The position numbers and the translations under genes are program-made. The notes beneath the pieces were generated by a model. It ran no database searches and was not told the DNA's origin. It worked only from the letters and a program-made list of their open reading frames with translations. A DNA stretch of 64,000 bases, taken from NCBI RefSeq assembly GCF_028737325.1, contig NZ_JAQZCH010000001.1:416732-480731 (forward strand). Reading direction: 5' to 3'. The stretch is from Microbacterium thalli. GTDB taxonomy: Bacteria > Actinomycetota > Actinomycetes > Actinomycetales > Microbacteriaceae. Every line of letters starts with the position of its first letter. The first letter of the stretch is position 1. Shown piece by piece: positions 1 through 64,000 of this stretch.

Positions 1-1
1 C

Positions 2-694
2 GATGCGGCGGTGCTGATCGGATGCAGCGGTCTGCTGCGCGAGCATCTGGCGGGTGTGCGCGGCCGCGGCATCCCGGTCGTCGTGATCGAGGGCGACGGT
101 GGCGCTGATGTGCCGCGCATCGCGCTCGACAACCGCGAGGCCCAGCGCCTCGCCGCCGAACATGTGCGCGACCTCGGTCACACCCGCGTCGTCGCGGTGA
201 CGATGCCGTTCCGGTGGGGCTCGGATCCCGGGTGGCTCTCGCCGGACGACGAGCGGGCGACGTCTGTCGATGTCGTCGCGGATCGCCTGGCCGGGTTCCG
301 CGACGTGTTCCCCGACGCGGCCGCGTACGCCGCGGTCGACAGCTCGATCGATGCCGGCGCCGCGGTCGGCCGCGCCCTGTTCGGGGGGGACGGTCCGCGA
401 CCGACGGCGGTTGTCGCGCAGAGCGACCTGCTCGCCGTCGGTGTGCTCCGGGCGGCCGAGGAAGCCGGGCTGCGGGTACCCGAGGACGTCAGCATCACAG
501 GGTTCGACGGGATCGTCGTCGACGGTCTCGCACCGTACGAGTTGACGACCCTGGTGCAGCCGGCGTGGGAGAAGGGACGTGCCGCGGGGGAGACCGTCGT
601 GGCGCTCCTGGAGGGCGACACGCCCGACTCGCAGTGGTTCACGAGTACGTTCCGCCGGGGGAACACAACGGCATCCGTCGCCTCGGACTCCTGA
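2..694 (+). CDS. LacI-family regulator, C-terminal ligand-binding part (5' end outside window)
   Basis: Open from the window edge, so the N-terminal helix-turn-helix is not visible. The 230 residues present have the periplasmic-binding-protein fold of LacI/GalR regulators: the conserved SITGFDGI stretch near residue 165, a subdomain ending in TTLVQPAWEKGRAAGE, and a C-terminus reading FRRGNTTA, as in family members that end RxSTA. The protein should be a cytoplasmic sugar-responsive repressor, but no effector can be read from this fragment. It ends 72 bp before the antiporter operon on the same strand; whether it controls that operon is unknown. Family call is firm, function open. Confidence 0.85.
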   Translation, partial: DAAVLIGCSGLLREHLAGVRGRGIPVVVIEGDGGADVPRIALDNREAQRLAAEHVRDLGHTRVVAVTMPFRWGSDPGWLSPDDERATSVDVVADRLAGFRDVFPDAAAYAAVDSSIDAGAAVGRALFGGDGPRPTAVVAQSDLLAVGVLRAAEEAGLRVPEDVSITGFDGIVVDGLAPYELTTLVQPAWEKGRAAGETVVALLEGDTPDSQWFTSTFRRGNTTASVASDS

Positions 695-754
695 CATCCC
701 GGCCTTCGGGGCCGATCGTGTCGGTAGGATGGATGACACGACCCCCCATGCTTC

Positions 755-760
755 GAGGAG
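755..760 (+). promoter_or_regulatory. Shine-Dalgarno GAGGAG that fixes a TTG start
   Basis: GAGGAG lies six bases before TTG at 767 and is the best ribosome-binding site in the region, which supports TTG as the mrpA start. A TAGGAT at 725-730 could be the -10 box of the operon promoter, but no convincing -35 is visible. Confidence 0.6.
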
Positions 761-766
761 GCCTTT

Positions 767-3679
767 TTGCTGATCTTCCTCGGTGCGTTCGCGGTTCTGC
801 CGCTGGTTCTGCCGTGGTTGGTCAAGCGGATCGGTGCTCGCGCCTTCTCTGTCGCAGCCCTTCTGTCCATCGCGGCCTTCATCGATGCGGCCCTGCGCGC
901 GCCCGTCGTTCTCAGCGGCGGTATTCCGTTCGAGTCATACGCGTGGATCCCGCGGCTCGACATCGCGCTCTCGATGCGGATGGACACGCTCGCGTGGATC
1001 ATGACGCTCATCGTCACCGGCGTCGGTGCGCTCGTGATGATCTACTGCCGCTGGTACTTCGACGGCAAGAAGGTCGGCGTCGGCCAGTTCGCCGCAGTGC
1101 TGCTGGCGTTCGCCGGCGCGATGTACGGCCTCGTGCTCACCGACGACATCGTCGTGCTCGTGATGTTCTGGGAGGTCACGAGCGTCCTGTCTTACCTGCT
1201 GATCGGCTTCTACAACGGCCGCGGCGCGAGCCGGCGCGCGGCTCTGCAGGCCCTGCTCGTCACGACGCTCGGCGGCCTCGTCATGCTGATCGGCGTCGTG
1301 ATGCTCGTGGTCCTCTACGGCACGACGAGCCTCAGCACGATCGTCAGCGCGCCCGCCCCGCAGGGCGTCCTGCTCAACATCGCGATCGTGCTCATGCTGG
1401 TCGGCGCCCTGAGCAAATCGGCGATCTTCCCCTTCCACTTCTGGCTGCCCGGTGCCATGGCGGCGCCGACACCGGTGAGCGCCTACCTGCACGCCGCCGC
1501 GATGGTGAAGGCGGGCATCTACCTGATCGCGCGGCTGGCCCCCGCCTTCGCGCACGAAGAGCCGTGGCGCCCCATCGTGATCGGACTCGGCGTCTTCACG
1601 ATGCTTCTCGGCGGCCTGCAGGCCCTGCGCGAGAACGACCTCAAGCGCATCCTCGCCTTCGGCACCGTCAGCCAGCTCGGCATGCTGACCGTCGTCCTCG
1701 GCTACGGAGAGCGCAACTCGGCGCTCGCCGGCCTGGCCCTGCTCGTCGGTCACGCCCTCTTCAAGTCGTCGCTCTTCCTCGTCGTCGGTGTCATCGACCG
1801 GCAGCTGTCCACCCGCGACATCCGTGAACTGTCGGGCGTCGGCCGGCAAGCCCCGACCCTCGCGGTGTTCTCGATCATCGCGATCGGCTCGATGGTCGGC
1901 CTCGCGCCCACGATCGGCTTCGTCGCGAAAGAGGCGGCACTGTCGTCGCTGCTCGAGGCCGGCACCGACCCGGTCGCGCTCGCTCCGCTCATCGGCATCG
2001 TCCTGGGCTCGCTGCTGACGACGGCGTACGGCGCCCGGTTCGTCTGGGGCGCGTTCTGGACGAAGAAGGATGCCGCCGGTGCGGCCGTCGAGCGCACGCC
2101 GTGGCCCGACCCGCCGATCGGTTTCCTCGCCGCGCCGGTGCTGCTGAGCGGGCTGACGGTCGTCGGCGGCTTCGGGGCGCCCCTGCTCGACACCGCCCTG
2201 AGCGGCTACGCCGACACCATGCCCGAAGTCGCCGGTTCGAGCGGCTACGAGTATCACCTGGCGCTCTGGCACGGCCTCGAGCCGGCCCTGTTCCTGTCGG
2301 TCGGCAGCATCCTCGCCGGTCTCGCGCTCTTCTGGGTCGTCGGTCGTCGAGACGGAACGCAGCGCCGCTGGCTGCCGTTCACCGCGGTCGATGCGTACAA
2401 CGGCACGATCCGTGCGATCGTGCGGACCGCCGTGTGGGTCACCTCGCTGACGCAGCGCGGTTCGCTGCCGGTGTACGTCGGCACGATCTTCGTCGTCTTC
2501 GTCGCCGCCGAGGGCACCGCGCTCATCGCGCACACCGGGTGGCAGGCCGACCTGGCCGGCTGGCACACCCCGATGCAGATCCTCGTCGCGCCGGTCATGA
2601 TCATCGCCGGAATCATCGCGGTGCGTGCGCGCAAGCGCTACACCGGGGTCGTGCTCGTCTCGGTGACCGGTCTCGGCATGGTCGCGCTGTTCGCCTCGGC
2701 CGGAGCGCCCGACCTCGCGCTCACGCAGATCCTCGTGGAGACCGTCACTCTCATCGCGTTCGCGCTGGTGCTGCGCCGCATCCCCGCACGCATGGGCGAC
2801 CACAACGCCTCGGTTTGGCCCATCGGACGCGCCCTGCTCGGCATCGGCGTGGGCGTCACCATGGCGCTGATCGCCGTCGTTGCGACGGGTGCACGCGTCG
2901 CCGAGCCGATCTCGATCGCCTTCCCCGACCTGGCGTACGAGATCGGGCACGGCAAGAACGTCGTCAACGTCACGCTCGTCGACCTGCGCGGGTGGGACAC
3001 GATGGGCGAGCTGTCGGTGCTGATCCTCGCCGCGACGGGCGTCGCCTCGCTCGTGTTCGTCACCCACCGCTCCGACACTCTGTCGCGTGCCATCTCGTCG
3101 CTGCCGACGGGAGCGCTGCGCACGCGGCGGCCGCTCGTCGAGACGGCTGAGGGGCCTCGGCCGCGCGCCGGTTCGGGCTCATCGCGTCAGGCGTGGCTCG
3201 TCGGCGGGCAGAAGCTGCGGCCCGAGACCCGGTCGATCATGCTGGAGGTCATCGTCCGCATCCTCTTCCACACGATCATCGTCGTGTCGATCTACCTGCT
3301 GTTCGCCGGCCACAACCTGCCCGGCGGTGGCTTCGCGGGCGGCCTCGTCGCCGGCATGGCGCTGGTCATGCGCTACGTCGCCGGTGGTCCGTACGAGCTC
3401 GGCGCCGCGGCTCCGACCGATGCGGGACGCCTGCTCGGCGTGGGGATGACGCTGGCGGTCGCCACCGCGATCGTGCCGCTGTTCTTCGGGGCGCCGGCGC
3501 TGACGAGCACCTTCTGGGAGGCGGAGCTGCCCATCCTCGGCCATGTCGAGTTCGTCACCTCGACGATCTTCGACGTGGGCGTGTACCTCGTGGTCATCGG
3601 TCTCGTGCTCGATGTCCTGCGGTCGCTCGGTGCCGAGGTCGACCGTCAGCGCAAGGAGCGAGAGGAGCTCGCCCGATGA
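767..3679 (+). CDS. mrpA: Na+/H+ antiporter subunit A with fused MnhB domain (MrpA)
   Basis: Large membrane subunit of the Mrp multi-subunit cation/proton antiporter, 970 residues starting at TTG. Residues about 1-790 form the NuoL-like antiporter core, with many membrane spans and the signature FHFWLPGAMAAPTPVSAYLH near residues 222-241. Residues about 825-960 (ILFHTIIVVSIYLLFAGHN, then LPGGGFAGG) match the MnhB/MrpB domain. No separate mrpB follows, so this is the fused A-B form. It should exchange Na+ or other monovalent cations for protons at the cytoplasmic membrane and serve pH and salt homeostasis. First gene of an operon; its stop overlaps the mrpC start (ATGA). Confidence 0.95.
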   Translation: MLIFLGAFAVLPLVLPWLVKRIGARAFSVAALLSIAAFIDAALRAPVVLSGGIPFESYAWIPRLDIALSMRMDTLAWIMTLIVTGVGALVMIYCRWYFDGKKVGVGQFAAVLLAFAGAMYGLVLTDDIVVLVMFWEVTSVLSYLLIGFYNGRGASRRAALQALLVTTLGGLVMLIGVVMLVVLYGTTSLSTIVSAPAPQGVLLNIAIVLMLVGALSKSAIFPFHFWLPGAMAAPTPVSAYLHAAAMVKAGIYLIARLAPAFAHEEPWRPIVIGLGVFTMLLGGLQALRENDLKRILAFGTVSQLGMLTVVLGYGERNSALAGLALLVGHALFKSSLFLVVGVIDRQLSTRDIRELSGVGRQAPTLAVFSIIAIGSMVGLAPTIGFVAKEAALSSLLEAGTDPVALAPLIGIVLGSLLTTAYGARFVWGAFWTKKDAAGAAVERTPWPDPPIGFLAAPVLLSGLTVVGGFGAPLLDTALSGYADTMPEVAGSSGYEYHLALWHGLEPALFLSVGSILAGLALFWVVGRRDGTQRRWLPFTAVDAYNGTIRAIVRTAVWVTSLTQRGSLPVYVGTIFVVFVAAEGTALIAHTGWQADLAGWHTPMQILVAPVMIIAGIIAVRARKRYTGVVLVSVTGLGMVALFASAGAPDLALTQILVETVTLIAFALVLRRIPARMGDHNASVWPIGRALLGIGVGVTMALIAVVATGARVAEPISIAFPDLAYEIGHGKNVVNVTLVDLRGWDTMGELSVLILAATGVASLVFVTHRSDTLSRAISSLPTGALRTRRPLVETAEGPRPRAGSGSSRQAWLVGGQKLRPETRSIMLEVIVRILFHTIIVVSIYLLFAGHNLPGGGFAGGLVAGMALVMRYVAGGPYELGAAAPTDAGRLLGVGMTLAVATAIVPLFFGAPALTSTFWEAELPILGHVEFVTSTIFDVGVYLVVIGLVLDVLRSLGAEVDRQRKEREELAR

Positions 3680-4197
3680 ACGTCTCGCTCACCCTGATCA
3701 TCATCATGGCCGTGCTCTTCGCCGCGGGCGTCTACGCGATGCTCGAGCGCAGCCTGACGCGCGTGCTGATCGGCTTCCTGCTGCTCGGCAACGCCGCGAA
3801 CCTGTTCCTGCTCGTCGTCATGGGCGCACCCGGAGTCGCCCCGTTCTACGGATCGGCCGAGGATGCCGCCGACTACAGCGACCCGCTGCCGCAGGCACTG
3901 ACGCTCACCGCCATCGTCATCACCTTCGCGGTGTCGGCGTTCCTGCTGGCGCTGATCTACCGGTCCTGGCAGCTCGGTCAAGCCGACACGGTCGAGGACG
4001 ACGAGGCCGACCTGGCCGTGCGCGGTCGCGGCGCCGTGGACGAGGAGGCGATGGAGCAGGAGATCACCGACGAGGACGACGACGCCACGACCGACTTCGT
4101 CGGCGACCTGACCTCGCCCATCACCGTGCTGCAGTCGCGCGACTTCGACGCGCTGCGTGACGACGCGCCCACCGATCGCCCCGGAGGAGACCGATGA
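3676..4197 (+). CDS. mrpC: Na+/H+ antiporter subunit C (MrpC)
   Basis: NuoK-like subunit of the Mrp antiporter, 173 residues. Three membrane spans are visible (residues 3-23, 30-53, 75-97), including the family-typical sequence LIGFLLLGNAANLFLLV. Beyond the usual length of about 115 residues it carries an acidic, probably cytoplasmic tail (EITDEDDDATTDF). Start ATG at 3676 overlaps the mrpA stop, and its own stop overlaps the mrpD start, so translation of the operon is likely coupled. Confidence 0.93.
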   Translation: MNVSLTLIIIMAVLFAAGVYAMLERSLTRVLIGFLLLGNAANLFLLVVMGAPGVAPFYGSAEDAADYSDPLPQALTLTAIVITFAVSAFLLALIYRSWQLGQADTVEDDEADLAVRGRGAVDEEAMEQEITDEDDDATTDFVGDLTSPITVLQSRDFDALRDDAPTDRPGGDR

Positions 4198-5759
4198 GCG
4201 CCCTGGTTCCCCTTCTCGTCACGCTGCCGCTGCTCGGCGCGGCCGTCGCACTGATCTTCGGTCGGCGTCGCCGCATCCAGGTCGGCATCTCGATCGTCAC
4301 GCTCACCGCCACTCTCGTGATCGCTGCGGTGCTGCTGAGCGCGATCAACGGGACGGGCGTACCCATCGCCGTGTCGGTGGGCGGGTGGCCGATCCCGTTC
4401 GGCATCGTGCTCTACGTCGACCGACTCGCCGCTCTGCTCGTCGTGGTGTCGAGCGTGGTGCTGCTCGCGGTCCTGTTGTTCTCGGTCGGACAGGGCGCGG
4501 CGGACGGCGACGACGAGACGCCGGTGTCGATCTTCCACCCGTCGTACCTGATCCTCTCGGCGGGCATCTTCAACGCCTTCATCGCGGGCGATCTGTTCAA
4601 CCTGTACGTCGGGTTCGAAATCCTGCTCGTCGCGTCGTACGTGCTCATCACGCTCGGCTCGACCGAGTCGCGCATCCGCACCGGCGTCGTCTACATCGTC
4701 GTGTCGCTGGTGTCGTCGATCCTGTTCCTCTCGGCGATCGCCGCCATCTACGGCGCCCTCGGCACCGTGAACATGGTGCAGCTGTCGCAGCGGATGACCG
4801 AGCTGCCGCAAGAGACGCAGCTCGTGCTGCACCTCATGCTGCTGCTGGCCTTCAGCATCAAGGCGGCCGTGTTCCCGCTGTCGTTCTGGCTGCCCGACTC
4901 GTACCCGACCGCTCCGGCCCCCGTGACGGCGGTGTTCGCGGGCCTGCTGACGAAGGTCGGCGTCTACGCGATCATCCGCACCGAGACCGAGATCTTCCAG
5001 GACAACGACGTCAACACGCTGCTGCTGATCGTCGCGCTCGCGACGATGATCGTCGGCGTGCTCGGTGCCGTCGCGCAGGCAGAGCTCAAACGGATCCTGT
5101 CGTTCACGCTCGTCAGCCATATCGGCTACATGATCTTCGGGCTGGCCGTGGCCACACCGGCATCGGTCGGGGCGACGATCTACTACATCGTCCACCACAT
5201 CGTCGTGCAGACGACGCTGTTCCTCGCGGTCGGTCTCGTGGAACGCCGGGCCGGGTCGACCTCGATACTCAAGGTGCGCGGGCTCATGCGTGCCGCACCA
5301 CTGCTGGCCGTGCTGTACTTCATCCCCGCGATCAACCTCGGCGGGCTGCCGCCCTTCTCGGGCTTCATCGGCAAGTACGCGCTGTTCGACGCCGCGGCCG
5401 CTGAGGGCACGCCGCTCATGTACGCGCTGATCGTGGCCGGCATCGTGACCTCGCTGCTCACCCTGTACGCGCTCATGCGGGCCTGGAACCTGGCGTTCTG
5501 GCGCGAGAAGGAGGAAGCGGGTGAGGGCGAGAGCGAGACGGATGCCCGCATCGCCTACCTCGGCGACGCGGAGGGTGCGGATGTGCAGACCGAGAAGCGC
5601 GTCATCCCGCGCATCATGACCACCGCGACGGCGGGGATGGTCGCCGTCACGGTCGCCCTCACCGTGTTCGCCGGACCGCTGTACGAGCTGTGCGCCGACA
5701 TCGGTGAATCGCTGCTGCAGCCGGTCACCATCTCGCAGCTCGAGCAGGAGGTGCAGTGA
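4194..5759 (+). CDS. mrpD: Na+/H+ antiporter subunit D (MrpD)
   Basis: NuoM/NuoN-like antiporter subunit, 521 residues and about 14 membrane spans. The conserved stretch SIKAAVFPLSFWLPDSYPTA, with the lysine-bearing helix following in LLTKVGVYAII, is intact, as is the AQAELKRILSFTLVSHIGYM segment shared with complex I subunits. With MrpA it should provide the proton and cation path of the complex. ATGA overlap with mrpC upstream; stop overlaps the mrpE start. Confidence 0.94.
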   Translation: MSALVPLLVTLPLLGAAVALIFGRRRRIQVGISIVTLTATLVIAAVLLSAINGTGVPIAVSVGGWPIPFGIVLYVDRLAALLVVVSSVVLLAVLLFSVGQGAADGDDETPVSIFHPSYLILSAGIFNAFIAGDLFNLYVGFEILLVASYVLITLGSTESRIRTGVVYIVVSLVSSILFLSAIAAIYGALGTVNMVQLSQRMTELPQETQLVLHLMLLLAFSIKAAVFPLSFWLPDSYPTAPAPVTAVFAGLLTKVGVYAIIRTETEIFQDNDVNTLLLIVALATMIVGVLGAVAQAELKRILSFTLVSHIGYMIFGLAVATPASVGATIYYIVHHIVVQTTLFLAVGLVERRAGSTSILKVRGLMRAAPLLAVLYFIPAINLGGLPPFSGFIGKYALFDAAAAEGTPLMYALIVAGIVTSLLTLYALMRAWNLAFWREKEEAGEGESETDARIAYLGDAEGADVQTEKRVIPRIMTTATAGMVAVTVALTVFAGPLYELCADIGESLLQPVTISQLEQEVQ

Positions 5760-6337
5760 TGATGCGTGAGCGTAGGCGCGCCGCCAAGCGCAACGCCGCC
5801 ACCGCGTTGTGGCGTCAGCTGCCGTTCTTCGTCTGGCTCGTGGCGCTGTGGATGCTGCTGTGGGGTCAGTTCACGGTGCTCGCCGCCCTCACCGGCATCG
5901 TCGTCGCCCTGTTCGTCACGCGCATCTTCCGGCTGCCGCCCGTCGAGCTCTCGGGGCGCGTGAACATCTGGTGGGGCGTGGTGTTCTTCCTCGAGTTCCT
6001 GCTCTCGCTCGTGAAGGGCTCGCTCCTCGTCGCGTGGCAGGTCGTCGACCCGCGGCGCCAGCCGGGAGCCGCGATCATCGCGGTGCCGCTGCGCACCGAC
6101 GACGACCTGATCATGACGCACGTCGCGGTGACGGCATCCCTCATCCCGGGATCGCTGATCGTCGACATCGATCGCGATCGCCGCATCCTGTACGTCCACG
6201 CGATCGGCGTGCGCAACCAGGAGCAGCTCGATCACCAGCGCCGGTCCATCCAGCACTGGGAGGAGCGGATCGTGCGCGCCGTGGGCTCGAAGGAGCAGGC
6301 GCACCAGTTGTCGGACCTGCGGAGGGGGCGCTCATGA
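5759..6337 (+). CDS. mrpE: Na+/H+ antiporter subunit E (MrpE)
   Basis: MnhE family, 192 residues, with N-terminal membrane helices (residues 18-60 and 69-90) and a cytoplasmic domain holding the family stretch VTASLIPGSLIVDID. An AGGAGG before the start supports ATG at 5759 (TGATG overlap with mrpD); GTG at 5756 and ATG at 5762 are near-equivalent alternatives. It is an assembly or structural subunit of the Mrp antiporter. Confidence 0.92.
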   Translation: MMRERRRAAKRNAATALWRQLPFFVWLVALWMLLWGQFTVLAALTGIVVALFVTRIFRLPPVELSGRVNIWWGVVFFLEFLLSLVKGSLLVAWQVVDPRRQPGAAIIAVPLRTDDDLIMTHVAVTASLIPGSLIVDIDRDRRILYVHAIGVRNQEQLDHQRRSIQHWEERIVRAVGSKEQAHQLSDLRRGRS

Positions 6338-6603
6338 CCTGGCTCATCGTCGTGATCTCGGTCGTCTTCGCCGTCTCGGCGCTGCTGACCCTGTGGCGAA
6401 TCATCACCGGCCCGTCGATCCTCGACCGCGCCGTGGCCTCGGACGTTCTGCTCACGCTCGTGATCTGCGCGCTCGGTGCCGAGATGGCGATCAACCACCA
6501 CACGCGTACGCTGCCGGTTCTGCTGATCGTCGCGGCCGTCGGGGTCTTCGGGTCGATCTCGATCGCCCGCTTCGTCGCACGGAAGGACAACGTCGACCGA
6601 TGA
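6334..6603 (+). CDS. mrpF: Na+/H+ antiporter subunit F (MrpF)
   Basis: Small three-span membrane protein of 89 residues, the usual MrpF length. It shows the family pattern ITGPSILDRAVASDVL after the first helix. GAGGGGGC precedes the ATG, which overlaps the mrpE stop; its own stop overlaps mrpG. Role: subunit of the Mrp antiporter complex. Confidence 0.92.
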   Translation: MTWLIVVISVVFAVSALLTLWRIITGPSILDRAVASDVLLTLVICALGAEMAINHHTRTLPVLLIVAAVGVFGSISIARFVARKDNVDR

Positions 6604-6950
6604 GCATCACCGACGTCATCGCCCTCGTGCTCGTGCTGATCGGCGCCCTGCTGTGTCTGACTGCCGCGATCGGGCTGCTGCGTTTCCGCGATGTGCCGAC
6701 CCGGCTGCATGCCGCCACCAAGCCGCAGGTGCTCGGCTTCATCCTCATCTGCATCGCCGTGGGCGTCTCGCTGCAGTCGTGGCCGGTCGTCGCGTTCCTC
6801 GTACCGGTCGCGCTCATCCAGCTCGCGACCGCGCCGCTGTCGGCTCACATGGTCGGGCGCCAGGCGTACCGCAACAAGACGCTCGACAGCGACTCGCTGT
6901 TCGTCGACGAGCTCGCCGACGCACCCGCACCCAGCGACACCCGCGACTGA
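6600..6950 (+). CDS. mrpG: Na+/H+ antiporter subunit G (MrpG)
   Basis: MnhG family, 116 residues, three membrane spans and the family signature IGLLRFRDVPTRLHAATKP at residues 21-39. It closes the Mrp operon, which here has the order A(B)-C-D-E-F-G. The C-terminal tail is acidic and proline-rich (LADAPAPSDTRD). Confidence 0.93.
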   Translation: MSITDVIALVLVLIGALLCLTAAIGLLRFRDVPTRLHAATKPQVLGFILICIAVGVSLQSWPVVAFLVPVALIQLATAPLSAHMVGRQAYRNKTLDSDSLFVDELADAPAPSDTRD

Positions 6951-6979
6951 GGCCGCGAACCGCGAGGAAGGAGGACTCG

Positions 6980-7624
6980 ATGATGTGTCGCTCTGATCTG
7001 AGACGCCCGGCGCGAACAGCAGTCCTGGCCGCGTTCATCGCTCTCATGGGGATATCCCTCGGCGCATGCGCGTCGATGACTCCGGGCGCGGATGCCGCCG
7101 ACGCGAGCTCGATCGCCGAGCGGGCGCGCGCTGTCGGCGTCGCGCCCGACCTCGTGTACACCACCGAGGTGGACGGATACGAGCTCGCACCGCAGTCGGT
7201 CGGACCGGGGGCGGCGGATGGGATGTCCGCCACCTGGTTCAACAGCACCACGGGCGCGATGCTGACCATCCGAACCGACCGCGGTGAACTCACGGAAGCG
7301 TCGTGTGCTGCGACGCCCCTCGGGGACGCTCCCGATGACGCGGTGACGTGCACCAACGAGGACGGCGTCTGGCATCGTCACGGCGGCGACATCCATGAGT
7401 ACGTCGCCGTGCGCGACGGTGCGCTGATCCGGGTGACGGGCGCGAACGCAGCTCTGCCGGGGGACCTGCTGCAGGCCGCGGAGAACGTTCACGTGCCGAC
7501 GGATGCCGAACTCGACGCGCTCTTCGCCGACGTGCCTGAGACGCCGGCCGAACCGGTCGAGCGCGGAGACCTCCCCGAGAACGGCGACGGCGCACCGATC
7601 GATCCGGTCGGCCCGGGCGGCTGA
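6980..7624 (+). CDS. Putative lipoprotein downstream of the Mrp operon
   Basis: Predicted 214-residue exported lipoprotein: a basic N-terminus, a hydrophobic stretch at residues 13-27 and a lipobox LGAC with lipidated Cys30. The mature part has two further cysteines (in ASCAATPLG and AVTCTNEDG) that could form a disulfide, and a proline/glycine-rich end. GAGGAAGGAGG precedes the ATG at 6980; ATG at 6983 is an alternative. It lies 29 bp behind mrpG and may be co-transcribed. I do not recognise a functional family. Confidence 0.75.
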   Translation: MMCRSDLRRPARTAVLAAFIALMGISLGACASMTPGADAADASSIAERARAVGVAPDLVYTTEVDGYELAPQSVGPGAADGMSATWFNSTTGAMLTIRTDRGELTEASCAATPLGDAPDDAVTCTNEDGVWHRHGGDIHEYVAVRDGALIRVTGANAALPGDLLQAAENVHVPTDAELDALFADVPETPAEPVERGDLPENGDGAPIDPVGPGG

Positions 7625-7684
7625 CGTGCGGCCCGTGCCGGTGCGGATCGGTGCACCTCGGGGCCGGGGTGGGATGCTGGCCGC

Positions 7685-8011
7685 ATGAGCCTTTCGCATC
7701 GCGACGAATGGAACGCCCGGCCGGGCGGCTTCCGCCGGTTCGAGAGAACCGTTCCCGTGGGCTCGGGCGACGCCGTATGGCAGCGGGCGCGAGCCGATCT
7801 GCTGGCCTGGCGGATCAAGACGCGCAGCGGATTCCGCGTGGTGCCGGACCGGTCGGCGGCAGTCGGGGGACGGCACTGGCTCGAGGTCGGGTGGGGCCCG
7901 TTCACGCTCCGCGAGCCGGTCGAGGTCGTCGCGTTCGTGCGGACGCGCTATCTCAGTGCCCTCCGGCGTGACGATCACCCACGGGAAGCGGTGAGCCCTC
8001 ATGCGCTATGA
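7685..8011 (+). CDS. DUF1990-like protein, short C-terminus
   Basis: The 108 residues resemble the N-terminal half of DUF1990 proteins (GFRRFERTVPVGSGDAVWQR, LLAWRIKTRSGF, LREPVEVVAF). Members of this family are normally about 160-180 residues and continue into a conserved GFAYGTLxGHPxxGEExF block, which is absent here. After EVVAF the reading frame runs into unrelated sequence and ends inside the next gene (11-bp overlap). It may be a remnant joined to the downstream HAD gene by recombination. Function of the family is unknown. Confidence 0.6.
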   Translation: MSLSHRDEWNARPGGFRRFERTVPVGSGDAVWQRARADLLAWRIKTRSGFRVVPDRSAAVGGRHWLEVGWGPFTLREPVEVVAFVRTRYLSALRRDDHPREAVSPHAL

Positions 8012-8618
8012 CGCTGTCGTCTTCGACCTTCTGACCGCGCTCGTCGACTCGTGGAGTCTGTGGGACTCCGCCGCAGGAAGCCAGGAGCAGGGGCGTCGCT
8101 GGCGCGGTCGCTACCTCCAGCTCACCTACGGCGCCGAGACGTACCGGCCCTACGAAGATCTCGTGATGGAGGCGGCTCAACTCGAAGACGTTGCGGCGGA
8201 CAGTGTCGAGACTCTGGTGCGCCGTCGGGATTCGCTGAGCGCATGGCCCGAAGCGCCCGCAGTCCTTCGACGGTTGCAGGGAAAGGTCAGGACGGCGGTC
8301 GTGACCAACTGTTCGGAGGAGCTGGGCATGCGCGCCGCCATATCGTTGCGACACGAGTTCGACGTGTTCGTCACGTCGGAGCGAGCCGGCTATTACAAGC
8401 CCAGGCCTGAGCCGTACCGACTCGCCCTATCTGAACTGGGTATAGCGCCGGAACGGACGCTGTTCGTCGCGGGATCTCGCTACGACATCCCGGGTGCCGG
8501 GGGAGTGGGTATGCCGGTTTGGTGGCACAACCGCATCGGGATGGATCGAGGAGATCTTCCGGCACCGCTCTTCGAAAGCAGCACGCTCGAATCCCTCCCG
8601 GCCGCCGCCCTGAGCTGA
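8001..8618 (+). CDS. HAD-family hydrolase (haloacid dehalogenase type)
   Basis: 205-residue cytosolic HAD-superfamily protein. Motif I is VVFDLLTAL with nucleophile Asp9; the second acidic residue of the phosphatase motif DxD is replaced by leucine, as in 2-haloacid dehalogenase-like members. Motif II is VVTNCSEE and the motif III lysine is in YYKPRPEPY; motif IV is weak (FVAGSRYDIPGA). Substrate unknown. It overlaps the DUF1990 remnant by 11 bp on the same strand. Confidence 0.8.
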   Translation: MRYDAVVFDLLTALVDSWSLWDSAAGSQEQGRRWRGRYLQLTYGAETYRPYEDLVMEAAQLEDVAADSVETLVRRRDSLSAWPEAPAVLRRLQGKVRTAVVTNCSEELGMRAAISLRHEFDVFVTSERAGYYKPRPEPYRLALSELGIAPERTLFVAGSRYDIPGAGGVGMPVWWHNRIGMDRGDLPAPLFESSTLESLPAAALS

Positions 8619-8651
8619 TCGCAGGCGCTGACCGACGCTCGGCGCGGGATC

Positions 8652-8671
8652 ACTAGTTGTGGTTCACTAGT
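8652..8671 (+). promoter_or_regulatory. Paired ACTAGT repeats ahead of the PadR gene (possible operator)
   Basis: The palindrome ACTAGT occurs at 8652-8657 and again at 8666-8671, each preceded by C, with starts 14 bp apart, immediately before the GTG at 8675. PadR regulators usually autoregulate through promoter-proximal repeats, so this is a plausible binding site. No Shine-Dalgarno is visible between it and the GTG, which suggests a leaderless transcript. Confidence 0.45.
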
Positions 8672-8674
8672 ACC

Positions 8675-9016
8675 GTGTCACGCATACAGGCCCGACAGGA
8701 CGCTCAGCTCACTCGCGCTGCGCTTCCTCTGCTTGTGCTGCACCTCATCCAACGGCGCGAGTCGTATGGCTATGAGCTGGTCGAGCGCCTGAACGCGCTC
8801 GGGCTCGAGGCAACCACCGGGCTCGTCTACCCCGTGCTCAACCGTCTCGAGCGAGACGCACTCGTCTCCACCTCCTCTCGGCCGTCCCCCAGCGGCCCGC
8901 CGCGAAAGTACTTCTCCCTCACCGACGCGGGCGTCGCGGCGCTGGCCATCGCGATGTCGCAGTGGCAACAAATGGCCAGTGCTGTATCCGGAACACTCGA
9001 GTCCGCAGAGGAATGA
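8675..9016 (+). CDS. PadR-family transcriptional regulator
   Basis: Winged-helix regulator of 113 residues with the PadR core: LTRAALPLLVLHLIQRRESY, GYELVERLN, then the recognition and wing region TGLVYPVLNRLERDALV and GPPRKYFSLTDAG. GTG at 8675 is chosen because the family starts just before this helix; a TTG six codons upstream is possible but lies inside the repeat pair. Its stop overlaps the next gene, which encodes a membrane HAAS-type protein. PadR/HAAS pairs are common, the regulator controlling its membrane partner. Confidence 0.88.
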   Translation: MSRIQARQDAQLTRAALPLLVLHLIQRRESYGYELVERLNALGLEATTGLVYPVLNRLERDALVSTSSRPSPSGPPRKYFSLTDAGVAALAIAMSQWQQMASAVSGTLESAEE

Positions 9017-9546
9017 CCATGCCACACGCAGCTGTCGCGACACGTCCGCTCGGTATGCGGGAATCGATGTACTTGGCGCGTCTGGACTGGCATCTCGAAG
9101 GCGCCGTCTCCGCGGCCGAACGCAGGCGCATCCTTCGGTCGCTCCGTGAAGAAATCGCCGCCGACCCGAGACCCGCGGAAGTCGTGCTCGCTGATCTCGG
9201 CTCGCCGCGCGCCTTGGCTCTCCGTTATGGCGAGGGCGAAAGGCCGCGCCCGCTCTGGCAGATCGGGATACTCACCGCAGCAGCAGCGCTCCTGGCGTAT
9301 TGGGTGCTGTTCGGCGCGTTCACCGGGGGAATGCTCGCCGCGGTCGACAGCGCCGCGCCGATGAGAGCCGACGCGACCTTCCTCTTCGTGCCTGTCATGG
9401 CCTTCTCGGACGACGAAGGCATCGGCATCGGATGGTCCGGCGGCTGGGAATGGCTCATCGTGCCATTCGTCATCGTCACCCTCGCGCTGTTGCTCGGTGC
9501 GCGCGTTTGGCGGCTCTTCCGTCGGGATTCGAACCCGATGCCCTGA
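9013..9546 (+). CDS. HAAS (DUF1700-like) domain membrane protein
   Basis: 178 residues. The N-terminal half (LARLDWHLEGAVSAAERRRI, then a short helix pair ending LADLGSPRALALRYGEG) matches the small HAAS signalling domain usually encoded next to PadR regulators. It is followed by two hydrophobic spans (about residues 79-108 and 148-166) with a loop rich in aspartate and glycine. ATG at 9013 overlaps the padR stop; ATG at 9019 is possible. Probably a membrane partner or target of the PadR protein; no enzymatic motif seen. Confidence 0.75.
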   Translation: MTMPHAAVATRPLGMRESMYLARLDWHLEGAVSAAERRRILRSLREEIAADPRPAEVVLADLGSPRALALRYGEGERPRPLWQIGILTAAAALLAYWVLFGAFTGGMLAAVDSAAPMRADATFLFVPVMAFSDDEGIGIGWSGGWEWLIVPFVIVTLALLLGARVWRLFRRDSNPMP

Positions 9547-9574
9547 CCACGGTTACGCCGGTATCGACTCCGGT

Positions 9575-10600
9575 TCAGTACACGCGGTTGCGCACGAGCT
9601 CGAGCGCGGCGGCTTCGTACCAGCTGCCGGCGGCCGGACCGCCGTTGCAGACGCCATCGCTCTCGCCGGGGCGCTTGATCCACAGCAGCGCGTCGAGGGC
9701 GGTGCCGTCGGTGATCGCACGCGGCGTGGTGCCGAGGCCCACGTTGCTGGGGTTGCACCAGTCGCCCTGCCAGCCGCGACCGTTGCGCGACGTGTCGATG
9801 ACGTAGCGCGGGCCGCCGCCCAGCAGCATCCGCACGCGTTCGGCGTAGTCGCGCTCGACCGCGGTGGGCGAGAAGTTCGACACGTTGGTCGCGAAGCCTC
9901 GCGCCTCGAGCACGCCGGCCTCGTACAGCCGCTGCGCCATCGTCTCGGGCGGGATCCAGTTGCCGTTGCCCGCGTCGATGTAGGCGGGGATGCCGGCGGC
10001 GGTGAGTGCCCGCACGGCGTCGCGGATGTACGTGGTGCGGGCTCCCTGGCCCTCGCATTCGCCGAGCATCGAGAGCGCGTCGGGCTCGACGATGACGGCG
10101 GATGCCGTTCCGCGCAGCGTCTCGGCGATGAGCCGGGTCCACGGTCCGTACCGTTCCGGAGTCAGACCGCCCTGCGAATGTGCGGTGCAGTCGCGCGCCG
10201 GGATGGCGTACAGGACGAAGGTCGCGACGCGGTTCTGCTGCGCCGCCGCCTGCGTCTCGGCGCGGAGCACGCGCACGAGGTCGGCGTCGCTGTACCACTC
10301 GCCGAGCCAGGTCGCTGTGGGGGTCTGCGCGATGACGTCGAACGAGGCGGCGACGTCGAAGCGCCCCTGGGCGCGCGCGTCGGCCGCGGCCTGGGCCGCC
10401 GCGGAGTAGGTCGGCAGAGCGGCGCCGCGCGCGAGCGGGTTCGGCGCGGCCGCGGTTGCCGCCGCGGGTGCCGCGCCCGCGGCATCGGGGACGGCGTCCT
10501 CGGCCCCGGCGGCCGCGCCGGTGGCATGGACGAGCCCGAGGGCGACGGCCAGGGAGACGATGGCCGCAACGGCAGGCGGCATCCGGAGACTGCGTGGCAT
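9575..10600 (-). CDS. Secreted glycoside hydrolase family 6 (cellulase-type)
   Basis: 341 residues with a Sec signal peptide (hydrophobic residues about 10-30, then an Ala-rich low-complexity linker to about 60). The catalytic domain shows GH6 landmarks: FVLYAIPARDC, the acid-bearing AVIVEPDALSM, YIDAGNGNW, and near the end DTSRNGRGW and LLWIKRPGESDG. GH6 enzymes are inverting beta-1,4-glucanases (endoglucanase or cellobiohydrolase); the mode cannot be told here. No carbohydrate-binding module is present. GAGGA precedes the ATG. The gene stands alone, with its 3' end facing the HAAS gene. Confidence 0.9.
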   Translation of the reverse strand: MPRSLRMPPAVAAIVSLAVALGLVHATGAAAGAEDAVPDAAGAAPAAATAAAPNPLARGAALPTYSAAAQAAADARAQGRFDVAASFDVIAQTPTATWLGEWYSDADLVRVLRAETQAAAQQNRVATFVLYAIPARDCTAHSQGGLTPERYGPWTRLIAETLRGTASAVIVEPDALSMLGECEGQGARTTYIRDAVRALTAAGIPAYIDAGNGNWIPPETMAQRLYEAGVLEARGFATNVSNFSPTAVERDYAERVRMLLGGGPRYVIDTSRNGRGWQGDWCNPSNVGLGTTPRAITDGTALDALLWIKRPGESDGVCNGGPAAGSWYEAAALELVRNRVY

Positions 10601-10662
10601 GGGGGATCCTCGCTCGAGACGTGACCCGAGGATACAAGGCGCTCCCGCGAAACAGGCGGGAA

Positions 10663-12603
10663 TTACCCGATCAGGCTCGGTTGCAGGTCGCGCAGCGTCC
10701 GGGCGTGCGTCATCCGGATCACGCCGATCGCCGCCAGCGCCAGTGCGCCGAGCATCCAGGCGAACAGCACCGCGAGGTCGAGGCTCACCCGCCCGAGGTC
10801 GCCGCCGTACATCCACTGGCGCATGCCGTCGACGACGTATCCCATCGGCAGCACGTGATGCAGGGCGGCGAGCGGTGCCGGCAGCGTCTGCCACGGGAAC
10901 GTACCGCCGGCGGTGACGAGCTGCACGACCATCAGCACGAGACCGAGGAACTGCCCCACCGATCCGAGCCAGACGTTGAGAGCGAGGATGATCGCGGCGT
11001 ACGTGAACGATGCGGTCAGCAGCATCCCGAGGGTTCCGGCGGGGCTCGAGAAACGGAACCCCAGTGCGAGCGAGAGCACACCGAAGAGCACGACCATTCC
11101 GACGCTGCCGAGCAGGGCGGGGGTGAGCCATCCGGCGACGGTGACGCGGACGGGGGAGCGCAGCGCCGTCACCGCTCGCCGTGAGATCGGCTTGACGATG
11201 AGGAAGAGCGCGTAGATGCCGATCCAGCCCGCGAGGGCGGCGAAGAAGGGCGCGAGTCCTGCGCCGTAGTCGCCGGCGCTGGCGAGGTTGCCCGAGTCGA
11301 CCGACACCGGGTCGGAGATCGTCGCGGCCTGCTGGTCGCGCAGGTCGGCCGATGCGTCGGGCAGCTGCGCGACGCCCGCCTCGAGCCCGTCGCGCAACGT
11401 GACCAGACCGGCGTTGAGTGTGCCGAGCCCCGACGCGAGCTCGTGCGCGCCGCCGTCGAGCTGTGCGGCACCGGTGGCGGCGTCGCCCGTCGCCGCGGCG
11501 AGCTGCCCGGCACCCTGCGAGACGGATGCCGCGCCGTCGGCGGCCTGCGATGCTCCGGACGACAGCTGGTTCGCGCCCGCGCTGACCTGTGCCGCACCGG
11601 CGGCGAGCCGGTCGACCTGGGCGACAGCGTCGTCGACGCGGGCGGCGCCGGTCTGCAGCCGCTCGCCGATCGGGTCGAGCCGGCTGAGCACGTCGGCGAT
11701 CTGCGTCTGGTCGAGGCCGCGCTCGCCGAGCACGCGAGCGATGTCGTCGCGCACCTGCGGCAGCTGACCGATCGCCTCGTCGACGGCGCTGCCCGCGCGG
11801 TCGGCGTAGCTCGCGATCTGCGCCGTGCCGTCGGACACCTGGGCGGCGCCGGTCGCGAGGTCGGCCGACCCGTCGGCGACCGCGCGCGTGCCGGTCGCGA
11901 GCTGGGCCGAGCCGTCGGCGAGGGTCGCGGCACCGTCGCGCAGCTGCGTCGCGCCGGCCGCGAGCTGCGCGGTGCCGTCGGCGAGCGTGGTCGCACCGGT
12001 GGTGGCCTGGTCGGCGCCGTCGACGAGCTGCGTCGCGCCGTCGGCGGCGGTGACGAGCTGGCCGCGGATGTCCGAGATGCCGGTGAGCAGCCGCGACGCG
12101 GCTTCGCGGCCCACCAGCTGCGCCACCGAGGTGCGGATGCGCTCGACTGCTTGCGAGCCGATGGATGAGGCGAGGTAGTTGTTGGCGTCGTTCGTCGCCA
12201 GTGCGAGGGTGGCCTGGTGCGGGCTCGAGCCGGCGGCACTGGTGAGCGCGGCCGAGAAATCGGCGGGCAGGGTCACCGAGAAGTCGACGTCGCCGGTGCG
12301 CAGCGCTTCGCGCGCCTCGGCGGCATCCATCCGCTGCCACGCGAACGAGCCGTCCTCGATCAGCTGATCGGCGACCTGCGAGCCGTAGTCGACGGTGTCG
12401 CCGCCGTCCGGCTGCGCACCCGCGTCGAGGTCGACCAATGCGACCGGGATCTCGGCGAACTTGCCGTACGGGTCCTGGTTGGCCCACAGGTACAGGCCGC
12501 CGTACAGCACGGGCACGAGCATCAGTGCGATGAGGGCGACCACCGACATCCGGGTCGCCGTCAGGCGGCGCAGTTCGGCGGAGATGAGGGCGGGGATCTT
12601 CAA
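10663..12603 (-). CDS. YhgE/Pip-family ABC-2-type membrane protein
   Basis: 646 residues. One N-terminal span (about 18-36, ending LYGGLYLWANQDPYG), a long extracellular region, and five or six C-terminal spans from about residue 440. Residues about 190-400 contain many degenerate copies of a short L-x-x-G-A-x-Q-L-A-D-G repeat, typical of the family and probably an elongated helical stalk. Family members include phage-infection receptor-like and ESX-type proteins; the substrate is unknown. TTG at 12603 with GAAGG upstream is chosen because it overlaps the stop of the preceding gene; no other start fits before the first helix. Last gene of the TetR operon. Confidence 0.85.
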   Translation of the reverse strand: MKIPALISAELRRLTATRMSVVALIALMLVPVLYGGLYLWANQDPYGKFAEIPVALVDLDAGAQPDGGDTVDYGSQVADQLIEDGSFAWQRMDAAEAREALRTGDVDFSVTLPADFSAALTSAAGSSPHQATLALATNDANNYLASSIGSQAVERIRTSVAQLVGREAASRLLTGISDIRGQLVTAADGATQLVDGADQATTGATTLADGTAQLAAGATQLRDGAATLADGSAQLATGTRAVADGSADLATGAAQVSDGTAQIASYADRAGSAVDEAIGQLPQVRDDIARVLGERGLDQTQIADVLSRLDPIGERLQTGAARVDDAVAQVDRLAAGAAQVSAGANQLSSGASQAADGAASVSQGAGQLAAATGDAATGAAQLDGGAHELASGLGTLNAGLVTLRDGLEAGVAQLPDASADLRDQQAATISDPVSVDSGNLASAGDYGAGLAPFFAALAGWIGIYALFLIVKPISRRAVTALRSPVRVTVAGWLTPALLGSVGMVVLFGVLSLALGFRFSSPAGTLGMLLTASFTYAAIILALNVWLGSVGQFLGLVLMVVQLVTAGGTFPWQTLPAPLAALHHVLPMGYVVDGMRQWMYGGDLGRVSLDLAVLFAWMLGALALAAIGVIRMTHARTLRDLQPSLIG

Positions 12604-13268
12604 CGGACGGCCTTCGGACGGGGACCGCGCAGACGGATGCCGCTGGGGTGCGGCCGTCGACGCGGCGAGGAGGGTTCTGCGGAGTCGGCGAGCAGGCTCG
12701 CGGCGGCCTGGCCGGCGATCACGAGCACGGCGTACCCGCGGCCCGCGAACTCGTGCGCGAGCTGCCACCACGCGCGGGGATCGCCGCCGTGCCGGTCGGG
12801 CGAGACGAGCACGAGGCCCTCGATGCCGGGCCGCAGTACGGCGAGCTCGAGCATCAGCCGCACGCGGTCGGTCGCGGGGACGTCGCCGATCGGGACGCGC
12901 GCGAGCCCTCGCAGGTCGTGCTCGTCGAGCCAGCGGCGGGCCGACAGCGGGTCGGCGAGACGGCCGGCGAACATCAGCTCCTCGCCGACCATCCCCGCGG
13001 TCGACACGTTCGGCGGCGGGTCGCTGACGTCGGGGGCGTCGATCAGCGCGGTGCGGCGTCGCAGTGCGCGCGAGGCCCGCGCCCCGTCGAGACGGACCGT
13101 GCCGGCGTCGGCGCGCATGCGTCCGCTCGCGATCAGACCGAGCACGGTGGGGCGCTGCTCGGTCTCGGCGATCGCGAGCGTCGCGCGGCCGGAGCGGTAG
13201 ACGAGGCTGGTCGCGGGAAGGGCGAGGTCGCGACGACCCTTGGCGACGTCGGTCAGCTCGACGCGCAT
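12600..13268 (-). CDS. Degenerate ABC-ATPase-like partner of the YhgE protein
   Basis: 222 residues laid out like an ABC transporter ATP-binding domain (VELTDVAKGRRDLALPATSL, then a TVRLDGARASRAL strand region and a VRLMLELAVL signature-like helix followed by GLVLVSPDRHGG in the Walker B position). The Walker A P-loop is missing: the expected GxxGxGK(S/T) is replaced by IAETEQRPTVL. The Walker B acidic pair is also altered. It is therefore probably not an active ATPase. It sits between a TetR gene and a YhgE gene with 4-bp and 1-bp overlaps, so it is likely translationally coupled and may act as a structural partner. Confidence 0.7.
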   Translation of the reverse strand: MRVELTDVAKGRRDLALPATSLVYRSGRATLAIAETEQRPTVLGLIASGRMRADAGTVRLDGARASRALRRRTALIDAPDVSDPPPNVSTAGMVGEELMFAGRLADPLSARRWLDEHDLRGLARVPIGDVPATDRVRLMLELAVLRPGIEGLVLVSPDRHGGDPRAWWQLAHEFAGRGYAVLVIAGQAAASLLADSAEPSSPRRRPHPSGIRLRGPRPKAVR

Positions 13269-13897
13269 CAGGCCTCGGCCACGACGTCGGGGTGTGCCGC
13301 GATGACGGTCTCGGCCTCGCGCCACGACAGGCCCGCGATCGACAGCACCGAGCGCACGACGAGCGACCGGGCCTCGGGAGATGAGGCATCGAGGCGCACG
13401 AGGACGGTGCGCGCGGTCTCTTCGATCAGTCGCGCGAGGGTCGGTGCCGCGACATCCGTGCGCAGGGTGCCGTCGTCCTGGCCGCGGCTGACGAGGCTCA
13501 TGAGCGCGCGGCGCAGGGGCGCGAGGGCGGCGGCCGACTCCTCGACGTGCCGCTCATCGAGCGCGATGGCTGCGGCGACCTGCACATGGGATGCCTCACC
13601 CCACAGGCGTCCGGTGAGACGGGCGAGCACGACCGGGGCAGGGCCCGACGCGAGGTCGAGGTCGTCGGCGATGGCGTTGAAGCGCTGCGCGCCCGACGCG
13701 ATCAGCTCGCGCAGCAGGGCGTCGCGGTCGTCGAAGTGCCCGTAGAGGGCGCGGCGGCTCAGGCCTGCGGCGCGGGCGATGGCATCGACCGAGGCGCCCG
13801 GGTCGACGGCGAGCGTGCGCGCGGCGGCCACGAGCAGGCCGGCGCGGTTGGCGGCGGCATCCTTTCGTGGGCGGCGCACGGGAACGGTGTCAGTCAC
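13268..13897 (-). CDS. TetR-family transcriptional regulator
   Basis: 209-residue repressor with a typical TetR N-terminus: helix-turn-helix SVDAIARAAGLSRRALYGHF at residues 36-55 and a divergent helical ligand domain. The GTG start has no Shine-Dalgarno and lies about 7 nt behind a -10 box, consistent with a leaderless mRNA. It heads an operon with the degenerate ATPase and the YhgE-type membrane protein, which it probably regulates together with itself through the palindrome at 13916-13931. Confidence 0.9.
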   Translation of the reverse strand: MTDTVPVRRPRKDAAANRAGLLVAAARTLAVDPGASVDAIARAAGLSRRALYGHFDDRDALLRELIASGAQRFNAIADDLDLASGPAPVVLARLTGRLWGEASHVQVAAAIALDERHVEESAAALAPLRRALMSLVSRGQDDGTLRTDVAAPTLARLIEETARTVLVRLDASSPEARSLVVRSVLSIAGLSWREAETVIAAHPDVVAEA

Positions 13898-13903
13898 CCG
13901 ACG

Positions 13904-13932
13904 ATGATACGAACATGCACACTATTGTGCAA
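13904..13932 (-). promoter_or_regulatory. Leaderless promoter of the tetR operon
   Basis: On the minus strand TTGCAC (13932-13927) is followed after 17 bp by TATCAT (13909-13904). The expected start of transcription is close to 13897, the first base of the GTG codon. Confidence 0.65.
13916..13931. promoter_or_regulatory. Palindromic operator TGCACA-N4-TGTGCA
   Basis: Perfect inverted repeat with 6-bp arms and a 4-bp centre (CTAT on the plus strand). It covers most of the -35 box and the start of the spacer of the tetR promoter, the classical position for TetR-family autorepression. Confidence 0.6.
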
Positions 13933-13971
13933 GTTTCGCGATCGGCGCCGGGATGGCATGCGAATGAGCGA

Positions 13972-14000
13972 TTGGAAAACGAGCGGTCAGCCCCTAGGCT
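13972..14000 (+). promoter_or_regulatory. Promoter of the inositol operon
   Basis: TTGGAA (13972-13977), a 17-bp spacer and TAGGCT (13995-14000) fit an actinobacterial housekeeping promoter. The predicted start is near 14007, about 77 nt before iolC, within the palindrome described next. Confidence 0.6.
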
Positions 14001-14005
14001 ATCCA

Positions 14006-14019
14006 TTTGTAAGTACAAA
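14006..14019. promoter_or_regulatory. Palindrome TTTGTA-AG-TACAAA at the iol start site
   Basis: Perfect 6-2-6 inverted repeat directly behind the -10 box, at the predicted transcription start. GntR-type repressors, including the IolR group of actinobacteria, bind short palindromes of this kind, so it is a likely operator for inositol control. No regulator gene is adjacent on this side. Confidence 0.55.
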
Positions 14020-14083
14020 GTCGGAGCCCGGCGGAGATCGTCGCTCGTTCCGTCCTGTCCGATCGAAGAGGATCGCCCCCGAC

Positions 14084-15055
14084 ATGAGTCCCCCCGCTGT
14101 CCCCGCACCGCTCGACGTCCTCGCCATCGGCCGCGCGGGCGTGGATCTCTATCCGCTGCAGGACGGCGTCGGGCTGGAGGACGTGTCCACCTTCGGCAAG
14201 TATCTCGGGGGCTCCGCGGCCAATGTCGCGGTGGCCGCGGCGCGCTACGGCCGCAGCGCCGCGCTCATCAGCCGCACGGGTGCCGACCCGTTCGGGCGCT
14301 ACGTCAGCCGCGAGCTGCAGCGTCTCGGGGTGTCCGACCGCTTCGTCGGGGTCGTCGCGCACCTGAACACCCCGGTCACCTTCTGCGAGATCTTCCCGCC
14401 CGACCACTTCCCGCTCTACTTCTACCGCGATCCGATCGCGCCCGACCTCGTGATCGCCCCCGACGAGCTCGACCTCGACGCGGTGCGCAATGCCCGCCTC
14501 TACTGGTCCACCGTCACCGGCCTCAGTCGCGAGCCGAGTCGCTCCGCCCACTTCGCGGCGTGGCGGGCTCGCGGACGGCGGCCGCTGACGGTGCTCGACC
14601 TGGACTACCGGCCCATGTTCTGGGGCGGAGCGGACGAGGCCCGCGCGCAGGTCTCGCTCGCGCTCGACCATGTGACCGTCGCGGTCGGCAATGGCGAGGA
14701 GTGCGAGATCGCGGTCGGCGAGACCGACCCCGACCGCGCCGCCGACGCTCTTCTGGACCGCGGTGTCGAGCTGGCGATCGTGAAGCAGGGGCCGAAGGGC
14801 GTGCTCGCGAAGACCCGCGACACGCGCGTCGAGGTGGCGCCGTTCGCCGTGGACGTCGTCAACGGCCTGGGGGCGGGCGACGCGTTCGGCGGTGCGCTGT
14901 GCCACGGCCTGCTCGCCGGGTGGGACCTCGAGCAGACGGTGCGGTGGGCGAACGCCGCCGGCGCGATCGTCGCCGGCCGGCGGGAGTGCTCCACCGCCAT
15001 GCCCGACGCCGCAGAGGTCGAGCGGCTCGTAGCCGAGGCGGCGGCGCATGTTTGA
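14084..15055 (+). CDS. iolC: 5-dehydro-2-deoxygluconokinase
   Basis: PfkB-family sugar kinase, 323 residues. The N-terminal sugar-binding signature KYLGGSAANVAVAAARYG and the C-terminal NGLGAGDAFGGAL with catalytic Asp266 are intact. It phosphorylates 5-dehydro-2-deoxy-D-gluconate in the myo-inositol pathway. AGAGGA lies 11 nt before the ATG. First gene of the iol operon; it overlaps the next gene by 8 bp. Confidence 0.92.
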   Translation: MSPPAVPAPLDVLAIGRAGVDLYPLQDGVGLEDVSTFGKYLGGSAANVAVAAARYGRSAALISRTGADPFGRYVSRELQRLGVSDRFVGVVAHLNTPVTFCEIFPPDHFPLYFYRDPIAPDLVIAPDELDLDAVRNARLYWSTVTGLSREPSRSAHFAAWRARGRRPLTVLDLDYRPMFWGGADEARAQVSLALDHVTVAVGNGEECEIAVGETDPDRAADALLDRGVELAIVKQGPKGVLAKTRDTRVEVAPFAVDVVNGLGAGDAFGGALCHGLLAGWDLEQTVRWANAAGAIVAGRRECSTAMPDAAEVERLVAEAAAHV

Positions 15056-15941
15056 CCTCGACGAGCTGCGCCGCATCCGCGCGGAAGAACCCGGTCGCGT
15101 CGTGCAGGCGATGCGCGCCCGGTCGCGGCGGTCGCTGCTCGACGGCGACGGGCGGCTGTTCATCGTCGCGGCCGATCACCCGGCACGCGGTGCGCTCGGC
15201 GTCGGGGGACGCAAGACCGCCATGGCGAGCCGCGTCGAGCTGCTCGAACGTCTCGTCGTGGCGCTGGGGCGACCCGGCGTCGACGGTGTGCTCGGCACCC
15301 CCGACGTCATCGAGGACCTGGCCCTGCTGGGCGCGCTCGACGGCAAGATCGTCGTCGGGTCGATGAACCGCGGCGGGCTGCAGGGCGCGGCCTTCGAGAT
15401 GGACGACCGCTTCACCGCGTACGACGTGCCGGGTCTGGCCCGCGACGGGATCGACCTCGGCAAGCTCCTCGTGCGCATCAACCTCGACGATCCGGCGACG
15501 GCGCCGACGCTCGAGGCCAGCGCCGCCGCGGTGACCGCGGCCGCCCATGCGCGCATCCCGATCATGCTCGAGCCGTTCATGAGCTACCGCGAGGGGGGCC
15601 GGGTCTGCAGCGACCTGACCGCCGACGCGGTGATCAAATCGGTCGCCATCGCCACCGGACTCGGCAACACGTCGGCGTACAGCTGGCTGAAGCTGCCCGT
15701 CGTCCCCGAGATGGAACGGGTCGCCGAGGCATCCACGCTGCCCACCCTGCTGCTCGGGGGAGACCCGGCCACCGGTCAGGACGAGACGTTCGCGTCCTGG
15801 CAGGACGCTCTCGCGCTGCCGGGCATGCGCGGACTCGTGGTCGGACGCACGCTGCTCTACCCGAACGACGACGACGTCGTCGCCGCCGTCGACATCGCCG
15901 CGGGGCTCGTCCACCAGGGCGCCGTCGTGCAGCATCCGTGA
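15048..15941 (+). CDS. Cgl0159-type (beta/alpha)8 aldolase of inositol catabolism
   Basis: 297 residues of the Cgl0159 family found in actinobacterial inositol operons, where no classical iolJ is present. Visible landmarks are FIVAADHPARGALGVGG, IPIMLEPFMSYR and LPVVPEMERV on strands of a TIM barrel. By position and fold it probably cleaves 2-deoxy-5-keto-gluconate 6-phosphate to dihydroxyacetone phosphate and malonic semialdehyde; this is inference from context. A lysine candidate for Schiff-base chemistry is in SWLKLPVVP. Confidence 0.85.
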   Translation: MFDLDELRRIRAEEPGRVVQAMRARSRRSLLDGDGRLFIVAADHPARGALGVGGRKTAMASRVELLERLVVALGRPGVDGVLGTPDVIEDLALLGALDGKIVVGSMNRGGLQGAAFEMDDRFTAYDVPGLARDGIDLGKLLVRINLDDPATAPTLEASAAAVTAAAHARIPIMLEPFMSYREGGRVCSDLTADAVIKSVAIATGLGNTSAYSWLKLPVVPEMERVAEASTLPTLLLGGDPATGQDETFASWQDALALPGMRGLVVGRTLLYPNDDDVVAAVDIAAGLVHQGAVVQHP

Positions 15942-15960
15942 AGACTTCGAAGGAGAGACC

Positions 15961-17505
15961 ATGACGACCACGACCGAGACGGTGGACACCAGCGCCACCG
16001 ACGCCCACCCCGACACCCTCGACGTCGTCCCCCACTGGATCGCCGGCGCCGCCGTCCGCGGGTCGTCGACGCGCACCGCAGAGGTCTTCGACCCGGCGCG
16101 CGGCGCGGTGACCAAGCGCGTCGCGTTGGCCGACGACGCCGACGTCGCCGCGGCGGTCGCTGCGGCGACCGCCGCCTTCCCCGCCTGGCGCGATCTGTCG
16201 CTCGCTCGCCGACAGGCGGTCATGTTCCGCTTCCGTGAGCTGCTCGACGCCCGCAAGGGCGAGCTCGCCGAGATCATCACCTCCGAGCACGGGAAGGTGC
16301 TGTCGGACGCGCTCGGCGAGATCAGCCGGGGCCAGGAGGTCGTCGAGTTCGCCACCGGGCTCGCCCACCACCTCAAGGGCGAGTTCTCCGAGAACGTGTC
16401 GACCGGCGTCGACGTCTACTCGCTGCGGCAGCCCCTCGGCGTCGTCGGCGTGATCTCGCCGTTCAACTTCCCCGCGATGGTGCCGATGTGGTTCTTCCCG
16501 ATCGCCATCGCGGCGGGGAACACCGTCGTACTCAAGCCGAGCGAGAAGGACCCGTCGGCGGCGGTCTGGATCGGCGAGCTCTTCCGCGAGGCGGGCCTGC
16601 CCGACGGCGTGTTCAACGTGCTGCAGGGCGACAAGGTCGCCGTCGACGGGCTGCTCGAGCACCCCGAGGTCCGGTCGATCTCGTTCGTCGGGTCGACCCC
16701 GATCGCCCAATACATCTACGAGACCGCGGCGAAGCACGGCAAGCGCGTGCAAGCCCTCGGCGGGGCGAAGAACCACATGCTGGTGCTGCCCGACGCCGAT
16801 CTCGACCTCGTCGCCGACTCGGCCGTCAACGCCGGCTTCGGGTCGGCGGGCGAGCGGTGCATGGCGATCTCGGTCGTGGTCGCCGTGGAGCCCGTGGCCG
16901 ACGCCCTCATCGCCCGGGTGGCGCAGCGCATCGCCGGCCTCACCATCGGCGACGGTCGCCGCTCGTGCGACATGGGGCCGCTGGTGACGAGACAGCACCG
17001 CGACAAGGTCGCCTCGTACATCGACATCGCTCTCGCCGACGGCGCGGATGTGGTGGTCGACGGCCGCGACGTGCGCCCCGACGGCGACCCGGACGGCTTC
17101 TGGCTCGGCCCGACCCTCATCGACCGGGTGCCCACCTCGTCTCGCGTGTACACCGAGGAGATCTTCGGTCCGGTGCTCTCGGTCGTCCGCGTGGCGTCGT
17201 ATGAGGAGGGCGTCGCCCTGATCAACGCGGGCGAGTTCGGCAACGGCACCGCGATCTTCACCAACGACGGCGGAGCCGCGCGGCGGTTCCAGAACGAGGT
17301 GCAGGTCGGCATGATCGGTGTCAACGTGCCGATCCCGGTGCCGGTCGCGACCTTCTCGTTCGGCGGGTGGGGCCACTCGCTGTTCGGCGACACGAAGGCG
17401 CACGGCGCCGAGGGAGTGAAGTTCTTCACGCAGCAGAAGGCCGTCACCGCCCGTTGGCTCGACCCCAGCCACGGCGGCGTCGACCTGGGCTTCCCCCAGA
17501 ACTGA
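15961..17505 (+). CDS. iolA: CoA-acylating (methyl)malonate-semialdehyde dehydrogenase
   Basis: Aldehyde dehydrogenase of 514 residues. It contains the NAD-binding PFNFPAMVPMWFFPIAIAAG, the ALGGAKNH stretch typical of MmsA/IolA, and catalytic Cys300 in SAGERCMAIS. It converts malonic semialdehyde to acetyl-CoA and CO2 as the last inositol step. The general-base glutamate of ordinary aldehyde dehydrogenases is absent, as expected for the CoA-acylating group. GAAGGAGAG precedes the ATG. Confidence 0.93.
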   Translation: MTTTTETVDTSATDAHPDTLDVVPHWIAGAAVRGSSTRTAEVFDPARGAVTKRVALADDADVAAAVAAATAAFPAWRDLSLARRQAVMFRFRELLDARKGELAEIITSEHGKVLSDALGEISRGQEVVEFATGLAHHLKGEFSENVSTGVDVYSLRQPLGVVGVISPFNFPAMVPMWFFPIAIAAGNTVVLKPSEKDPSAAVWIGELFREAGLPDGVFNVLQGDKVAVDGLLEHPEVRSISFVGSTPIAQYIYETAAKHGKRVQALGGAKNHMLVLPDADLDLVADSAVNAGFGSAGERCMAISVVVAVEPVADALIARVAQRIAGLTIGDGRRSCDMGPLVTRQHRDKVASYIDIALADGADVVVDGRDVRPDGDPDGFWLGPTLIDRVPTSSRVYTEEIFGPVLSVVRVASYEEGVALINAGEFGNGTAIFTNDGGAARRFQNEVQVGMIGVNVPIPVPVATFSFGGWGHSLFGDTKAHGAEGVKFFTQQKAVTARWLDPSHGGVDLGFPQN

Positions 17506-17524
17506 CCGACGAGGACCTCTCGAG

Positions 17525-18421
17525 ATGACGACGAACGCGTGGCTGTTCCCCCGAGGCACCCTGGCCGAGGGGCCGTGGCAGAGCGTCGTCGGCGACGCCG
17601 TGCCCGGTTGGGCGCACACGGGCCTGCGGGTGGCCGAGCTCGACGGTGAACTCCAGCTGCCGGCGGGCCCGGTCGAGCGCATGGTCGTGCCTCTCGCGGG
17701 CTCGTTCGCGGTCAGCGCGGGCGCCGACCGGTGGCAGCTCGCGGGGCGGGCCTCCGTCTTCGATGGGCCGACCGACGCGTGCTACGTCGGCGTCGGCACG
17801 CCGCTCCGCATCGCCGGGACGGGACGCGTCGCCATCGCCGAGGCGCCGGCGACCGCATCGCTGCCGGGCTCCTACCTGAGCCGGGATGACGTCGCGGTCG
17901 AGATCCGCGGCGCCGGCCGGTCGACGCGCCAGGTGCACAACTTCGGGGTTCCGGGGGTGGCCGCCGCGCTCGCCGCGCAGAAGCTCATCGTGTGCGAGGT
18001 CATCACCCCCGCCGAGAACTGGTCGTCGTATCCGCCGCACAAGCACGACGTGCAGACCGCGCACGAGAGCGAGCTCGAGGAGATCTACTACTTCGAGTCC
18101 GCTGCGGCACGCGGTGCGGACGCCCCCGCCGGCGTGCGTCCGTTCGGCATGTTCGCGGCCTACGCGTCGGACGTGCGACCCATCGACACATCCGCCCGCG
18201 TCGAGACCGGCGACATCGCCCTCGTGCCCTACGGCTACCACGGGCCCGCCGTGGCCGCCCCCGGCTACGACCTCTACTACCTCAACGTCATGGCGGGGCC
18301 GGGCACCGAACGCGCCTGGCGCATCACCGACGACCCCGCCCACGCGTGGGTCCGCTCGTCGTGGGACGCCCAGGCCCCCGACACCCGCCTGCCGTATCCG
18401 GCCAAGGAGACCTCCGCATGA
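17525..18421 (+). CDS. iolB: 5-deoxy-glucuronate isomerase
   Basis: Cupin enzyme of the KduI/IolB family, 298 residues, converting 5-deoxy-D-glucuronate to 5-dehydro-2-deoxygluconate. The metal-site region SYPPHKHDVQTAHESELEEI, with the histidines and a glutamate, is complete, as is the late cupin stretch LVPYGYHGPAVAAPGYDLYY. The stop overlaps the iolD start by 4 bp. Confidence 0.93.
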   Translation: MTTNAWLFPRGTLAEGPWQSVVGDAVPGWAHTGLRVAELDGELQLPAGPVERMVVPLAGSFAVSAGADRWQLAGRASVFDGPTDACYVGVGTPLRIAGTGRVAIAEAPATASLPGSYLSRDDVAVEIRGAGRSTRQVHNFGVPGVAAALAAQKLIVCEVITPAENWSSYPPHKHDVQTAHESELEEIYYFESAAARGADAPAGVRPFGMFAAYASDVRPIDTSARVETGDIALVPYGYHGPAVAAPGYDLYYLNVMAGPGTERAWRITDDPAHAWVRSSWDAQAPDTRLPYPAKETSA

Positions 18422-20352
18422 TCCCCGACCCTGCCACCTCGCCGTCCGGCACCCCGCGCACGCAGAGGATGACGGTCGCGCAAGCGCTCATGACCTTCCT
18501 CGCGAACCAATGGACCGTCGACGGCGACATCCGGGAGCGCACCATCGCGGGGACGTTCGGCATCTTCGGCCACGGCAACGTCGCCGGCATCGGGCAGGCG
18601 CTCCTGCAGCTGCAGACCGAGCAGCCGGGCCTCATGCCCTACCACCAGGCGCGCAACGAGCAGGCGATGGTGCACCAGGCCGTCGGCTACGCCCGGATGC
18701 ACCGACGCCGCGCCACGTTCGCCGCGGCCGCTTCGGTGGGTCCCGGCGCCGCCAACATGCTCACCGGGGCCGCCCTCGCGACCGCGAACCGGCTGCCCGT
18801 GCTGCTGCTGCCGGCCGACACCTTCGCGACGCGGGTCGCCGATCCGGTCCTCCAGCAGCTCGAGCACCCGCATGACACGGGCCTGCAGGTCACCGACGCC
18901 TTCCGGCCGGTCTCGCGTTTCTTCGACCGCGTGCAACGACCCGAGCAGCTCTTCTCGATCGCCCTCGCCGCCATGCGCGTGCTGACCGACCCCGCCGAGA
19001 CGGGTGCGGTGACCATCGCGCTGCCCGAGGACGTGCAGGCCGAGGCGATCGACGTCCCCGTCGAGTTCCTGCAGCCGCGCGAGTGGCACGTGCGTCGGCC
19101 GCTGCCCGAACCCGAAGAGCTCGCGCGGGCGGTCGCCGCGATCCGCGGCGCGCAGTCGCCGTTCATCGTGGCCGGGGGAGGCGTGCTCTATTCCGGCGCG
19201 GAGCGATCGCTCCGCAGGCTCGTCGAGCAGACCGGCATCCCCGTCGGGGCGACCCAGGCGGGCGTCGGCTCCCTCGTCTGGGACCACCCGCGGTACCTCG
19301 GCGGTGTGGGTGCGACCGGGTCGACGGCATCGAACCGCATCGCGGCCGAGGCCGACGTCGTCATCGGCATCGGCACGCGGTACAGCGACTTCACCACGGC
19401 GAGCCGCAGCGCGTTCCAGAACGCGGGCGTGCGCTTCGTCAACATCAACGTCGCCGCCTTCGATGCGTACAAGCACGGCAGTCAGCTGCCGGTCGTGGCC
19501 GACGCGCGTCGCACCCTCGACGCTCTCGCCGACGCTCTCGCGGGCTATACCGTCGAAGCGGAGTACGCGGACCGCATCGCGACGGAGAAGGCTGCGTGGG
19601 ATGCCGTCGTCGAGACCGCACTCGCGCCCACGGGAGCACCGCTGCTCGGCCAGGCCGAGATCATCGGCGCGGTGAACGCCGCGAGCGACCCCACGGATGT
19701 CCTCGTGCAGGCGGCAGGGTCGCTGCCGGGCGATCTGCACAAGCTGTGGCGGGTGCGCGACGCGCTCGGCTATCACGTCGAGTACGCCTTCTCGACGATG
19801 GGCTACGAGATCGCCGGCGGCCTGGGCGTGCGACGCGGCGCCCCCGACCGCGACGTGCTGGTCATGGTCGGGGACGGTTCGTACCTGATGCTGCACACCG
19901 AGCTCGTCACCGCGGTGGCGGAAGGGCTCAAGATCATCGTCATCCTGGTGCAGAACCACGGGTACGCCTCGATCGGACACCTGTCCGAGACGGTGGGCTC
20001 GGACCGGTTCGGAACGGCCTATCGCATGGCCGATGCGTCGGCGCCCGACACCGCCGCCGCGCCGTACGTGCCGATCGATCTCGCCGCGAATGCGCGGTCG
20101 TACGGTGTCGACGTCATCGAGGTGGCCCCCGGTCCCGATGCGGCCGCGGAGCTGGATGCCGCTGTGCGTGCGGCGAAGGCGTCGTCGACCACGACGCTGA
20201 TCCATGTCGACGCCGACCCACTGCGCTACGCGCCCGACGGCGACGGCTGGTGGGACGTGCCGGTCGCCGCGCACGCGACCCTCGAGTCGACCGTCCGCGC
20301 CCGCGCCGAATACGAGCTCGCGCGCCGCCGGCAGCGGCCGCTTCTGGGCTGA
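18418..20352 (+). CDS. iolD: 3D-(3,5/4)-trihydroxycyclohexane-1,2-dione hydrolase
   Basis: Thiamine-diphosphate enzyme of 644 residues that opens the inositol ring to 5-deoxy-glucuronate. The TPP-activating glutamate is Glu81 in YHQARNEQAMVHQAVGYAR, and the metal/diphosphate motif starts at VMVGDGSYLML (Gly485-Asp486) and continues to QNHGYASIG. Last gene before a strong terminator. No iolE or iolG gene lies in this operon, although both are needed for the steps before IolD. Confidence 0.93.
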   Translation: MIPDPATSPSGTPRTQRMTVAQALMTFLANQWTVDGDIRERTIAGTFGIFGHGNVAGIGQALLQLQTEQPGLMPYHQARNEQAMVHQAVGYARMHRRRATFAAAASVGPGAANMLTGAALATANRLPVLLLPADTFATRVADPVLQQLEHPHDTGLQVTDAFRPVSRFFDRVQRPEQLFSIALAAMRVLTDPAETGAVTIALPEDVQAEAIDVPVEFLQPREWHVRRPLPEPEELARAVAAIRGAQSPFIVAGGGVLYSGAERSLRRLVEQTGIPVGATQAGVGSLVWDHPRYLGGVGATGSTASNRIAAEADVVIGIGTRYSDFTTASRSAFQNAGVRFVNINVAAFDAYKHGSQLPVVADARRTLDALADALAGYTVEAEYADRIATEKAAWDAVVETALAPTGAPLLGQAEIIGAVNAASDPTDVLVQAAGSLPGDLHKLWRVRDALGYHVEYAFSTMGYEIAGGLGVRRGAPDRDVLVMVGDGSYLMLHTELVTAVAEGLKIIVILVQNHGYASIGHLSETVGSDRFGTAYRMADASAPDTAAAPYVPIDLAANARSYGVDVIEVAPGPDAAAELDAAVRAAKASSTTTLIHVDADPLRYAPDGDGWWDVPVAAHATLESTVRARAEYELARRRQRPLLG

Positions 20353-20373
20353 GCGCCGCCGCTCCGGCTGCCG

Positions 20374-20402
20374 CGGGTCGGGGTCAGCGCGACCCCGACC
20401 CG
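20374..20402. terminator. Bidirectional hairpin between iolD and the GH2 gene
   Basis: Perfect 12-bp stem (CGGGTCGGGGTC with its complement) and a 5-nt loop AGCGC. It lies in the 57-bp gap between two convergent genes and can serve both. Confidence 0.8.
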
Positions 20403-20409
20403 CGCCGGT

Positions 20410-22227
20410 TCACGGCTTCGAGCGCGATTCGCCGGAGATGATGGACCGCAGCACCTCGAGGGGGAGCTTGGGCACCCGGTTCTCGAAGGCGAGACCGTTC
20501 GCCTCCTGCATCGTGTCGGTGATCTGGGTGTAGCAGAAGCCCGAGAGCACGGTGCTGTCGAGCAGTGCGCCGAACAGTCCGCGCAGGTGGGCCTCGAGCT
20601 CTTCCGTCGTCGCGCTCGTCGAGTAGCCCCACGCGGGCGCCGACGCCTGCGCCTCGTACTTGATGCCGCCGAACTCGCTCACCATGACGGGGAGGTTGAC
20701 CGTGTCGGCCTCGCCTTCGGCCATCATCATCCGATGCGAGGGTCCGTAGCCCGCGAAGAGCGTCGCGAGCGCCGCGTGGTCGGCGTAGCGCTGCGCGAAG
20801 GTCTCCGGGTCGCCGTCGTAGTCATGGACCGTGAGGATGTCGGACTGGGTGTGCTCCCATCCGTCGTTGGAGACCACGGGGCGGGTGGGGTCGAGCGCGC
20901 GGGTGAGGTCGGCGATCCCGCGCGAGAAGGCACGCTGTGGGGCGTCCGTGAGGATGTCGCGCACGCCCCAGCTCTCGTTGAGGGGAACCCACGTCACGAT
21001 CGAGGGGTGCGAGCGATCCCGGCGTACGAGCTCCACCCATTCACGCGTGAGGTCGGTCATCGCGCTGGGGGTGAACTCGTAGGCGGCCGGCGCCTCGCCC
21101 CACAGCAGCAGACCCAGCCGGTCGGCCCAGTAGAGGAAGCGGGGGTCCTCGGCCTTCTGGTGGATGCGGGCGGCGTTGAAGCCCATGTCCTTGATCAGCT
21201 GGACCTCCGCGCGCAGCGCGTCCGCGCTGGGTGCGGCGAGGTGCGACTCGGGCCAGAACCCCTGCTCGAGCACCGACCGGACGAAGTACGGCCGGTCGTT
21301 GAGCAGGAAGCGACCGGCGGCGGTGCCGACGGTGCGCAGGCCGAGGTACGACGCGACGGCGTCGACGGAGTCGCCGTCGGTCACCGTGACGACGGCGTCG
21401 ATCAGGCGGGGGTTCTCGGGGGTCCAGGTGAGGTTCTCGTAGTGCTGACCGTTGCGCTGGTCGCGCAGGGGGATGTCGATGATCGGAGCGCCCGAGGCGG
21501 GCCAGGCCGCGGAAACGTGTCCGAGCGGCGCGCCCTCGTAGCTCAACCGCACGTCGATGCGGGCGTCGTCGCCGAGCGGCCGGTTGCAGAGCACCTCGAG
21601 GACGACGCTGTCGGTGCCACGGGTGGTACGCCACGCGAGTTCAGTGACGTGGGTCGCCGGCACCTGCTCGATCCAGACCGGCTGCCAGATGCCGGTCGTG
21701 CGGTGGTACCAGATCGAATGCGGCTCGGTGAGCCATTCCTGCTTGCCGCGCGGCTGCCCGATGTCGAGCGGGCGATCGATCGCGCGGACCACCACGAGGT
21801 CGTCGCCGCCCTCGGCGAGGTAGTCGGTGATGTCGGCCGTGAACGGCGAGTGACCGCCGGCGTGGGTCGCGACCATGCTGCCGTTCACCCACACGGTCGC
21901 CGCGTAGTCGACGGCGCCGAACTGGAGCAGGATGCGCGCATCGGCGTCGTCCCGCGCGACCTCGGCCGCGGAGAGCGTGCGGGCGTACCAGACGACGGGG
22001 TGGTACGACGTGTCGCCGATGCCGGACAGCGGCGACTCCGGCGGGTAGGGCACGACGATCCGCTGGGCGAAGTCGCCGGTGCGGAACCACCCCTCCCGGG
22101 CGCCGACCTCGGAGTCGTCGTAGGCGCAGCGCCACTCGCCGTCGAGGCTGCGCCAGTCCGTGCGGCGCAGCTGCGGGCGCGGGTACGTGCCCGCGAGGTC
22201 GGATGCGAACGCTGTCAGTGGTTCCAT
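20410..22227 (-). CDS. Glycoside hydrolase family 2 (beta-glycosidase)
   Basis: 605 residues with the GH2 order: jelly-roll sugar-binding domain (to about 190), immunoglobulin-like domain, TIM barrel from about 310. Acid/base Glu418 in WVPLNESWG and nucleophile Glu518 in VMVSEFGG are present. No signal peptide, so it should act on imported oligosaccharides. Shorter than LacZ; beta-galactosidase, beta-glucuronidase or beta-mannosidase activity cannot be decided. ATG at 22227 is preferred over GTG at 22236. The operator-like palindrome at 22249-22264 lies just upstream, so the adjacent LacI protein probably controls it. Confidence 0.87.
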   Translation of the reverse strand: MEPLTAFASDLAGTYPRPQLRRTDWRSLDGEWRCAYDDSEVGAREGWFRTGDFAQRIVVPYPPESPLSGIGDTSYHPVVWYARTLSAAEVARDDADARILLQFGAVDYAATVWVNGSMVATHAGGHSPFTADITDYLAEGGDDLVVVRAIDRPLDIGQPRGKQEWLTEPHSIWYHRTTGIWQPVWIEQVPATHVTELAWRTTRGTDSVVLEVLCNRPLGDDARIDVRLSYEGAPLGHVSAAWPASGAPIIDIPLRDQRNGQHYENLTWTPENPRLIDAVVTVTDGDSVDAVASYLGLRTVGTAAGRFLLNDRPYFVRSVLEQGFWPESHLAAPSADALRAEVQLIKDMGFNAARIHQKAEDPRFLYWADRLGLLLWGEAPAAYEFTPSAMTDLTREWVELVRRDRSHPSIVTWVPLNESWGVRDILTDAPQRAFSRGIADLTRALDPTRPVVSNDGWEHTQSDILTVHDYDGDPETFAQRYADHAALATLFAGYGPSHRMMMAEGEADTVNLPVMVSEFGGIKYEAQASAPAWGYSTSATTEELEAHLRGLFGALLDSTVLSGFCYTQITDTMQEANGLAFENRVPKLPLEVLRSIISGESRSKP

Positions 22228-22248
22228 GCGGAACACTGTGGCTTAGTT

Positions 22249-22264
22249 TTTCCAGCGCTGCAAA
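22249..22264. promoter_or_regulatory. LacI-type operator-like palindrome
   Basis: Sixteen bp reading TTTCCAGCGCTGCAAA: inverted repeat around a central CAGCGCTG with one mismatched pair. It sits directly behind the LacI-family stop codon and 22 bp before the GH2 start. Central CG with flanking TT/AA is the usual LacI-family operator form. Confidence 0.5.
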
Positions 22265-23269
22265 TCAGCTCGCCGTGCTGCCCCGGACGACGAGATCGAA
22301 GCCGACGAGTTCATGCCGACCGGGCTGGTCGGCGCCGTCCATGCGCTCGCGCAGCATGCGGAACGCCGTGCGGGTCAACGCCGCCTTGTCGGGGCGCACC
22401 GTCGTCAGACCCGGGCTGGTGAACTGCGACATGAGGATGTCGTCCCACCCGACCACGCCGACGTCGTCGGGAACGATCCGACCCGACCGCGCCAACGCCT
22501 TCATCGCGCCGATCGCCGCGAGGTCGTCGAAGCACACGAGTCCGTCGAAGCGTCGGCCCGCCTCGAGCGCGTCGATGACGGCCGCCTCGGCGGCGAAGGC
22601 GCCGAAGCCGGCCATCGGGATGAGGAGGTCGTCGTCGCGGTGAGCGCCGAACTCCTCGAGCGCCGAGACGTAGCCCTGCGCTCGCAGCCCGGCGGTGGCG
22701 TGTCCGCCCGCGGGCACGTGGCCCAGGAAGGCGATGCGGGTGCGCCCGGAATGCAGCAGGTGGAAGGTCGCGGCGCGCGCGGCGGCGATGTTGTCGACCA
22801 TCACGTGATCGACCGTGGGCGGCGCGGCGATCTCGCCGAGCAGGACGAGGGGGGTCGAGCCGCGGAGGTGCTCGATGGCCTCGGCGTCGAGCACCGTCGG
22901 CTGGAAGATGAGTCCATCGATCAGCCCCTGCTCGCGGCCGCGCAGCACCGCCCGTTCGTCGTCGAGGCTGCCCGCGGTCTGTTCGATGAGCAGGCGGTAG
23001 TCGAACCCTCCGATCTCGGTCGAGACGACGGCGGCCAGTTCGGCGAAGTACGGCGTCTCGATCGCCGGGAGCGCGAACGCGATCATGCCCGTCCTGCCGG
23101 TGGCCAGGCGGCGCGCGAGGCTGTGCGGCACGTAGCCGAGCTCGTCGATGGCGGCCTGCACGCGGGCCCGGGTGGACGGCCGGACGTGCTGATACTCGCG
23201 CACGACGTTCGACACCGTCTTGATGGAGACGCCGGCGAGAGCCGCCACGTCCTGGAGAGTCGCCGACAT
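22265..23269 (-). CDS. LacI-family transcriptional regulator
   Basis: 334 residues. N-terminal LacI helix-turn-helix TLQDVAALAGVSIKTVSNVV with hinge SLARRLATGRTGMIAFALP, followed by the two-lobed sugar-binding domain ending DLVVRGSTAS. GAGGA lies 6 nt before the ATG and overlaps the stop of the upstream GntR gene, so the two regulators are translationally coupled. Likely targets are the GH2 gene downstream and possibly the divergent sugar operon. Confidence 0.92.
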   Translation of the reverse strand: MSATLQDVAALAGVSIKTVSNVVREYQHVRPSTRARVQAAIDELGYVPHSLARRLATGRTGMIAFALPAIETPYFAELAAVVSTEIGGFDYRLLIEQTAGSLDDERAVLRGREQGLIDGLIFQPTVLDAEAIEHLRGSTPLVLLGEIAAPPTVDHVMVDNIAAARAATFHLLHSGRTRIAFLGHVPAGGHATAGLRAQGYVSALEEFGAHRDDDLLIPMAGFGAFAAEAAVIDALEAGRRFDGLVCFDDLAAIGAMKALARSGRIVPDDVGVVGWDDILMSQFTSPGLTTVRPDKAALTRTAFRMLRERMDGADQPGRHELVGFDLVVRGSTAS

Positions 23270-23277
23270 GGGATTCC

Positions 23278-24042
23278 TCACCGATCGACGAGGGTCATCT
23301 CGAAGCCGTACAGATCGGGCCGGTAGCAGTGGTGCCCGTACTCGACGGCGGCACCGTCGGCGTCGTAGGCGGTGCGGTCCATCGTGAGCACGGGGGCGCC
23401 CCGCCCGATGTCGAGCAGCAGGCCCTCGTCGACGCTCGCCCGCCGCGCGCCGATCCGCTGGCGCGCGACCCGCAGCGTCACGCCGCGCTCTCGCAGTTCG
23501 GAGTACAGGCCCACCTCTGCGAGCCTCTCGGCCGTGATGTCGGCGAACGCCTCGGGCAGATAGTTCTCGAGCACCGCGATCGGCACGGCATCCGCGTATC
23601 GCACCCGGCGGATCTTGAGGACGCGCGAGGCGGGATCGACGCCCAGCTGGGTGGCGATCTCGGAGCCGACGCGGGCGAAGGTGACATCGAGGACGCGCGT
23701 CGAAGGGACGCGCCCCGACCGCTCGAGGTCGTCGTGGAGGCTCGTCAGATCGATCTGCCGCGCGACCGAGCCGTGCACGACCTGCGTGCCGACGCCGCGA
23801 CGACGCACGAGCAGGCCCTTGTCGACGAGTTCCTGGATGGCCCGCCGCACCGTCGGGCGCGAGAGCGACAGGCGTTCGCTCATGGACACCTCGTTCTCGA
23901 GGCGGGCACCCGGGACGAGGGCTCCGGACGCGATCGCGCCCTCGAGGCCGCGAGAAAGTCGGATCCACAGCGGGGAGGCCTGTGTCGAGGGGTGCAGCAG
24001 CTGTTCGGCCGGCAGGACGACCGGCTGTTCCCCCTCGAGCAT
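23278..24042 (-). CDS. GntR-family regulator with UTRA domain
   Basis: 254 residues: GntR winged helix (SMSERLSLSRPTVRRAIQEL and DKGLLVRRRGVGTQVV) and a C-terminal UTRA ligand domain (VLKIRRVRYADAVPIAVLEN, ending YEFMTLVDR-like). ATG at 24042 is chosen for its AGGAG at 8 nt; a TTG nine codons upstream is possible. It is divergent from the sugar ABC operon and is the best candidate to bind the long palindrome at 24121-24148. HutC/UTRA regulators usually respond to a phosphorylated or free sugar or amine. Confidence 0.9.
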   Translation of the reverse strand: MLEGEQPVVLPAEQLLHPSTQASPLWIRLSRGLEGAIASGALVPGARLENEVSMSERLSLSRPTVRRAIQELVDKGLLVRRRGVGTQVVHGSVARQIDLTSLHDDLERSGRVPSTRVLDVTFARVGSEIATQLGVDPASRVLKIRRVRYADAVPIAVLENYLPEAFADITAERLAEVGLYSELRERGVTLRVARQRIGARRASVDEGLLLDIGRGAPVLTMDRTAYDADGAAVEYGHHCYRPDLYGFEMTLVDR

Positions 24043-24110
24043 GCGTCCCACTCCTCGCCGACCTGACAAATCTCTCCTATGTCATGTTAATACAAAATCG
24101 CCGGGAATGA

Positions 24111-24140
24111 TTGACGAGCCCGTTTTGAATGTCCTAACAT
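24111..24140 (+). promoter_or_regulatory. Promoter of the sugar uptake/glycosidase operon
   Basis: TTGACG (24111-24116), 18-bp spacer, TAACAT (24135-24140). Predicted start near 24147, giving a leader of about 60 nt to the ATG at 24206 with AGGAGA as ribosome-binding site. Confidence 0.65.
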
Positions 24141-24148
24141 TCAGAACG
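24121..24148. promoter_or_regulatory. 28-bp near-perfect palindromic operator
   Basis: Core TGAATGT-CCTA-ACATTCA (24126-24143) is a perfect inverted repeat. The symmetry continues outward through CGTTT and GAACG with a single mismatch. It covers the spacer and -10 box of the sugar operon promoter, so binding should repress. It lies in the gap between the GntR gene and the operon. Confidence 0.65.
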
Positions 24149-24205
24149 GATGACCCGACAGATCGGCAAAGCAGCCGACGGGGTGAGTCCAGGAGAGGCA
24201 TCGCA

Positions 24206-25561
24206 ATGAAGCGCAAGTATGTCATCGCTGCGTTCACGGCCACCGTGGTCACCGCGGCGGGACTCACCGGCTGCTCCGCCGGAGAAAGCACGGGCGGTGA
24301 CGGTACCGACGGTCCCGTGACGATCACCATCCTGGAGAGCAAGCAGACCAACATCGACGCGATCTCGAAGGAGATCCCGGGCTTCGAAGCGGCGATGAAG
24401 GAGCAGGGCAAGGACATCACGGTCGAGTTGATCCCCGACCTCCTCACCGACGAGCAGCTGAAGACCAAGCTCACGCAGCAGCTCATCGCGGGTCAGGCGC
24501 CCGACGTCCTCGACATCGGCGAGAACATGGCCATCGCATGGTCGTCCGCCGGCTACCTCGCGCCGCTCGACGAGTACCTCGAGGACTGGGATGGCTGGAG
24601 CCACTACTACCCGGCCGTCAAAGAGGCCATGACCCGCCAGGACGGTCAGATCTACAGCCTGCCCTCGGGTGCCGGCGTGCTGAACCTGTTCTACCGCAAG
24701 GACATCCTCGAGCAGGTCGGCGTCGACACCTCGCAGCCCGAGACGTGGGATGACCTCATCGGTCGCCTCGAGCAGGTCAAGGAAGCGACGGGCGACACCC
24801 CGATCGTCATCCCGGCCGGCACGGCGTGGGGCGGCGGCACGTGGGGCGAGGGCTTCCAGCCCCTGCTCGGCGGCACCGACACGGGCTACTACGACAGCGA
24901 GACCGCGACCTGGGACCTCGAGAGCCCCGGATGGCTCGCGGTGTTCGAGCTCTACGCCGACCTCGTCGAGAAGGGTCTGATGCCGGTTCAGGACCTGCAG
25001 AACCCGAACCCGTGGGAGCCGACGAAGTACGTGAAGTTCCCCGAGGGCGACATCCAGGTTGCCGCGCAGGGCACGTGGGGCTGGAAGTTCGACTGGGGCC
25101 CCGACGGCGCGACGCCGATCGAGGGTCTGACCGAGAAGGTGTCGACCTGGCAGTGGCCGGGTCTGCGTGACGGCGACGAGCCTTACGGCTGGAGCAGCAC
25201 CGGTGGCGGCTACGCCATCTCGGAGGACTCCGAGCACAAGGAAGCCGCGTTCGAGTTCATCAAGTACCTCTCGAGCGGCAAGCCCCTCGCCGAGCAGCTC
25301 GTGGCGTCGGGTGCCGCATCGGCTCGCGATGACCTCGACGACGTGGCGCCGTACTCCGGTGAGCCGCAGCTGCTGCAGGCCGGCGAGGATCTGTCCAACA
25401 GCGTGTTCGTCGTGACCGGCGACGGCGCGGACCAGATCAGCCAGGCGGTCGCCACCGCCACCGAGCTCATCCTCAGCGGCTCGGCCGACGGGCAGCAGGC
25501 CTACGAGGCGTTCGTGAAGGATGCCACCGAGTTGCTCGGACCCTCCCTGGTGAAGGAATGA
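24206..25561 (+). CDS. Sugar ABC transporter substrate-binding lipoprotein
   Basis: 451-residue extracytoplasmic solute-binding protein of the family that serves oligosaccharide importers. Signal peptide with lipobox LTGC (Cys23). Typical binding-protein stretches are seen in LKTKLTQQLIAGQAPDVLD and in GYAISEDSEHKEAAFEFIKY. It delivers an unknown sugar to the two permeases that follow; the co-encoded mannosidase and galactosidases suggest a mannose- or galactose-containing oligosaccharide. The stop overlaps the first permease start. Confidence 0.9.
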   Translation: MKRKYVIAAFTATVVTAAGLTGCSAGESTGGDGTDGPVTITILESKQTNIDAISKEIPGFEAAMKEQGKDITVELIPDLLTDEQLKTKLTQQLIAGQAPDVLDIGENMAIAWSSAGYLAPLDEYLEDWDGWSHYYPAVKEAMTRQDGQIYSLPSGAGVLNLFYRKDILEQVGVDTSQPETWDDLIGRLEQVKEATGDTPIVIPAGTAWGGGTWGEGFQPLLGGTDTGYYDSETATWDLESPGWLAVFELYADLVEKGLMPVQDLQNPNPWEPTKYVKFPEGDIQVAAQGTWGWKFDWGPDGATPIEGLTEKVSTWQWPGLRDGDEPYGWSSTGGGYAISEDSEHKEAAFEFIKYLSSGKPLAEQLVASGAASARDDLDDVAPYSGEPQLLQAGEDLSNSVFVVTGDGADQISQAVATATELILSGSADGQQAYEAFVKDATELLGPSLVKE

Positions 25562-26499
25562 CGTCGATCGCCGACGTTCCCGCCGCGGTGCAGACGGCCG
25601 TCCGGCCGCCTGCGCCGCGGCGCCGGCGTGCCCGGACCGGACCGCTGGTCCTGCTGCTGCTCGGCCCCTCGGCCGTGCTCATCTTCCTGTTCATCGTGCT
25701 GCCGGCCGTCTACGGCATCTGGCTGAGCCTCACGAACACGCAGTTGACCGGCTTCGCCGCGCGAGACCCGAAGTTCGTCGGGCTCGACAACTACACGTAC
25801 CTGCTCGCGAGCAGCGACTTCCTCAGCTCGCTCGGGCAGACCGGCACCTTCCTGTTCTGGTCGGCGATCGTGGGGCAGACCGTGCTCGGCATGGTCGCGG
25901 CGGTCCTGCTCAGCCGGCCGTGGATCCGCGGCAAGGGCTTCTTCGGCGCCGCCCTGCTCATGCCGATGGTCGTGCCCGAGGTCGTCGCCTCGCTCACCTG
26001 GGCGAGCGTGCTGGCCACGAGCACCGAGGGCACGCTGAACCGGCTGACCGGCCTGTTCGGCGCTGAGCCGACGGCCTGGCTGCAGAGCGCGCCGATGCTC
26101 GCCATCATCCTCGTGAACATCTGGCGCGGGCTCGCTTTCGCCATGATCATGTTCCAGGCCGCTCTCGAGGACGTGCCGGCCGAGCTGATCGAGGCCGCGC
26201 GGGTGGACGGCGCGAGCGCCCTGCAGGTGTTCCGCCACGTCACGCTGCCGCTCATCCGCGGCCCGGTGTTCCTCTACCTGCTCCTGACGACCATCAGCAC
26301 CGTCGGTGTGTTCGGACTCGTCTACTTCCTGACGCGCGGCGGCCCCGGCGGGCAGACCCGCCTGGCCGCGATCTACATCTACGAGCGGGCGCTGCAGTTC
26401 TCGCAGATCGGCATCGGCAGCGCCGCGTCGATCATCCTGCTCATCATCGTGGTCGTGCTGGGCCTGACCTACGTCCGCCTGGCGAAGATCGAGGTATGA
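25558..26499 (+). CDS. Sugar ABC transporter permease (MalF/UgpA type)
   Basis: 313 residues, six membrane spans and the EAA loop EAARVDGASALQVFRHVTLP that contacts the ATPase. The N-terminus is proline/arginine-rich and cytoplasmic. ATG overlaps the binding-protein stop. No ATPase gene is in the operon, so a shared MsiK-type ATPase elsewhere in the genome probably energises it. Confidence 0.9.
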   Translation: MTSIADVPAAVQTAVRPPAPRRRRARTGPLVLLLLGPSAVLIFLFIVLPAVYGIWLSLTNTQLTGFAARDPKFVGLDNYTYLLASSDFLSSLGQTGTFLFWSAIVGQTVLGMVAAVLLSRPWIRGKGFFGAALLMPMVVPEVVASLTWASVLATSTEGTLNRLTGLFGAEPTAWLQSAPMLAIILVNIWRGLAFAMIMFQAALEDVPAELIEAARVDGASALQVFRHVTLPLIRGPVFLYLLLTTISTVGVFGLVYFLTRGGPGGQTRLAAIYIYERALQFSQIGIGSAASIILLIIVVVLGLTYVRLAKIEV

Positions 26500-26500
26500 C

Positions 26501-27388
26501 ATGACCGTCGTCCAGAGCCGCCCCGCGGCATCCGCCCCGCCCGTGCTGGTCGCGCGCCGGCGCCATCTGCGGCCCGTCGACCTCGCCCAGCGGGTCATCG
26601 GCTACGCGCTGATCGTGCTGCTCGCCCTCTTCTGCCTCGTCCCGTTCGCCTGGGTCGTGTTCAGCTCCGTCGACGCGAACGCCGGCGCGACCGTGCAGCT
26701 GCCCACCTTCTCGTTCGAGAACTTCGTGCGCTTCTTCACCGCCTCGGGCACGCCGCTGCTGCTGATGAACAGCCTCATCATCGCCATCGCGTCCACCGCG
26801 CTGAACCTGGTGCTCGGGATCGCGGGCGGCTACGCGCTCTCGCGGTTCGCGTTCCGCGGGCGACGCTTCTTCATGTTCAGCATCCTGCTGATCCGCGTCA
26901 TCCCGGCGCCGGCGACGATCGTCGCGCTGTACCTGATCATGGTCAACCTCGGACTCGCGAACACCTTGCACGGGCTGATCATCGTCCAGGCGGTGAGCGG
27001 CCTGCCGGTCACGCTGTGGCTGATGAAGGGCACGATCGACGCCGTTCCGATCGAGCTCGAAGAGGCCGCGTGGACCGACGGCAACACGCGCCTGCAGGCG
27101 GCGCGGCGCATCGTGCTGCCGCTCATCGGACCGGGGCTCGGCGCCGCGGCGATGCTGATGTTCATGGGATCGTGGGGCGACTTCCTGACCCCGCTCGTGC
27201 TGTTGCAGGACCAGGACCTCTACCCGCTCGCCATCGGCCTGTTCCGGGCGTTCAGCGAGCGGAACGTGGTCGACTGGGGCCTGCTCGCGGCCAGTGCGGT
27301 CGTCTACGTGCTGCCTCCCGCCGTGCTCTACATGCTCGTGCGCAAGAACCTGCTGAAGTCGAGCCTCGGTGGAGCGTTGAAGGGATGA
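26501..27388 (+). CDS. Sugar ABC transporter permease (MalG/UgpE type)
   Basis: 295 residues with six spans and EAA loop EEAAWTDGNTRLQAARRIVL. It pairs with the preceding permease to form the transmembrane channel. ATG follows the previous stop after 1 bp; its stop overlaps the next gene (ATGA). Confidence 0.9.
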   Translation: MTVVQSRPAASAPPVLVARRRHLRPVDLAQRVIGYALIVLLALFCLVPFAWVVFSSVDANAGATVQLPTFSFENFVRFFTASGTPLLLMNSLIIAIASTALNLVLGIAGGYALSRFAFRGRRFFMFSILLIRVIPAPATIVALYLIMVNLGLANTLHGLIIVQAVSGLPVTLWLMKGTIDAVPIELEEAAWTDGNTRLQAARRIVLPLIGPGLGAAAMLMFMGSWGDFLTPLVLLQDQDLYPLAIGLFRAFSERNVVDWGLLAASAVVYVLPPAVLYMLVRKNLLKSSLGGALKG

Positions 27389-28530
27389 CGGGGATGCCTG
27401 ATCAGGAACGGCTGCCCGTGGTCGTCGTCGGTGCCGGCGCGATGGGCGGCGAGTGGCTGCGGATGCTGGCGCGCTCGCCGCACGCCGAGACGGTCGGTGT
27501 CGTCGACCTCGACGTCGACCTGGCGCGGGCGACCGTCGCGGGGATCGGCCTCGATGTCGTCGTCGGGTCGTCGCTCAGCGAGGTCGCGGCGGCGTCGGGC
27601 GCCCGGGCGGTGATCAATGTGACCGTGCCGCAGGCGCACCGTGTCGTGAACGAAGAGGCGATGCGCGCCGGGTACCCGGTGCTCTGCGAGAAGCCGCTGG
27701 CCCCGACCGTCGCCGAGGCGCTGCGCCAGGTGGCGCTGGCCGACCTGACCGGGCAACTGCTCATGGTGAGCCAGTCGCGGCGCTACTTCGACCACCTGGC
27801 CGCGTTCCGCGGCGTGGCCGGCGACCTCGGCCCGCTCGGCGTCGTGCACGCGCAGTTCTTCCACGAGGACCACGAGCCGGGCTTCCGCGAGCAGATGGCC
27901 CATCCGCTGCTGGTCGACATGTCGGTGCATCACTTCGACATGCTGCGCTACCTCACCGACGACGAGCCGATCAGCGTGCGCTGCGACTCGTGGAACCCGT
28001 CATGGAGCTGGTTCGCCGGCCACGCGGCGGCCACCGCCACGTTCGAGCTGAGCTCCGGTGCGCGGTTCGTCTATCAGGGCAGCCGGGCGACCCCGGGACT
28101 GCAGACCTCGTGGAACGGCGACTGGCACGTCTACGCCGAGCGGGGCGCGGCGCACTGGGACGGCGACGACGTCGTCGAATCCGACGCCGCCGGTGCCGCC
28201 GTCGAGGTGACGCCGGCGAGTGAGGGCATCGAGGGCTCACTCGAGGAGTTCGTCGCGTCGCTGCGCTCGGGTGCGACCCCGCAGAACGAGGTGCGGACGA
28301 ACGTCCTCACCCTCGCCATGGTCGAAGGGGCGATCCGCAGCAGCGAACGCGGCGGCGAGAAGGTCGTTCTCGCCGAGCTGCTGGAGGAGTCGCTCGCCCA
28401 GGCGATCGCCGACGAGCAGCGCGCCGACATCCGCGAGCTGCTGCTCTCGTGGTCCAGCGCCGCCGACGGCATCACCACACCCGCCTGGGGATCGTCCCGG
28501 GCAGCGATCGCGTCAGGAGGCGCCCGATGA
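27385..28530 (+). CDS. Gfo/Idh/MocA-family oxidoreductase
   Basis: 381 residues. N-terminal Rossmann fold with [14 protein letters not shown] and the family lysine in [16 protein letters not shown]-terminal domain with [11 protein letters not shown], where the histidine is often catalytic. NAD(P)-dependent dehydrogenation or epimerisation of a sugar or cyclitol is expected. The operon suggests an imported glycoside or its product. Start ATG at 27385 is coupled to the permease stop; ATG at 27394 is an alternative. It could also accept inositol, but nothing in the sequence singles it out as iolG. Confidence 0.88.
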
Positions 28531-29363
28531 CCACGTCCGCCACACCGAAGAAAGCCATCCGCGTCGTCGTCTGGGGTGAGAATCGCCACGAGCAGATCAA
28601 CGAGGTTGTCCGCGGGATCTACCCCGAGGGGATGCACAGCACGATCGCGGGCGGCATCACCGCGCTGCTGGGCGACGAGGTCACCGTGACCACCCGCGTG
28701 CTCGACGACGCCGAGCACGGCATGACCGAGGACCTGCTCGCCGAGACCGACGTGCTGCTGTGGTGGGGGCACACCGCGCACGAGGAGGTGACCGACGAGG
28801 TCGTCGACCGCATCCAGAAGCACGTGCTCGAGGGCATGGGCATCATCGTGCTGCATTCGGGCCACCACTCGAAGATCTTCCGTCGCCTCATGGGGACGAC
28901 GTGCAGCCTGCGCTGGCGCAACGACGGCAGCGACCGCGAGCTCGTGTGGACGGTCTCGCCGCGGCATCCGATCGCTGAGGGCGTGCCGCAGCCGCTCGTC
29001 ATCCCGGGGCAGGAGATGTACGGCGAGTTCTTCGACATCCCCGAACCCGACGAACTGATCTTCATCAGCAGCTTCTCGGGCGGCGAGGTGTTCCGCAGCG
29101 GCATCACCTACCGCCGCGGGTACGGCAAGGTGTTCTACTTCAGCCCCGGCGACGAGATCTATCCCGTCTACCACCACCCCGATGTGCAGCGCGTGATCGC
29201 GAACGGCGTGAAGTGGGCGCACTCGGAGCGCGAGCGCGAGTCGTACCTCGTGACGCCGATGTACCTTCCCGGCCAGTTCGACCGTCCCGTGCTGGGATCG
29301 CCCGACGGCCTCGTCGACTACTACACGCGCGAGCTCATCGAGCCGCGAGAGAACGCGGAATGA
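28527..29363 (+). CDS. ThuA-like (trehalose-utilisation type) protein
   Basis: 278 residues of the ThuA family, a glutamine-amidotransferase-like fold: [13 protein letters not shown] at the start, [26 protein letters not shown] and [16 protein letters not shown]. ThuA-type proteins accompany Gfo/Idh/MocA enzymes in disaccharide catabolism (3-keto sugar routes), so a role in processing an oxidised sugar is likely. The stop of the oxidoreductase overlaps its ATG. Confidence 0.85.
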
Positions 29364-32300
29364 CGCAGGAGCAGAATCCGAACGGGCGCGTACGGCTCGA
29401 CGCCGAGACCCTCGCGATGCAGCGGGTGCGTCGATTCACCCGCTTCCGCATCGCACCCGCGGTCTATCGCGAGGCGCGGCCGGTCGACATCACGGCGTGG
29501 CAGGTGAACGGCGAGCCCGTGCCGTTCGCGACGGCGGTGGAGCAGGAGTTCGCGCCGGTCTTGTTGGGCACTCCGTGGGGGCGGCCGTGGGACACCGTGT
29601 GGTTCGACGTGCGCGGGGAGGTGCCCGCGGAGTGGCCGGTCGACGAGACCGAGCTGCTCGTCGACCTGGGTTTCGTCGACGAGCAGCCGGGCTTCCAGGC
29701 CGAAGCGACGGCCTACCGTCCGGACGGCACCATCGTGAAGGCGATCGAGCCTCGGAACGCGTGGGTCCCCCTCGCTCAGCCGGGCCCGTTCCGGCTGCTG
29801 CTCGAGGCGGCGGCGAACCCGACGATCCAGGTGCCCTACGAGTACGAACCGACGACGCTCGGCGATCCCGCGACCGCCGGCGACGAGGCGCACTACCGGG
29901 TCGTCCGACTCGAGGTCGCCCGCCGCGATGTGGTCGTGTGGGAGCTGCTGCAGGACGTCCTGGCCCTCGACGGCCTCGTCGCCACGCTGCCCCCCGACAC
30001 CGCTCGCCGCGCCGACATCGTGCACGCGCTGGAGCGCATGGTCGACCTCATGGACCCCGACGACATCTCGGGCACGGCGCAGCGCGGCCGCGACGCCCTC
30101 GCACCCGCCCTCGCGATGACCGCGCCGGGCAGCGCGCTGCGGGTGACGGCGGTCGGCCACGCGCACATCGACTCGGCCTGGCTCTGGCCGACGCGCGAGA
30201 CCGTGCGCAAGGTCGCCCGCACCTTCGCGAACGTCGTCGATCTCATCGAACGCGACCCCGACTTCGTCTTCGCGGCATCGTCGGCCCAGCAGTACCTGTG
30301 GCTCAAGGAGAGCCAGCCCGAGCTGTTCGAGCGGGTGCGCGCTGCGGTGGCGGCGGGACGCTTCCGTCCCGTCGGCGGCATGTGGGTCGAGTCCGACACG
30401 AACATGCCGAGCGGCGAAGCGCTCGTGCGTCAGTTCGTGCAGGGCAAGACGTTCTTCCGTGACGAGTTCGGCGTCGACAGCGAGGAGGTGTGGCTGCCGG
30501 ACTCGTTCGGGTACAGCGCCGCCCTGCCGCAGATCGCCCGCGCCGCGGGAGCGCGCTACTTCGTGACGCAGAAGCCCTCGTGGAACGAGACCAACCGCAT
30601 CCCGTACTCGACCTTCCACTGGGAGGGCATCGACGGGTCGCGCCTGTTCACCCACCTCCCCCCGGCCGAGACCTACAACTCCGACCTCGGCGCCGACGAC
30701 CTGGCCCGCACCGAGCGCGTCTTCAGCGAGAAGGGTGCCGCCCGCGAGGTGCTGGGGCTGTTCGGCTGGGGCGACGGCGGGGGCGGACCTACACGAGAGA
30801 TGCTCGCGCAGGCCGCGCGCAAGCGCGACCTCGAAGGGTCGCCGCGCGTGGCGCTCGGCGACCCGCACTCGTTCTTCGTGGCGGCCGAGGCCGAGCTGGC
30901 CGCGCCGCCCGTGTGGGTCGGCGAGATGTATCTCGAGCTGCACCGCGGCACGCTGGTGTCGCAGCAGAAGACGAAACGGGGCAACCGTCACAGCGAAGCC
31001 CTGCTGCGCCAGGCCGAGCTGTGGGCGGCGACCGCTGCCGTCCTGCGCGGTGTGGACTACCCTGCGGCCCGGTTGCAGGAGGCATGGCGCACGGTGCTGC
31101 TGCTGCAGTTCCACGACATCCTTCCGGGCACGTCCATCGCGTGGGTGCATCAGGAGGCGGAGGCCTCGTACGCTCGCGTCGCCGCGGTGCTCGAGGACAT
31201 CATCGCTGCCTCGCTCGCCGCGCTGGCGGGCGAGGGCGAGACCCCGCTGAGCGCGAACGCCGGTCCCTACGCGCAGGGCGGTGTCGCCGCGATGTCGATC
31301 GGGCCGGCCCTCGAGCCGCGTGTCGCCGTGCCCGCGAGCCGCGACGACGTGTTCGTCCTGGAGGACGACGCTCTGCGCGTCGTCGTCGACCGTCGCGGGG
31401 CATTCGTCTCGGTCCGCGACCTCGTGGCCGACCGCGAGGTGCTTCCCGACGGGATGCCGGGCGGCGTGCTGCACGTGCTGCGAGACACCCCGCGCGAGTG
31501 GGATGCCTGGGACATCAACGAGGAGGACCAGCGGTCGGGGCGCGCGCTGCTCGAGCCCGTCTCGGTGCGCATGGACGGCGACGCCGTCGCGATCCGGCAC
31601 GAGTTCGGAGCCTCGTCGATCGAGGTGCGGATCCGCGTCCGCGCCGGGCGGGTCGACCTCGCGTTCGACATCGACTGGCACGAATCGCAGAAGCTGCTCA
31701 AGCTGCTCTTCCCGCTCGACCTGCGGGCCGACCGTGCGGCGTCGGAGATCCAGTTCGGGCACCTGCACCGCGCGATCCACCGCAACACGTCGTGGGATTC
31801 GGCGCGCTTCGAGACCGTCGCACACCGATGGGTGCAGGTCGGCGAGCCCTCGTGGGGCGTCGCGATCGCGAACGACGTCGTCTACGGCCACGACATCCGG
31901 ACGCTCCACGCGCCCTCGGGGCAGCCCATGGTGATGGCGCGCTTGTCGCTGCTGCGAGCCCCGAAGTACCCCGATCCCGGGGCGGACCAGGGGCATCACA
32001 CCTTCACGGTGTGCCTGCGCCCCGGCGGCATCCCGGAAGCGGTCGTCGACGGCTATCGGCAGAGCCTGCCGCCGCGGGTGACGCGCGGCACCGCGGTGCC
32101 GTCGATGATCGCGGTGTCCCATCCGGCCGTCGTCGTCGAAGCGGTGAAGCTCGCCGAGGACGGCAGCGGCGACCTCGTGGTGCGGCTGTACGAGGCGCAC
32201 GGCGACCGTGCCACCGCGGCCCTGACCACGACGATCGAGTGGGATGCAGTCGAGACCACCGACCTGCTCGAGCGACCGGTGTCGAGCACAGCCATGTCCT

Positions 32301-32386
32301 CCGTGTCCGCTCGTGCGGTCGACCTCGTGCTGCGGCCCTTCGAGCTGGTGACGCTGCGCTTCCGGTCGCCGCGTCCCGTCGCGTGA
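29360..32386 (+). CDS. Alpha-mannosidase, glycoside hydrolase family 38
   Basis: 1008 residues. The GH38 active site is complete: zinc ligands in [11 protein letters not shown] (His269, Asp271), nucleophile Asp381 in [15 protein letters not shown], and His585 in [10 protein letters not shown]. The N-terminal domain precedes the catalytic barrel, and beta-sandwich domains follow. No signal peptide, so it should cut imported alpha-mannosides. Start overlaps thuA stop; its stop is followed directly by the LacZ-type gene. Confidence 0.93.
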
Positions 32387-32397
32387 CGGGGGCGGGG

Positions 32398-35300
32398 ATG
32401 AGCGACACGGATCACTACCTGCACGACATCGGGCCGGGGCGGGGACTCCGCCGCGCGCCGCGGTCGTGGCTGCACTCGGATGCCCCGACGCTGACGCTCG
32501 CCGGAGACTGGCGGTTCCGCCTGCTCGCGGGAGCCCCGGGCGTTCCCGGCAGCGCCGCGGTGCTCCCCGCGGGTGAGGCGCCCGATGCGATGTCGGCGCC
32601 CGACTACGACGACGCCGGATGGGACCTCCTTCCGGTGCCGAGCCACTGGGTGCTCCACGGCGGCGGCCGGTGCGGCACGCCGCTGTACACGAATGTCTCG
32701 CTGCCGTTCCCGCAGGACCCGCCGTTCGCTCCCGACGAGAACCCGACCGGCGACCACCGCCGCGTGTTCTCGCTGCCCGCGCATTGGCTCGACGCCGATG
32801 CGTACGAGGCCGTCGTGCTGCGCTTCGACGGGGTCGAGTCGCGCTACCGCGTGTGGATCAACGGCGCCGAGATCGGTGTCGGCACCGGGTCGCGGCTGGC
32901 GCAGGAGTTCGACGTCACCGCCGCGGTGCGCGCGGGCGAGAACACCATCGCCGTCCGCGTGCACCAGTGGTCGGCCTCCACGTACGTCGAGGACCAGGAC
33001 CAGTGGTGGCTGCCCGGGATCTTCCGCGATGTCACGCTGCAGGCCAGACCCGTCGGCGGCATCGAGGACGTGTGGGTCCGCGCCGGGTTCGACCACTTCA
33101 CCGGTCGCGGCACGCTCGACACCGAGCTGGTCGCATCTGCGGCGTCGTTCCCGGTACGGCTCGAGGTTCCCGACCTGGGGGTCTCGGTCGAGTGGGAGCG
33201 AGCATCGGATGTCGCCGCGATCGCGGTCGCCGTCGTCGAGCCGTGGACGGCCGAGAGCCCCCGGCTCTACGACGCGACGGTCACCAGCGCCGGCGGGGCC
33301 GAGCGGATTTCGCTGCGCGTGGGATTCCGCACCGTCGAGATCGTCGGTGACCGGTTCCTGGTGAACGGGCGCCGGGTCGTCCTGCACGGGATGAACCGGC
33401 ACGACACGCATCCGGATCTCGGGCGGGGATTCGACGAGGAGTTCGTCCGGCGCGACTTCGAGCTGATGAAGCGTCACAACGTCAACGCCATCCGCACCGC
33501 CCACTATCCGCCGCACCCCCGGGTGCTCGATCTGGCCGACGAGTACGGGCTGTGGGTCATGCTCGAGTGCGACATCGAGACGCACCTGTTCCATCACGGC
33601 GTCGACATGTTCTCGTCGGGCGTCGACGAGTGGCGCGACAACCCCAGTGAAGACCCGCGGTGGCGCGCCACCTTCCTCGATCGCATCCAGCGCACGGTCG
33701 AGCGCGACAAGAACCACCCGAGCATCGTCATGTGGTCGCTGGGCAACGAGTCGGGCACCGGGGCGAACCTCGCGGCCATGTCGGCGTGGGTGCACGAGCG
33801 CGACCCCGAACGCCCGGTGCACTATGAGGGTGATCGCGCCGGCGCGTACACCGACGTCTACTCGCGGATGTATCCCTCGATCGCCGAGGTGACCGCTATC
33901 GGCAGCGACTCGACGGCGCTGCTCCTGGATGCCTCGGGCGCCGAGTCCGCGCGGCTGCGCACCAAGCCGTTCGTGCTGTGCGAGTACGTGCACGCGATGG
34001 GCAACGGCCCGGGCGGGATCGACCGCTACGAGGAGCTCGTCGACGCCTATCCGCGGCTGCACGGCGGCTTCGTCTGGGAATGGCGCGATCACGGCATCCG
34101 CACCGCCACGGCGGACGGCGTCGAGTTCTTCGGCTACGGCGGCGACTTCGGCGAGACGGCGCCGCACGACGCGCATTCCTGCATGGACGGCATGGTCCTC
34201 TCGGACGGCGCCCCCACCCCGGGGCTGGTCGAGTTCGCTGCGGTGACCGCTCCGCTGCGCTTCACCGCCCGGGCCAGCGCAGACGGTGTCGTCGTCGAGG
34301 TGCGCAACGCCCGCCACTCGGCGCACACGGGTGATCTCGCCTTCCCCTGGCGGGTCGAACGCGACGGCATCGAGATCCTCTCGGGATCGCTGGAGGTCAC
34401 CGCGGCCGACGGTGGGCCGGTGCCCGCCGGCGCATCCGTCATCGCGCGGCTGCCCCTCGCGGTCGACTCCCTCGCGGCCGGGGGCGGTGAGGTGTGGTTC
34501 ACGGTCTCGGCGGCGCTCGCCGCCGGCACGTCGTGGGCGGCGGCGGGGCATGTCGTGGCGGCGCACCAGATCCCGCTCGTGACGCCGCGCCCAGCGGCAT
34601 CCGGCCGGCGGCGAACCCGCCCCGAGGGCGACCCGGACCGCGCGCTCGACCCGGCCGAGACCTTCGAGCTCGGGCCCGCGCGGTTCACGGACGGGCGACT
34701 GGCCGCGCTGGCGGAAGCATCGGTGGCGGGTCCGCGCTTGGAGCTGTGGCGCGCACCGACCGACAACGACGCGGGATCCCACCTGGGCAGCTACGACGTC
34801 AGCGATCCGATGGTCGGACGCGGGCTCGGCGTGCCGGGTCCGTCGTACGCGGCGCTCTGGCGCGCGGCCGGCCTCGACCGGCTGCGGCATCGCACGCTCG
34901 AGGTCCGCCGCACCCGCTCGACCTTCCGGCGCCGGACCCGATGGGGTGCCGCCGACGCGCGGGAGGCGATGGTGCTCGACGAGCGGTGGGAGGCCGGCGA
35001 GGACGGCGTGACCCTGCGCATCGACATCCTCCCCACCACGGGGTGGGACCTCGTGCTGCCGAGGATCGGGGTGCGGTTCGATCTGGCCCCCGACGTCGAC
35101 GAAGCGGAGTGGTTCGGCACCGGCCCCGGTGAGTCGTACCCGGACTCGCGGCACGGTGCGCTCGTCGGGCGGTATCGGGCGCGCACCGCGGACCTGACGT
35201 TCCCGTACGCCCGCCCGCAGGAGAGCGGTCACCGGGCCGCGGTGCGCCGGCTCGAGCTCGCCTCGGCGGGGGAGCGCTGGCTGCGGATCGACGCCGACGC

Positions 35301-35526
35301 GGATGGTGCCGGGCGCCGCCCGGGCTTCACCCTGGCGCGTCATACGGCGCAGCAGGTCGACGCAGCGTCGCATCAGCACGAGCTGCCGCCCTCGGAGGCG
35401 ACGTACCTGTATCTGGATGCCGGGCAGAACGGCCTCGGGTCGCGGGCCTGCGGTCCCGACGTCTGGCCCGACGAGCTGCTTCGAGCCGAGGCGCGATCGC
35501 TCGTCTTCCACCTCACGGCCCTCTAG
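32398..35526 (+). CDS. Beta-galactosidase-type GH2 enzyme (LacZ-like)
   Basis: 1042 residues with the five-domain LacZ architecture: sugar-binding jelly roll (LPVPSHWVLHGGG, GTPLYTNVSLPFP), immunoglobulin-like domains, TIM barrel, and the C-terminal Bgal_small_N domain from about residue 760 (LELWRAPTDND). Acid/base Glu451 in SLGNESGTG and nucleophile Glu529 in VLCEYVHAMGNGPGG are present. Cytoplasmic. ATG at 32398 is preferred; GTG at 32383 overlaps the previous stop and is in frame, so coupling holds either way. Confidence 0.92.
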   Translation: MSDTDHYLHDIGPGRGLRRAPRSWLHSDAPTLTLAGDWRFRLLAGAPGVPGSAAVLPAGEAPDAMSAPDYDDAGWDLLPVPSHWVLHGGGRCGTPLYTNVSLPFPQDPPFAPDENPTGDHRRVFSLPAHWLDADAYEAVVLRFDGVESRYRVWINGAEIGVGTGSRLAQEFDVTAAVRAGENTIAVRVHQWSASTYVEDQDQWWLPGIFRDVTLQARPVGGIEDVWVRAGFDHFTGRGTLDTELVASAASFPVRLEVPDLGVSVEWERASDVAAIAVAVVEPWTAESPRLYDATVTSAGGAERISLRVGFRTVEIVGDRFLVNGRRVVLHGMNRHDTHPDLGRGFDEEFVRRDFELMKRHNVNAIRTAHYPPHPRVLDLADEYGLWVMLECDIETHLFHHGVDMFSSGVDEWRDNPSEDPRWRATFLDRIQRTVERDKNHPSIVMWSLGNESGTGANLAAMSAWVHERDPERPVHYEGDRAGAYTDVYSRMYPSIAEVTAIGSDSTALLLDASGAESARLRTKPFVLCEYVHAMGNGPGGIDRYEELVDAYPRLHGGFVWEWRDHGIRTATADGVEFFGYGGDFGETAPHDAHSCMDGMVLSDGAPTPGLVEFAAVTAPLRFTARASADGVVVEVRNARHSAHTGDLAFPWRVERDGIEILSGSLEVTAADGGPVPAGASVIARLPLAVDSLAAGGGEVWFTVSAALAAGTSWAAAGHVVAAHQIPLVTPRPAASGRRRTRPEGDPDRALDPAETFELGPARFTDGRLAALAEASVAGPRLELWRAPTDNDAGSHLGSYDVSDPMVGRGLGVPGPSYAALWRAAGLDRLRHRTLEVRRTRSTFRRRTRWGAADAREAMVLDERWEAGEDGVTLRIDILPTTGWDLVLPRIGVRFDLAPDVDEAEWFGTGPGESYPDSRHGALVGRYRARTADLTFPYARPQESGHRAAVRRLELASAGERWLRIDADADGAGRRPGFTLARHTAQQVDAASHQHELPPSEATYLYLDAGQNGLGSRACGPDVWPDELLRAEARSLVFHLTAL

Positions 35527-35564
35527 CCCCACCCGCGCGGAGGCCACCCGACCCAGGAGAACTC

Positions 35565-37781
35565 ATGCCCGACAGTGCGCCGATTCCGGTTCCCGTGCCC
35601 ACCGATGCCTACCTGCACCTGGCTGCGGGCGGCGTCAGCGTCGTCCTCGATGCGACGCAGGGGCGGCTGCCCGCGATCGTCCACTGGGGCGCCGGCCTCG
35701 GGTCGCTGAGCGAGGCCGAGGTGCAGGCTCTGGCCCTCGCCGCGGTCGAGCCGACGCCGGGCAACGTGGTCGATCAGCCGGTGCGCGTCGCGATCCTTCC
35801 CGAGCATCACGCCGGCTGGGAGGGCAAGCCGGGCGTCGTCGGGCATCGCGACGGCGCCGACTGGTCGCCGCGCTTTGCCGTGGACACCGTCGCCGTCCGC
35901 GGGGCTGCGGCGGAGGCGACGCGGGTAGACGGGCGCCTCGTCGAGACGGGTGCCGCCGTCGTCACCGTCGCGGCGACCGATGCGATCGCCGGCCTGCACG
36001 TGCTGCTCGAGATCGAGCTGCTGGACAGCGGCCTGCTGCGCGCCCGTGCGACACTGCGCAACGTCGGCCCGGGCGTGTACTCCGTCGGCGACGTCACGCT
36101 CGCGCTGCCGATTCCGGTGCGCGCGCGCGAGATCCTCGATTTCAGCGGGCGGTGGAGCCGCGAGCGCGTGCCGCAGCGCCGCGACCTCGTCGTGGGCATC
36201 CACGAGCGCGAGGGGCGCAAGGGCCGGACCGGGCCCGACGCGGCGACCGTGCTGAGCGTCGGCACACCCGGGTTCGGGTTCCAGTCGGGCGAAGTGTGGG
36301 GTGTGCACGTCGGCTTCAGCGGCAACCACCGCCACTACGCCGAGCAGTTGTCGGCCGGAGCCCAGGTCATCGGAGGCGGCGAGCTGCTGCTGCCCGGAGA
36401 GGTGCGCCTCGCCGAGGAGGAGACCTACCGGTCGCCGTGGCTCTACGGCGCCTACGGCGACGGGCTCGACGACCAGGCGCACCGCTTCCACCGCTTCCTG
36501 CGCAGCCGCGACACGCACCCAGCCACGCCGCGGCCGGTCACGCTCAACGTGTGGGAGGCGGTCTACTTCGACCACGACGCCGACCGACTCATCGACCTCG
36601 CCGAGCGCGCCGCGGCGCTGGGTGTCGAGCGCTACGTCCTCGACGACGGCTGGTTCACGGGACGTCGCGACGATCACCGCGGGCTCGGGGATTGGACCGT
36701 CGACCTGGGTGTCTGGCCGGGCGGGCTGCACAAGCTCGTCGACCGGGTGACGTCGCTCGGGATGCAGTTCGGCCTGTGGTTCGAGCCCGAGATGGTCAAC
36801 GAGGACAGTGACCTCGCGCGCGAGCATCCGGAGTGGATCATGCAGACCGGGGGCCGACTGCCGGTCCGTGGCCGCGACCAGCAGGTGCTCAATCTCGGCA
36901 TCCCGGATGCCTACCGGTTCGTGCTCGATGCGATGACCGCCGTCCTCACCGAGTACGACGTCTCCTACATCAAATGGGATCACAACCGCGATCTCATCGA
37001 CGCGGGCACCGCGCCCGGCGGTGAGGCGGGCGTGCATGCGCAGACCCTCGCCGCCTACCGGCTCATGGATGAGCTGAAACGTCGTTTCCCCGGCATCGAG
37101 ATCGAGTCGTGCTCGTCGGGCGGCGCCCGGGTCGACCTCGGCGTCATCGAGCGCACCGACCGCGTGTGGGTGAGCGACTGCATCGACCCGCTCGAACGGC
37201 AGCAGATGATGCGGTGGACGATGCAGCTCATGCCGGCCGAGCTGTTGGGTTCGCACATCGGCTCGGCGGTGAACCACACGACCGGTCGCGCGCACGCCCT
37301 GTCGTTCCGAGCGGGCACCGCCGTGTTCGGCCATTTCGGCATCGAGTGGGACCTCACTCAGGCCACCGCGCAAGAGAACGCCGACCTCGTCGAGTGGATC
37401 CGGTTCTACAAGGAGCACCGCGCTCTTCTGCATGCGGGCGACATGATGCGGGCCGACGAGATCGATCCGGCCTTCCAGGTCTCCGGCGCCATCGCAGCGG
37501 ACCGGTCGGCCGCGCTGATCTTCGTCGCCTTCCTGACGCGCCCGACGGTGTCGCCGCGCGGTCGGTTCACGGTGCCGGGCCTCGACCCAGACAAGCGGTA
37601 CCGCGTCGCTCCCGTGACCGTCGGCACCGCCGACCCCGGACGAGCCGACCCGCCCTGGTACGCCGACGGCGCGGGCGTCGTCCTGAGCGGCCGGATGCTG
37701 GCCACGGCGGGACTGCATCTGCCGGGTTCGTTCCCCGAACGGGTCGTGCTGCTGACGGTCACCGAGCAGCCTGCCCGCTGA
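35565..37781 (+). CDS. Alpha-galactosidase, glycoside hydrolase family 36
   Basis: 738 residues. The GH36 signature YIKWDHNRD has nucleophile Asp472, and acid/base Asp538 lies in VSDCIDPLERQQ. ESCSSGGARVDLG and LDDGWFTGRRDDH complete the active-site loops. The N-terminal beta-sandwich is full length, and no signal peptide is seen. It releases terminal alpha-galactose from raffinose-family or galactomannan oligosaccharides. CAGGAGA precedes the ATG. Last gene of the operon started at 24206. Confidence 0.93.
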   Translation: MPDSAPIPVPVPTDAYLHLAAGGVSVVLDATQGRLPAIVHWGAGLGSLSEAEVQALALAAVEPTPGNVVDQPVRVAILPEHHAGWEGKPGVVGHRDGADWSPRFAVDTVAVRGAAAEATRVDGRLVETGAAVVTVAATDAIAGLHVLLEIELLDSGLLRARATLRNVGPGVYSVGDVTLALPIPVRAREILDFSGRWSRERVPQRRDLVVGIHEREGRKGRTGPDAATVLSVGTPGFGFQSGEVWGVHVGFSGNHRHYAEQLSAGAQVIGGGELLLPGEVRLAEEETYRSPWLYGAYGDGLDDQAHRFHRFLRSRDTHPATPRPVTLNVWEAVYFDHDADRLIDLAERAAALGVERYVLDDGWFTGRRDDHRGLGDWTVDLGVWPGGLHKLVDRVTSLGMQFGLWFEPEMVNEDSDLAREHPEWIMQTGGRLPVRGRDQQVLNLGIPDAYRFVLDAMTAVLTEYDVSYIKWDHNRDLIDAGTAPGGEAGVHAQTLAAYRLMDELKRRFPGIEIESCSSGGARVDLGVIERTDRVWVSDCIDPLERQQMMRWTMQLMPAELLGSHIGSAVNHTTGRAHALSFRAGTAVFGHFGIEWDLTQATAQENADLVEWIRFYKEHRALLHAGDMMRADEIDPAFQVSGAIAADRSAALIFVAFLTRPTVSPRGRFTVPGLDPDKRYRVAPVTVGTADPGRADPPWYADGAGVVLSGRMLATAGLHLPGSFPERVVLLTVTEQPAR

Positions 37782-38051
37782 CCGGTGGGGTCGGTCCGAC
37801 GCTGTCCCGGAGGGATTCCTCGGTGAACCTCGCGGTGATCTTGCGCTGATCTTCAGGAACGTCCGCTCTTCGCCGATCGACGGCGGCGCGGATGGTGGAC
37901 AGTCCTCGCGGTTTGCTCACGCGGCACCGGCGGATTCGTTGTGGGAGCGGTCTCAAGCTTGAACCATCACGACGAGCAGCCCGAAAGATCGGCAGCCGGC
38001 GCAGAGACAACTCCCCACCGCTGCGGCCCCGAGCCGCGAAAGGACCACATC
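37782..38051. other. 270-bp intergenic region before surface module 1
   Basis: Separates the sugar operon from the first SipW-type module. A long untranslated leader is possible; GAAAGGA lies 8-9 nt before the ATG at 38052. I see a CAAGCTTG palindrome near 37952 and an imperfect GATCTT repeat pair near 37840-37852. No promoter or terminator can be called with confidence. Confidence 0.4.
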
Positions 38052-38630
38052 ATGAAGAAGATCGTCAAGGCCACCATCGCCGCCGCCGCCGGCGCCACGC
38101 TCCTCCTCGGCGGTGCGGGCACGTTCGCCACGTGGAACGCGTCGGCGACCACGCAGGGCACGAGCATCTCCTCCGGAAACCTCGTCGTCGAGGACTCGGG
38201 CGCCGCCGGCGTGTGGACGGCCAACGGCTCGAGCACGCCGATCTCGCTCGCCGGCTACACCATCGCCCCGGGCGACACCCTGACCTACACGAAGACGATG
38301 TCGATCGCCGCAGAGGGCGACAACATCTCGGCGACCCTGGGTCTCACCCCGGCCTCGATCGCCGCCGCCGACGCGACGGACGCGAACGACCAGGCCCTCG
38401 CCAGCTACCTCAGCGCGAACGCCGTCCTCACCGCGACCGGCACGGGCATCACCGGCGCCGGCCCGACCTTCACCGTGACCCCCGGTGCCGCGGGCATCGC
38501 GCAGGACGTCACCGTCTCGGTCACCATCACGTTCCCCTACGGCGACACCGCCGGCGGCAACAACGCCGCCATGTCGGGAATGGTCAACCTCAGCGACCTC
38601 ACCGTCACGCTGACGCAGAAGACCGCCTGA
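38052..38630 (+). CDS. SipW-type alternate-signal exported protein (module 1, first)
   Basis: 192 residues. The N-terminus KKIVKATIAAAAGATLLLGG followed by GTFATWNASAT is the alternate signal peptide that is cut by SipW/ER-type signal peptidases, in the actinobacterial form with W-N after the hydrophobic stretch. The mature part is Ser/Thr/Ala-rich, lacks cysteine and looks like a single beta-sandwich (TITFPYGDTAGGNNAAMSG). Similar proteins include TasA/CalY-like fibre subunits. It starts a four-gene cluster with a dedicated signal peptidase and, as first gene, may be the main subunit. Confidence 0.8.
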   Translation: MKKIVKATIAAAAGATLLLGGAGTFATWNASATTQGTSISSGNLVVEDSGAAGVWTANGSSTPISLAGYTIAPGDTLTYTKTMSIAAEGDNISATLGLTPASIAAADATDANDQALASYLSANAVLTATGTGITGAGPTFTVTPGAAGIAQDVTVSVTITFPYGDTAGGNNAAMSGMVNLSDLTVTLTQKTA

Positions 38631-38661
38631 CCCCGAACACCCGACCCGCGAGGATCCTCCG

Positions 38662-39261
38662 ATGTCCGCACCCACGCGTCGCTCCGCGCGTCTCGAGAAG
38701 CAGGCCCGCCGCCGTTCCACGCCGGCTCGACTGCTCCTCGGGGCGGCGGCAGCCGCGGGCGCGGTCATCCTGGGGGTCCTCGCGGGAGGCGGCACCTTCG
38801 CGGTCTGGAACTCAGCCGCATCCGCCGCCTCGGCCGCGACGCTCCGCGCCGGATCGTCGAGCCTGACCGTGACGCCGCTCACGCTGGCGGCGACCGGTCT
38901 CTACCCGGGGCGCACCGTATTCGCGCCGAGCACCGTGCGCAACAGCGGCACCACCCCCCTCGCACTCACCCTCGACACCGTGACCGGCCCGCGGACGGCC
39001 ACCCCCTTCACCGCGGCGGTCGTCGTCTCGGTCGGCACGGCGAGCTCGGCGGCCGACTGCACCGCCGGTCGCCTGACCTCCGCCGTCTCGACGAACGTCG
39101 GCGCGACGCCCCGCGCCGGCCTGGCGGCCACCGTCGCCCCGGGCGCGACCGCCATCGTCTGCGTCGGGCTCGGGCTGCCGACGAACGCCCCCGCCGCTGC
39201 CGCCGGCGGAGCCGCGTCTCCCGTGACGCTCGCCATCTCCGGAACGCAGGTGCGGCCGTGA
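38662..39261 (+). CDS. SipW-type alternate-signal exported protein (module 1, second)
   Basis: 199 residues. A basic N-terminus (RRSARLEKQARRR) and hydrophobic stretch lead to GGTFAVWNSAAS, the same alternate signal form as its neighbour. The mature part is a beta-rich domain with two cysteines (AADCTAGR and AIVCVGLG) that may form a disulfide. It is followed without gap by the third protein. Probably a minor component of the same surface structure. Confidence 0.78.
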   Translation: MSAPTRRSARLEKQARRRSTPARLLLGAAAAAGAVILGVLAGGGTFAVWNSAASAASAATLRAGSSSLTVTPLTLAATGLYPGRTVFAPSTVRNSGTTPLALTLDTVTGPRTATPFTAAVVVSVGTASSAADCTAGRLTSAVSTNVGATPRAGLAATVAPGATAIVCVGLGLPTNAPAAAAGGAASPVTLAISGTQVRP

Positions 39262-40175
39262 TGCGTCGCCGCTCGATCGCCGCGATCGCCGCGGTGACGA
39301 CCGTATTGCTGCTGGCCGGCGGCGGGACCGCCGCCGCCTTCTGGAACGCCACCGCGTCGGTCTCGGCGACCGCCTCGTCGACCACGGTCGCCACGGCCCT
39401 GGCGCAGAGCGGCGAGCTCAACACGACCTACCGGTACGGCGGCAGCACCTCGACGACCGCGACCGGCGCGCTCACCATCACCAACAACGGCGGCGCCCCG
39501 CTCACGTACACGCTCGCGAATCAGGTCACCGGCAGCGCGACCCTCGCGCAGAAGACGGCGCTGATCCTGTGGACCGGGACGTGCGGGGCGACGATCCCGG
39601 CGAGCGGCGCCGTGTTCACCACGCTCGCCGACCGCGCGCCGGCTCTGCCCGCCGCGGCCCGTTCGCTCGCGCCGGGGGCGAGTGTGACGGTCTGCGTGGC
39701 GACGCGCATCAGCGGAACGGATGCCGCCAGCACCAACGCAGCGCTGCAGGGTCAGAGCGTGACCAGCGCCTTCGCGGTCACCGGCGCGGTCGGCACGAGC
39801 TGGACCGCGACCGCGAGCACCGCCGCCATCACCCAGAACGTCTACCGGCTCGAAGCGGCGACGAACGTGACCTGCACGGACGGTTACCGCTCCGCGGTGC
39901 TCAGCTGGAGCGCACCGGCGAACCGGCCCGCCGGTGCCGCGGTGGCCTACCGCGTGTACGACACGGCGACCGGTGCCACCGTCGCGTCGGTCTCGAGCTC
40001 CAACGCCACCGCGTCGGTCACGCTCGACGGCTACAGCTTCGGCCGCAACGGCACGTACACCCTCGCGATCGAGGCCAAGGACAGCACCTCCGGCACGACC
40101 GCGCCCGCCAGCACGGCGATCCCGGTGCTGCGGACCACCAAGCTCCTCTTCTTCCCGAGTCTGGAATGCGCATGA
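39261..40175 (+). CDS. SipW-type alternate-signal exported protein (module 1, third)
   Basis: 304 residues. Signal VTTVLLLAGGGTAAAFWNAT matches the alternate type. Two domains follow: a beta-rich domain similar in style to the second protein (to about residue 190, with cysteines in GTCGATIP and VTVCVATR) and a fibronectin-III-like domain at the end (AVLSWSAPANRPAGAAVAYRVY). ATG at 39261 overlaps the previous stop; GTG at 39258 is possible. Likely a larger, tip or adhesive component. Confidence 0.75.
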   Translation: MRRRSIAAIAAVTTVLLLAGGGTAAAFWNATASVSATASSTTVATALAQSGELNTTYRYGGSTSTTATGALTITNNGGAPLTYTLANQVTGSATLAQKTALILWTGTCGATIPASGAVFTTLADRAPALPAAARSLAPGASVTVCVATRISGTDAASTNAALQGQSVTSAFAVTGAVGTSWTATASTAAITQNVYRLEAATNVTCTDGYRSAVLSWSAPANRPAGAAVAYRVYDTATGATVASVSSSNATASVTLDGYSFGRNGTYTLAIEAKDSTSGTTAPASTAIPVLRTTKLLFFPSLECA

Positions 40176-40855
40176 CCACCGCAACGACCCCCGCTCTGGA
40201 CACGGGCACCGTGTCGACGGCCTCTCGGCGCGTGCGACGCGTCGCCGCCGCCCGCGCCGCCACCGGCGAGAGCCTGCTGCATTACCTCGCGGTCTCGCTC
40301 AGCGCCGCCCTGCTCGTGCTGATCCTCGCCATCGCGGCCGCGGTCATCGGTGTCCCTGCCCTCGTCGGCGGCACCGCGATGACCGTGCTCACGCAGTCGA
40401 TGGAACCGAACCTGCCCCCGGGCACCCTGGTCGTCATCCGCCCCACTCCGGTCGACGAGATCGAGGTGGGCGATGTCATCACCTACCAGATCCGCTCCGG
40501 CGAGGCCGCGGTCGTCAGCCACCGGGTCATCTCGAAGACGTATGCCGACGGCGAGCTCACCTTCCTCACGAAGGGCGACAACAACGACGCCGCCGACCCC
40601 GACCCCGTGCAGCCGCTGCAGATCCGCGGCACCCTCTGGTACGCCCTTCCGCTGCTCGGCTGGGTCAACAACGTGCTCAACGGCGCCAATCGCCCGATCG
40701 TGATCGGGGTCGCCGCGGGCGCCCTGTTCGTGTACGCGGCGGGCATGGTGTTCGCGGCCGGTCGCGATCGCCGTCGAACGTCCGCCTCGACGGATGCCGC
40801 CTCGACGGATATCGCTCCCTCGGACGTCGCTCCCTCGGATGTCGCTGCGTCCTGA
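40172..40855 (+). CDS. Signal peptidase I, SipW/ER type (module 1)
   Basis: 227-residue membrane protease. Two spans (about residues 38-68 and 174-196) enclose an outer catalytic domain with Ser76 in TQSMEPNLPPG and His117 in VVSHRVI. The bacterial catalytic lysine is replaced by histidine, as in ER/archaeal and SipW enzymes. It should cleave the three alternate-signal proteins encoded just upstream. The C-terminus carries a short Asp/Ser/Ala repeat (STDAAS, STDIAPS, SDVAPS). Start overlaps the previous stop; ATG at 40166 is an alternative. Confidence 0.88.
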   Translation: MTTATTPALDTGTVSTASRRVRRVAAARAATGESLLHYLAVSLSAALLVLILAIAAAVIGVPALVGGTAMTVLTQSMEPNLPPGTLVVIRPTPVDEIEVGDVITYQIRSGEAAVVSHRVISKTYADGELTFLTKGDNNDAADPDPVQPLQIRGTLWYALPLLGWVNNVLNGANRPIVIGVAAGALFVYAAGMVFAAGRDRRRTSASTDAASTDIAPSDVAPSDVAAS

Positions 40856-40886
40856 TCGACGCGCCACGAGCGGCCGATCGGGTGGG

Positions 40887-40905
40887 CTAGGCTAGGCAAG
40901 CCTTA
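40887..40905. promoter_or_regulatory. DtxR/IdeR-type iron box
   Basis: CTAGGCTAGGCAAGCCTTA matches 14 of 19 positions of the DtxR/IdeR consensus TTAGGTTAGGCTAACCTAA. It overlaps a TAGGCT -10-like box (40888-40893) and lies 74 bp before the siderophore uptake operon, so iron-dependent repression is expected. Confidence 0.75.
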
Positions 40906-40978
40906 CCTGGGTCCGGCGCCTGCACTTCTCGCCGCGCGATCGTCCGGGAGGCCGCACCCACCGAAACCGGAGACCTCC

Positions 40979-42019
40979 ATGTTCCCTCGTCGCACCGCGG
41001 CTGCCGCCGCGACGACCCTCGTCGCCGCCCTCGCTCTCACCGCCTGCGGCGGCACCGGCTCACCGAGCGGCTCGTCCACTCCCGAAGGTGAAGCCGGCAG
41101 CGCCGGATACCCCATCGTCATCGAGCACGCGCTCGGCACGACCACGATCCCCGAGAAGCCCGAGCGCGTGGCGACGGTCCAGTGGGCGAACCACGAGGTT
41201 CCGCTGGCGCTCGGCGTCGTCCCCGTCGGCATGGCCGCCGCGAACTTCGGCGATGACGACGGCAACGGCCTGCTGCCCTGGGTCGAGGACAAGCTCGAGG
41301 AGCTCGGCGGCGAGACCCCCGTGCTCTTCGACGAGACCGACGGCATCGACTTCGAGGCCGTCGCCAGCACCGAGCCCGACGTCATCCTCGCCGCCTACTC
41401 GGGCCTCACGCAGGAGGACTACGACACGCTGAGCGAGATCGCTCCCGTCGTGGCCTACCCGGAGTCGGCGTGGGCCACCTCGTGGCGCGACGTGATCGAG
41501 TTCAACGCCATGGGCATGGGCATGGCGGAGGAGGGCGAAGAGCTCGTCTCGACGCTCGAGGACGAGATCGAGGCCGCCGCGTCGAAGCACCCCGAGCTCG
41601 CCGGCACGTCGGCGATGTTCATGACGCACGTCGACCCGTCCGACCTCAGCACGGTGAACTTCTACACCTCGCACGACACGCGTGCCGCGTTCTTCGAGGA
41701 CCTCGGCCTGTCGACGCCCACGAGCGTCGAGGAGGCGTCGAGTGACAGCGAGAAGTTCTCGGGCAGCGTGAGCTCGGAGCAGGTCGACGTGTTCGCCGAC
41801 GTCGACATCATCGTCACGTACGGCGACGAGGAGCTCGTCCGCACGCTCGAGGGCGACCCGCTGCTGTCGCAGATGCCCGCCGTCGCGAACGGCGCGATCG
41901 TCTCGCTCGACGGCGCCGGCCCGCTCGGCACCGCGGCGAACCCCACGCCGCTGTCGATCTCGTACATCCTCGACGAGTACCTCGCTCTGCTCGCGGAGGC
42001 CGCTGGAAAGTCCCAGTGA
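40979..42019 (+). CDS. Iron-siderophore ABC transporter substrate-binding lipoprotein
   Basis: 346 residues, lipobox LTAC with Cys23. A class III (FepB/FhuD-type) binding fold: TTTIPEKPERVATVQWANHE, EPDVILAAYSGLTQEDYDTL, and ATLE-like helices to the end. It captures a ferric siderophore outside the membrane; whether hydroxamate or catecholate cannot be told. First gene of a four-gene operon behind a DtxR-type box. Confidence 0.92.
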   Translation: MFPRRTAAAAATTLVAALALTACGGTGSPSGSSTPEGEAGSAGYPIVIEHALGTTTIPEKPERVATVQWANHEVPLALGVVPVGMAAANFGDDDGNGLLPWVEDKLEELGGETPVLFDETDGIDFEAVASTEPDVILAAYSGLTQEDYDTLSEIAPVVAYPESAWATSWRDVIEFNAMGMGMAEEGEELVSTLEDEIEAAASKHPELAGTSAMFMTHVDPSDLSTVNFYTSHDTRAAFFEDLGLSTPTSVEEASSDSEKFSGSVSSEQVDVFADVDIIVTYGDEELVRTLEGDPLLSQMPAVANGAIVSLDGAGPLGTAANPTPLSISYILDEYLALLAEAAGKSQ

Positions 42020-43056
42020 CACCAGTTCTTCCTGCCGGTTCGGGCGTCGCCGTCGTGCGGCGCCCGAACCGCGTTCGCGCCGCCTGGCTGATCGCGCTCG
42101 TCGCCGTGACCGTCGGGCTGTGCGGGCTGTCGTTCGCCGTCGGCTCGCGCACGGTGCCGTGGGACGAGATCGTCGCCGCGCTCGGCGGCGCCCAAGAGAA
42201 CCTCGACCAGGCGGCGGTCGGCCAGCGCATTCCCCGCACCGCGCTCGCGCTGCTCGTCGGCGCTGCGCTCGGTGTCGCCGGTGGCGTGATGCAGGGCGTC
42301 ACGCGCAATCCCCTCGCCGATCCCGGCATCCTCGGCGTCAACATGGGTGCCTCGCTCGCGATCGTCATCGGGATCGCCTGGTTCGGCCTCGCCTCGGCGA
42401 GCGGATACATCTGGGTCGCCATCCTCGGCGCCGGGATCGCGGCGGCCTTCGTCTACGCCGTCGGCTCCCTCGGCCGCGGGGGAGCGACCCCCCTCAAGCT
42501 CGCCCTCGCCGGCGCGGCGACCTCGGCCGCCCTGGTGTCGTTCGTCACCGCCATCTACCTGCCGCGCGGCGACATCGCCGACAACGTGCGCTCGTGGCTC
42601 ATCGGCGGTGTGGGCGGCGCGACGTGGCCGTCGGTGTCGCTCGTCGTGCCCTTCCTGCTCGTCGGCTTCGCGGTCAGTCTGCTCTCGGCCCGCAGCCTCA
42701 ACACCCTGGCGCTCGGCGACGACCTCGCCGCGGGCCTCGGCGAGCGGGTGGCCGTCGCGCGAGCCGTCGCCGCACTCGGCGCCGTCCTGCTCTGCGGCGC
42801 TGCGACCGCCATCGCCGGACCCATCGCGTTCGTCGGCCTCCTCGTGCCGCATGCCTGTCGCCTGCTGGTCGGCGTCGACCATCGCTGGCTGCTGCCCTTC
42901 TCCGCCGTCGCCGGCGCCGCACTCGTCGTCGCCTCGGATGTCGTCGGCCGGGTCGTCGCGCGTCCCGCCGAGATCGACGTGGGCATCATCACCGCGCTCG
43001 TGGGTGGGCCGTTCTTCGTCGCGATCGTCCGTCGCCAGAAGGTGAAGTCGCTGTGA
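42016..43056 (+). CDS. Siderophore ABC transporter permease (FecCD family), first
   Basis: 346 residues, about nine or ten spans. FecCD signatures RIPRTALALLVGAALGVAGG, MQGVTRNPLADPGILGVNMG and GPIAFVGLLVPHACRLLVG are clear. GTG start overlaps the binding-protein stop. It forms the transmembrane channel with the second permease. Confidence 0.93.
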   Translation: MTPVLPAGSGVAVVRRPNRVRAAWLIALVAVTVGLCGLSFAVGSRTVPWDEIVAALGGAQENLDQAAVGQRIPRTALALLVGAALGVAGGVMQGVTRNPLADPGILGVNMGASLAIVIGIAWFGLASASGYIWVAILGAGIAAAFVYAVGSLGRGGATPLKLALAGAATSAALVSFVTAIYLPRGDIADNVRSWLIGGVGGATWPSVSLVVPFLLVGFAVSLLSARSLNTLALGDDLAAGLGERVAVARAVAALGAVLLCGAATAIAGPIAFVGLLVPHACRLLVGVDHRWLLPFSAVAGAALVVASDVVGRVVARPAEIDVGIITALVGGPFFVAIVRRQKVKSL

Positions 43057-44099
43057 CCGCCGTATCCGCCGAAACCCCCGTCGCCGTCGTCGCAGACCTG
43101 CGGCGTCGGCGCGGCCGTCGTCGTCGCGCCGTCATCGTCGGCCTCGCGATCGCGGTCGTGGCCGCGCTCGCGCTGAACGTCATGGTCGGTCAGACCTTCT
43201 CCTCACCGGCCGAGGTGATGGCGGTCGTCCTCGGACAGGATGCCGGGGGCGCCACCTTCACGATCGGGCGGCTGCGTCTGCCGCGCGCGCTGCTCGGCGC
43301 CATCGTCGGCCTCAGCTTCGGGCTCGCCGGCGTCGCCTTCCAGACCATGCTGCGCAATCCGCTCGCGAGCCCCGACATCATCGGCATCAGCGCCGGGTCG
43401 AGCGCGGCAGCCGCGTTCGCGATCGTCATGCTGGGCCTCAGCGGGCTCGCCGTCTCGGTTTTCGCCATCGTGGCGGGGCTCGTCGTCGCGCTGCTGATCT
43501 ACCTGCTGTCGTCGCGATCGGGATCGGCCGGCACCCGCCTCATCCTGATCGGCATCGGCTTCGCCGCGATGCTCGACGCGCTGACGCAGTACGTGCTCTC
43601 GCAGGCCGGTCAGTGGGACCTGCAAGAGGCGCTCCGCTGGCTGAACGGCAGCCTGAACGGCGCCACCTGGAGCGACGTCGTCACGGCCGGCGCCGCGCTT
43701 CTCGTGCTGGCCCCGCTGCTGCTCTCCCGCTCGCGTGACCTCGCGGCACTGCAGCTCGGCGACGACACCGCCGCGGCCATCGGCACGCGTGTCGCGCGTA
43801 CGAGACTGATCGTCGTGGTCGCCGCGGTCAGCCTCATCGCCTTCGCCACCGCGACGACGGGACCCATCGCGTTCGTCGCGTTCCTCGCCGGACCGATCGC
43901 GGCGCGCGTCATCGGCCCGCGCGGCTCGCTCCTGGTGCCGAGCGCCCTGATCGGTGCGCTGCTCGTACTGGTGGCCGACTTCGTGGGTCAGTACGCCCTC
44001 GGCATCCGCTACCCCGTCGGCATCGTGACCGGCGTGCTCGGCGCGCCGTACCTGCTGTACCTCATCATCCGCACCAATCGCGCCGGAGGTTCCCTGTGA
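43053..44099 (+). CDS. Siderophore ABC transporter permease (FecCD family), second
   Basis: 348 residues with the same family marks (RLPRALLGAIVGLSFGLAG, QTMLRNPLASPDIIGISAGS, GPIAFVAFLAGPIAARVIG). An arginine-rich cytoplasmic N-terminus precedes the first span. GTG start overlaps the previous stop; its own stop overlaps the ATPase gene. Confidence 0.93.
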   Translation: MTAVSAETPVAVVADLRRRRGRRRRAVIVGLAIAVVAALALNVMVGQTFSSPAEVMAVVLGQDAGGATFTIGRLRLPRALLGAIVGLSFGLAGVAFQTMLRNPLASPDIIGISAGSSAAAAFAIVMLGLSGLAVSVFAIVAGLVVALLIYLLSSRSGSAGTRLILIGIGFAAMLDALTQYVLSQAGQWDLQEALRWLNGSLNGATWSDVVTAGAALLVLAPLLLSRSRDLAALQLGDDTAAAIGTRVARTRLIVVVAAVSLIAFATATTGPIAFVAFLAGPIAARVIGPRGSLLVPSALIGALLVLVADFVGQYALGIRYPVGIVTGVLGAPYLLYLIIRTNRAGGSL

Positions 44100-44902
44100 C
44101 CGACGATCACACCCTGCTCGCCGAGGATCTGACCGTCGGCTACGGCGACCGCACCATCATCGAGGGTCTCAGCCTGCGCATCCCGTCGGGTCGCATCACC
44201 GCCATCGTCGGACCGAACGCGTGCGGCAAGTCCACGCTGCTGCGCTCGATGTCGCGTCTGCTGACGCCCCGGGCCGGACACGTCCTGCTCGACGGCGCCG
44301 CCGTACACCGGATGCCGGCGAAGGAGCTCGCCCGCACGCTCGGGCTGTTGCCCCAGTCGCCGACGGCACCCGAGGGCATCACCGTCTCCGACCTCGTCGG
44401 GCGCGGACGCAACCCGCATCACGGCATCTTCTCGCGGTGGACGACGGCCGACGACGAGGCGGTGGCCGAGGCGCTCGCCGCGACCGAGACCCTCGAGCTC
44501 GCCGACCGCGCGGTCGACGAGCTGTCGGGCGGGCAGCGGCAGCGCGTGTGGATCGCTATGGCGCTGGCGCAGCGCACCGATCTGCTGCTGCTCGACGAGC
44601 CGACGACGTTCCTCGACGTGAGCCACCAGATCGAGGTGCTCGACCTGCTCACCGACCTCAACCGGAACCGCGGCGTCACCGTCGTCATGGTGCTGCACGA
44701 CCTCAACCTCGCGGCCCGCTACGCCGACCACCTCGTCGCCATGCGCGAGGGCAGCATCGTCACCGCCGGGCCGGCCGAGCAGGTGCTCACCGCTGAGACG
44801 GTCGAAGCGGTGTTCGGCATCCGCAACGAGGTGATCACCGATCCGCGGTCCGGCAAGCCGCTGATGCTGCCCCTCGGGCGGTACCACGTCGACACGGCCT
44901 GA
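44096..44902 (+). CDS. Siderophore ABC transporter ATP-binding protein
   Basis: 268 residues. Walker A GPNACGKST (39-47), signature LSGGQRQRVWIAMALAQR, Walker B LLLLDEPTTFLD and the switch histidine in VMVLHDLNLAARYADH are all intact. FepC/FecE-type energy subunit of the operon. GTG start coupled to the second permease. Confidence 0.94.
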   Translation: MTDDHTLLAEDLTVGYGDRTIIEGLSLRIPSGRITAIVGPNACGKSTLLRSMSRLLTPRAGHVLLDGAAVHRMPAKELARTLGLLPQSPTAPEGITVSDLVGRGRNPHHGIFSRWTTADDEAVAEALAATETLELADRAVDELSGGQRQRVWIAMALAQRTDLLLLDEPTTFLDVSHQIEVLDLLTDLNRNRGVTVVMVLHDLNLAARYADHLVAMREGSIVTAGPAEQVLTAETVEAVFGIRNEVITDPRSGKPLMLPLGRYHVDTA

Positions 44903-44945
44903 CGCGCACGCGGCCGGGCGGGGGATCGCTCGCCGCGGTGGCCGA

Positions 44946-46430
44946 TCATCGGGCCTCCGGCGCCGATCGCGAAGAACGCCGTCGAACGAGCAACGCGCCG
45001 GAGCCGACAGCTGCCAGGCCCGCGAGCGCGATCGCCGCCGTGCGTCCCGGCGTCGCGCCGGACGGCGGAAGAGCGTCCACCACCGCCGGGTGCGGCACGA
45101 TCGTGCCGGCCGGGGGATCGTCCGGGGACCAGGGCGCGGCCGTCAGACGGATGGATGCCTCGCCGGACAGGTCCTGGATGCGATCGCGCTCGTCTCGGCG
45201 GACGACGCCGGAGATGTCGATGCTGGAACCCGGATCGACGCGACCGACCGAGATGGTCTCGTCGAGACCGGCGACCGACCGGGGGCCGGCCACGATGTCG
45301 CTGTCCCGTCGCACCTCGAGAGTCGGTGTCTCGGTCGCATCCGTCGTCCGTGTCGACAGGGTCGCGTAGACCGTCAGCTCGCGCTCGGCGTGGTTCGTGA
45401 GCCGGGTCGTCCACGCGGTCTCTTCGCCCGGCGCGGGCATCATGGCCGAGATGCGGTCGGGGTCGGCGCTCATGCCCGATGCGGGCGACTCGACGGGCAC
45501 CGCGACGGGAACGTGATACCCGCCTGGGTCCGCGTCGGTGCTCTCGCGTAGCTCGAGGGCCTCGTGCAGCGGCTCGGGCCACGAGGCGACCGCCGCCGCG
45601 ATGAGCGCGACGAGCGCGAGGTGCCCGAGGTCGCGGCCCCGCGGTCGAGCGTGCGCGGCTCGCGGACGCGTCGTCGTGCCGGCGCCCGCAACGGCGACGG
45701 CGACGAGGCCGAAGGTGAGCGATCCGGCGCTCAGCTCGTCCCGCGCCTCGTGCTCGACTCTCGCGCAGGTCGCACAGAGCGCACGGTGCCGGCGGTACTC
45801 GCGAAGCTGGCGGGTGCCCGCCGTGCCGACGATCACGCGAGCGAGGACGTCGGAGGACACCCCGCAGGACAGGTCGCTCAACTCGATGAAGCACCGGATG
45901 TACCCCACCTGCAGGTGACTGCGGGCGCGGTGCGCGATGGTCGACACGTGCGAGGCGGTCAACCCGAGTTCGCTGCCGACCTCGCGTGCGGGTCGGCGAT
46001 CGATCAGCACCGCGATCGCGACACGGCGGGTCGTCTCGTCGAGCGAGTCGAGCGCGCGGCGGGCGAGGTCGATCGAGCCGTCGAGGGCGAACGGGGCTTC
46101 CGGGTCGACGGGGACCCGCTCGAGCACATCATCGGGCACGGCGGTGGTCCGCCGGCTGTCTCGGTGGTGACGATCGACCATGTTCCGCACGGTCGTGAAC
46201 AGGTACGCGCGCAGGTTGTCGATCTCCGCGATGCGCGGCGACCCCAGGGTGGCGACGACGAGGAACGCCTCGGCCACGGCGTCGCCCGCGGCCTCGGGAT
46301 CGGCGCCGCGGGCGATGGCGAAGCGGCGCAGTGAATCGGCGTCGTTCGCGTAGACGCCCGCCAGGCGCTCGGCGGCGGTCTTCGTCAGACGGTCATGCCA
46401 ATTGTGGCGAACGGTGTGATCGATTGCCAT
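44946..46430 (-). CDS. Sigma-70 factor fused to anti-sigma zinc motif, membrane span and extracellular domain
   Basis: 494 residues in one chain. Residues about 30-95 are sigma region 2 (DPEAAGDAVAEAFLVVATLG, NLRAYLFTTVRNMVDRHHRD) and 122-178 region 4 (EVGSELGLTASHVSTIAHRA). An anti-sigma zinc motif follows: His215-x3-Cys219-x2-Cys222 in RRHRALCATC. Hydrophobic stretches lie at 236-251 and 268-285; the basic segment between them suggests that the second is the true span. Residues about 286-463 are extracellular, then LPPSG (454-458), a span (464-483) and RRR. The outer domain and this ending resemble the LAxTG protein at 49792-50406. Divergent from surface module 2, which it probably controls. 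ATG at 46430 is chosen; ATG at 46448 is possible. Confidence 0.85.
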   Translation of the reverse strand: MAIDHTVRHNWHDRLTKTAAERLAGVYANDADSLRRFAIARGADPEAAGDAVAEAFLVVATLGSPRIAEIDNLRAYLFTTVRNMVDRHHRDSRRTTAVPDDVLERVPVDPEAPFALDGSIDLARRALDSLDETTRRVAIAVLIDRRPAREVGSELGLTASHVSTIAHRARSHLQVGYIRCFIELSDLSCGVSSDVLARVIVGTAGTRQLREYRRHRALCATCARVEHEARDELSAGSLTFGLVAVAVAGAGTTTRPRAAHARPRGRDLGHLALVALIAAAVASWPEPLHEALELRESTDADPGGYHVPVAVPVESPASGMSADPDRISAMMPAPGEETAWTTRLTNHAERELTVYATLSTRTTDATETPTLEVRRDSDIVAGPRSVAGLDETISVGRVDPGSSIDISGVVRRDERDRIQDLSGEASIRLTAAPWSPDDPPAGTIVPHPAVVDALPPSGATPGRTAAIALAGLAAVGSGALLVRRRSSRSAPEAR

Positions 46431-46514
46431 ATAGCTACTCAAACACATGACGCCGCGCTTCGACACCCGGTCGCAGACGCGCGTCAGACCATGCCCCGAA
46501 CGAAAGAACTGGTT

Positions 46515-47135
46515 ATGACTGCAACCGAATCCACTCGTGGCTCCAAGCGTTTCCTCGTCGCCGGAGGTTCCCTCCTGGCGGTCGCGGGCATGCTCACGGC
46601 AGCCGCTTTCACCGACTTCGCCAACCTGAACCTGGGCGGTGACTCGGGTATCGGCGGTGACAACACGCGCTTCAACATCCAGGTGGTGGGCACCGACCCC
46701 GAGACGAACGAGCCGATCCCCGGCACCTGGCAGGAGGCCAACACGGCCGAGGGTGTGGCGATCGCGGTTCCGGGCGCCGACCTCATCACCCCCGGCGACA
46801 CCGTCTCGGTCGAGATCCCGTTCCGCAACGAGAGCCCCGCCCTGGGTGCTGACCTCGCCTTCACGCTGCAGGACCGCGCCGGCTTCGTCTCCGACGCCGA
46901 GTTCGCGCAGGCCGTGCGTTACACGATCGCGCTCGACGGCACCGAGATCGTCGCGAACGCCACGCAGGAGGCCGTGGCCGACCTCGACCTCGGCGTCTAC
47001 GCCGCGGGCGAGGAAGGCGTGCTCTCGGTGAGCATCACGCTGCCCGACCAGGGGTCGGTCGAGGCGAACAACGCCCTCCAGGGCAAGACCACGTACGTGC
47101 AGGCGCACTTCGACGCCAGCTCGGTCCAGCCCTGA
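46515..47135 (+). CDS. SipW-type alternate-signal exported protein (module 2, first)
   Basis: 206 residues. Alternate signal peptide with SLLAVAGMLTAAAFTDFANL, the F-T-D form cut by SipW-like peptidases. The mature part is an acidic beta-sandwich without cysteine (VEIPFRNESPALGADLAFTL, ending YVQAHFDASSVQP), like TasA/CalY-type subunits. It is first in its cluster and is followed by a strong hairpin, which suggests that it is made in excess of the downstream proteins and is the main subunit. ATG at 46515 is used; ATG at 46491 is in frame. Confidence 0.8.
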   Translation: MTATESTRGSKRFLVAGGSLLAVAGMLTAAAFTDFANLNLGGDSGIGGDNTRFNIQVVGTDPETNEPIPGTWQEANTAEGVAIAVPGADLITPGDTVSVEIPFRNESPALGADLAFTLQDRAGFVSDAEFAQAVRYTIALDGTEIVANATQEAVADLDLGVYAAGEEGVLSVSITLPDQGSVEANNALQGKTTYVQAHFDASSVQP

Positions 47136-47141
47136 CCCCTG

Positions 47142-47171
47142 CCCGGGGGTGCGGTTCACCGCACCCCCGGG
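47142..47171 (+). terminator. Strong hairpin inside surface module 2
   Basis: Perfect 14-bp stem (CCCGGGGGTGCGGT with its complement) around two unpaired bases, in the 64-bp gap between the first and second genes of the module. No U-run follows (TTCCCC). It could be a partial terminator, an mRNA-stabilising 3' end, or both. Confidence 0.7.
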
Positions 47172-47199
47172 TTCCCCGACCCGAGATGGAACGAGACCG

Positions 47200-47808
47200 A
47201 TGATCCCCCACCGCAGCGCTCGCCTCAGGCTCAGCCTCGCCGCCGGTGCCCTCCTCAGCGTCGGCGCGCTCTTCACCGCCGCCACCTTCACCGACGCCGC
47301 CGACGTGCACGTCTTCCTCGACGGCTCGCAGAACACGTTCGAGATCCGAACCGCCGGCTCCGTCCGCGACGGGTGGGTACCCTCCGAGGACCAGTGGCAG
47401 CCCGGCCGCCCCGCCCCGTACGAGATCGCCCTCGAGGAGGGAACGGTGCTCGCTCCCGGCGGCTCGATCTCGCTTCGTATCGCCGCTCAGAACGCGAGCC
47501 CGCGCCTCGCCGGCACCCTGTCGCTGTCGATCGTCGATCCCGACCCTCGCGGCGACGAGATCGATCCCGACACCGGCCGCTTCGTCGAGCTCTTCGACCA
47601 GCTGCAGTTCACGGTGCGCGACGGCGACCGCACCCTCATGGACCGCGTGCCCGCGCCCGAGCTGACGACCTACACGTGGGACGACGCGTTCGAAGCGGGC
47701 GAGCACCGCCTGCTCGACGTGCGCATCGATCTGCCCGACACCGTGGACAACCGCTGGCGAGGCGCCGGCACCGGCGTCCAGTTCCAGTTCGAAGGAGAGA
47801 ACCGATGA
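47200..47808 (+). CDS. SipW-type alternate-signal exported protein (module 2, second)
   Basis: 202 residues. Signal region RLSLAAGALLSVGALFTAAT then FTDAADV matches the alternate type. The mature part is beta-rich and acidic (SISLRIAAQNASPRLAGTLS, then a strand ending RIDLPDTVDNRWRGAGTGVQ). The pattern of an N-terminal strand, a charged loop and a late DLPD motif is shared with the first protein (ITLPDQGS), so they are probably distant paralogues. ATG at 47200, coupled by overlap to the next gene. Confidence 0.78.
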   Translation: MIPHRSARLRLSLAAGALLSVGALFTAATFTDAADVHVFLDGSQNTFEIRTAGSVRDGWVPSEDQWQPGRPAPYEIALEEGTVLAPGGSISLRIAAQNASPRLAGTLSLSIVDPDPRGDEIDPDTGRFVELFDQLQFTVRDGDRTLMDRVPAPELTTYTWDDAFEAGEHRLLDVRIDLPDTVDNRWRGAGTGVQFQFEGENR

Positions 47809-48383
47809 GGCGCACGATACGCGTGGCCGAGCCGGTGAAGCTCGTGCTGGCCGGGGGCCTCGCGCTCGGTCTTCTCGTCGGCGCGACGAGCGCAGCTTTC
47901 AGTGATCAGGCCGACGTGTCGTTCGCCCCCATCGGCGCAACCTACGATCTCGGCTTCGTCGCCGCCGACGGGTCGGTCGCACAAGGCAATCCGGAGCCGT
48001 GGCCCATCGACACGGGCGAGATCGGCCCCATCCCCCGGATCGGCGAGGGCGATCCCGCCCGAGTGGAGGTGAAAGTCAAGAACGCGGGCACGGTGGATGC
48101 CGGCGACGTCACGTTCTCGCTCGCCTCGCTGCTCCCGCCGGTCCCCGACGGCGACGGTGTCGTGCGCGACGCGCTCGACGTCACGCTCGCATCGATCTGG
48201 GTCGACGGCGTCGAGGTCGCGACGCGCGTTCCGGCGGCCGAAGCGGTCGCCACGATTCCCGACTGGCCCGCGGGCGGCATCCGCACGGTCGTCGTCGAGC
48301 TCGTGTATCTCGATCAGATCCCCAGCCCGTACTACTACGGCCGCGATGTGCTTCTCGGCCTCACCGCGACGGGAGCGGCCTGA
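47805..48383 (+). CDS. SipW-type alternate-signal exported protein (module 2, third)
   Basis: 192 residues. Signal KLVLAGGLALGLLVGATSAA with FSDQADV behind it. The mature domain contains ARVEVKVKNAGTVDAGDVTF and a late tyrosine run (SPYYYGRDVLLGL). No cysteine. AAGGAGAG precedes the ATG, which overlaps the previous stop. Probably another component of the same surface assembly. Confidence 0.77.
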   Translation: MRRTIRVAEPVKLVLAGGLALGLLVGATSAAFSDQADVSFAPIGATYDLGFVAADGSVAQGNPEPWPIDTGEIGPIPRIGEGDPARVEVKVKNAGTVDAGDVTFSLASLLPPVPDGDGVVRDALDVTLASIWVDGVEVATRVPAAEAVATIPDWPAGGIRTVVVELVYLDQIPSPYYYGRDVLLGLTATGAA

Positions 48384-48430
48384 CGCCCCGGCCATCATCC
48401 CCGACCCGTCCCTCGACCCAAGGAGCTGGA

Positions 48431-49795
48431 ATGACGCACTCCGTCAGAACGCGACGCCGTGCTCGGTACGGCGCGCTCGCCGCACTCGGGGCACTCGCGG
48501 TCTCCGCGGCCGTCGCGGCGCCCGCGCCCACCGAGGCCCGCTACACGGATACGGCCACCGCGGCCGCCGAGACCTACACGATGCCCGCGTCGTACCAGGC
48601 GGTGTCGAGCCAGTTCACCTCGACCTCGGCGGCACTCTCGGACGGGTGGGTCTGGGTCTGGGGCTTCAAGGGCCAGGGAATGGGGGGCAACGGCGTGCAG
48701 AACGACAACGATCGTTCCCCTCAGCCCGTACACGGCCTCAACAACGTCGTGAAGGTCGTCGGCGCGTCGGACATCAGCGAGACGCCCGGAACCTTCGGCG
48801 CGCTGACGGCCGACGGCGAGGTGTACACCTGGGGCCTGAACAAGCTCGGGCGCCTCGGCATCGGCACGACGTCGGGGAACAACGACTTCCGGGCGACGCC
48901 GCAGAAGGTCGAGTTCCCCGATGACGAGAAGGTCATCGACCTGGGGTCCATGCGCGCGACGATGGCGGCTCTCACCGAGAGCGGCAAGGTCTACACGTGG
49001 GGCTCGGGTCAGTACGGCCAGGCCGGCAACGGGTCCACCGTCGAGAACCGCGGGCCGCACTCGCCGTACCTCGTGATCGACAACGTGCACTCCATGCACG
49101 TCGGCCAGCGCCTCACCTGGGTCATCACGCGAGAGAACCGCGTCTTCTGGTGGGGCCGCGCCGTGTCCGGTGAGGCCGGCAACGGCACGACCGCGACCGT
49201 GAACAATCCGAACCCCTTGGAGCTGCCGCAACTGAACGCGCTCGTCGAGGGCTGCGAGGGCCCCGCCGTGCCGGTGCATTCGCCGGAAGACACCTGCTCC
49301 GTCGTCGAGATCACATCGTCGCGGCAGGCGGGCGCCGCTCTGACGCGCGACGGCGTGGTGCACACGTTCGGGCAGACCGCGAACGGTCAGATTGGCCGCA
49401 TCGCGACGGCGCAGACACGCGTCCAGGTGCATCCGATCAACATCGACGAACCCGTCGCGCGCCTGTCCGCCGGCAACTACCACTTCACCGCGCTCACGAA
49501 GTCCGGTGGGGTATGGGGCTGGGGAAGCAACGCCAGCTGGGCTGCCACCGGGAACATCCGACCCGACGGCAGCACGGGTCAGGGCACGACCAACGCCACG
49601 ACCCCGGTCCGCCTGCCACTCACCGACATCGTGATGATCGGCGGCTCGCGCGACACGAGCTACGCGACCCAGTCCGACTCCGTCCTGATCGGATGGGGTG
49701 ATGGGCGCCAGGGTGCGATCCCGGGGAACGAGACGAACAGGCGCACGTTCACGCCGCTCGCCCTGCCCGGCATCCGTGTGGAGGTGACCGAGTGA
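48431..49795 (+). CDS. Exported RCC1-repeat (beta-propeller) protein
   Basis: 454 residues. The N-terminus (ALGALAVSAAVAAPAPTEAR followed by YTDTAT) fits the same alternate signal type as its neighbours. The rest is a chain of about seven RCC1-like repeats, seen as GWVWVWGFKGQG, GEVYTWGLNKLGRLG, GKVYTWGSGQYGQAG, NRVFWWGRAVSGEAG, GVVHTFGQTANGQIG, GGVWGWGSNASW and VLIGWGDGRQG, which should close into a propeller. Two cysteines lie in EGCEGPAVP and EDTCSVVE. Likely a binding or adhesive part of the surface structure. Stop overlaps the LAxTG gene. Confidence 0.82.
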   Translation: MTHSVRTRRRARYGALAALGALAVSAAVAAPAPTEARYTDTATAAAETYTMPASYQAVSSQFTSTSAALSDGWVWVWGFKGQGMGGNGVQNDNDRSPQPVHGLNNVVKVVGASDISETPGTFGALTADGEVYTWGLNKLGRLGIGTTSGNNDFRATPQKVEFPDDEKVIDLGSMRATMAALTESGKVYTWGSGQYGQAGNGSTVENRGPHSPYLVIDNVHSMHVGQRLTWVITRENRVFWWGRAVSGEAGNGTTATVNNPNPLELPQLNALVEGCEGPAVPVHSPEDTCSVVEITSSRQAGAALTRDGVVHTFGQTANGQIGRIATAQTRVQVHPINIDEPVARLSAGNYHFTALTKSGGVWGWGSNASWAATGNIRPDGSTGQGTTNATTPVRLPLTDIVMIGGSRDTSYATQSDSVLIGWGDGRQGAIPGNETNRRTFTPLALPGIRVEVTE

Positions 49796-50406
49796 ACATC
49801 CGCAAGGTGACGGCGGCACTGTGGGCGACGGTCGTCGCGAGCGGTCTCGTCGCGGCCTCCGCCACGCCGGCGGTCGCCACCCAGGAGCTCATCGAGGCGA
49901 CGCCCGCGACGACGACGATCGTCGCTCCCGCCCCCGGCCATTCCCAGGACTGGCAGGTGGACGTCCGGAACACCACGACGCAGACGCTGCCGGTGGTGCT
50001 GACGATCGAAGGGGACTCCGCGCAGCTGTTCGGCGGCTCGCATCCGATCCACGTCGAGATCGTCGACGACTCCGGCGAGGTGGTGGTGTCCGGCGCCGCA
50101 CCTTCCGTGCTCGGTGCGACGGTCGAGCTCGACGCGCTCGGCGCGCACGAGGAGCGTCGATACACCGCCCGCGTGGCGCTTCCGCGCAGCGCCGGCAACG
50201 AATACCAGGGCGCGAGCGGCACGCTCGACCTGAGCTTCGTCGCCTCGGCTGAGGCGACGACTCCCGAGACCGGCCCGAGCCCCGACGACGCTCTCGCCCA
50301 CACCGGTGGCTCCGGGACGACGCTGGCTCTCATCGCGGCGACCGCGCTCGGCATGCTCACGCTCGGCGCCGTGCTGGCTGCACGCCGACGGAAGGAACAC
50401 GCATGA
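49792..50406 (+). CDS. LAxTG-anchored surface protein
   Basis: 204 residues. A normal Sec signal (VVASGLVAASATPAVATQE), one beta-sandwich domain (WQVDVRNTTTQTLPVVLTIE, HPIHVEIVDDSGEVVVSG), a Thr/Pro linker, sorting motif LAHTG (168-172), membrane span and RRRKEHA tail. LAxTG is the class E sortase motif of high-GC actinobacteria, so the protein should be linked to the cell wall. No sortase gene lies in the window. It could be the anchor of the assembly formed by its neighbours. The domain resembles the extracellular part of the sigma fusion protein at 44946-46430. Confidence 0.82.
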   Translation: MNIRKVTAALWATVVASGLVAASATPAVATQELIEATPATTTIVAPAPGHSQDWQVDVRNTTTQTLPVVLTIEGDSAQLFGGSHPIHVEIVDDSGEVVVSGAAPSVLGATVELDALGAHEERRYTARVALPRSAGNEYQGASGTLDLSFVASAEATTPETGPSPDDALAHTGGSGTTLALIAATALGMLTLGAVLAARRRKEHA

Positions 50407-51080
50407 CTCAGACACGACACGCCTTGCGCGCACAGCGTGCTCGGCGACGAAGCACCCGGGGCGCCGCTCTGAGGCTCGCGGCGGCGGCCGGCATGCTCGC
50501 CTTCGGCGCGATCTCGATCAGCGCAGCCGCGCTCGCCGACTCGGCGACGCTGGGGCTCGGCGCGAACGGCATCGGATTCGAGGGCCGGTTCGCGATCGGA
50601 ACGGTCTCGCTCGACGGCACCGTCGAGCAGGTCATCGCGGACGGCCCCGCGGAGCGGCCGATCCCCGAAGCGGCACTGCTGGTCCCGGGTGGTTCGATCT
50701 CGATCGAGATCCCGGTGTTCAACAACACCGAGCGCCTCGCAGCCGACACGACGGTGACGGTGGTCGCCGCTGGAGGAGACGGCGCCGTGGCGGACGTCCC
50801 CAACATCACGCCCTACCTGCGCTTCACCGCCGTCGACCCGGCCGGGAACGAGGTGTTCTCGGGAGCCACATGGGACGAGGCGACGGGCTCGCTCGGGGTG
50901 CTCGCGCCGCGCGGCGATCTGCCCCTCACCGACGGCGACGCGTTCGCGCCGGGCGCCGAGGGCAGCGCGCAGACCGTGGTGCTGACGATCGACTATCTCG
51001 ATGAGCCGGGCACGGAGGAGCTCAACGGCGGCCTGTCCGCTCTCTCCGTCCGGTTCGACGCGACGTCGGTGAGGCCGTGA
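50403..51080 (+). CDS. SipW-type alternate-signal exported protein (module 2, fourth)
   Basis: 225 residues. A long basic N-terminus (RAQRARRRSTRGAALR), hydrophobic stretch and ALADSATLGLG form an alternate signal peptide. The mature beta-rich domain has SISIEIPVFNNTERLAADTT and ends LSVRFDATSVRP, close to the end of the first module protein (HFDASSVQP), which supports common origin. ATG overlaps the LAxTG stop; its own stop overlaps the signal peptidase gene. Confidence 0.77.
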   Translation: MTQTRHALRAQRARRRSTRGAALRLAAAAGMLAFGAISISAAALADSATLGLGANGIGFEGRFAIGTVSLDGTVEQVIADGPAERPIPEAALLVPGGSISIEIPVFNNTERLAADTTVTVVAAGGDGAVADVPNITPYLRFTAVDPAGNEVFSGATWDEATGSLGVLAPRGDLPLTDGDAFAPGAEGSAQTVVLTIDYLDEPGTEELNGGLSALSVRFDATSVRP

Positions 51081-51667
51081 CCACTCGGCGCGCTTCGCGT
51101 CGGCCCAGTGTCGCCGATCGTTCGGCGCCGCTGGGCTGGCGCGTCTTCGGGATGCTGCGATCCGGCATCCTCTCGCTGGCAGCGGTCATCGGCGCCGTGT
51201 GCATCGTCGCGTTCGTCGCCGCGCTCGCCTTCAACGTCCGTCCCGTCGCCGTGATCTCCGGGTCGATGGAGCCGCAGATCCCGGTCGGGGCGATGGTGTT
51301 CACCCGCACCGTGCCGGCGGGCGATGTCTCGCCCGGCGACATCGTCACCGTGCAGCGTCCGCGCAACCTCGGCCTTGTGACCCACCGGCTCGTCTCATCG
51401 GTGGAGCGCGAGCCGGGGGTCTACGAGTTCGTGCTGCGCGGTGACGCGAACGACACCGACGATCCCCAGCCGTACGCCGTCTCGACGGTCGGGCAGTACG
51501 TCCTCCACGTGCCCCTGCTGGGGTACCTCACGATCGGTCTGCAGAGCTCGAGCGGGCTGTTCATCGCGGGCGGCATCGCGCTCGTGCTCGTCGCCCTGTT
51601 CCTCCTCGACCCGGCGCGGCTTCGGGGCTCCGCGCAGACGCGTGAGACGGAGGAGGAGTCCGCCTAG
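51077..51667 (+). CDS. Signal peptidase I, SipW/ER type (module 2)
   Basis: 196 residues. Two spans (about 29-53 and 157-180) around a catalytic domain with Ser63 in ISGSMEPQIPVG and His103 in VTHRLV; no catalytic lysine. It is a paralogue of the enzyme at 40172-40855 but has a different N-terminus and acidic C-terminal tail (TRETEEESA). It should process the alternate-signal proteins of module 2. GTG start coupled to the previous gene. Confidence 0.88.
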   Translation: MTTRRASRRPSVADRSAPLGWRVFGMLRSGILSLAAVIGAVCIVAFVAALAFNVRPVAVISGSMEPQIPVGAMVFTRTVPAGDVSPGDIVTVQRPRNLGLVTHRLVSSVEREPGVYEFVLRGDANDTDDPQPYAVSTVGQYVLHVPLLGYLTIGLQSSSGLFIAGGIALVLVALFLLDPARLRGSAQTRETEEESA

Positions 51668-51690
51668 CGCGGCAACCCGCCTCACGCCGT

Positions 51691-51729
51691 CGACCCGCCG
51701 CATCCGAGGAGTTCGGGCGCGGCGGGTCG
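51691..51729. terminator. Bidirectional hairpin between surface module 2 and argG
   Basis: Perfect 11-bp stem (CGACCCGCCGC and its complement) with a 17-nt loop, in the 88-bp gap between convergent genes. Confidence 0.65.
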
Positions 51730-51755
51730 ATGCGTTGAGCGGAGAGTGCGCGCGA

Positions 51756-53246
<1,491 letters not shown>

Positions 53247-53915
53247 TCAGCCGAGCGAGACGCCGGTGATGGTGACGGCTGTCGCGGGAGCGCCGTCGCC
53301 GGCGCCGCTGTCGGTTCCCGCAGCGGCCACCTCGCGCACGACGGCGAGGCCGGCCTCGTCGAGCTGTCCGAACACGGTGTACGACGGGGGCAGCGGGGTG
53401 TCCTCGTAGACGAGGAAGAACTGCGAGCCGTTGGTGTCGGGACCGGCGTTCGCCATGGCGACAGTGCCCGCAGGGTAGGTCTCGCTGCCGTCGAGCTCAT
53501 CGGCGTAGCGGTAACCGGGGCCGCCGCGGCCGGTGCCCGAGGGATCGCCGCACTGCAGCACGAAGATGCCCTCGGTCGTGAGCCGGTGGCACGGGGCGTC
53601 GTCGTAGTAGCCCTGCTCGGCGAGCGAGACGAAGCTGCCCACGGTGCACGGGGTGCGGTCGGCGGTCAGGGTCATCGGGATGTCGCCCGCCGACGTCTGC
53701 AGCACCGCCGCGACGTCACCCGAGACCTCGGCCTCGGCGGGAGGCGCGGTCACCTCGCGGACGCCACCGGCGGCCTCGACGTACGCGCAGGCGCCGTCGG
53801 GAACGGCATCCGCCGTCGGCATCGTGTCGGGAGCCTCGGATGCCGGTGACGACGAGCACCCGGCCAGGGCGAGAGCCGACAGGACGAGCAGAGTTGCTCC
53901 GAAACGCGCGCGCAT
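53247..53915 (-). CDS. Peptidyl-prolyl cis-trans isomerase, cyclophilin-type lipoprotein
   Basis: 222 residues. Lipobox LAGC with Cys20, Ser/Pro-rich linker, then a cyclophilin domain with PAGTVAMANAGPDTNGSQFF and the substrate-site segments YYDDAPCHRL and TVFGQL. Two extra cysteines (TPCTVGSF and APCHRL) and one in VLQCGD may form a disulfide outside the cell. It should help fold exported proteins at the membrane surface. Start ATG at 53915. Confidence 0.9.
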   Translation of the reverse strand: MRARFGATLLVLSALALAGCSSSPASEAPDTMPTADAVPDGACAYVEAAGGVREVTAPPAEAEVSGDVAAVLQTSAGDIPMTLTADRTPCTVGSFVSLAEQGYYDDAPCHRLTTEGIFVLQCGDPSGTGRGGPGYRYADELDGSETYPAGTVAMANAGPDTNGSQFFLVYEDTPLPPSYTVFGQLDEAGLAVVREVAAAGTDSGAGDGAPATAVTITGVSLG

Positions 53916-54019
53916 GCCATGAGCCTAAGCGGGCGCAGCGACGGTCCCTGTCCGCAACGCCCCCGAGGTGGCACGATCGGATCGTGACGCCCGGTCGCGG
54001 GCGCGGGAAGGGGGCGGCG

Positions 54020-54466
54020 ATGGCCGAGAAGACGAGTCGTGGCGCAGGGTTCTCCGACGAGGAGAAGGCCGCGATGAAGCAGCGCGCCGACGAGCTGCGC
54101 GCGACGAAGGGGCTGAAGGGCGCGGCGAAGCTCGCAAAGGAGCTCGAGGCCTGCGTCACGACGATCGACGAGCTCGACGGCATCGACGGCGAGGTGGCCC
54201 GGATGACGCATCGCATCGTCTCGGAAGAAGCGCCCGATCTCGCGCCGAAGACCTTCTACGGCTTCCCGGCGTACGCCCGCGATGGCAAGGTCGTCATCTT
54301 CGTGCAGCCGAAGTCGAAGTTCGACACCCGCTACCCGACGCTGAACTTCGACGAGACGGCGACCCTCGACGACGGCTCGATGTGGCCGACGTCGTTCGCG
54401 ATCGTCGAGGTCACTCCCGAGGTCGAGGCTCGCGTGCGCGAGCTCGTGCGCAGCGCCGTCGACTGA
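54020..54466 (+). CDS. Small DUF1801/YdhG-like protein
   Basis: 148 residues. A charged N-terminal helix (SDEEKAAMKQRADELRATKG) is followed by a compact domain with MTHRIVSEEAPDLAPKTFYG, FPAYARDGKVVIFVQP and MWPTSFAIVEVTPEVEAR, as in the YdhG/DUF1801 group of small cytosolic proteins. Function unknown. GGAAGGGGG precedes the ATG; an upstream in-frame GTG at 53985 is less likely. Confidence 0.75.
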   Translation: MAEKTSRGAGFSDEEKAAMKQRADELRATKGLKGAAKLAKELEACVTTIDELDGIDGEVARMTHRIVSEEAPDLAPKTFYGFPAYARDGKVVIFVQPKSKFDTRYPTLNFDETATLDDGSMWPTSFAIVEVTPEVEARVRELVRSAVD

Positions 54467-54475
54467 GCCGCCCGA

Positions 54476-55156
54476 TCAGGCGAGCAGGTTCTCGGCACGC
54501 ACCGTGAGGGCGATCGCGACGAGCGTGGAGAGCAGGCCCGCCGCGAGCAGCAGCCCCGGGTGAGCGAGACCGATCACGATCTGCCGGGTGCGCGGCGCCT
54601 CCGAGAGGAAGCGCTCGGGGATGCGGTGGCGCGTCGGCACCGCCGACCAGCCGCGCAGCCGGGCCAGGTAGCCCGCGTACCGGACGATCAGCACGCAGTA
54701 GAGCAGCACGGTCACCGGCGGCACGATCATCGCGAAGAGCCGGGCGGCCAGCACCCACGCCGTCTCGATGTCGGTCCCGCTCTCGTCGGTCAGCTGCACG
54801 GCGATCGCGCCGCCGATGACGACCGACCCGAGCCAGAAGATGAACGCGCTGAACAGGGCGAGGAAGCGCGCGAAGAAGTGGGTCAGGATCGACGGCTCGT
54901 ACTCGAGGTGCGAGCGCGGCGTCTGCGACAGCACCGCGAACGTCGCTACCAGCGGAGGAAGAGCCGCCGTCAGCGCGAGCGAGGCTCGCAGCCACCCCGG
55001 CCCACCCGCGAGGTCGCAGACCACGAGGAGCGCGACGACGCCCGCCATCCACGCCAGCCCGAGCGCGGTCGGGTGCGACGTGAGGAAGTGGGGATGATGC
55101 GGTTCGAGCCGCGCGCCCGCACCCTCGACGAATCGCCGGCCCCGATCGTTGGTCAT
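54476..55156 (-). CDS. Multi-span membrane protein of unknown function
   Basis: 226 residues from ATG 55156, with about five hydrophobic spans (near residues 32-50, 58-75, 100-125, 135-158 and 200-222). Between the last two lies a cytoplasmic loop with arginines and RHRIPERFLSEAPRTRQ. The start is uncertain: ATG at 55174 is in frame, neither has a Shine-Dalgarno, and TACGCT ends 6 nt before 55156. Convergent with the DUF1801-like gene with a 9-bp gap. No family recognised. Confidence 0.65.
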   Translation of the reverse strand: MTNDRGRRFVEGAGARLEPHHPHFLTSHPTALGLAWMAGVVALLVVCDLAGGPGWLRASLALTAALPPLVATFAVLSQTPRSHLEYEPSILTHFFARFLALFSAFIFWLGSVVIGGAIAVQLTDESGTDIETAWVLAARLFAMIVPPVTVLLYCVLIVRYAGYLARLRGWSAVPTRHRIPERFLSEAPRTRQIVIGLAHPGLLLAAGLLSTLVAIALTVRAENLLA

Positions 55157-55222
55157 CGAGGCCAGCGTAGGCATGTTCGGCGCAGCGCGATACTGAAGCA
55201 TCCGGGACTCGCGGGGGAGCGT

Positions 55223-55534
55223 ATGTCGAGAGCGAAGGCGTGGATCGCGATATCGATCGTGGCCGTCGCGGCCATCGTCGTGCTGATTCTCGTCGCCGCG
55301 CTGCGCTACTCGGCGGCGCCCGTCTACCCGGCGCTTCCGGCACCGGACTACGCGCTGCAGGAAGCGATCGCGTACGGGGGCGTCGTCGCCGTGGGCGCGG
55401 TGGGGGTCTTCGCGGGCCTCGTGGCGCAGCGTGATGATGAGCGGCGGACCCGCGTCGTGGTCATCGGCATCGCGGGCGTCGTCGCGCTCTGCGTCGTGGC
55501 GGTCGTTGCGGCGCTTGTCGTTCCCGCCGCGTAG
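55223..55534 (+). CDS. Small three-span membrane protein
   Basis: 103 residues with spans at about 7-28, 50-68 and 79-100 and short basic or acidic loops (AQRDDERRTR). GGGGGAG precedes the ATG. Divergent from the membrane protein on the minus strand, 66 bp away. Function unknown. Confidence 0.65.
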   Translation: MSRAKAWIAISIVAVAAIVVLILVAALRYSAAPVYPALPAPDYALQEAIAYGGVVAVGAVGVFAGLVAQRDDERRTRVVVIGIAGVVALCVVAVVAALVVPAA

Positions 55535-55562
55535 GGCGGCGCGGGTAGCGGAGCGGTCGGGA

Positions 55563-55578
55563 TGCCGCGGCGCGATGC
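55563..55578 (+). repeat. Direct repeat, left copy, beside the nuclease gene
   Basis: TGCCGCGGCGCGATGC, identical to the copy at 56772-56787. The two copies bracket the restriction-like gene. Confidence 0.6.
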
Positions 55579-55654
55579 CGACGAGGCTCGTCTGTCACTG
55601 CGAGGCGGCTGACCCCACTATTCTCAACCGAGTAGGGATCCTTTGGGGGGAACA

Positions 55655-56743
55655 GTGGAGTTTCAGGACCGTCTTTCAGCGCTCGCCGCGAAGGTCGTCA
55701 ACCAGGCCGCGGTTATCGGTACGGAGGAAGCGACCAAGAACGCCTTCGTCATGCCTTTCATCTCGACGATTTTGGGCTACGACGTTTTCGACCCGCTCGA
55801 AGTGGTGCCCGAGTTCACCGCGGACGTCGGGATCAAGCGAGGCGAGAAGGTCGACTACGCCATCATGCGTGACGGCGAGGTGCAGATCCTGATCGAGTGC
55901 AAGGCTTCGACGGGCGCGCCGAAGATCGAGCATGCCTCGCAGCTGTTTCGATACTTCTCGACGACGAACGCGCGTATTGCCGCATTGACGAACGGCGTGA
56001 TCTGGCAGTTCTTCACTGACCTCGATGCGCCGAATCGAATGGACGCGAAGCCGTTCCTGGTGCTGGATCTCCTCGACATCGACGAGACCCTCATCCCTGA
56101 GGTTCAGAAGCTCAGCAAGGACAGCTTCGATCTGGAGTCGATCATCAGCGCCGCTGAGGAGCTGAAGTATGTCGGTGCGCTCAAGCGGGAGATCGCGTCG
56201 CAATTCCGGGAGCCGAGTGATGAGTGGATCAAGTTCTTCACTCAGCGCGTATACGACGGCGCCTACACGGCGCGCGTCCGCGAACAGTTCACGACGCTCG
56301 TCACGAAGGCCTCGCGCCAGTTCCTGACCGAGAGCGTGAACGACCGGCTCAAGACCGCGCTGGGTGCCAACATCGCTGTGCGACCTGTGGCTGAAGCTAT
56401 CGTGCCCATTTCGAGCGAAGCCGAAGTGGAGAAGGACCTCGAGCGTGATACCGAGATTGAAACAACGCTGGAGGAGCTCGAGGGCTATCAGATCGTGAAG
56501 GCCATTGCCTGCGGGGAGATCAAGCCGCAGCGCGTGACTCACCGGGATGCGAAAAGCTACTTCGCGGTGCTTCTCGACGACAACAACCGAAAGCCGATCG
56601 CTCGGCTCCATTTCAACTCTCGACAGAAGTACCTCGGTCTGTTGGATGAGAACAAGGTCGAGACTCGCCATGCGCTCGAGGGGCTGGACGAGATCTATGA
56701 GCACGCGGACGCTATCCGAGAAGCTGTGGTGCGATACCGGTAG
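55655..56743 (+). CDS. Stand-alone type I restriction enzyme R-like nuclease (HsdR_N type)
   Basis: 362 residues. Residues about 25-115 look like the PD-(D/E)xK nuclease domain of type I restriction R subunits, with Asp67 in KVDYAIMRDGE and Glu81-x-Lys83 in ILIECKAST, then SQLFRYFSTTNARIAALTNG. No helicase motor follows, and no methylase or specificity gene adjoins. The C-terminal half is unassigned. Base composition is visibly less GC-rich than its neighbours, and the gene is flanked by a direct repeat, so recent acquisition is likely. GTG at 55655 is chosen for GGGGGG upstream; TTG at 55643 is possible. A role in defence is plausible but not shown. Confidence 0.78.
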   Translation: MEFQDRLSALAAKVVNQAAVIGTEEATKNAFVMPFISTILGYDVFDPLEVVPEFTADVGIKRGEKVDYAIMRDGEVQILIECKASTGAPKIEHASQLFRYFSTTNARIAALTNGVIWQFFTDLDAPNRMDAKPFLVLDLLDIDETLIPEVQKLSKDSFDLESIISAAEELKYVGALKREIASQFREPSDEWIKFFTQRVYDGAYTARVREQFTTLVTKASRQFLTESVNDRLKTALGANIAVRPVAEAIVPISSEAEVEKDLERDTEIETTLEELEGYQIVKAIACGEIKPQRVTHRDAKSYFAVLLDDNNRKPIARLHFNSRQKYLGLLDENKVETRHALEGLDEIYEHADAIREAVVRYR

Positions 56744-56771
56744 CGCGGTTCGGCGCAGCGCGGGGGACCGG

Positions 56772-56787
56772 TGCCGCGGCGCGATGC
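56772..56787 (+). repeat. Direct repeat, right copy, beside the nuclease gene
   Basis: Identical to 55563-55578. It lies 28 bp behind the nuclease stop and 8 bp before the -10 box of the leader ORF. Confidence 0.6.
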
Positions 56788-56795
56788 TGGAGGAG

Positions 56796-56801
56796 TACCC
56801 T
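56796..56801 (+). promoter_or_regulatory. -10 box TACCCT of a leaderless leader transcript
   Basis: TACCCT (TANNNT form) followed by six bases and then GTG at 56808, so transcription should begin at the start codon. No good -35 is seen. Confidence 0.5.
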
Positions 56802-56807
56802 GGCCGG

Positions 56808-56912
56808 GTGAGTACCGTCCGTCTGCCGATGCCCTCCGGGCGTGAGGGGGTCTCCGGCGCGCACAGCGCCGGCGGCACAGGCGCGGCATCCTTCGTCCTT
56901 CTCGCCGGTTGA
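56808..56912 (+). CDS. 34-residue leader peptide upstream of the FBP gene
   Basis: GTG-started ORF directly behind a -10 box, beginning STVRLPMPSGREG and ending AASFVLLAG. There is no Shine-Dalgarno, so it is read as a leaderless message. It is followed after 47 nt by a stable hairpin and after 155 nt by the gene for an EF-G-binding protein. Leader peptides in this position commonly sense ribosome stalling caused by an antibiotic. Expression of the peptide is not proven; codon use is compatible with coding but the ORF is short. Confidence 0.6.
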   Translation: MSTVRLPMPSGREGVSGAHSAGGTGAASFVLLAG

Positions 56913-56959
56913 TCCGGCGCGCGCCACGTCGACTCGTGTCCGTGGTGTGCCTCTCCCGG

Positions 56960-56986
56960 TCCCGGGCGGTGTCGACCGTCCCGGGA
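56960..56986 (+). terminator. Attenuator-like hairpin in the FBP leader
   Basis: CCCGGGCGGT (56961-56970) pairs with ACCG-T-CCCGGG (56975-56985) with one bulged T, and T56960 pairs with A56986. No U-run follows. Sequence between it and the leader ORF contains a second GTCGAC, so alternative pairing is possible. Confidence 0.5.
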
Positions 56987-57067
56987 TGATTCGCTCGCGC
57001 TGCTCGCGTCGCGGCCTCGTCGCCGCGCCGATGCCGCGCGTGCACGCGTACTCAGACAGGACTTCCC

Positions 57068-57559
57068 ATGTTCGCTCTCACCGACAAGACCATCCGCGCC
57101 TCTTTCATCAACGTGTCGCTCCGCGAGCGGAACTCGCTCGTCGTACCCGCCGACCTCGCCGAGGTCGACTGGAGCGCTCGCGACTACTACGGCTGGCGCG
57201 ACCCCAAGACGCCGCTGCTCGGCTTCATCGTCGCCGAGCTCGACGGTGCGGCCGTCGGGCTGCAGTTGCGCCAAGCGGAGCAGCCGACCCGGTCGCGACC
57301 GCAGTGCTCCTGGTGCTGCGACGTGACGCTGCCGAACGACGTCGTGCTCTTCTCCGCACGCCGCGCGGGAAAGGCCGGCCGTGCGGGTGACACCGTCGGC
57401 ACGCTGCTGTGCGCCCGGTTCGAGTGCTCGCGCAACGTGCGCCGGCTCGACCCGCCGCCCTACCTCGGCTTCGACGCGGGCGCCGCACGCGACCGGCGCA
57501 TCGACGTCCTGCGCACCCACGTCGACGGATTCTTCCGCGACCTGCGCGACGGCGTCTGA
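57068..57559 (+). CDS. FBP (FusB-type) EF-G-binding zinc-finger protein
   Basis: 163 residues of the FBP family. N-terminal helical part (TDKTIRASFINVSLRERNSL), then the core LLGFIVAELDGAAVGLQLR and a C-terminal treble-clef zinc site: Cys80-x2-Cys83 in QCSWC and Cys115-x4-Cys120 in LCARFEC. Family members bind elongation factor G on the ribosome, and the FusB group protects it from fusidic acid. The long leader with its own ORF suggests drug- or stress-induced expression. GACAGGAC lies before the ATG. Confidence 0.85.
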   Translation: MFALTDKTIRASFINVSLRERNSLVVPADLAEVDWSARDYYGWRDPKTPLLGFIVAELDGAAVGLQLRQAEQPTRSRPQCSWCCDVTLPNDVVLFSARRAGKAGRAGDTVGTLLCARFECSRNVRRLDPPPYLGFDAGAARDRRIDVLRTHVDGFFRDLRDGV

Positions 57560-57566
57560 CGTCGGC

Positions 57567-57606
57567 GGGCGGCACCGCTCCTCGCGACCGAGGGGTGGTG
57601 CCGCCC
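57567..57606. terminator. Bidirectional terminator between FBP and Pr6Pr genes
   Basis: Outer 10-bp perfect stem (GGGCGGCACC and complement) and inner 5-bp stem CCTCG/CGAGG. It lies between two convergent genes. Confidence 0.75.
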
Positions 57607-57630
57607 GAGTCGCTGCTTGACGCGGCGACG

Positions 57631-58362
57631 TCAGGCGACGCGCGATTCGGTGATCGGCGCGGCGTCCGGGGTGTGGTCGCGCGCGCGGCGCCGCGTCACC
57701 CAGACGCAGAACGCCCCCACCGCGACGAACACGATCGCGATCCCGACGATGTACGCGATGACCAGGGGCCATCCGCCGGGAAGGTTCGCGTTGAGGAACG
57801 GGTACGGGTACCAGAACGGCTCGCCCGTCACCGCGTTCGACACGAGCGGCCCCCGGATCAGCGTGTAGGCGATCCAGAACAGCGGGAACGACAGGATGAC
57901 GCCGACCGTGCGCCACGGCAGCGCTCGCCGTCTCGGCCCGACCAGCAGGTCGAGAAGCAGGACGATCGGAGCGATCGTGTGCATGATCTCGTTCGACCAG
58001 GGGACGGGCTCGGACCCCTGGGGCAGGGTGATGCCGCGCAGCAGTGCGTTGTAGACGATGCCGGTGATCGCCATGTAGGTCGTAGCGCACGCCAGGGCGG
58101 TGGAGAGGCCGCGGGACGCTCGTGCCCGCGCCGGGTCCATCAGAGTCGCGACGGCCGCCCACGCCAGGACGGCGGCGGCGATCAGGTTCGAGAGGATCGT
58201 GAAGAAGCTGAAGTAGTTCGCCACCACGCGAGCGACGTCGCCGCCCGCCTCGACCGTGCGCGTCACTGACACGGCCAGCTGCACGCCGACCGCGGCGACG
58301 ATGGCGACGGCGGTGACGAGGCGGAGGAGCGACCAGATCGTCGCGGCGGGGCGAGAGTTCAC
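57631..58362 (-). CDS. Pr6Pr-family membrane protein
   Basis: 243 residues with six spans. Family marks are NYFSFFTILSNLIAAAVL, TYMAITGIVYNALLRG, EIMHTIAPIVLLLDLLVGP and YPYPFLNA. Function unknown. GTG at 58362 is used: TATCGT ends 6 nt upstream and no Shine-Dalgarno is present, so a leaderless mRNA is likely. Confidence 0.85.
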   Translation of the reverse strand: MNSRPAATIWSLLRLVTAVAIVAAVGVQLAVSVTRTVEAGGDVARVVANYFSFFTILSNLIAAAVLAWAAVATLMDPARARASRGLSTALACATTYMAITGIVYNALLRGITLPQGSEPVPWSNEIMHTIAPIVLLLDLLVGPRRRALPWRTVGVILSFPLFWIAYTLIRGPLVSNAVTGEPFWYPYPFLNANLPGGWPLVIAYIVGIAIVFVAVGAFCVWVTRRRARDHTPDAAPITESRVA

Positions 58363-58368
58363 GAGGGC

Positions 58369-58374
58369 ACGATA
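58369..58374 (-). promoter_or_regulatory. -10 box of a leaderless promoter for the Pr6Pr gene
   Basis: TATCGT on the minus strand, 6 nt before the GTG start. The -35 (CGTTCA at 17 bp) is weak. Confidence 0.4.
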
Positions 58375-58497
58375 CGGCGGGTGCCCTCGGATGAACGAAT
58401 GTGGCGCCGTCGTTTCGGGCATGGATTCCGCGTCGGCGATGTTGTGTGTGCGGGTATGTTCGCGCGAGCCGTCGCGGACTGCCGGAGAGGACCACCC

Positions 58498-59199
58498 ATG
58501 ACCATGACGATCGAGGACGTGCGCGACAACGCCGCCTGGCACTCGCTGACCGGCGCACACGCGCACCTCGCCATCGGCGACGACCTCGTTCGGCGCTACC
58601 CCGACGACGTCGCCGGCTTCGTCGGGGTCCGCACCTGGGACGACCCGGCCGTGTGGGACTCCCTCGTGCAGGTGGTGGGCTCCGGCGGCGAGTTCAGCAT
58701 CAGCCTGAGCTCCGGCGCGCCCGAGCCCGAGCTTCCGGCCGGATGGTCCGAGACGTTCCGCGGCGCCGGCGTGCAGCTCGTCGAGACCGATCGTTTGCGC
58801 CCGCGTCCCGACGACGAAGCGGTCGTCCTGGGTGCGGCGGATGTGCCCGACATGCTTGCCCTCGTCGAGCGAAACCGGCCCGGGCCCTTCCGCCCGCGCA
58901 CGCATCTGCTCGGCCGGTACATCGGCATCCGCCGGGGAGACCGCCTCATCGCTATGGCGGGTGAAAGGCTGAAGCCCGGCGGTTGGACCGAGATCAGCGC
59001 CGTCGCGACCGATCCCGAGTACCGCCGACAGGGCATCGCCTCGCGCCTCGTGCTCGATGTCGCGTTCCACATCCAGCAGCGGGGCGGCCTCGCGCTCATG
59101 CATGCTGCGGCCTCGAACGTGAACGCGATCGCCGGTTACGAGAAGCTCGGATTCGAGCTGCGCCGCACGACGAACTTCGTCGGGGTGCGCATCCCCTGA
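58498..59199 (+). CDS. GNAT-family N-acetyltransferase
   Basis: 233 residues. The C-terminal half is a GNAT domain with the acetyl-CoA loop in TDPEYRRQGIASRLV and the late segment NVNAIAGYEKLGFELRRTT. The N-terminal half is an unassigned domain seen in similar FR47-like proteins. Substrate unknown. GAGAGG lies 8 nt before ATG 58498; ATG 58504 is an alternative. Confidence 0.85.
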   Translation: MTMTIEDVRDNAAWHSLTGAHAHLAIGDDLVRRYPDDVAGFVGVRTWDDPAVWDSLVQVVGSGGEFSISLSSGAPEPELPAGWSETFRGAGVQLVETDRLRPRPDDEAVVLGAADVPDMLALVERNRPGPFRPRTHLLGRYIGIRRGDRLIAMAGERLKPGGWTEISAVATDPEYRRQGIASRLVLDVAFHIQQRGGLALMHAAASNVNAIAGYEKLGFELRRTTNFVGVRIP

Positions 59200-59319
59200 G
59201 GGCGGTGGTGAGAGCGGTGTGACCGATGCGATTCCTGCACTTCGGCGGGTTTCAATGAGTTGTCCCCAGGGGTACATATCTTCGAAAGTGATGTCGGAGG
59301 TGTGCGGCATCATAGACAT

Positions 59320-60705
59320 ATGGCAACGACGGGCGGCGACGACGAGGTGGGATTGAGTCCCCACGCCGGTGCGCTCGGTGCGTTCGCCGAGGCGCTGGAT
59401 GCTGCGCACACGGGGGATGTCGCGCTCGTTCGGGCATTGGCTGAGGTGGGGCGGTCGGCGTTGCGCGTCGCACACGTCGAAGGTGTGCGGGGCATGGCGT
59501 CCGACATGGAGCTGCGGTCTGTCGCGGCCGAGGCCGCGGGGCTTGCCGGTCGGTCGGACCGGCGGTTGCAGCACGACATCGACCACGCGATGACGATCGT
59601 CGACGACTACCCGGCGGTGTTCGCGGCATGGGAGACCCGGCGGATCACCCGTGATCACGTGGAGGTGATCGTCAAGGCCGGGAGCGTGGTGCCGGCGGAG
59701 GTTCGACCCGCGTTCGAGGAAGCCGCGATCGCCGTGTGCGAGCGGGACATCGCGGTGCGCGTGCGAGAGCCGCTGAGAGCGTTGGCGGAGCGGATGCACC
59801 CGCGGGAGTTCACCGACCGCCACCGGGACGCCGCCGCGGGCCGGTGTGTTCGGGTGCTCCCGGGGGCGGACGGGATGTCGGACCTGATCGCGACACTGCC
59901 CGCCGTGATCGCCGCGGGGATGCTCGACCGGCTCACGCAGATGGGCCAGTCCGTGAAGGACGCCCAAGCAGCGGGAACGGATGCCGCGGGGGCTGACACC
60001 GCGCGGACGGATGCTGCGGGGGCTGGCACCGGGAACGCAACCGAGCCCGACGCCCGCACGATGGATCAGCTCCGCGCCGACGCGCTCGCTGACCTCGTGC
60101 TCGGCGGCGCTCCGGCGGTGGATCCGACGTACGGCACCGACGCGCCAGGCCCCCTGGGAGCGATCCGTGCGCGGGTGCAGGTCGTCGTCACCGCAGACAC
60201 CCTCACCGGAACCGACTCCGGGCCCGCCGAAGCCGTCGGCACCGGACTCATCGACGCCGACACCGCCCGCGAACTCGCCGGGCAGACGTCAGTGTGGGCC
60301 CGGCTGTTCATCGACCCGATCACCCGCACTCCAGTCGAAACCGACACCTACCGGCCCACCGCCTCGATGCGACGTCTCCTCCAAGCCCGCGACCAGCACT
60401 GCCGGTTCCCCGGATGCCGTCGCGCTGCGATCCGCTGCGAACTCGACCACACCATCGACCACGCCCTCGGCGGGCACACCCACATCTACAACCTCGCCCA
60501 CCTGTGCCAACGACACCACTCGATGAAGCAATTCACCAACTGGAACGTCACACAACTCGGAGGCGGGGTCCTCGAATGGACCTCACCGAGCGGCCGGACC
60601 TACCGCGAAGACGTACCCATCCCCGCCGTCTGCTTCACACCCGAACCCGGCCCACCGCCGGGAGCGGGAACGGGCGACCCGTTCGACGACCCGCCACCCT
60701 TCTGA
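59320..60705 (+). CDS. DUF222 / 13E12-type HNH endonuclease
   Basis: 461 residues. The N-terminal DUF222 domain is followed by an HNH zinc nuclease: Cys pair in DQHCRFPGCRR, then ELDHTIDHALGG, NLAHLCQRHHSMK. This family occurs in many copies in actinobacterial genomes; its role is unsettled. A low-complexity insert with repeated TDAAGA and TARTDAAGAG lies at about residues 224-245 between the two domains. Pro-rich C-terminus. ATG at 59320 is chosen; an in-frame GTG at 59260 would add twenty unlikely residues. Confidence 0.88.
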   Translation: MATTGGDDEVGLSPHAGALGAFAEALDAAHTGDVALVRALAEVGRSALRVAHVEGVRGMASDMELRSVAAEAAGLAGRSDRRLQHDIDHAMTIVDDYPAVFAAWETRRITRDHVEVIVKAGSVVPAEVRPAFEEAAIAVCERDIAVRVREPLRALAERMHPREFTDRHRDAAAGRCVRVLPGADGMSDLIATLPAVIAAGMLDRLTQMGQSVKDAQAAGTDAAGADTARTDAAGAGTGNATEPDARTMDQLRADALADLVLGGAPAVDPTYGTDAPGPLGAIRARVQVVVTADTLTGTDSGPAEAVGTGLIDADTARELAGQTSVWARLFIDPITRTPVETDTYRPTASMRRLLQARDQHCRFPGCRRAAIRCELDHTIDHALGGHTHIYNLAHLCQRHHSMKQFTNWNVTQLGGGVLEWTSPSGRTYREDVPIPAVCFTPEPGPPPGAGTGDPFDDPPPF

Positions 60706-60707
60706 CC

Positions 60708-60738
60708 TTCCGGGCCAACTGTTCGGGTTGGCCCGGAA
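60708..60738 (+). terminator. Rho-independent-like terminator of the HNH gene
   Basis: Perfect 12-bp stem TTCCGGGCCAAC with its complement, 7-nt loop, 3 bp behind the stop codon. Confidence 0.8.
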
Positions 60739-60840
60739 CATCCGGTCGTCGTCGTCGTCGTCGCCGGCCAGAGTCGGCCAGCTCAAGCGCCCTGATGCGC
60801 GCAGAGCCACTGCCGCCCGCGACGCTCGCCGCCACCCGGC

Positions 60841-60892
60841 CGCGCTTCTCGCTCGCCGCCGCCCGGCGCGCTTCTCGCTCGCGCTACGCCGC
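60841..60892 (+). repeat. Two near-tandem 26-bp repeats
   Basis: CGCGCTTCTCGCTCGC occurs at 60841-60856 and 60867-60882, a 26-bp period; the remaining ten bases of each unit differ. Only two copies are present. Confidence 0.5.
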
Positions 60893-61076
60893 ACCGGCAG
60901 ACGCCCGGCTCACGAGGCCCCCTCGGCCCACGGGCCGCGCGATGTTACGCCGTATCTCCGCTCATGTCGGCGTGTGAGGAGACGCCGCGACGGCGGCATC
61001 CGATGCCCCTTACTGTCGGGCGATCGCCGGGAACCACCCACCCGCCGATCCCACCGCACCGACCGAGGAGATTCGC

Positions 61077-62195
61077 ATGACCGACACCGTCCCGCGCGTC
61101 GACCGAGACCCGCGCGCCGAACGAAGCCTCCCGGCAGAACCCGCACCCACCGCAGCAGGCCCAACCGGAAGCCGACGCGTCGACTTCAGCGACATCCCGG
61201 TCGTCCGCACCAAGCACTGGTTCCGGTGGGCGATCGCCGCCATCGTCGTGTTCGTCCTCGCGCAGTTCCTGTGGTCGCTCGTCACGAACGAGAACTACGA
61301 GTGGGACTACTTCGCGCACTACTTCTTGTCCGAGCCGGTGCTGCAGGGCCTCGGGCTGACGCTCGTCTACACCGCGGTCTCGGCGACCCTGGGCTTCCTG
61401 TTCGGCACCCTCCTCGCGCTCGCCCGGCTGGCGAAGTCACCGCTGCTGAATGCCGCCGCCTGGAGCTTCATCTGGTTCTTCCGCTCCGTCCCCCTCGTCG
61501 TGCAACTGGTGGTCTGGTACAACCTCGGCTACCTCTACCCGACGCTCGGACTCGGCACTCCCTTCACGACGGACTTCTGGATCGTCGAGTTCCCCACGGT
61601 CCAGCTCATCAGCGCCTTCGCCGCGGGCGTGCTCGGGCTGAGCCTGCACCAGGCGGCGTACTCGGCCGAGATCATCCGCGGCGGGCTGCTGTCGGTCGAT
61701 CAGGGTCAGCTCGAAGCCGCCGCCGCGCTCGGCATCCCGCCACGTCGCCGCCTCAGCCGCATCGTGCTGCCGCAGGCGATGCGCTCGATCATCCCCAACG
61801 CGACCAACGAGGTCATCGGACTCGTCAAGGGCACCTCGGTCCTCTTCGTCATCGCCGTCCCCGAGCTCTTCTACGCGGTGCAGGTCATCTACAACCGCAA
61901 CAGCCGCGTCATCCCGCTGCTGCTGGTCGCGGTGGTCTGGTACACGATCATCACGACCATCCTCAGCGTCCTGCAGTACTACATCGAGCGCCACTACGCC
62001 CGCGGGTCGGTGCGCGTGCTGCCGCCCACTCCGCTGCAGCGGGCCCGGCACGCGATCGCTCGGCAATGGGCCCGCCTCGGCGACGAACCGACGCCCCCTC
62101 CCGCCCTCGCGGGAGCAGACGCGCCGCCGGTCGACCGGGCGACGCGCCACGCAGCCCCCGGCGACAGTCGATTCACCTCGGGAGGAGAGTCATGA
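61077..62195 (+). CDS. Amino-acid ABC transporter permease (HisM/GlnP type)
   Basis: 372 residues. A hydrophilic N-terminus of about 50 residues, five or more spans, and the polar amino-acid permease EAA loop AAALGIPPRRRLSRIVLPQA. FIWFFRSVPLVVQLVVWYN is the conserved entry helix. The C-terminal tail is proline-rich. The only permease of the set, so it probably acts as a homodimer. First gene of a permease, ATPase, binding-protein operon. Confidence 0.9.
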   Translation: MTDTVPRVDRDPRAERSLPAEPAPTAAGPTGSRRVDFSDIPVVRTKHWFRWAIAAIVVFVLAQFLWSLVTNENYEWDYFAHYFLSEPVLQGLGLTLVYTAVSATLGFLFGTLLALARLAKSPLLNAAAWSFIWFFRSVPLVVQLVVWYNLGYLYPTLGLGTPFTTDFWIVEFPTVQLISAFAAGVLGLSLHQAAYSAEIIRGGLLSVDQGQLEAAAALGIPPRRRLSRIVLPQAMRSIIPNATNEVIGLVKGTSVLFVIAVPELFYAVQVIYNRNSRVIPLLLVAVVWYTIITTILSVLQYYIERHYARGSVRVLPPTPLQRARHAIARQWARLGDEPTPPPALAGADAPPVDRATRHAAPGDSRFTSGGES

Positions 62196-62977
62196 CCACC
62201 ACGGATGTCGCCACCCGCGGCCTCGTCGAGATCCACAACGTCCACAAGAGCTACGGCGGCATCGAGGTGCTCGGCGGCATCGACCTGACCGTGCAGCCGG
62301 GCGAGGTCGTCGCGATCCTCGGCGCGAGCGGGTCGGGCAAGTCGACGCTGCTGCGCACGATCAACCACCTCGAGACCGTCGATCGCGGATCGGTAACCGT
62401 CGACGGCGAGCTGATCGGGTACGAGCAGCGCGGCGGCAAGCTGTACGAGCTGCGCGAGAAGGACGTGCTGGCACGGCGCACGCAGATCGGGATCGTCTTC
62501 CAGAACTTCAACCTGTTCCCGCACCTGACCGCGCTCGAGAACGTCACCGAGGCCCCCATCGCCCTCGGCCGCCTCTCGAAAGAGGATGCTCGCGACCTCG
62601 GGCGCCGTCTGCTGCACCGCGTCGGGCTCGCCGACAAGGCGGGGCACTATCCCCGGCAGTTGTCGGGCGGGCAGCAGCAGCGCGTCGCGATCGCCCGCGC
62701 CCTCGCCCTCACGCCGAAGGTGATCCTCTTCGACGAGCCCACGAGCGCGCTCGACCCCGAACTGGTGGGCGAGGTGCTCGACGTCATCCGCGACCTCGCC
62801 CAGCTGGGCACGACGCTGATCATCGTCACCCACGAGATCGGCTTCGCCCGCGAGGTCGCCGACCGCGTCGTCTTCCTCGACGGCGGCCGGATCATCGAGC
62901 AGGGTCCGCCCCGCGAGGTGCTCGTCGCGCCGCGGCATCCGCGCGTCCAGGAGTTCCTCGCCAAGGTGCTCGCCTGA
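62192..62977 (+). CDS. Amino-acid ABC transporter ATP-binding protein (GlnQ type)
   Basis: 261 residues. Walker A GASGSGKST (44-52), Q-loop FQNFNLFPHLTALENV, signature LSGGQQQRVAIARAL, Walker B VILFDEPTSALD, switch VTHEIGFAREVADR. Energises the adjacent permease. GGAGGAG precedes the ATG, which overlaps the permease stop. Confidence 0.94.
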   Translation: MTTTDVATRGLVEIHNVHKSYGGIEVLGGIDLTVQPGEVVAILGASGSGKSTLLRTINHLETVDRGSVTVDGELIGYEQRGGKLYELREKDVLARRTQIGIVFQNFNLFPHLTALENVTEAPIALGRLSKEDARDLGRRLLHRVGLADKAGHYPRQLSGGQQQRVAIARALALTPKVILFDEPTSALDPELVGEVLDVIRDLAQLGTTLIIVTHEIGFAREVADRVVFLDGGRIIEQGPPREVLVAPRHPRVQEFLAKVLA

Positions 62978-63029
62978 CCTCCCCTCCCATCCGTCACCCC
63001 ACTTTCCACCCGAGACAAGGACCCACACC

Positions 63030-64000
63030 ATGGCAATCAGCAAGAAGCAGGGCGTCGCCGCCGGCATCGGCGTCGTGGCCGTCGCCGCGATCGTCGGCGG
63101 CATCGTCGCGGCGGTCAGCCTGAACCGACCCGCCGAGGCCGAGGCCGCCGCGCCGGCCACGACCGAGGCGAACGTCACCACCGATGACATCCGGTGGGTG
63201 CACCTCGACGAACCCGTCGCCGAAGCCGTCGCCGCCCTCGAGGCGAGCGGCTTCACCCCGGTCGAGGACGGCAAGCTCACCGTCGCCCACTCGGCCTACC
63301 TGCCGCCGCTGGGCTACATCCCCGAGGGCGAGACCGAGGCGGCCGGCACCGAGCCGAACATCGGCTCGCTCATCGCCGAAGCACTCGGCCTCGAGTACAA
63401 CCCCGTCGTCGTCGCGTGGGCCGACTGGCCGCTCGGCATCCAGTCGGGCAAGTACGACCTCATCACCTCGAACGTCACCGTCACCGAAGAGCGCAAAGAG
63501 CTCTACGACTTCGCGAGCTACCGCGAAGACCTGCTCGGCTTCTCCGTCCAGGCCGACAGCGACATCGAGAAGATCGAGGAAGCCGCTGACATCTCGGGGC
63601 TGAAGATCGTCGTCGGCTCGGGCACCAACCAGGAGCAGGTCCTGCTCGCTTGGAACGAGGAGCTCGAAGCCGCGGGGAAGGCCCCCGCCGAGCTGCAGTA
63701 CTACGACGACAACGCCGCCGCCGTCCTCGCGCTGCAGTCTGGCCGCGTCGACGCCACGTTCGGCCCCAACGCCACCTCGGCCTGGTCGGCGCGCGAGACC
63801 GGAGACACCAAGCTCGTCGGCCTCGTGCCGGGCGGCTGGCCGCAGACGGCGAACATCGCCGCCGCGACGGCGAAGGGCAACGGCCTCATCGAGCCCGTCC
63901 ACATCGCGCTGAACGCGCTGATCGAGGGCGGCCAGTACGACGAGGTTCTCCAGACCTGGGGCCTCGAGACCGAAGGCATCGACGCCAGCGAGATCAACCC
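63030..64000 (+). CDS. Amino-acid-type ABC substrate-binding protein (3' end outside window)
   Basis: 323 residues are visible and the frame is still open at the window edge, probably within a few codons of its end. Binding-protein family 3 fold: SLIAEALGLEYNPVVVAWAD, YDLITSNVTVTEERKELYDF, ISGLKIVVGSGTNQEQVLLA, VLALQSGRVDATFGPN. The N-terminus has a hydrophobic span (residues 9-30) but no lipobox cysteine, so it may be membrane-anchored or released by signal peptidase rather than lipidated. Ligand unknown. ATG at 63030. Confidence 0.88.
   Translation, partial: MAISKKQGVAAGIGVVAVAAIVGGIVAAVSLNRPAEAEAAAPATTEANVTTDDIRWVHLDEPVAEAVAALEASGFTPVEDGKLTVAHSAYLPPLGYIPEGETEAAGTEPNIGSLIAEALGLEYNPVVVAWADWPLGIQSGKYDLITSNVTVTEERKELYDFASYREDLLGFSVQADSDIEKIEEAADISGLKIVVGSGTNQEQVLLAWNEELEAAGKAPAELQYYDDNAAAVLALQSGRVDATFGPNATSAWSARETGDTKLVGLVPGGWPQTANIAAATAKGNGLIEPVHIALNALIEGGQYDEVLQTWGLETEGIDASEIN

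Follow-up and report, generated by a model that had tools for sequence, protein, structure and literature searches.

A 494-residue reading frame in the genome of Microbacterium thalli raises the question of what a bacterium would sense, and what it would control, with a protein that joins a sigma factor, an anti-sigma zinc site, a membrane part and an outer domain in a single chain beside genes for surface proteins. The frame lies within a stretch of 64,000 nucleotides that was analysed as a whole (here called the window), and a preliminary description of that stretch had read the chain as a membrane-tethered sigma factor with its own sensor. The answer developed below is that the locus appears to hold a switch for a surface-fibre operon, built from what it controls.

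Architecture of the fusion protein

The single frame with sigma regions 2 and 4 that had been proposed was confirmed: it runs from an ATG start over positions 44946 to 46430 of the reverse strand, has full-length homologues, and comprises, in order, a putative sigma factor, a ZAS anti-sigma site, a membrane part, an outer domain and a sorting signal. The sigma part (regions 2 and 4, residues 32 to 174 by Pfam limits; positions 45909 to 46337, reverse strand) matches TIGR02937 across residues 33 to 175 (53.3 bits; cut-off, 42.9) and Pfam Sigma70_r4 (25.6 bits, above the cut-off of 24.1); its score against Pfam Sigma70_r2 (21.3 bits) is below the cut-off of 24. With sigma-2 and sigma-4 as its only sigma domains and with the ECF model matched, it can be classed as a predicted ECF sigma factor, and it bears likeness to the structures of SigL, SigH and SigE.

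The HxxxCxxC motif noted previously (His215, Cys219 and Cys222) is present as well, and all three residues are invariant in the eight aligned fusions (8/8), as is Cys189, which had been overlooked; the site thus takes the form C189-x25-H215-x3-C219-x2-C222 (positions 45765 to 45866, reverse strand). Because no Pfam zinc-finger family was matched by the window fusion, nor by any of 8 members at an E value of 0.01, its assignment to ZAS rests on the motif and its conservation: a Cys/His upstream of HxxxCxxC is what marks such domains, and the window fusion has this arrangement. An AlphaFold2 model built from an 8-row alignment (mean pLDDT, 69.8; pTM, 0.35) has helices up to about residue 253, a short helix at residues 269 to 282, nine beta strands at residues 320 to 433, and a C-terminal helix at residues 462 to 485 that falls in a tail with pLDDT below 50.

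Distribution and phylogeny of the fusions

With the best 3 to 8 candidates scored per genome, near-full-length homologues occur in 7 of 366 genomes of the genus, the window genome among them (G000, G079, G121, G291, G292, G321 and G322, the last with two copies), and, under the same scoring, one further fusion was found outside the genus, at locus L133 of G391, among 398 sampled genomes of the family. The seven fusions that were aligned to the window protein are 26 to 40% identical to it. A search for homologues with the same order of domains, which the preliminary description had suggested as a check, thus found them in 7 other genomes, G391 included, and this recurrence excludes a frameshift that merged two genes. 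The reading of the chain as sigma factor, anti-sigma factor and sensor in one gains support accordingly, with no sign of a frameshift product.

Weaker similarity is far more widespread. At an E value of 1e-6, 130 of the 366 genus genomes yield some match (best 3 to 8 candidates per genome scored); many of these are ECF52-like proteins, matched only over residues 48 to 252 or thereabouts in frames of roughly 450 to 1100 residues, and others are plain sigma factors. A sample of 396 genomes of the order added three matches at E 1e-30 (again with the best 3 to 8 candidates scored), and in this sample no match at that level other than the window's own extends past model position 307 of 486, so that we found no full fusion beyond the family among these genomes. 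Although 1118 plasmid records match the protein, none covers 80% of the query, and the best 15 of the 1118 match in the sigma or sigma-ZAS portion alone.

A maximum-likelihood tree built from 39 sigma parts unites the fusions with two relatives that retain only the zinc site (support, 98/90), in a group with several long branches; the ECF52-like sigma parts form a separate group of their own (99/98). Since the rows of the latter were labelled by architecture and similarity and SCO4117 itself is not among them, these groupings place the sigma part of the fusions outside the ECF52 clade as represented here. The two zinc-site-only proteins, at L134 (G522) and L140 (G405), adjoin the same type of operon and end right behind the zinc site, lacking the membrane part, which indicates that the outer domain is not indispensable. 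Other truncated or soluble forms were encountered: at L085 (G321; positions 8909 to 9727), the full fusion is followed in tandem by a second sigma-ZAS copy whose remaining frame is lost, and the sigma proteins of L051 and L052 (both G008), 236 and 243 residues long, lack a membrane part and end in a zinc-like CxxC; they are another soluble single-chain type and form a separate clade in the tree.

The divergent operon

The fusion gene had been described as divergent from a surface-protein operon, and seven frames do lie on the forward strand from position 46515 to 51667. They encode two TasA-like subunits (46515 to 47135 and 47200 to 47808), a third small exported-looking protein known from the gene call (47805 to 48383), a product that we take to be an RCC1-like repeat protein (48431 to 49795), a sortase-anchored subunit with an LAHTG signal (49792 to 50406), a third TasA-like subunit (50403 to 51080) and a signal peptidase I of the SipW or archaeal type (51077 to 51667). 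The TasA-like subunits that were tested matched no library family, and "TasA-like" is a label taken from the SipW context; the RCC1-like protein likewise matched no NCBIfam model at an E value of 0.001. All four of these proteins have counterparts at other loci. The anchored subunit matches the LPXTG_anchor domain (20.6 bits; cut-off, 15.9), and the peptidase matches TIGR02228 (71.7 bits; cut-off, 51.85), with a score against the Bacillus SipW model (52.5 bits) that is below that model's cut-off of 190.

Genes of such an operon adjoin the sigma gene at all nine fusion loci. The sigma gene is divergent at seven of them and lies upstream in the same direction at L087 and L088; at L083, the second copy in G322, the adjoining gene is a single TasA-like one, and no subunit or SipW match was found within the 20 kb read. 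A profile of the anchored subunit finds matches of 250 bits or more in 7 of the 366 genus genomes (best 3 to 8 candidates per genome scored), precisely those that have the fusion, and seven further genus genomes give weak matches of at most 55 bits. The operon also occurs beside the zinc-site-only sigma proteins of L134 and L140 and, at nine loci, with no sigma gene detected next to it, that is, with no tblastn match to the sigma sequences of this study at E 1e-4 within 12 to 20 kb (L151 within the genus; L141 to L148 in other genera, of which G412 accounts for three). The proposed tie between the fusion and the surface-protein operon is therefore supported by linkage, by co-occurrence and by a common upstream element, to which we return below.

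Several neighbourhoods depart from the common layout. At L133 (G391; positions 79 to 8715), two TasA-like gene sets with near-identical matches lie in tandem beside the fusion, and the fusion and the anchored subunit carry the same LTLTG sorting motif. At L152 (G206; positions 7741 to 12275), a SipW-type operon that is more distant and includes an anchored protein (LASTG) begins with a plain 212-residue sigma factor that has no zinc site. Immediately behind it comes a second, separate protein of 224 residues, which has an N-terminal stretch and a hydrophobic segment, and this arrangement may be the fusion in split form. On the other side of the window's sigma gene, permease-like frames and an ABC ATPase (positions 42016 to 44902), presumably an iron-siderophore importer by their look, end beside the gene and are apparently unrelated.

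The upstream element

A promoter-like element, TGTGAT-N17-CTCA, lies 100 nucleotides ahead of the first ATG of the operon (positions 46415 to 46441, forward strand), and its first half falls within the opening codons of the sigma gene. Its general form, TGTGAY-N17/19-CTCA, was first picked by eye and occurs 86 to 114 nucleotides ahead of the first operon start at all eight main-branch loci (seven fusions and L134). It was then tested on those same loci with a leave-one-cluster-out model that allowed spacers of 16 to 19 and omitted L088, which is near-identical to L087: at each of the eight, an equally good site turns up in just 0.5 to 2% of random 300-nucleotide windows of the same locus. The element is missing from eight of the nine operons that have no adjacent sigma gene (21 to 92% of random windows are as good), the exception being L145 (4%); on the outlying branch, L140 has only a near match (3.5%), and neither of the two copies of TasA-like gene 1 at L133 is preceded by the element (56% and 16%).

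We also considered a genome-wide regulon defined by this element and rejected it, because the exact pattern occurs too few times above chance in the window genome (10 copies, against 5 for a reversed control).

The C-terminal sorting signal

The C-terminal membrane span proposed previously needs revision: a hydrophobic helix is present, but rather than a plain span it is part of a sortase-type signal, in which an LPPSG motif (residues 454 to 458) is followed by a hydrophobic stretch and an RRR tail (positions 44949 to 45071, reverse strand). The same pattern of motif, hydrophobic stretch and basic residues ends all eight fusions with a readable C terminus, two of which (L087 and L088) are near-identical. 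The motifs are LPPSG in the window, LAETG (L083), LASTG (L084), LPVTG (L085), LAATG (L086, L087 and L088) and LTLTG (L133), six of the eight being exact instances of L[PA]xTG; with LPPSG and LTLTG counted as variants, the fusions would qualify by their C termini as candidate sortase substrates. The L082 fusion, which has LPETG and loses its frame afterwards, was left out of the count for that reason, and the truncated tandem copy beside L085 was excluded from the motif counts and kept in the sigma tree.

This pattern is absent from all 53 other sigma-ZAS-membrane proteins, drawn from best-match loci, whose C terminus is readable: Lxx[TS]G occurs within the last 60 residues of two of them, neither with a span and a basic tail, and five have a hydrophobic stretch close to the C terminus. 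Across the loci, 37 of 876 gene calls carry L[PA]x[TS]G close to the C terminus, anchored subunits included. Nine of ten further subunit-like proteins (L140 to L148 and L151) have a terminal LAx[TS]G, in one case LAASG, with a serine as in the LPPSG of the window fusion; the subunit-like frame of L151 has no such end. The putative sorting signal of the fusion, which the preliminary description had overlooked, is part of what is new here.

The window genome encodes one sortase of class E (G000:C5:396538) and two of class C. LAXTG is the motif used by class E enzymes (PMC5148588), and the LPPSG of the window fusion is consequently not an ideal class E substrate. The two class C genes (L100, at G000:C7:452708, and L101, at C5:140363) each adjoin an LPLTG pilin-like protein, and their surroundings are two likely pilus clusters.

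Origin of the outer domain

An outer domain behind the membrane part had been proposed, and it corresponds to the modelled beta domain, a nine-strand sandwich at positions 45132 to 45473 of the reverse strand. What had been missed is its relationship to the operon. When profiles of the outer domain (9 rows) and of the anchored subunit (7 rows, built without that of L133) were compared by hhalign with the sorting tails removed, they matched with a probability of 99.3% and an E value of 6.3e-20, against a best probability of 0.7% among 100 column-shuffled control profiles. The match is specific to the anchored subunit, because the three TasA-like subunit profiles from the same operons reach only 0.3 to 2.7%. 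A distant relationship also links the anchored subunit to TasA-like subunit 2 (hhalign, 97%), which makes the outer domain part of a wider fold group. Judging from these profiles, sensor and operon subunit are of common ancestry, the outer domain being a paralogue of the protein encoded at 49792 to 50406, and this homology is likewise part of what is new.

Predicted structures agree with this. The model of the anchored subunit also has nine strands, in an order similar to that of the outer domain (the two models were compared without superposition). Its likeness to TasA (5of1; Z score, 7.9; 3.1 A over 120 residues) and to archaeal CanA (9dlo; Z score, 9.0; 2.9 A over 110 residues) stays within or slightly exceeds what the tool rates as common, and there are many other beta-sandwich neighbours. 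The structural neighbours of the outer domain are generic beta-sandwiches (SIDT1, GOLD and MSP) and suggest no particular function. A phylogeny of the outer domains does not separate one acquisition from two.

Membrane segments and topology

Where a single membrane span had been described ahead of the outer domain, a hydrophobic segment does exist, but as two stretches (at about residues 237 to 253 and 269 to 285) flanking a basic loop, and in all nine fusions (window positions 45576 to 45722, reverse strand). With two hydrophobic stretches preceding the outer domain, the topology is ambiguous: were both to cross the membrane, the outer domain would lie on the inner side, contrary to its homology and its sorting signal. 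The second stretch is likely a membrane span, and the positive-inside rule favours it as the sole one. No N-terminal export signal is seen in the window fusion, and the internal hydrophobic stretches would need to serve instead. The region between them has features of its own: A259 and A261, an A-x-A after the first hydrophobic stretch, are invariant among the aligned fusions, and a basic cluster lies ahead of the second stretch in the window protein and its homologues, so that residues 254 to 268 look like a signal-peptidase site with a second signal-like start behind it.

Proposed mechanism and alternatives

We put at slightly better than even the chance that the fusion regulates the divergent SipW/TasA-like fibre operon in a dedicated and self-referential way, by sensing fibre anchoring. 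The ZAS zinc domain would keep the sigma part inactive within the same chain, which would span the membrane, display a copy of the operon's sortase-anchored subunit and end in a sortase-type signal. Outside, the copy would meet the partners of the real subunit (fibre subunits, sortase and wall) and would for that reason report on the assembly and anchoring of fibre subunits. Sortase or fibre loading may alter the state of the outer part, which would be cleaved or strained, whereupon intramembrane proteolysis would probably free the sigma part (the window genome has one match to an M50 site-2-type protease, at G000:C5:1385162); the freed sigma part would then transcribe the operon from TGTGAY-N17/19-CTCA. 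The loading state would in this way set operon expression, either up or down. What the sequences themselves show is the architecture, the homology, the pattern of the sorting signal, the linkage, the co-occurrence and the upstream element, and the steps from sequestration to transcription are a proposal built on them. A bolder form of the same idea, which we entertain tentatively and would expect to fail somewhat more often than not, is that the sigma factor is itself a sortase substrate, so that one chain would reach from a regulator of RNA polymerase through the membrane to the wall and anchoring or fibre loading would be read as operon transcription.

A simpler explanation would make the protein an ordinary membrane-fused ECF sigma factor like ECF48, ECF52 and ECF53, with an outer domain that senses a soluble ligand or a stress and a sorting signal that is an unused leftover. 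ECF groups that carry a fused ZAS and membrane extensions are already known, the window's LPPSG departs from LAXTG, and the L082 frame is lost directly after LPETG; even so, we regard this explanation as unlikely, since all eight readable fusions retain the motif, the hydrophobic stretch and the basic tail, although the seven aligned to the window protein share only 26 to 40% identity with it. The same retention of outer domain and sorting signal across widely diverged fusions weighs against a cytoplasmic signal received at the ZAS zinc site, such as redox-driven loss of zinc, with the membrane and outer parts merely positioning the protein. This we hold to be improbable, even though L134 and L140 retain the sigma factor and zinc site alone and soluble redox ZAS proteins are known (from the consulted part of PMC8999054).

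Given its homology to the anchored subunit, sorting signal included, the outer domain could also be a structural base subunit of the fibre, with a sigma part that is inert or that couples insertion to transcription just once. The zinc-site residues, however, are kept in all eight aligned fusions, the members scanned have recognisable sigma regions, and within the main branch the element ahead of the operon goes together with the gene, all of which makes a purely structural role very unlikely. As to an assembly artefact or a chance merger of two genes, nothing was found in its favour for the window copy, and the same-order homologues in 7 other genomes, G391 included, already refute it, so that we give it practically no weight.

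How Gram-positive bacteria match the production of fibre subunits to their assembly and anchoring is, to our knowledge, largely open, and a regulator that contains a copy of the anchored subunit would make that matching testable through one gene. If the proposed self-referential regulation is true, a sigma chain with a sortase signal would connect wall anchoring to transcription in a new way. A natural series for comparison exists in the fused loci (nine), the zinc-site-only loci (two) and the operons with no adjacent sigma gene (nine, three of them in G412).

Comparison with known systems

That a sigma factor and its membrane anti-sigma factor are normally separate, as the preliminary description had it, holds in general, yet fused chains form an established class of their own (PMC8999054, PMC5826349). 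In the consulted parts of these sources, ECF48, ECF52 and ECF53 are described as fused sigma and anti-sigma factors with a zinc domain and membrane helices, for which proteolytic release is proposed, and ECF48 and ECF53 as having a fused ZAS, one to two membrane helices and extensions of up to 400 residues (PMC8999054). The same source describes IutY of Pseudomonas putida (ECF243), a membrane anti-sigma factor fused to a sigma factor, for which stepwise proteolytic release has been shown (PMC8999054). The single-chain arrangement is thus not new in itself, because these four precedents have been described. Since the consulted descriptions of ECF48 and ECF53 mention neither a sortase signal nor a subunit-like outer domain, the fusion is set apart from them by description only. 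ECF52 (SCO4117 of Streptomyces coelicolor), also from Actinobacteria, resembles it, by the portion of its description consulted, in having an ECF sigma factor with a C-terminal zinc finger and a membrane region. In place of a visible proline-rich region, the fusion has a subunit paralogue and a sorting signal, and the carbohydrate-binding domain typical of ECF52 gave no Pfam match at an E value of 1 in the window fusion, which therefore appears to share the zinc finger and membrane region of the ECF52 architecture and not the whole of it.

IutY serves iron-starvation cell-surface signalling in a Gram-negative bacterium, and we know of no sortase in that system; as far as its consulted description goes, what it has in common with the window fusion is the union of anti-sigma and sigma factor in one chain. 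The RsgI anti-sigma factors, which share modules with their regulon, are closer in principle, and we know of no sorting signal on them. In those of Clostridium thermocellum, the sensing part recognises what the regulon handles (from the part of PMC12203970 consulted); unlike the fusion, RsgI is a separate anti-sigma protein and senses carbohydrate.

A subunit-derived sensor that ends in a sorting signal was not found among the open-access titles and beginnings of abstracts listed (subscription papers and preprints fall outside this coverage). What is new, as judged from the genomes compared, is the combination of an outer domain that is a predicted paralogue of an operon subunit, a sortase-type C terminus, co-occurrence with that subunit and a putative upstream element. 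With SipW/TasA fibre systems, the window operon has in common a SipW-type peptidase and small exported subunits, and to these the window locus adds a sortase-anchored subunit and a dedicated single-chain sigma factor.
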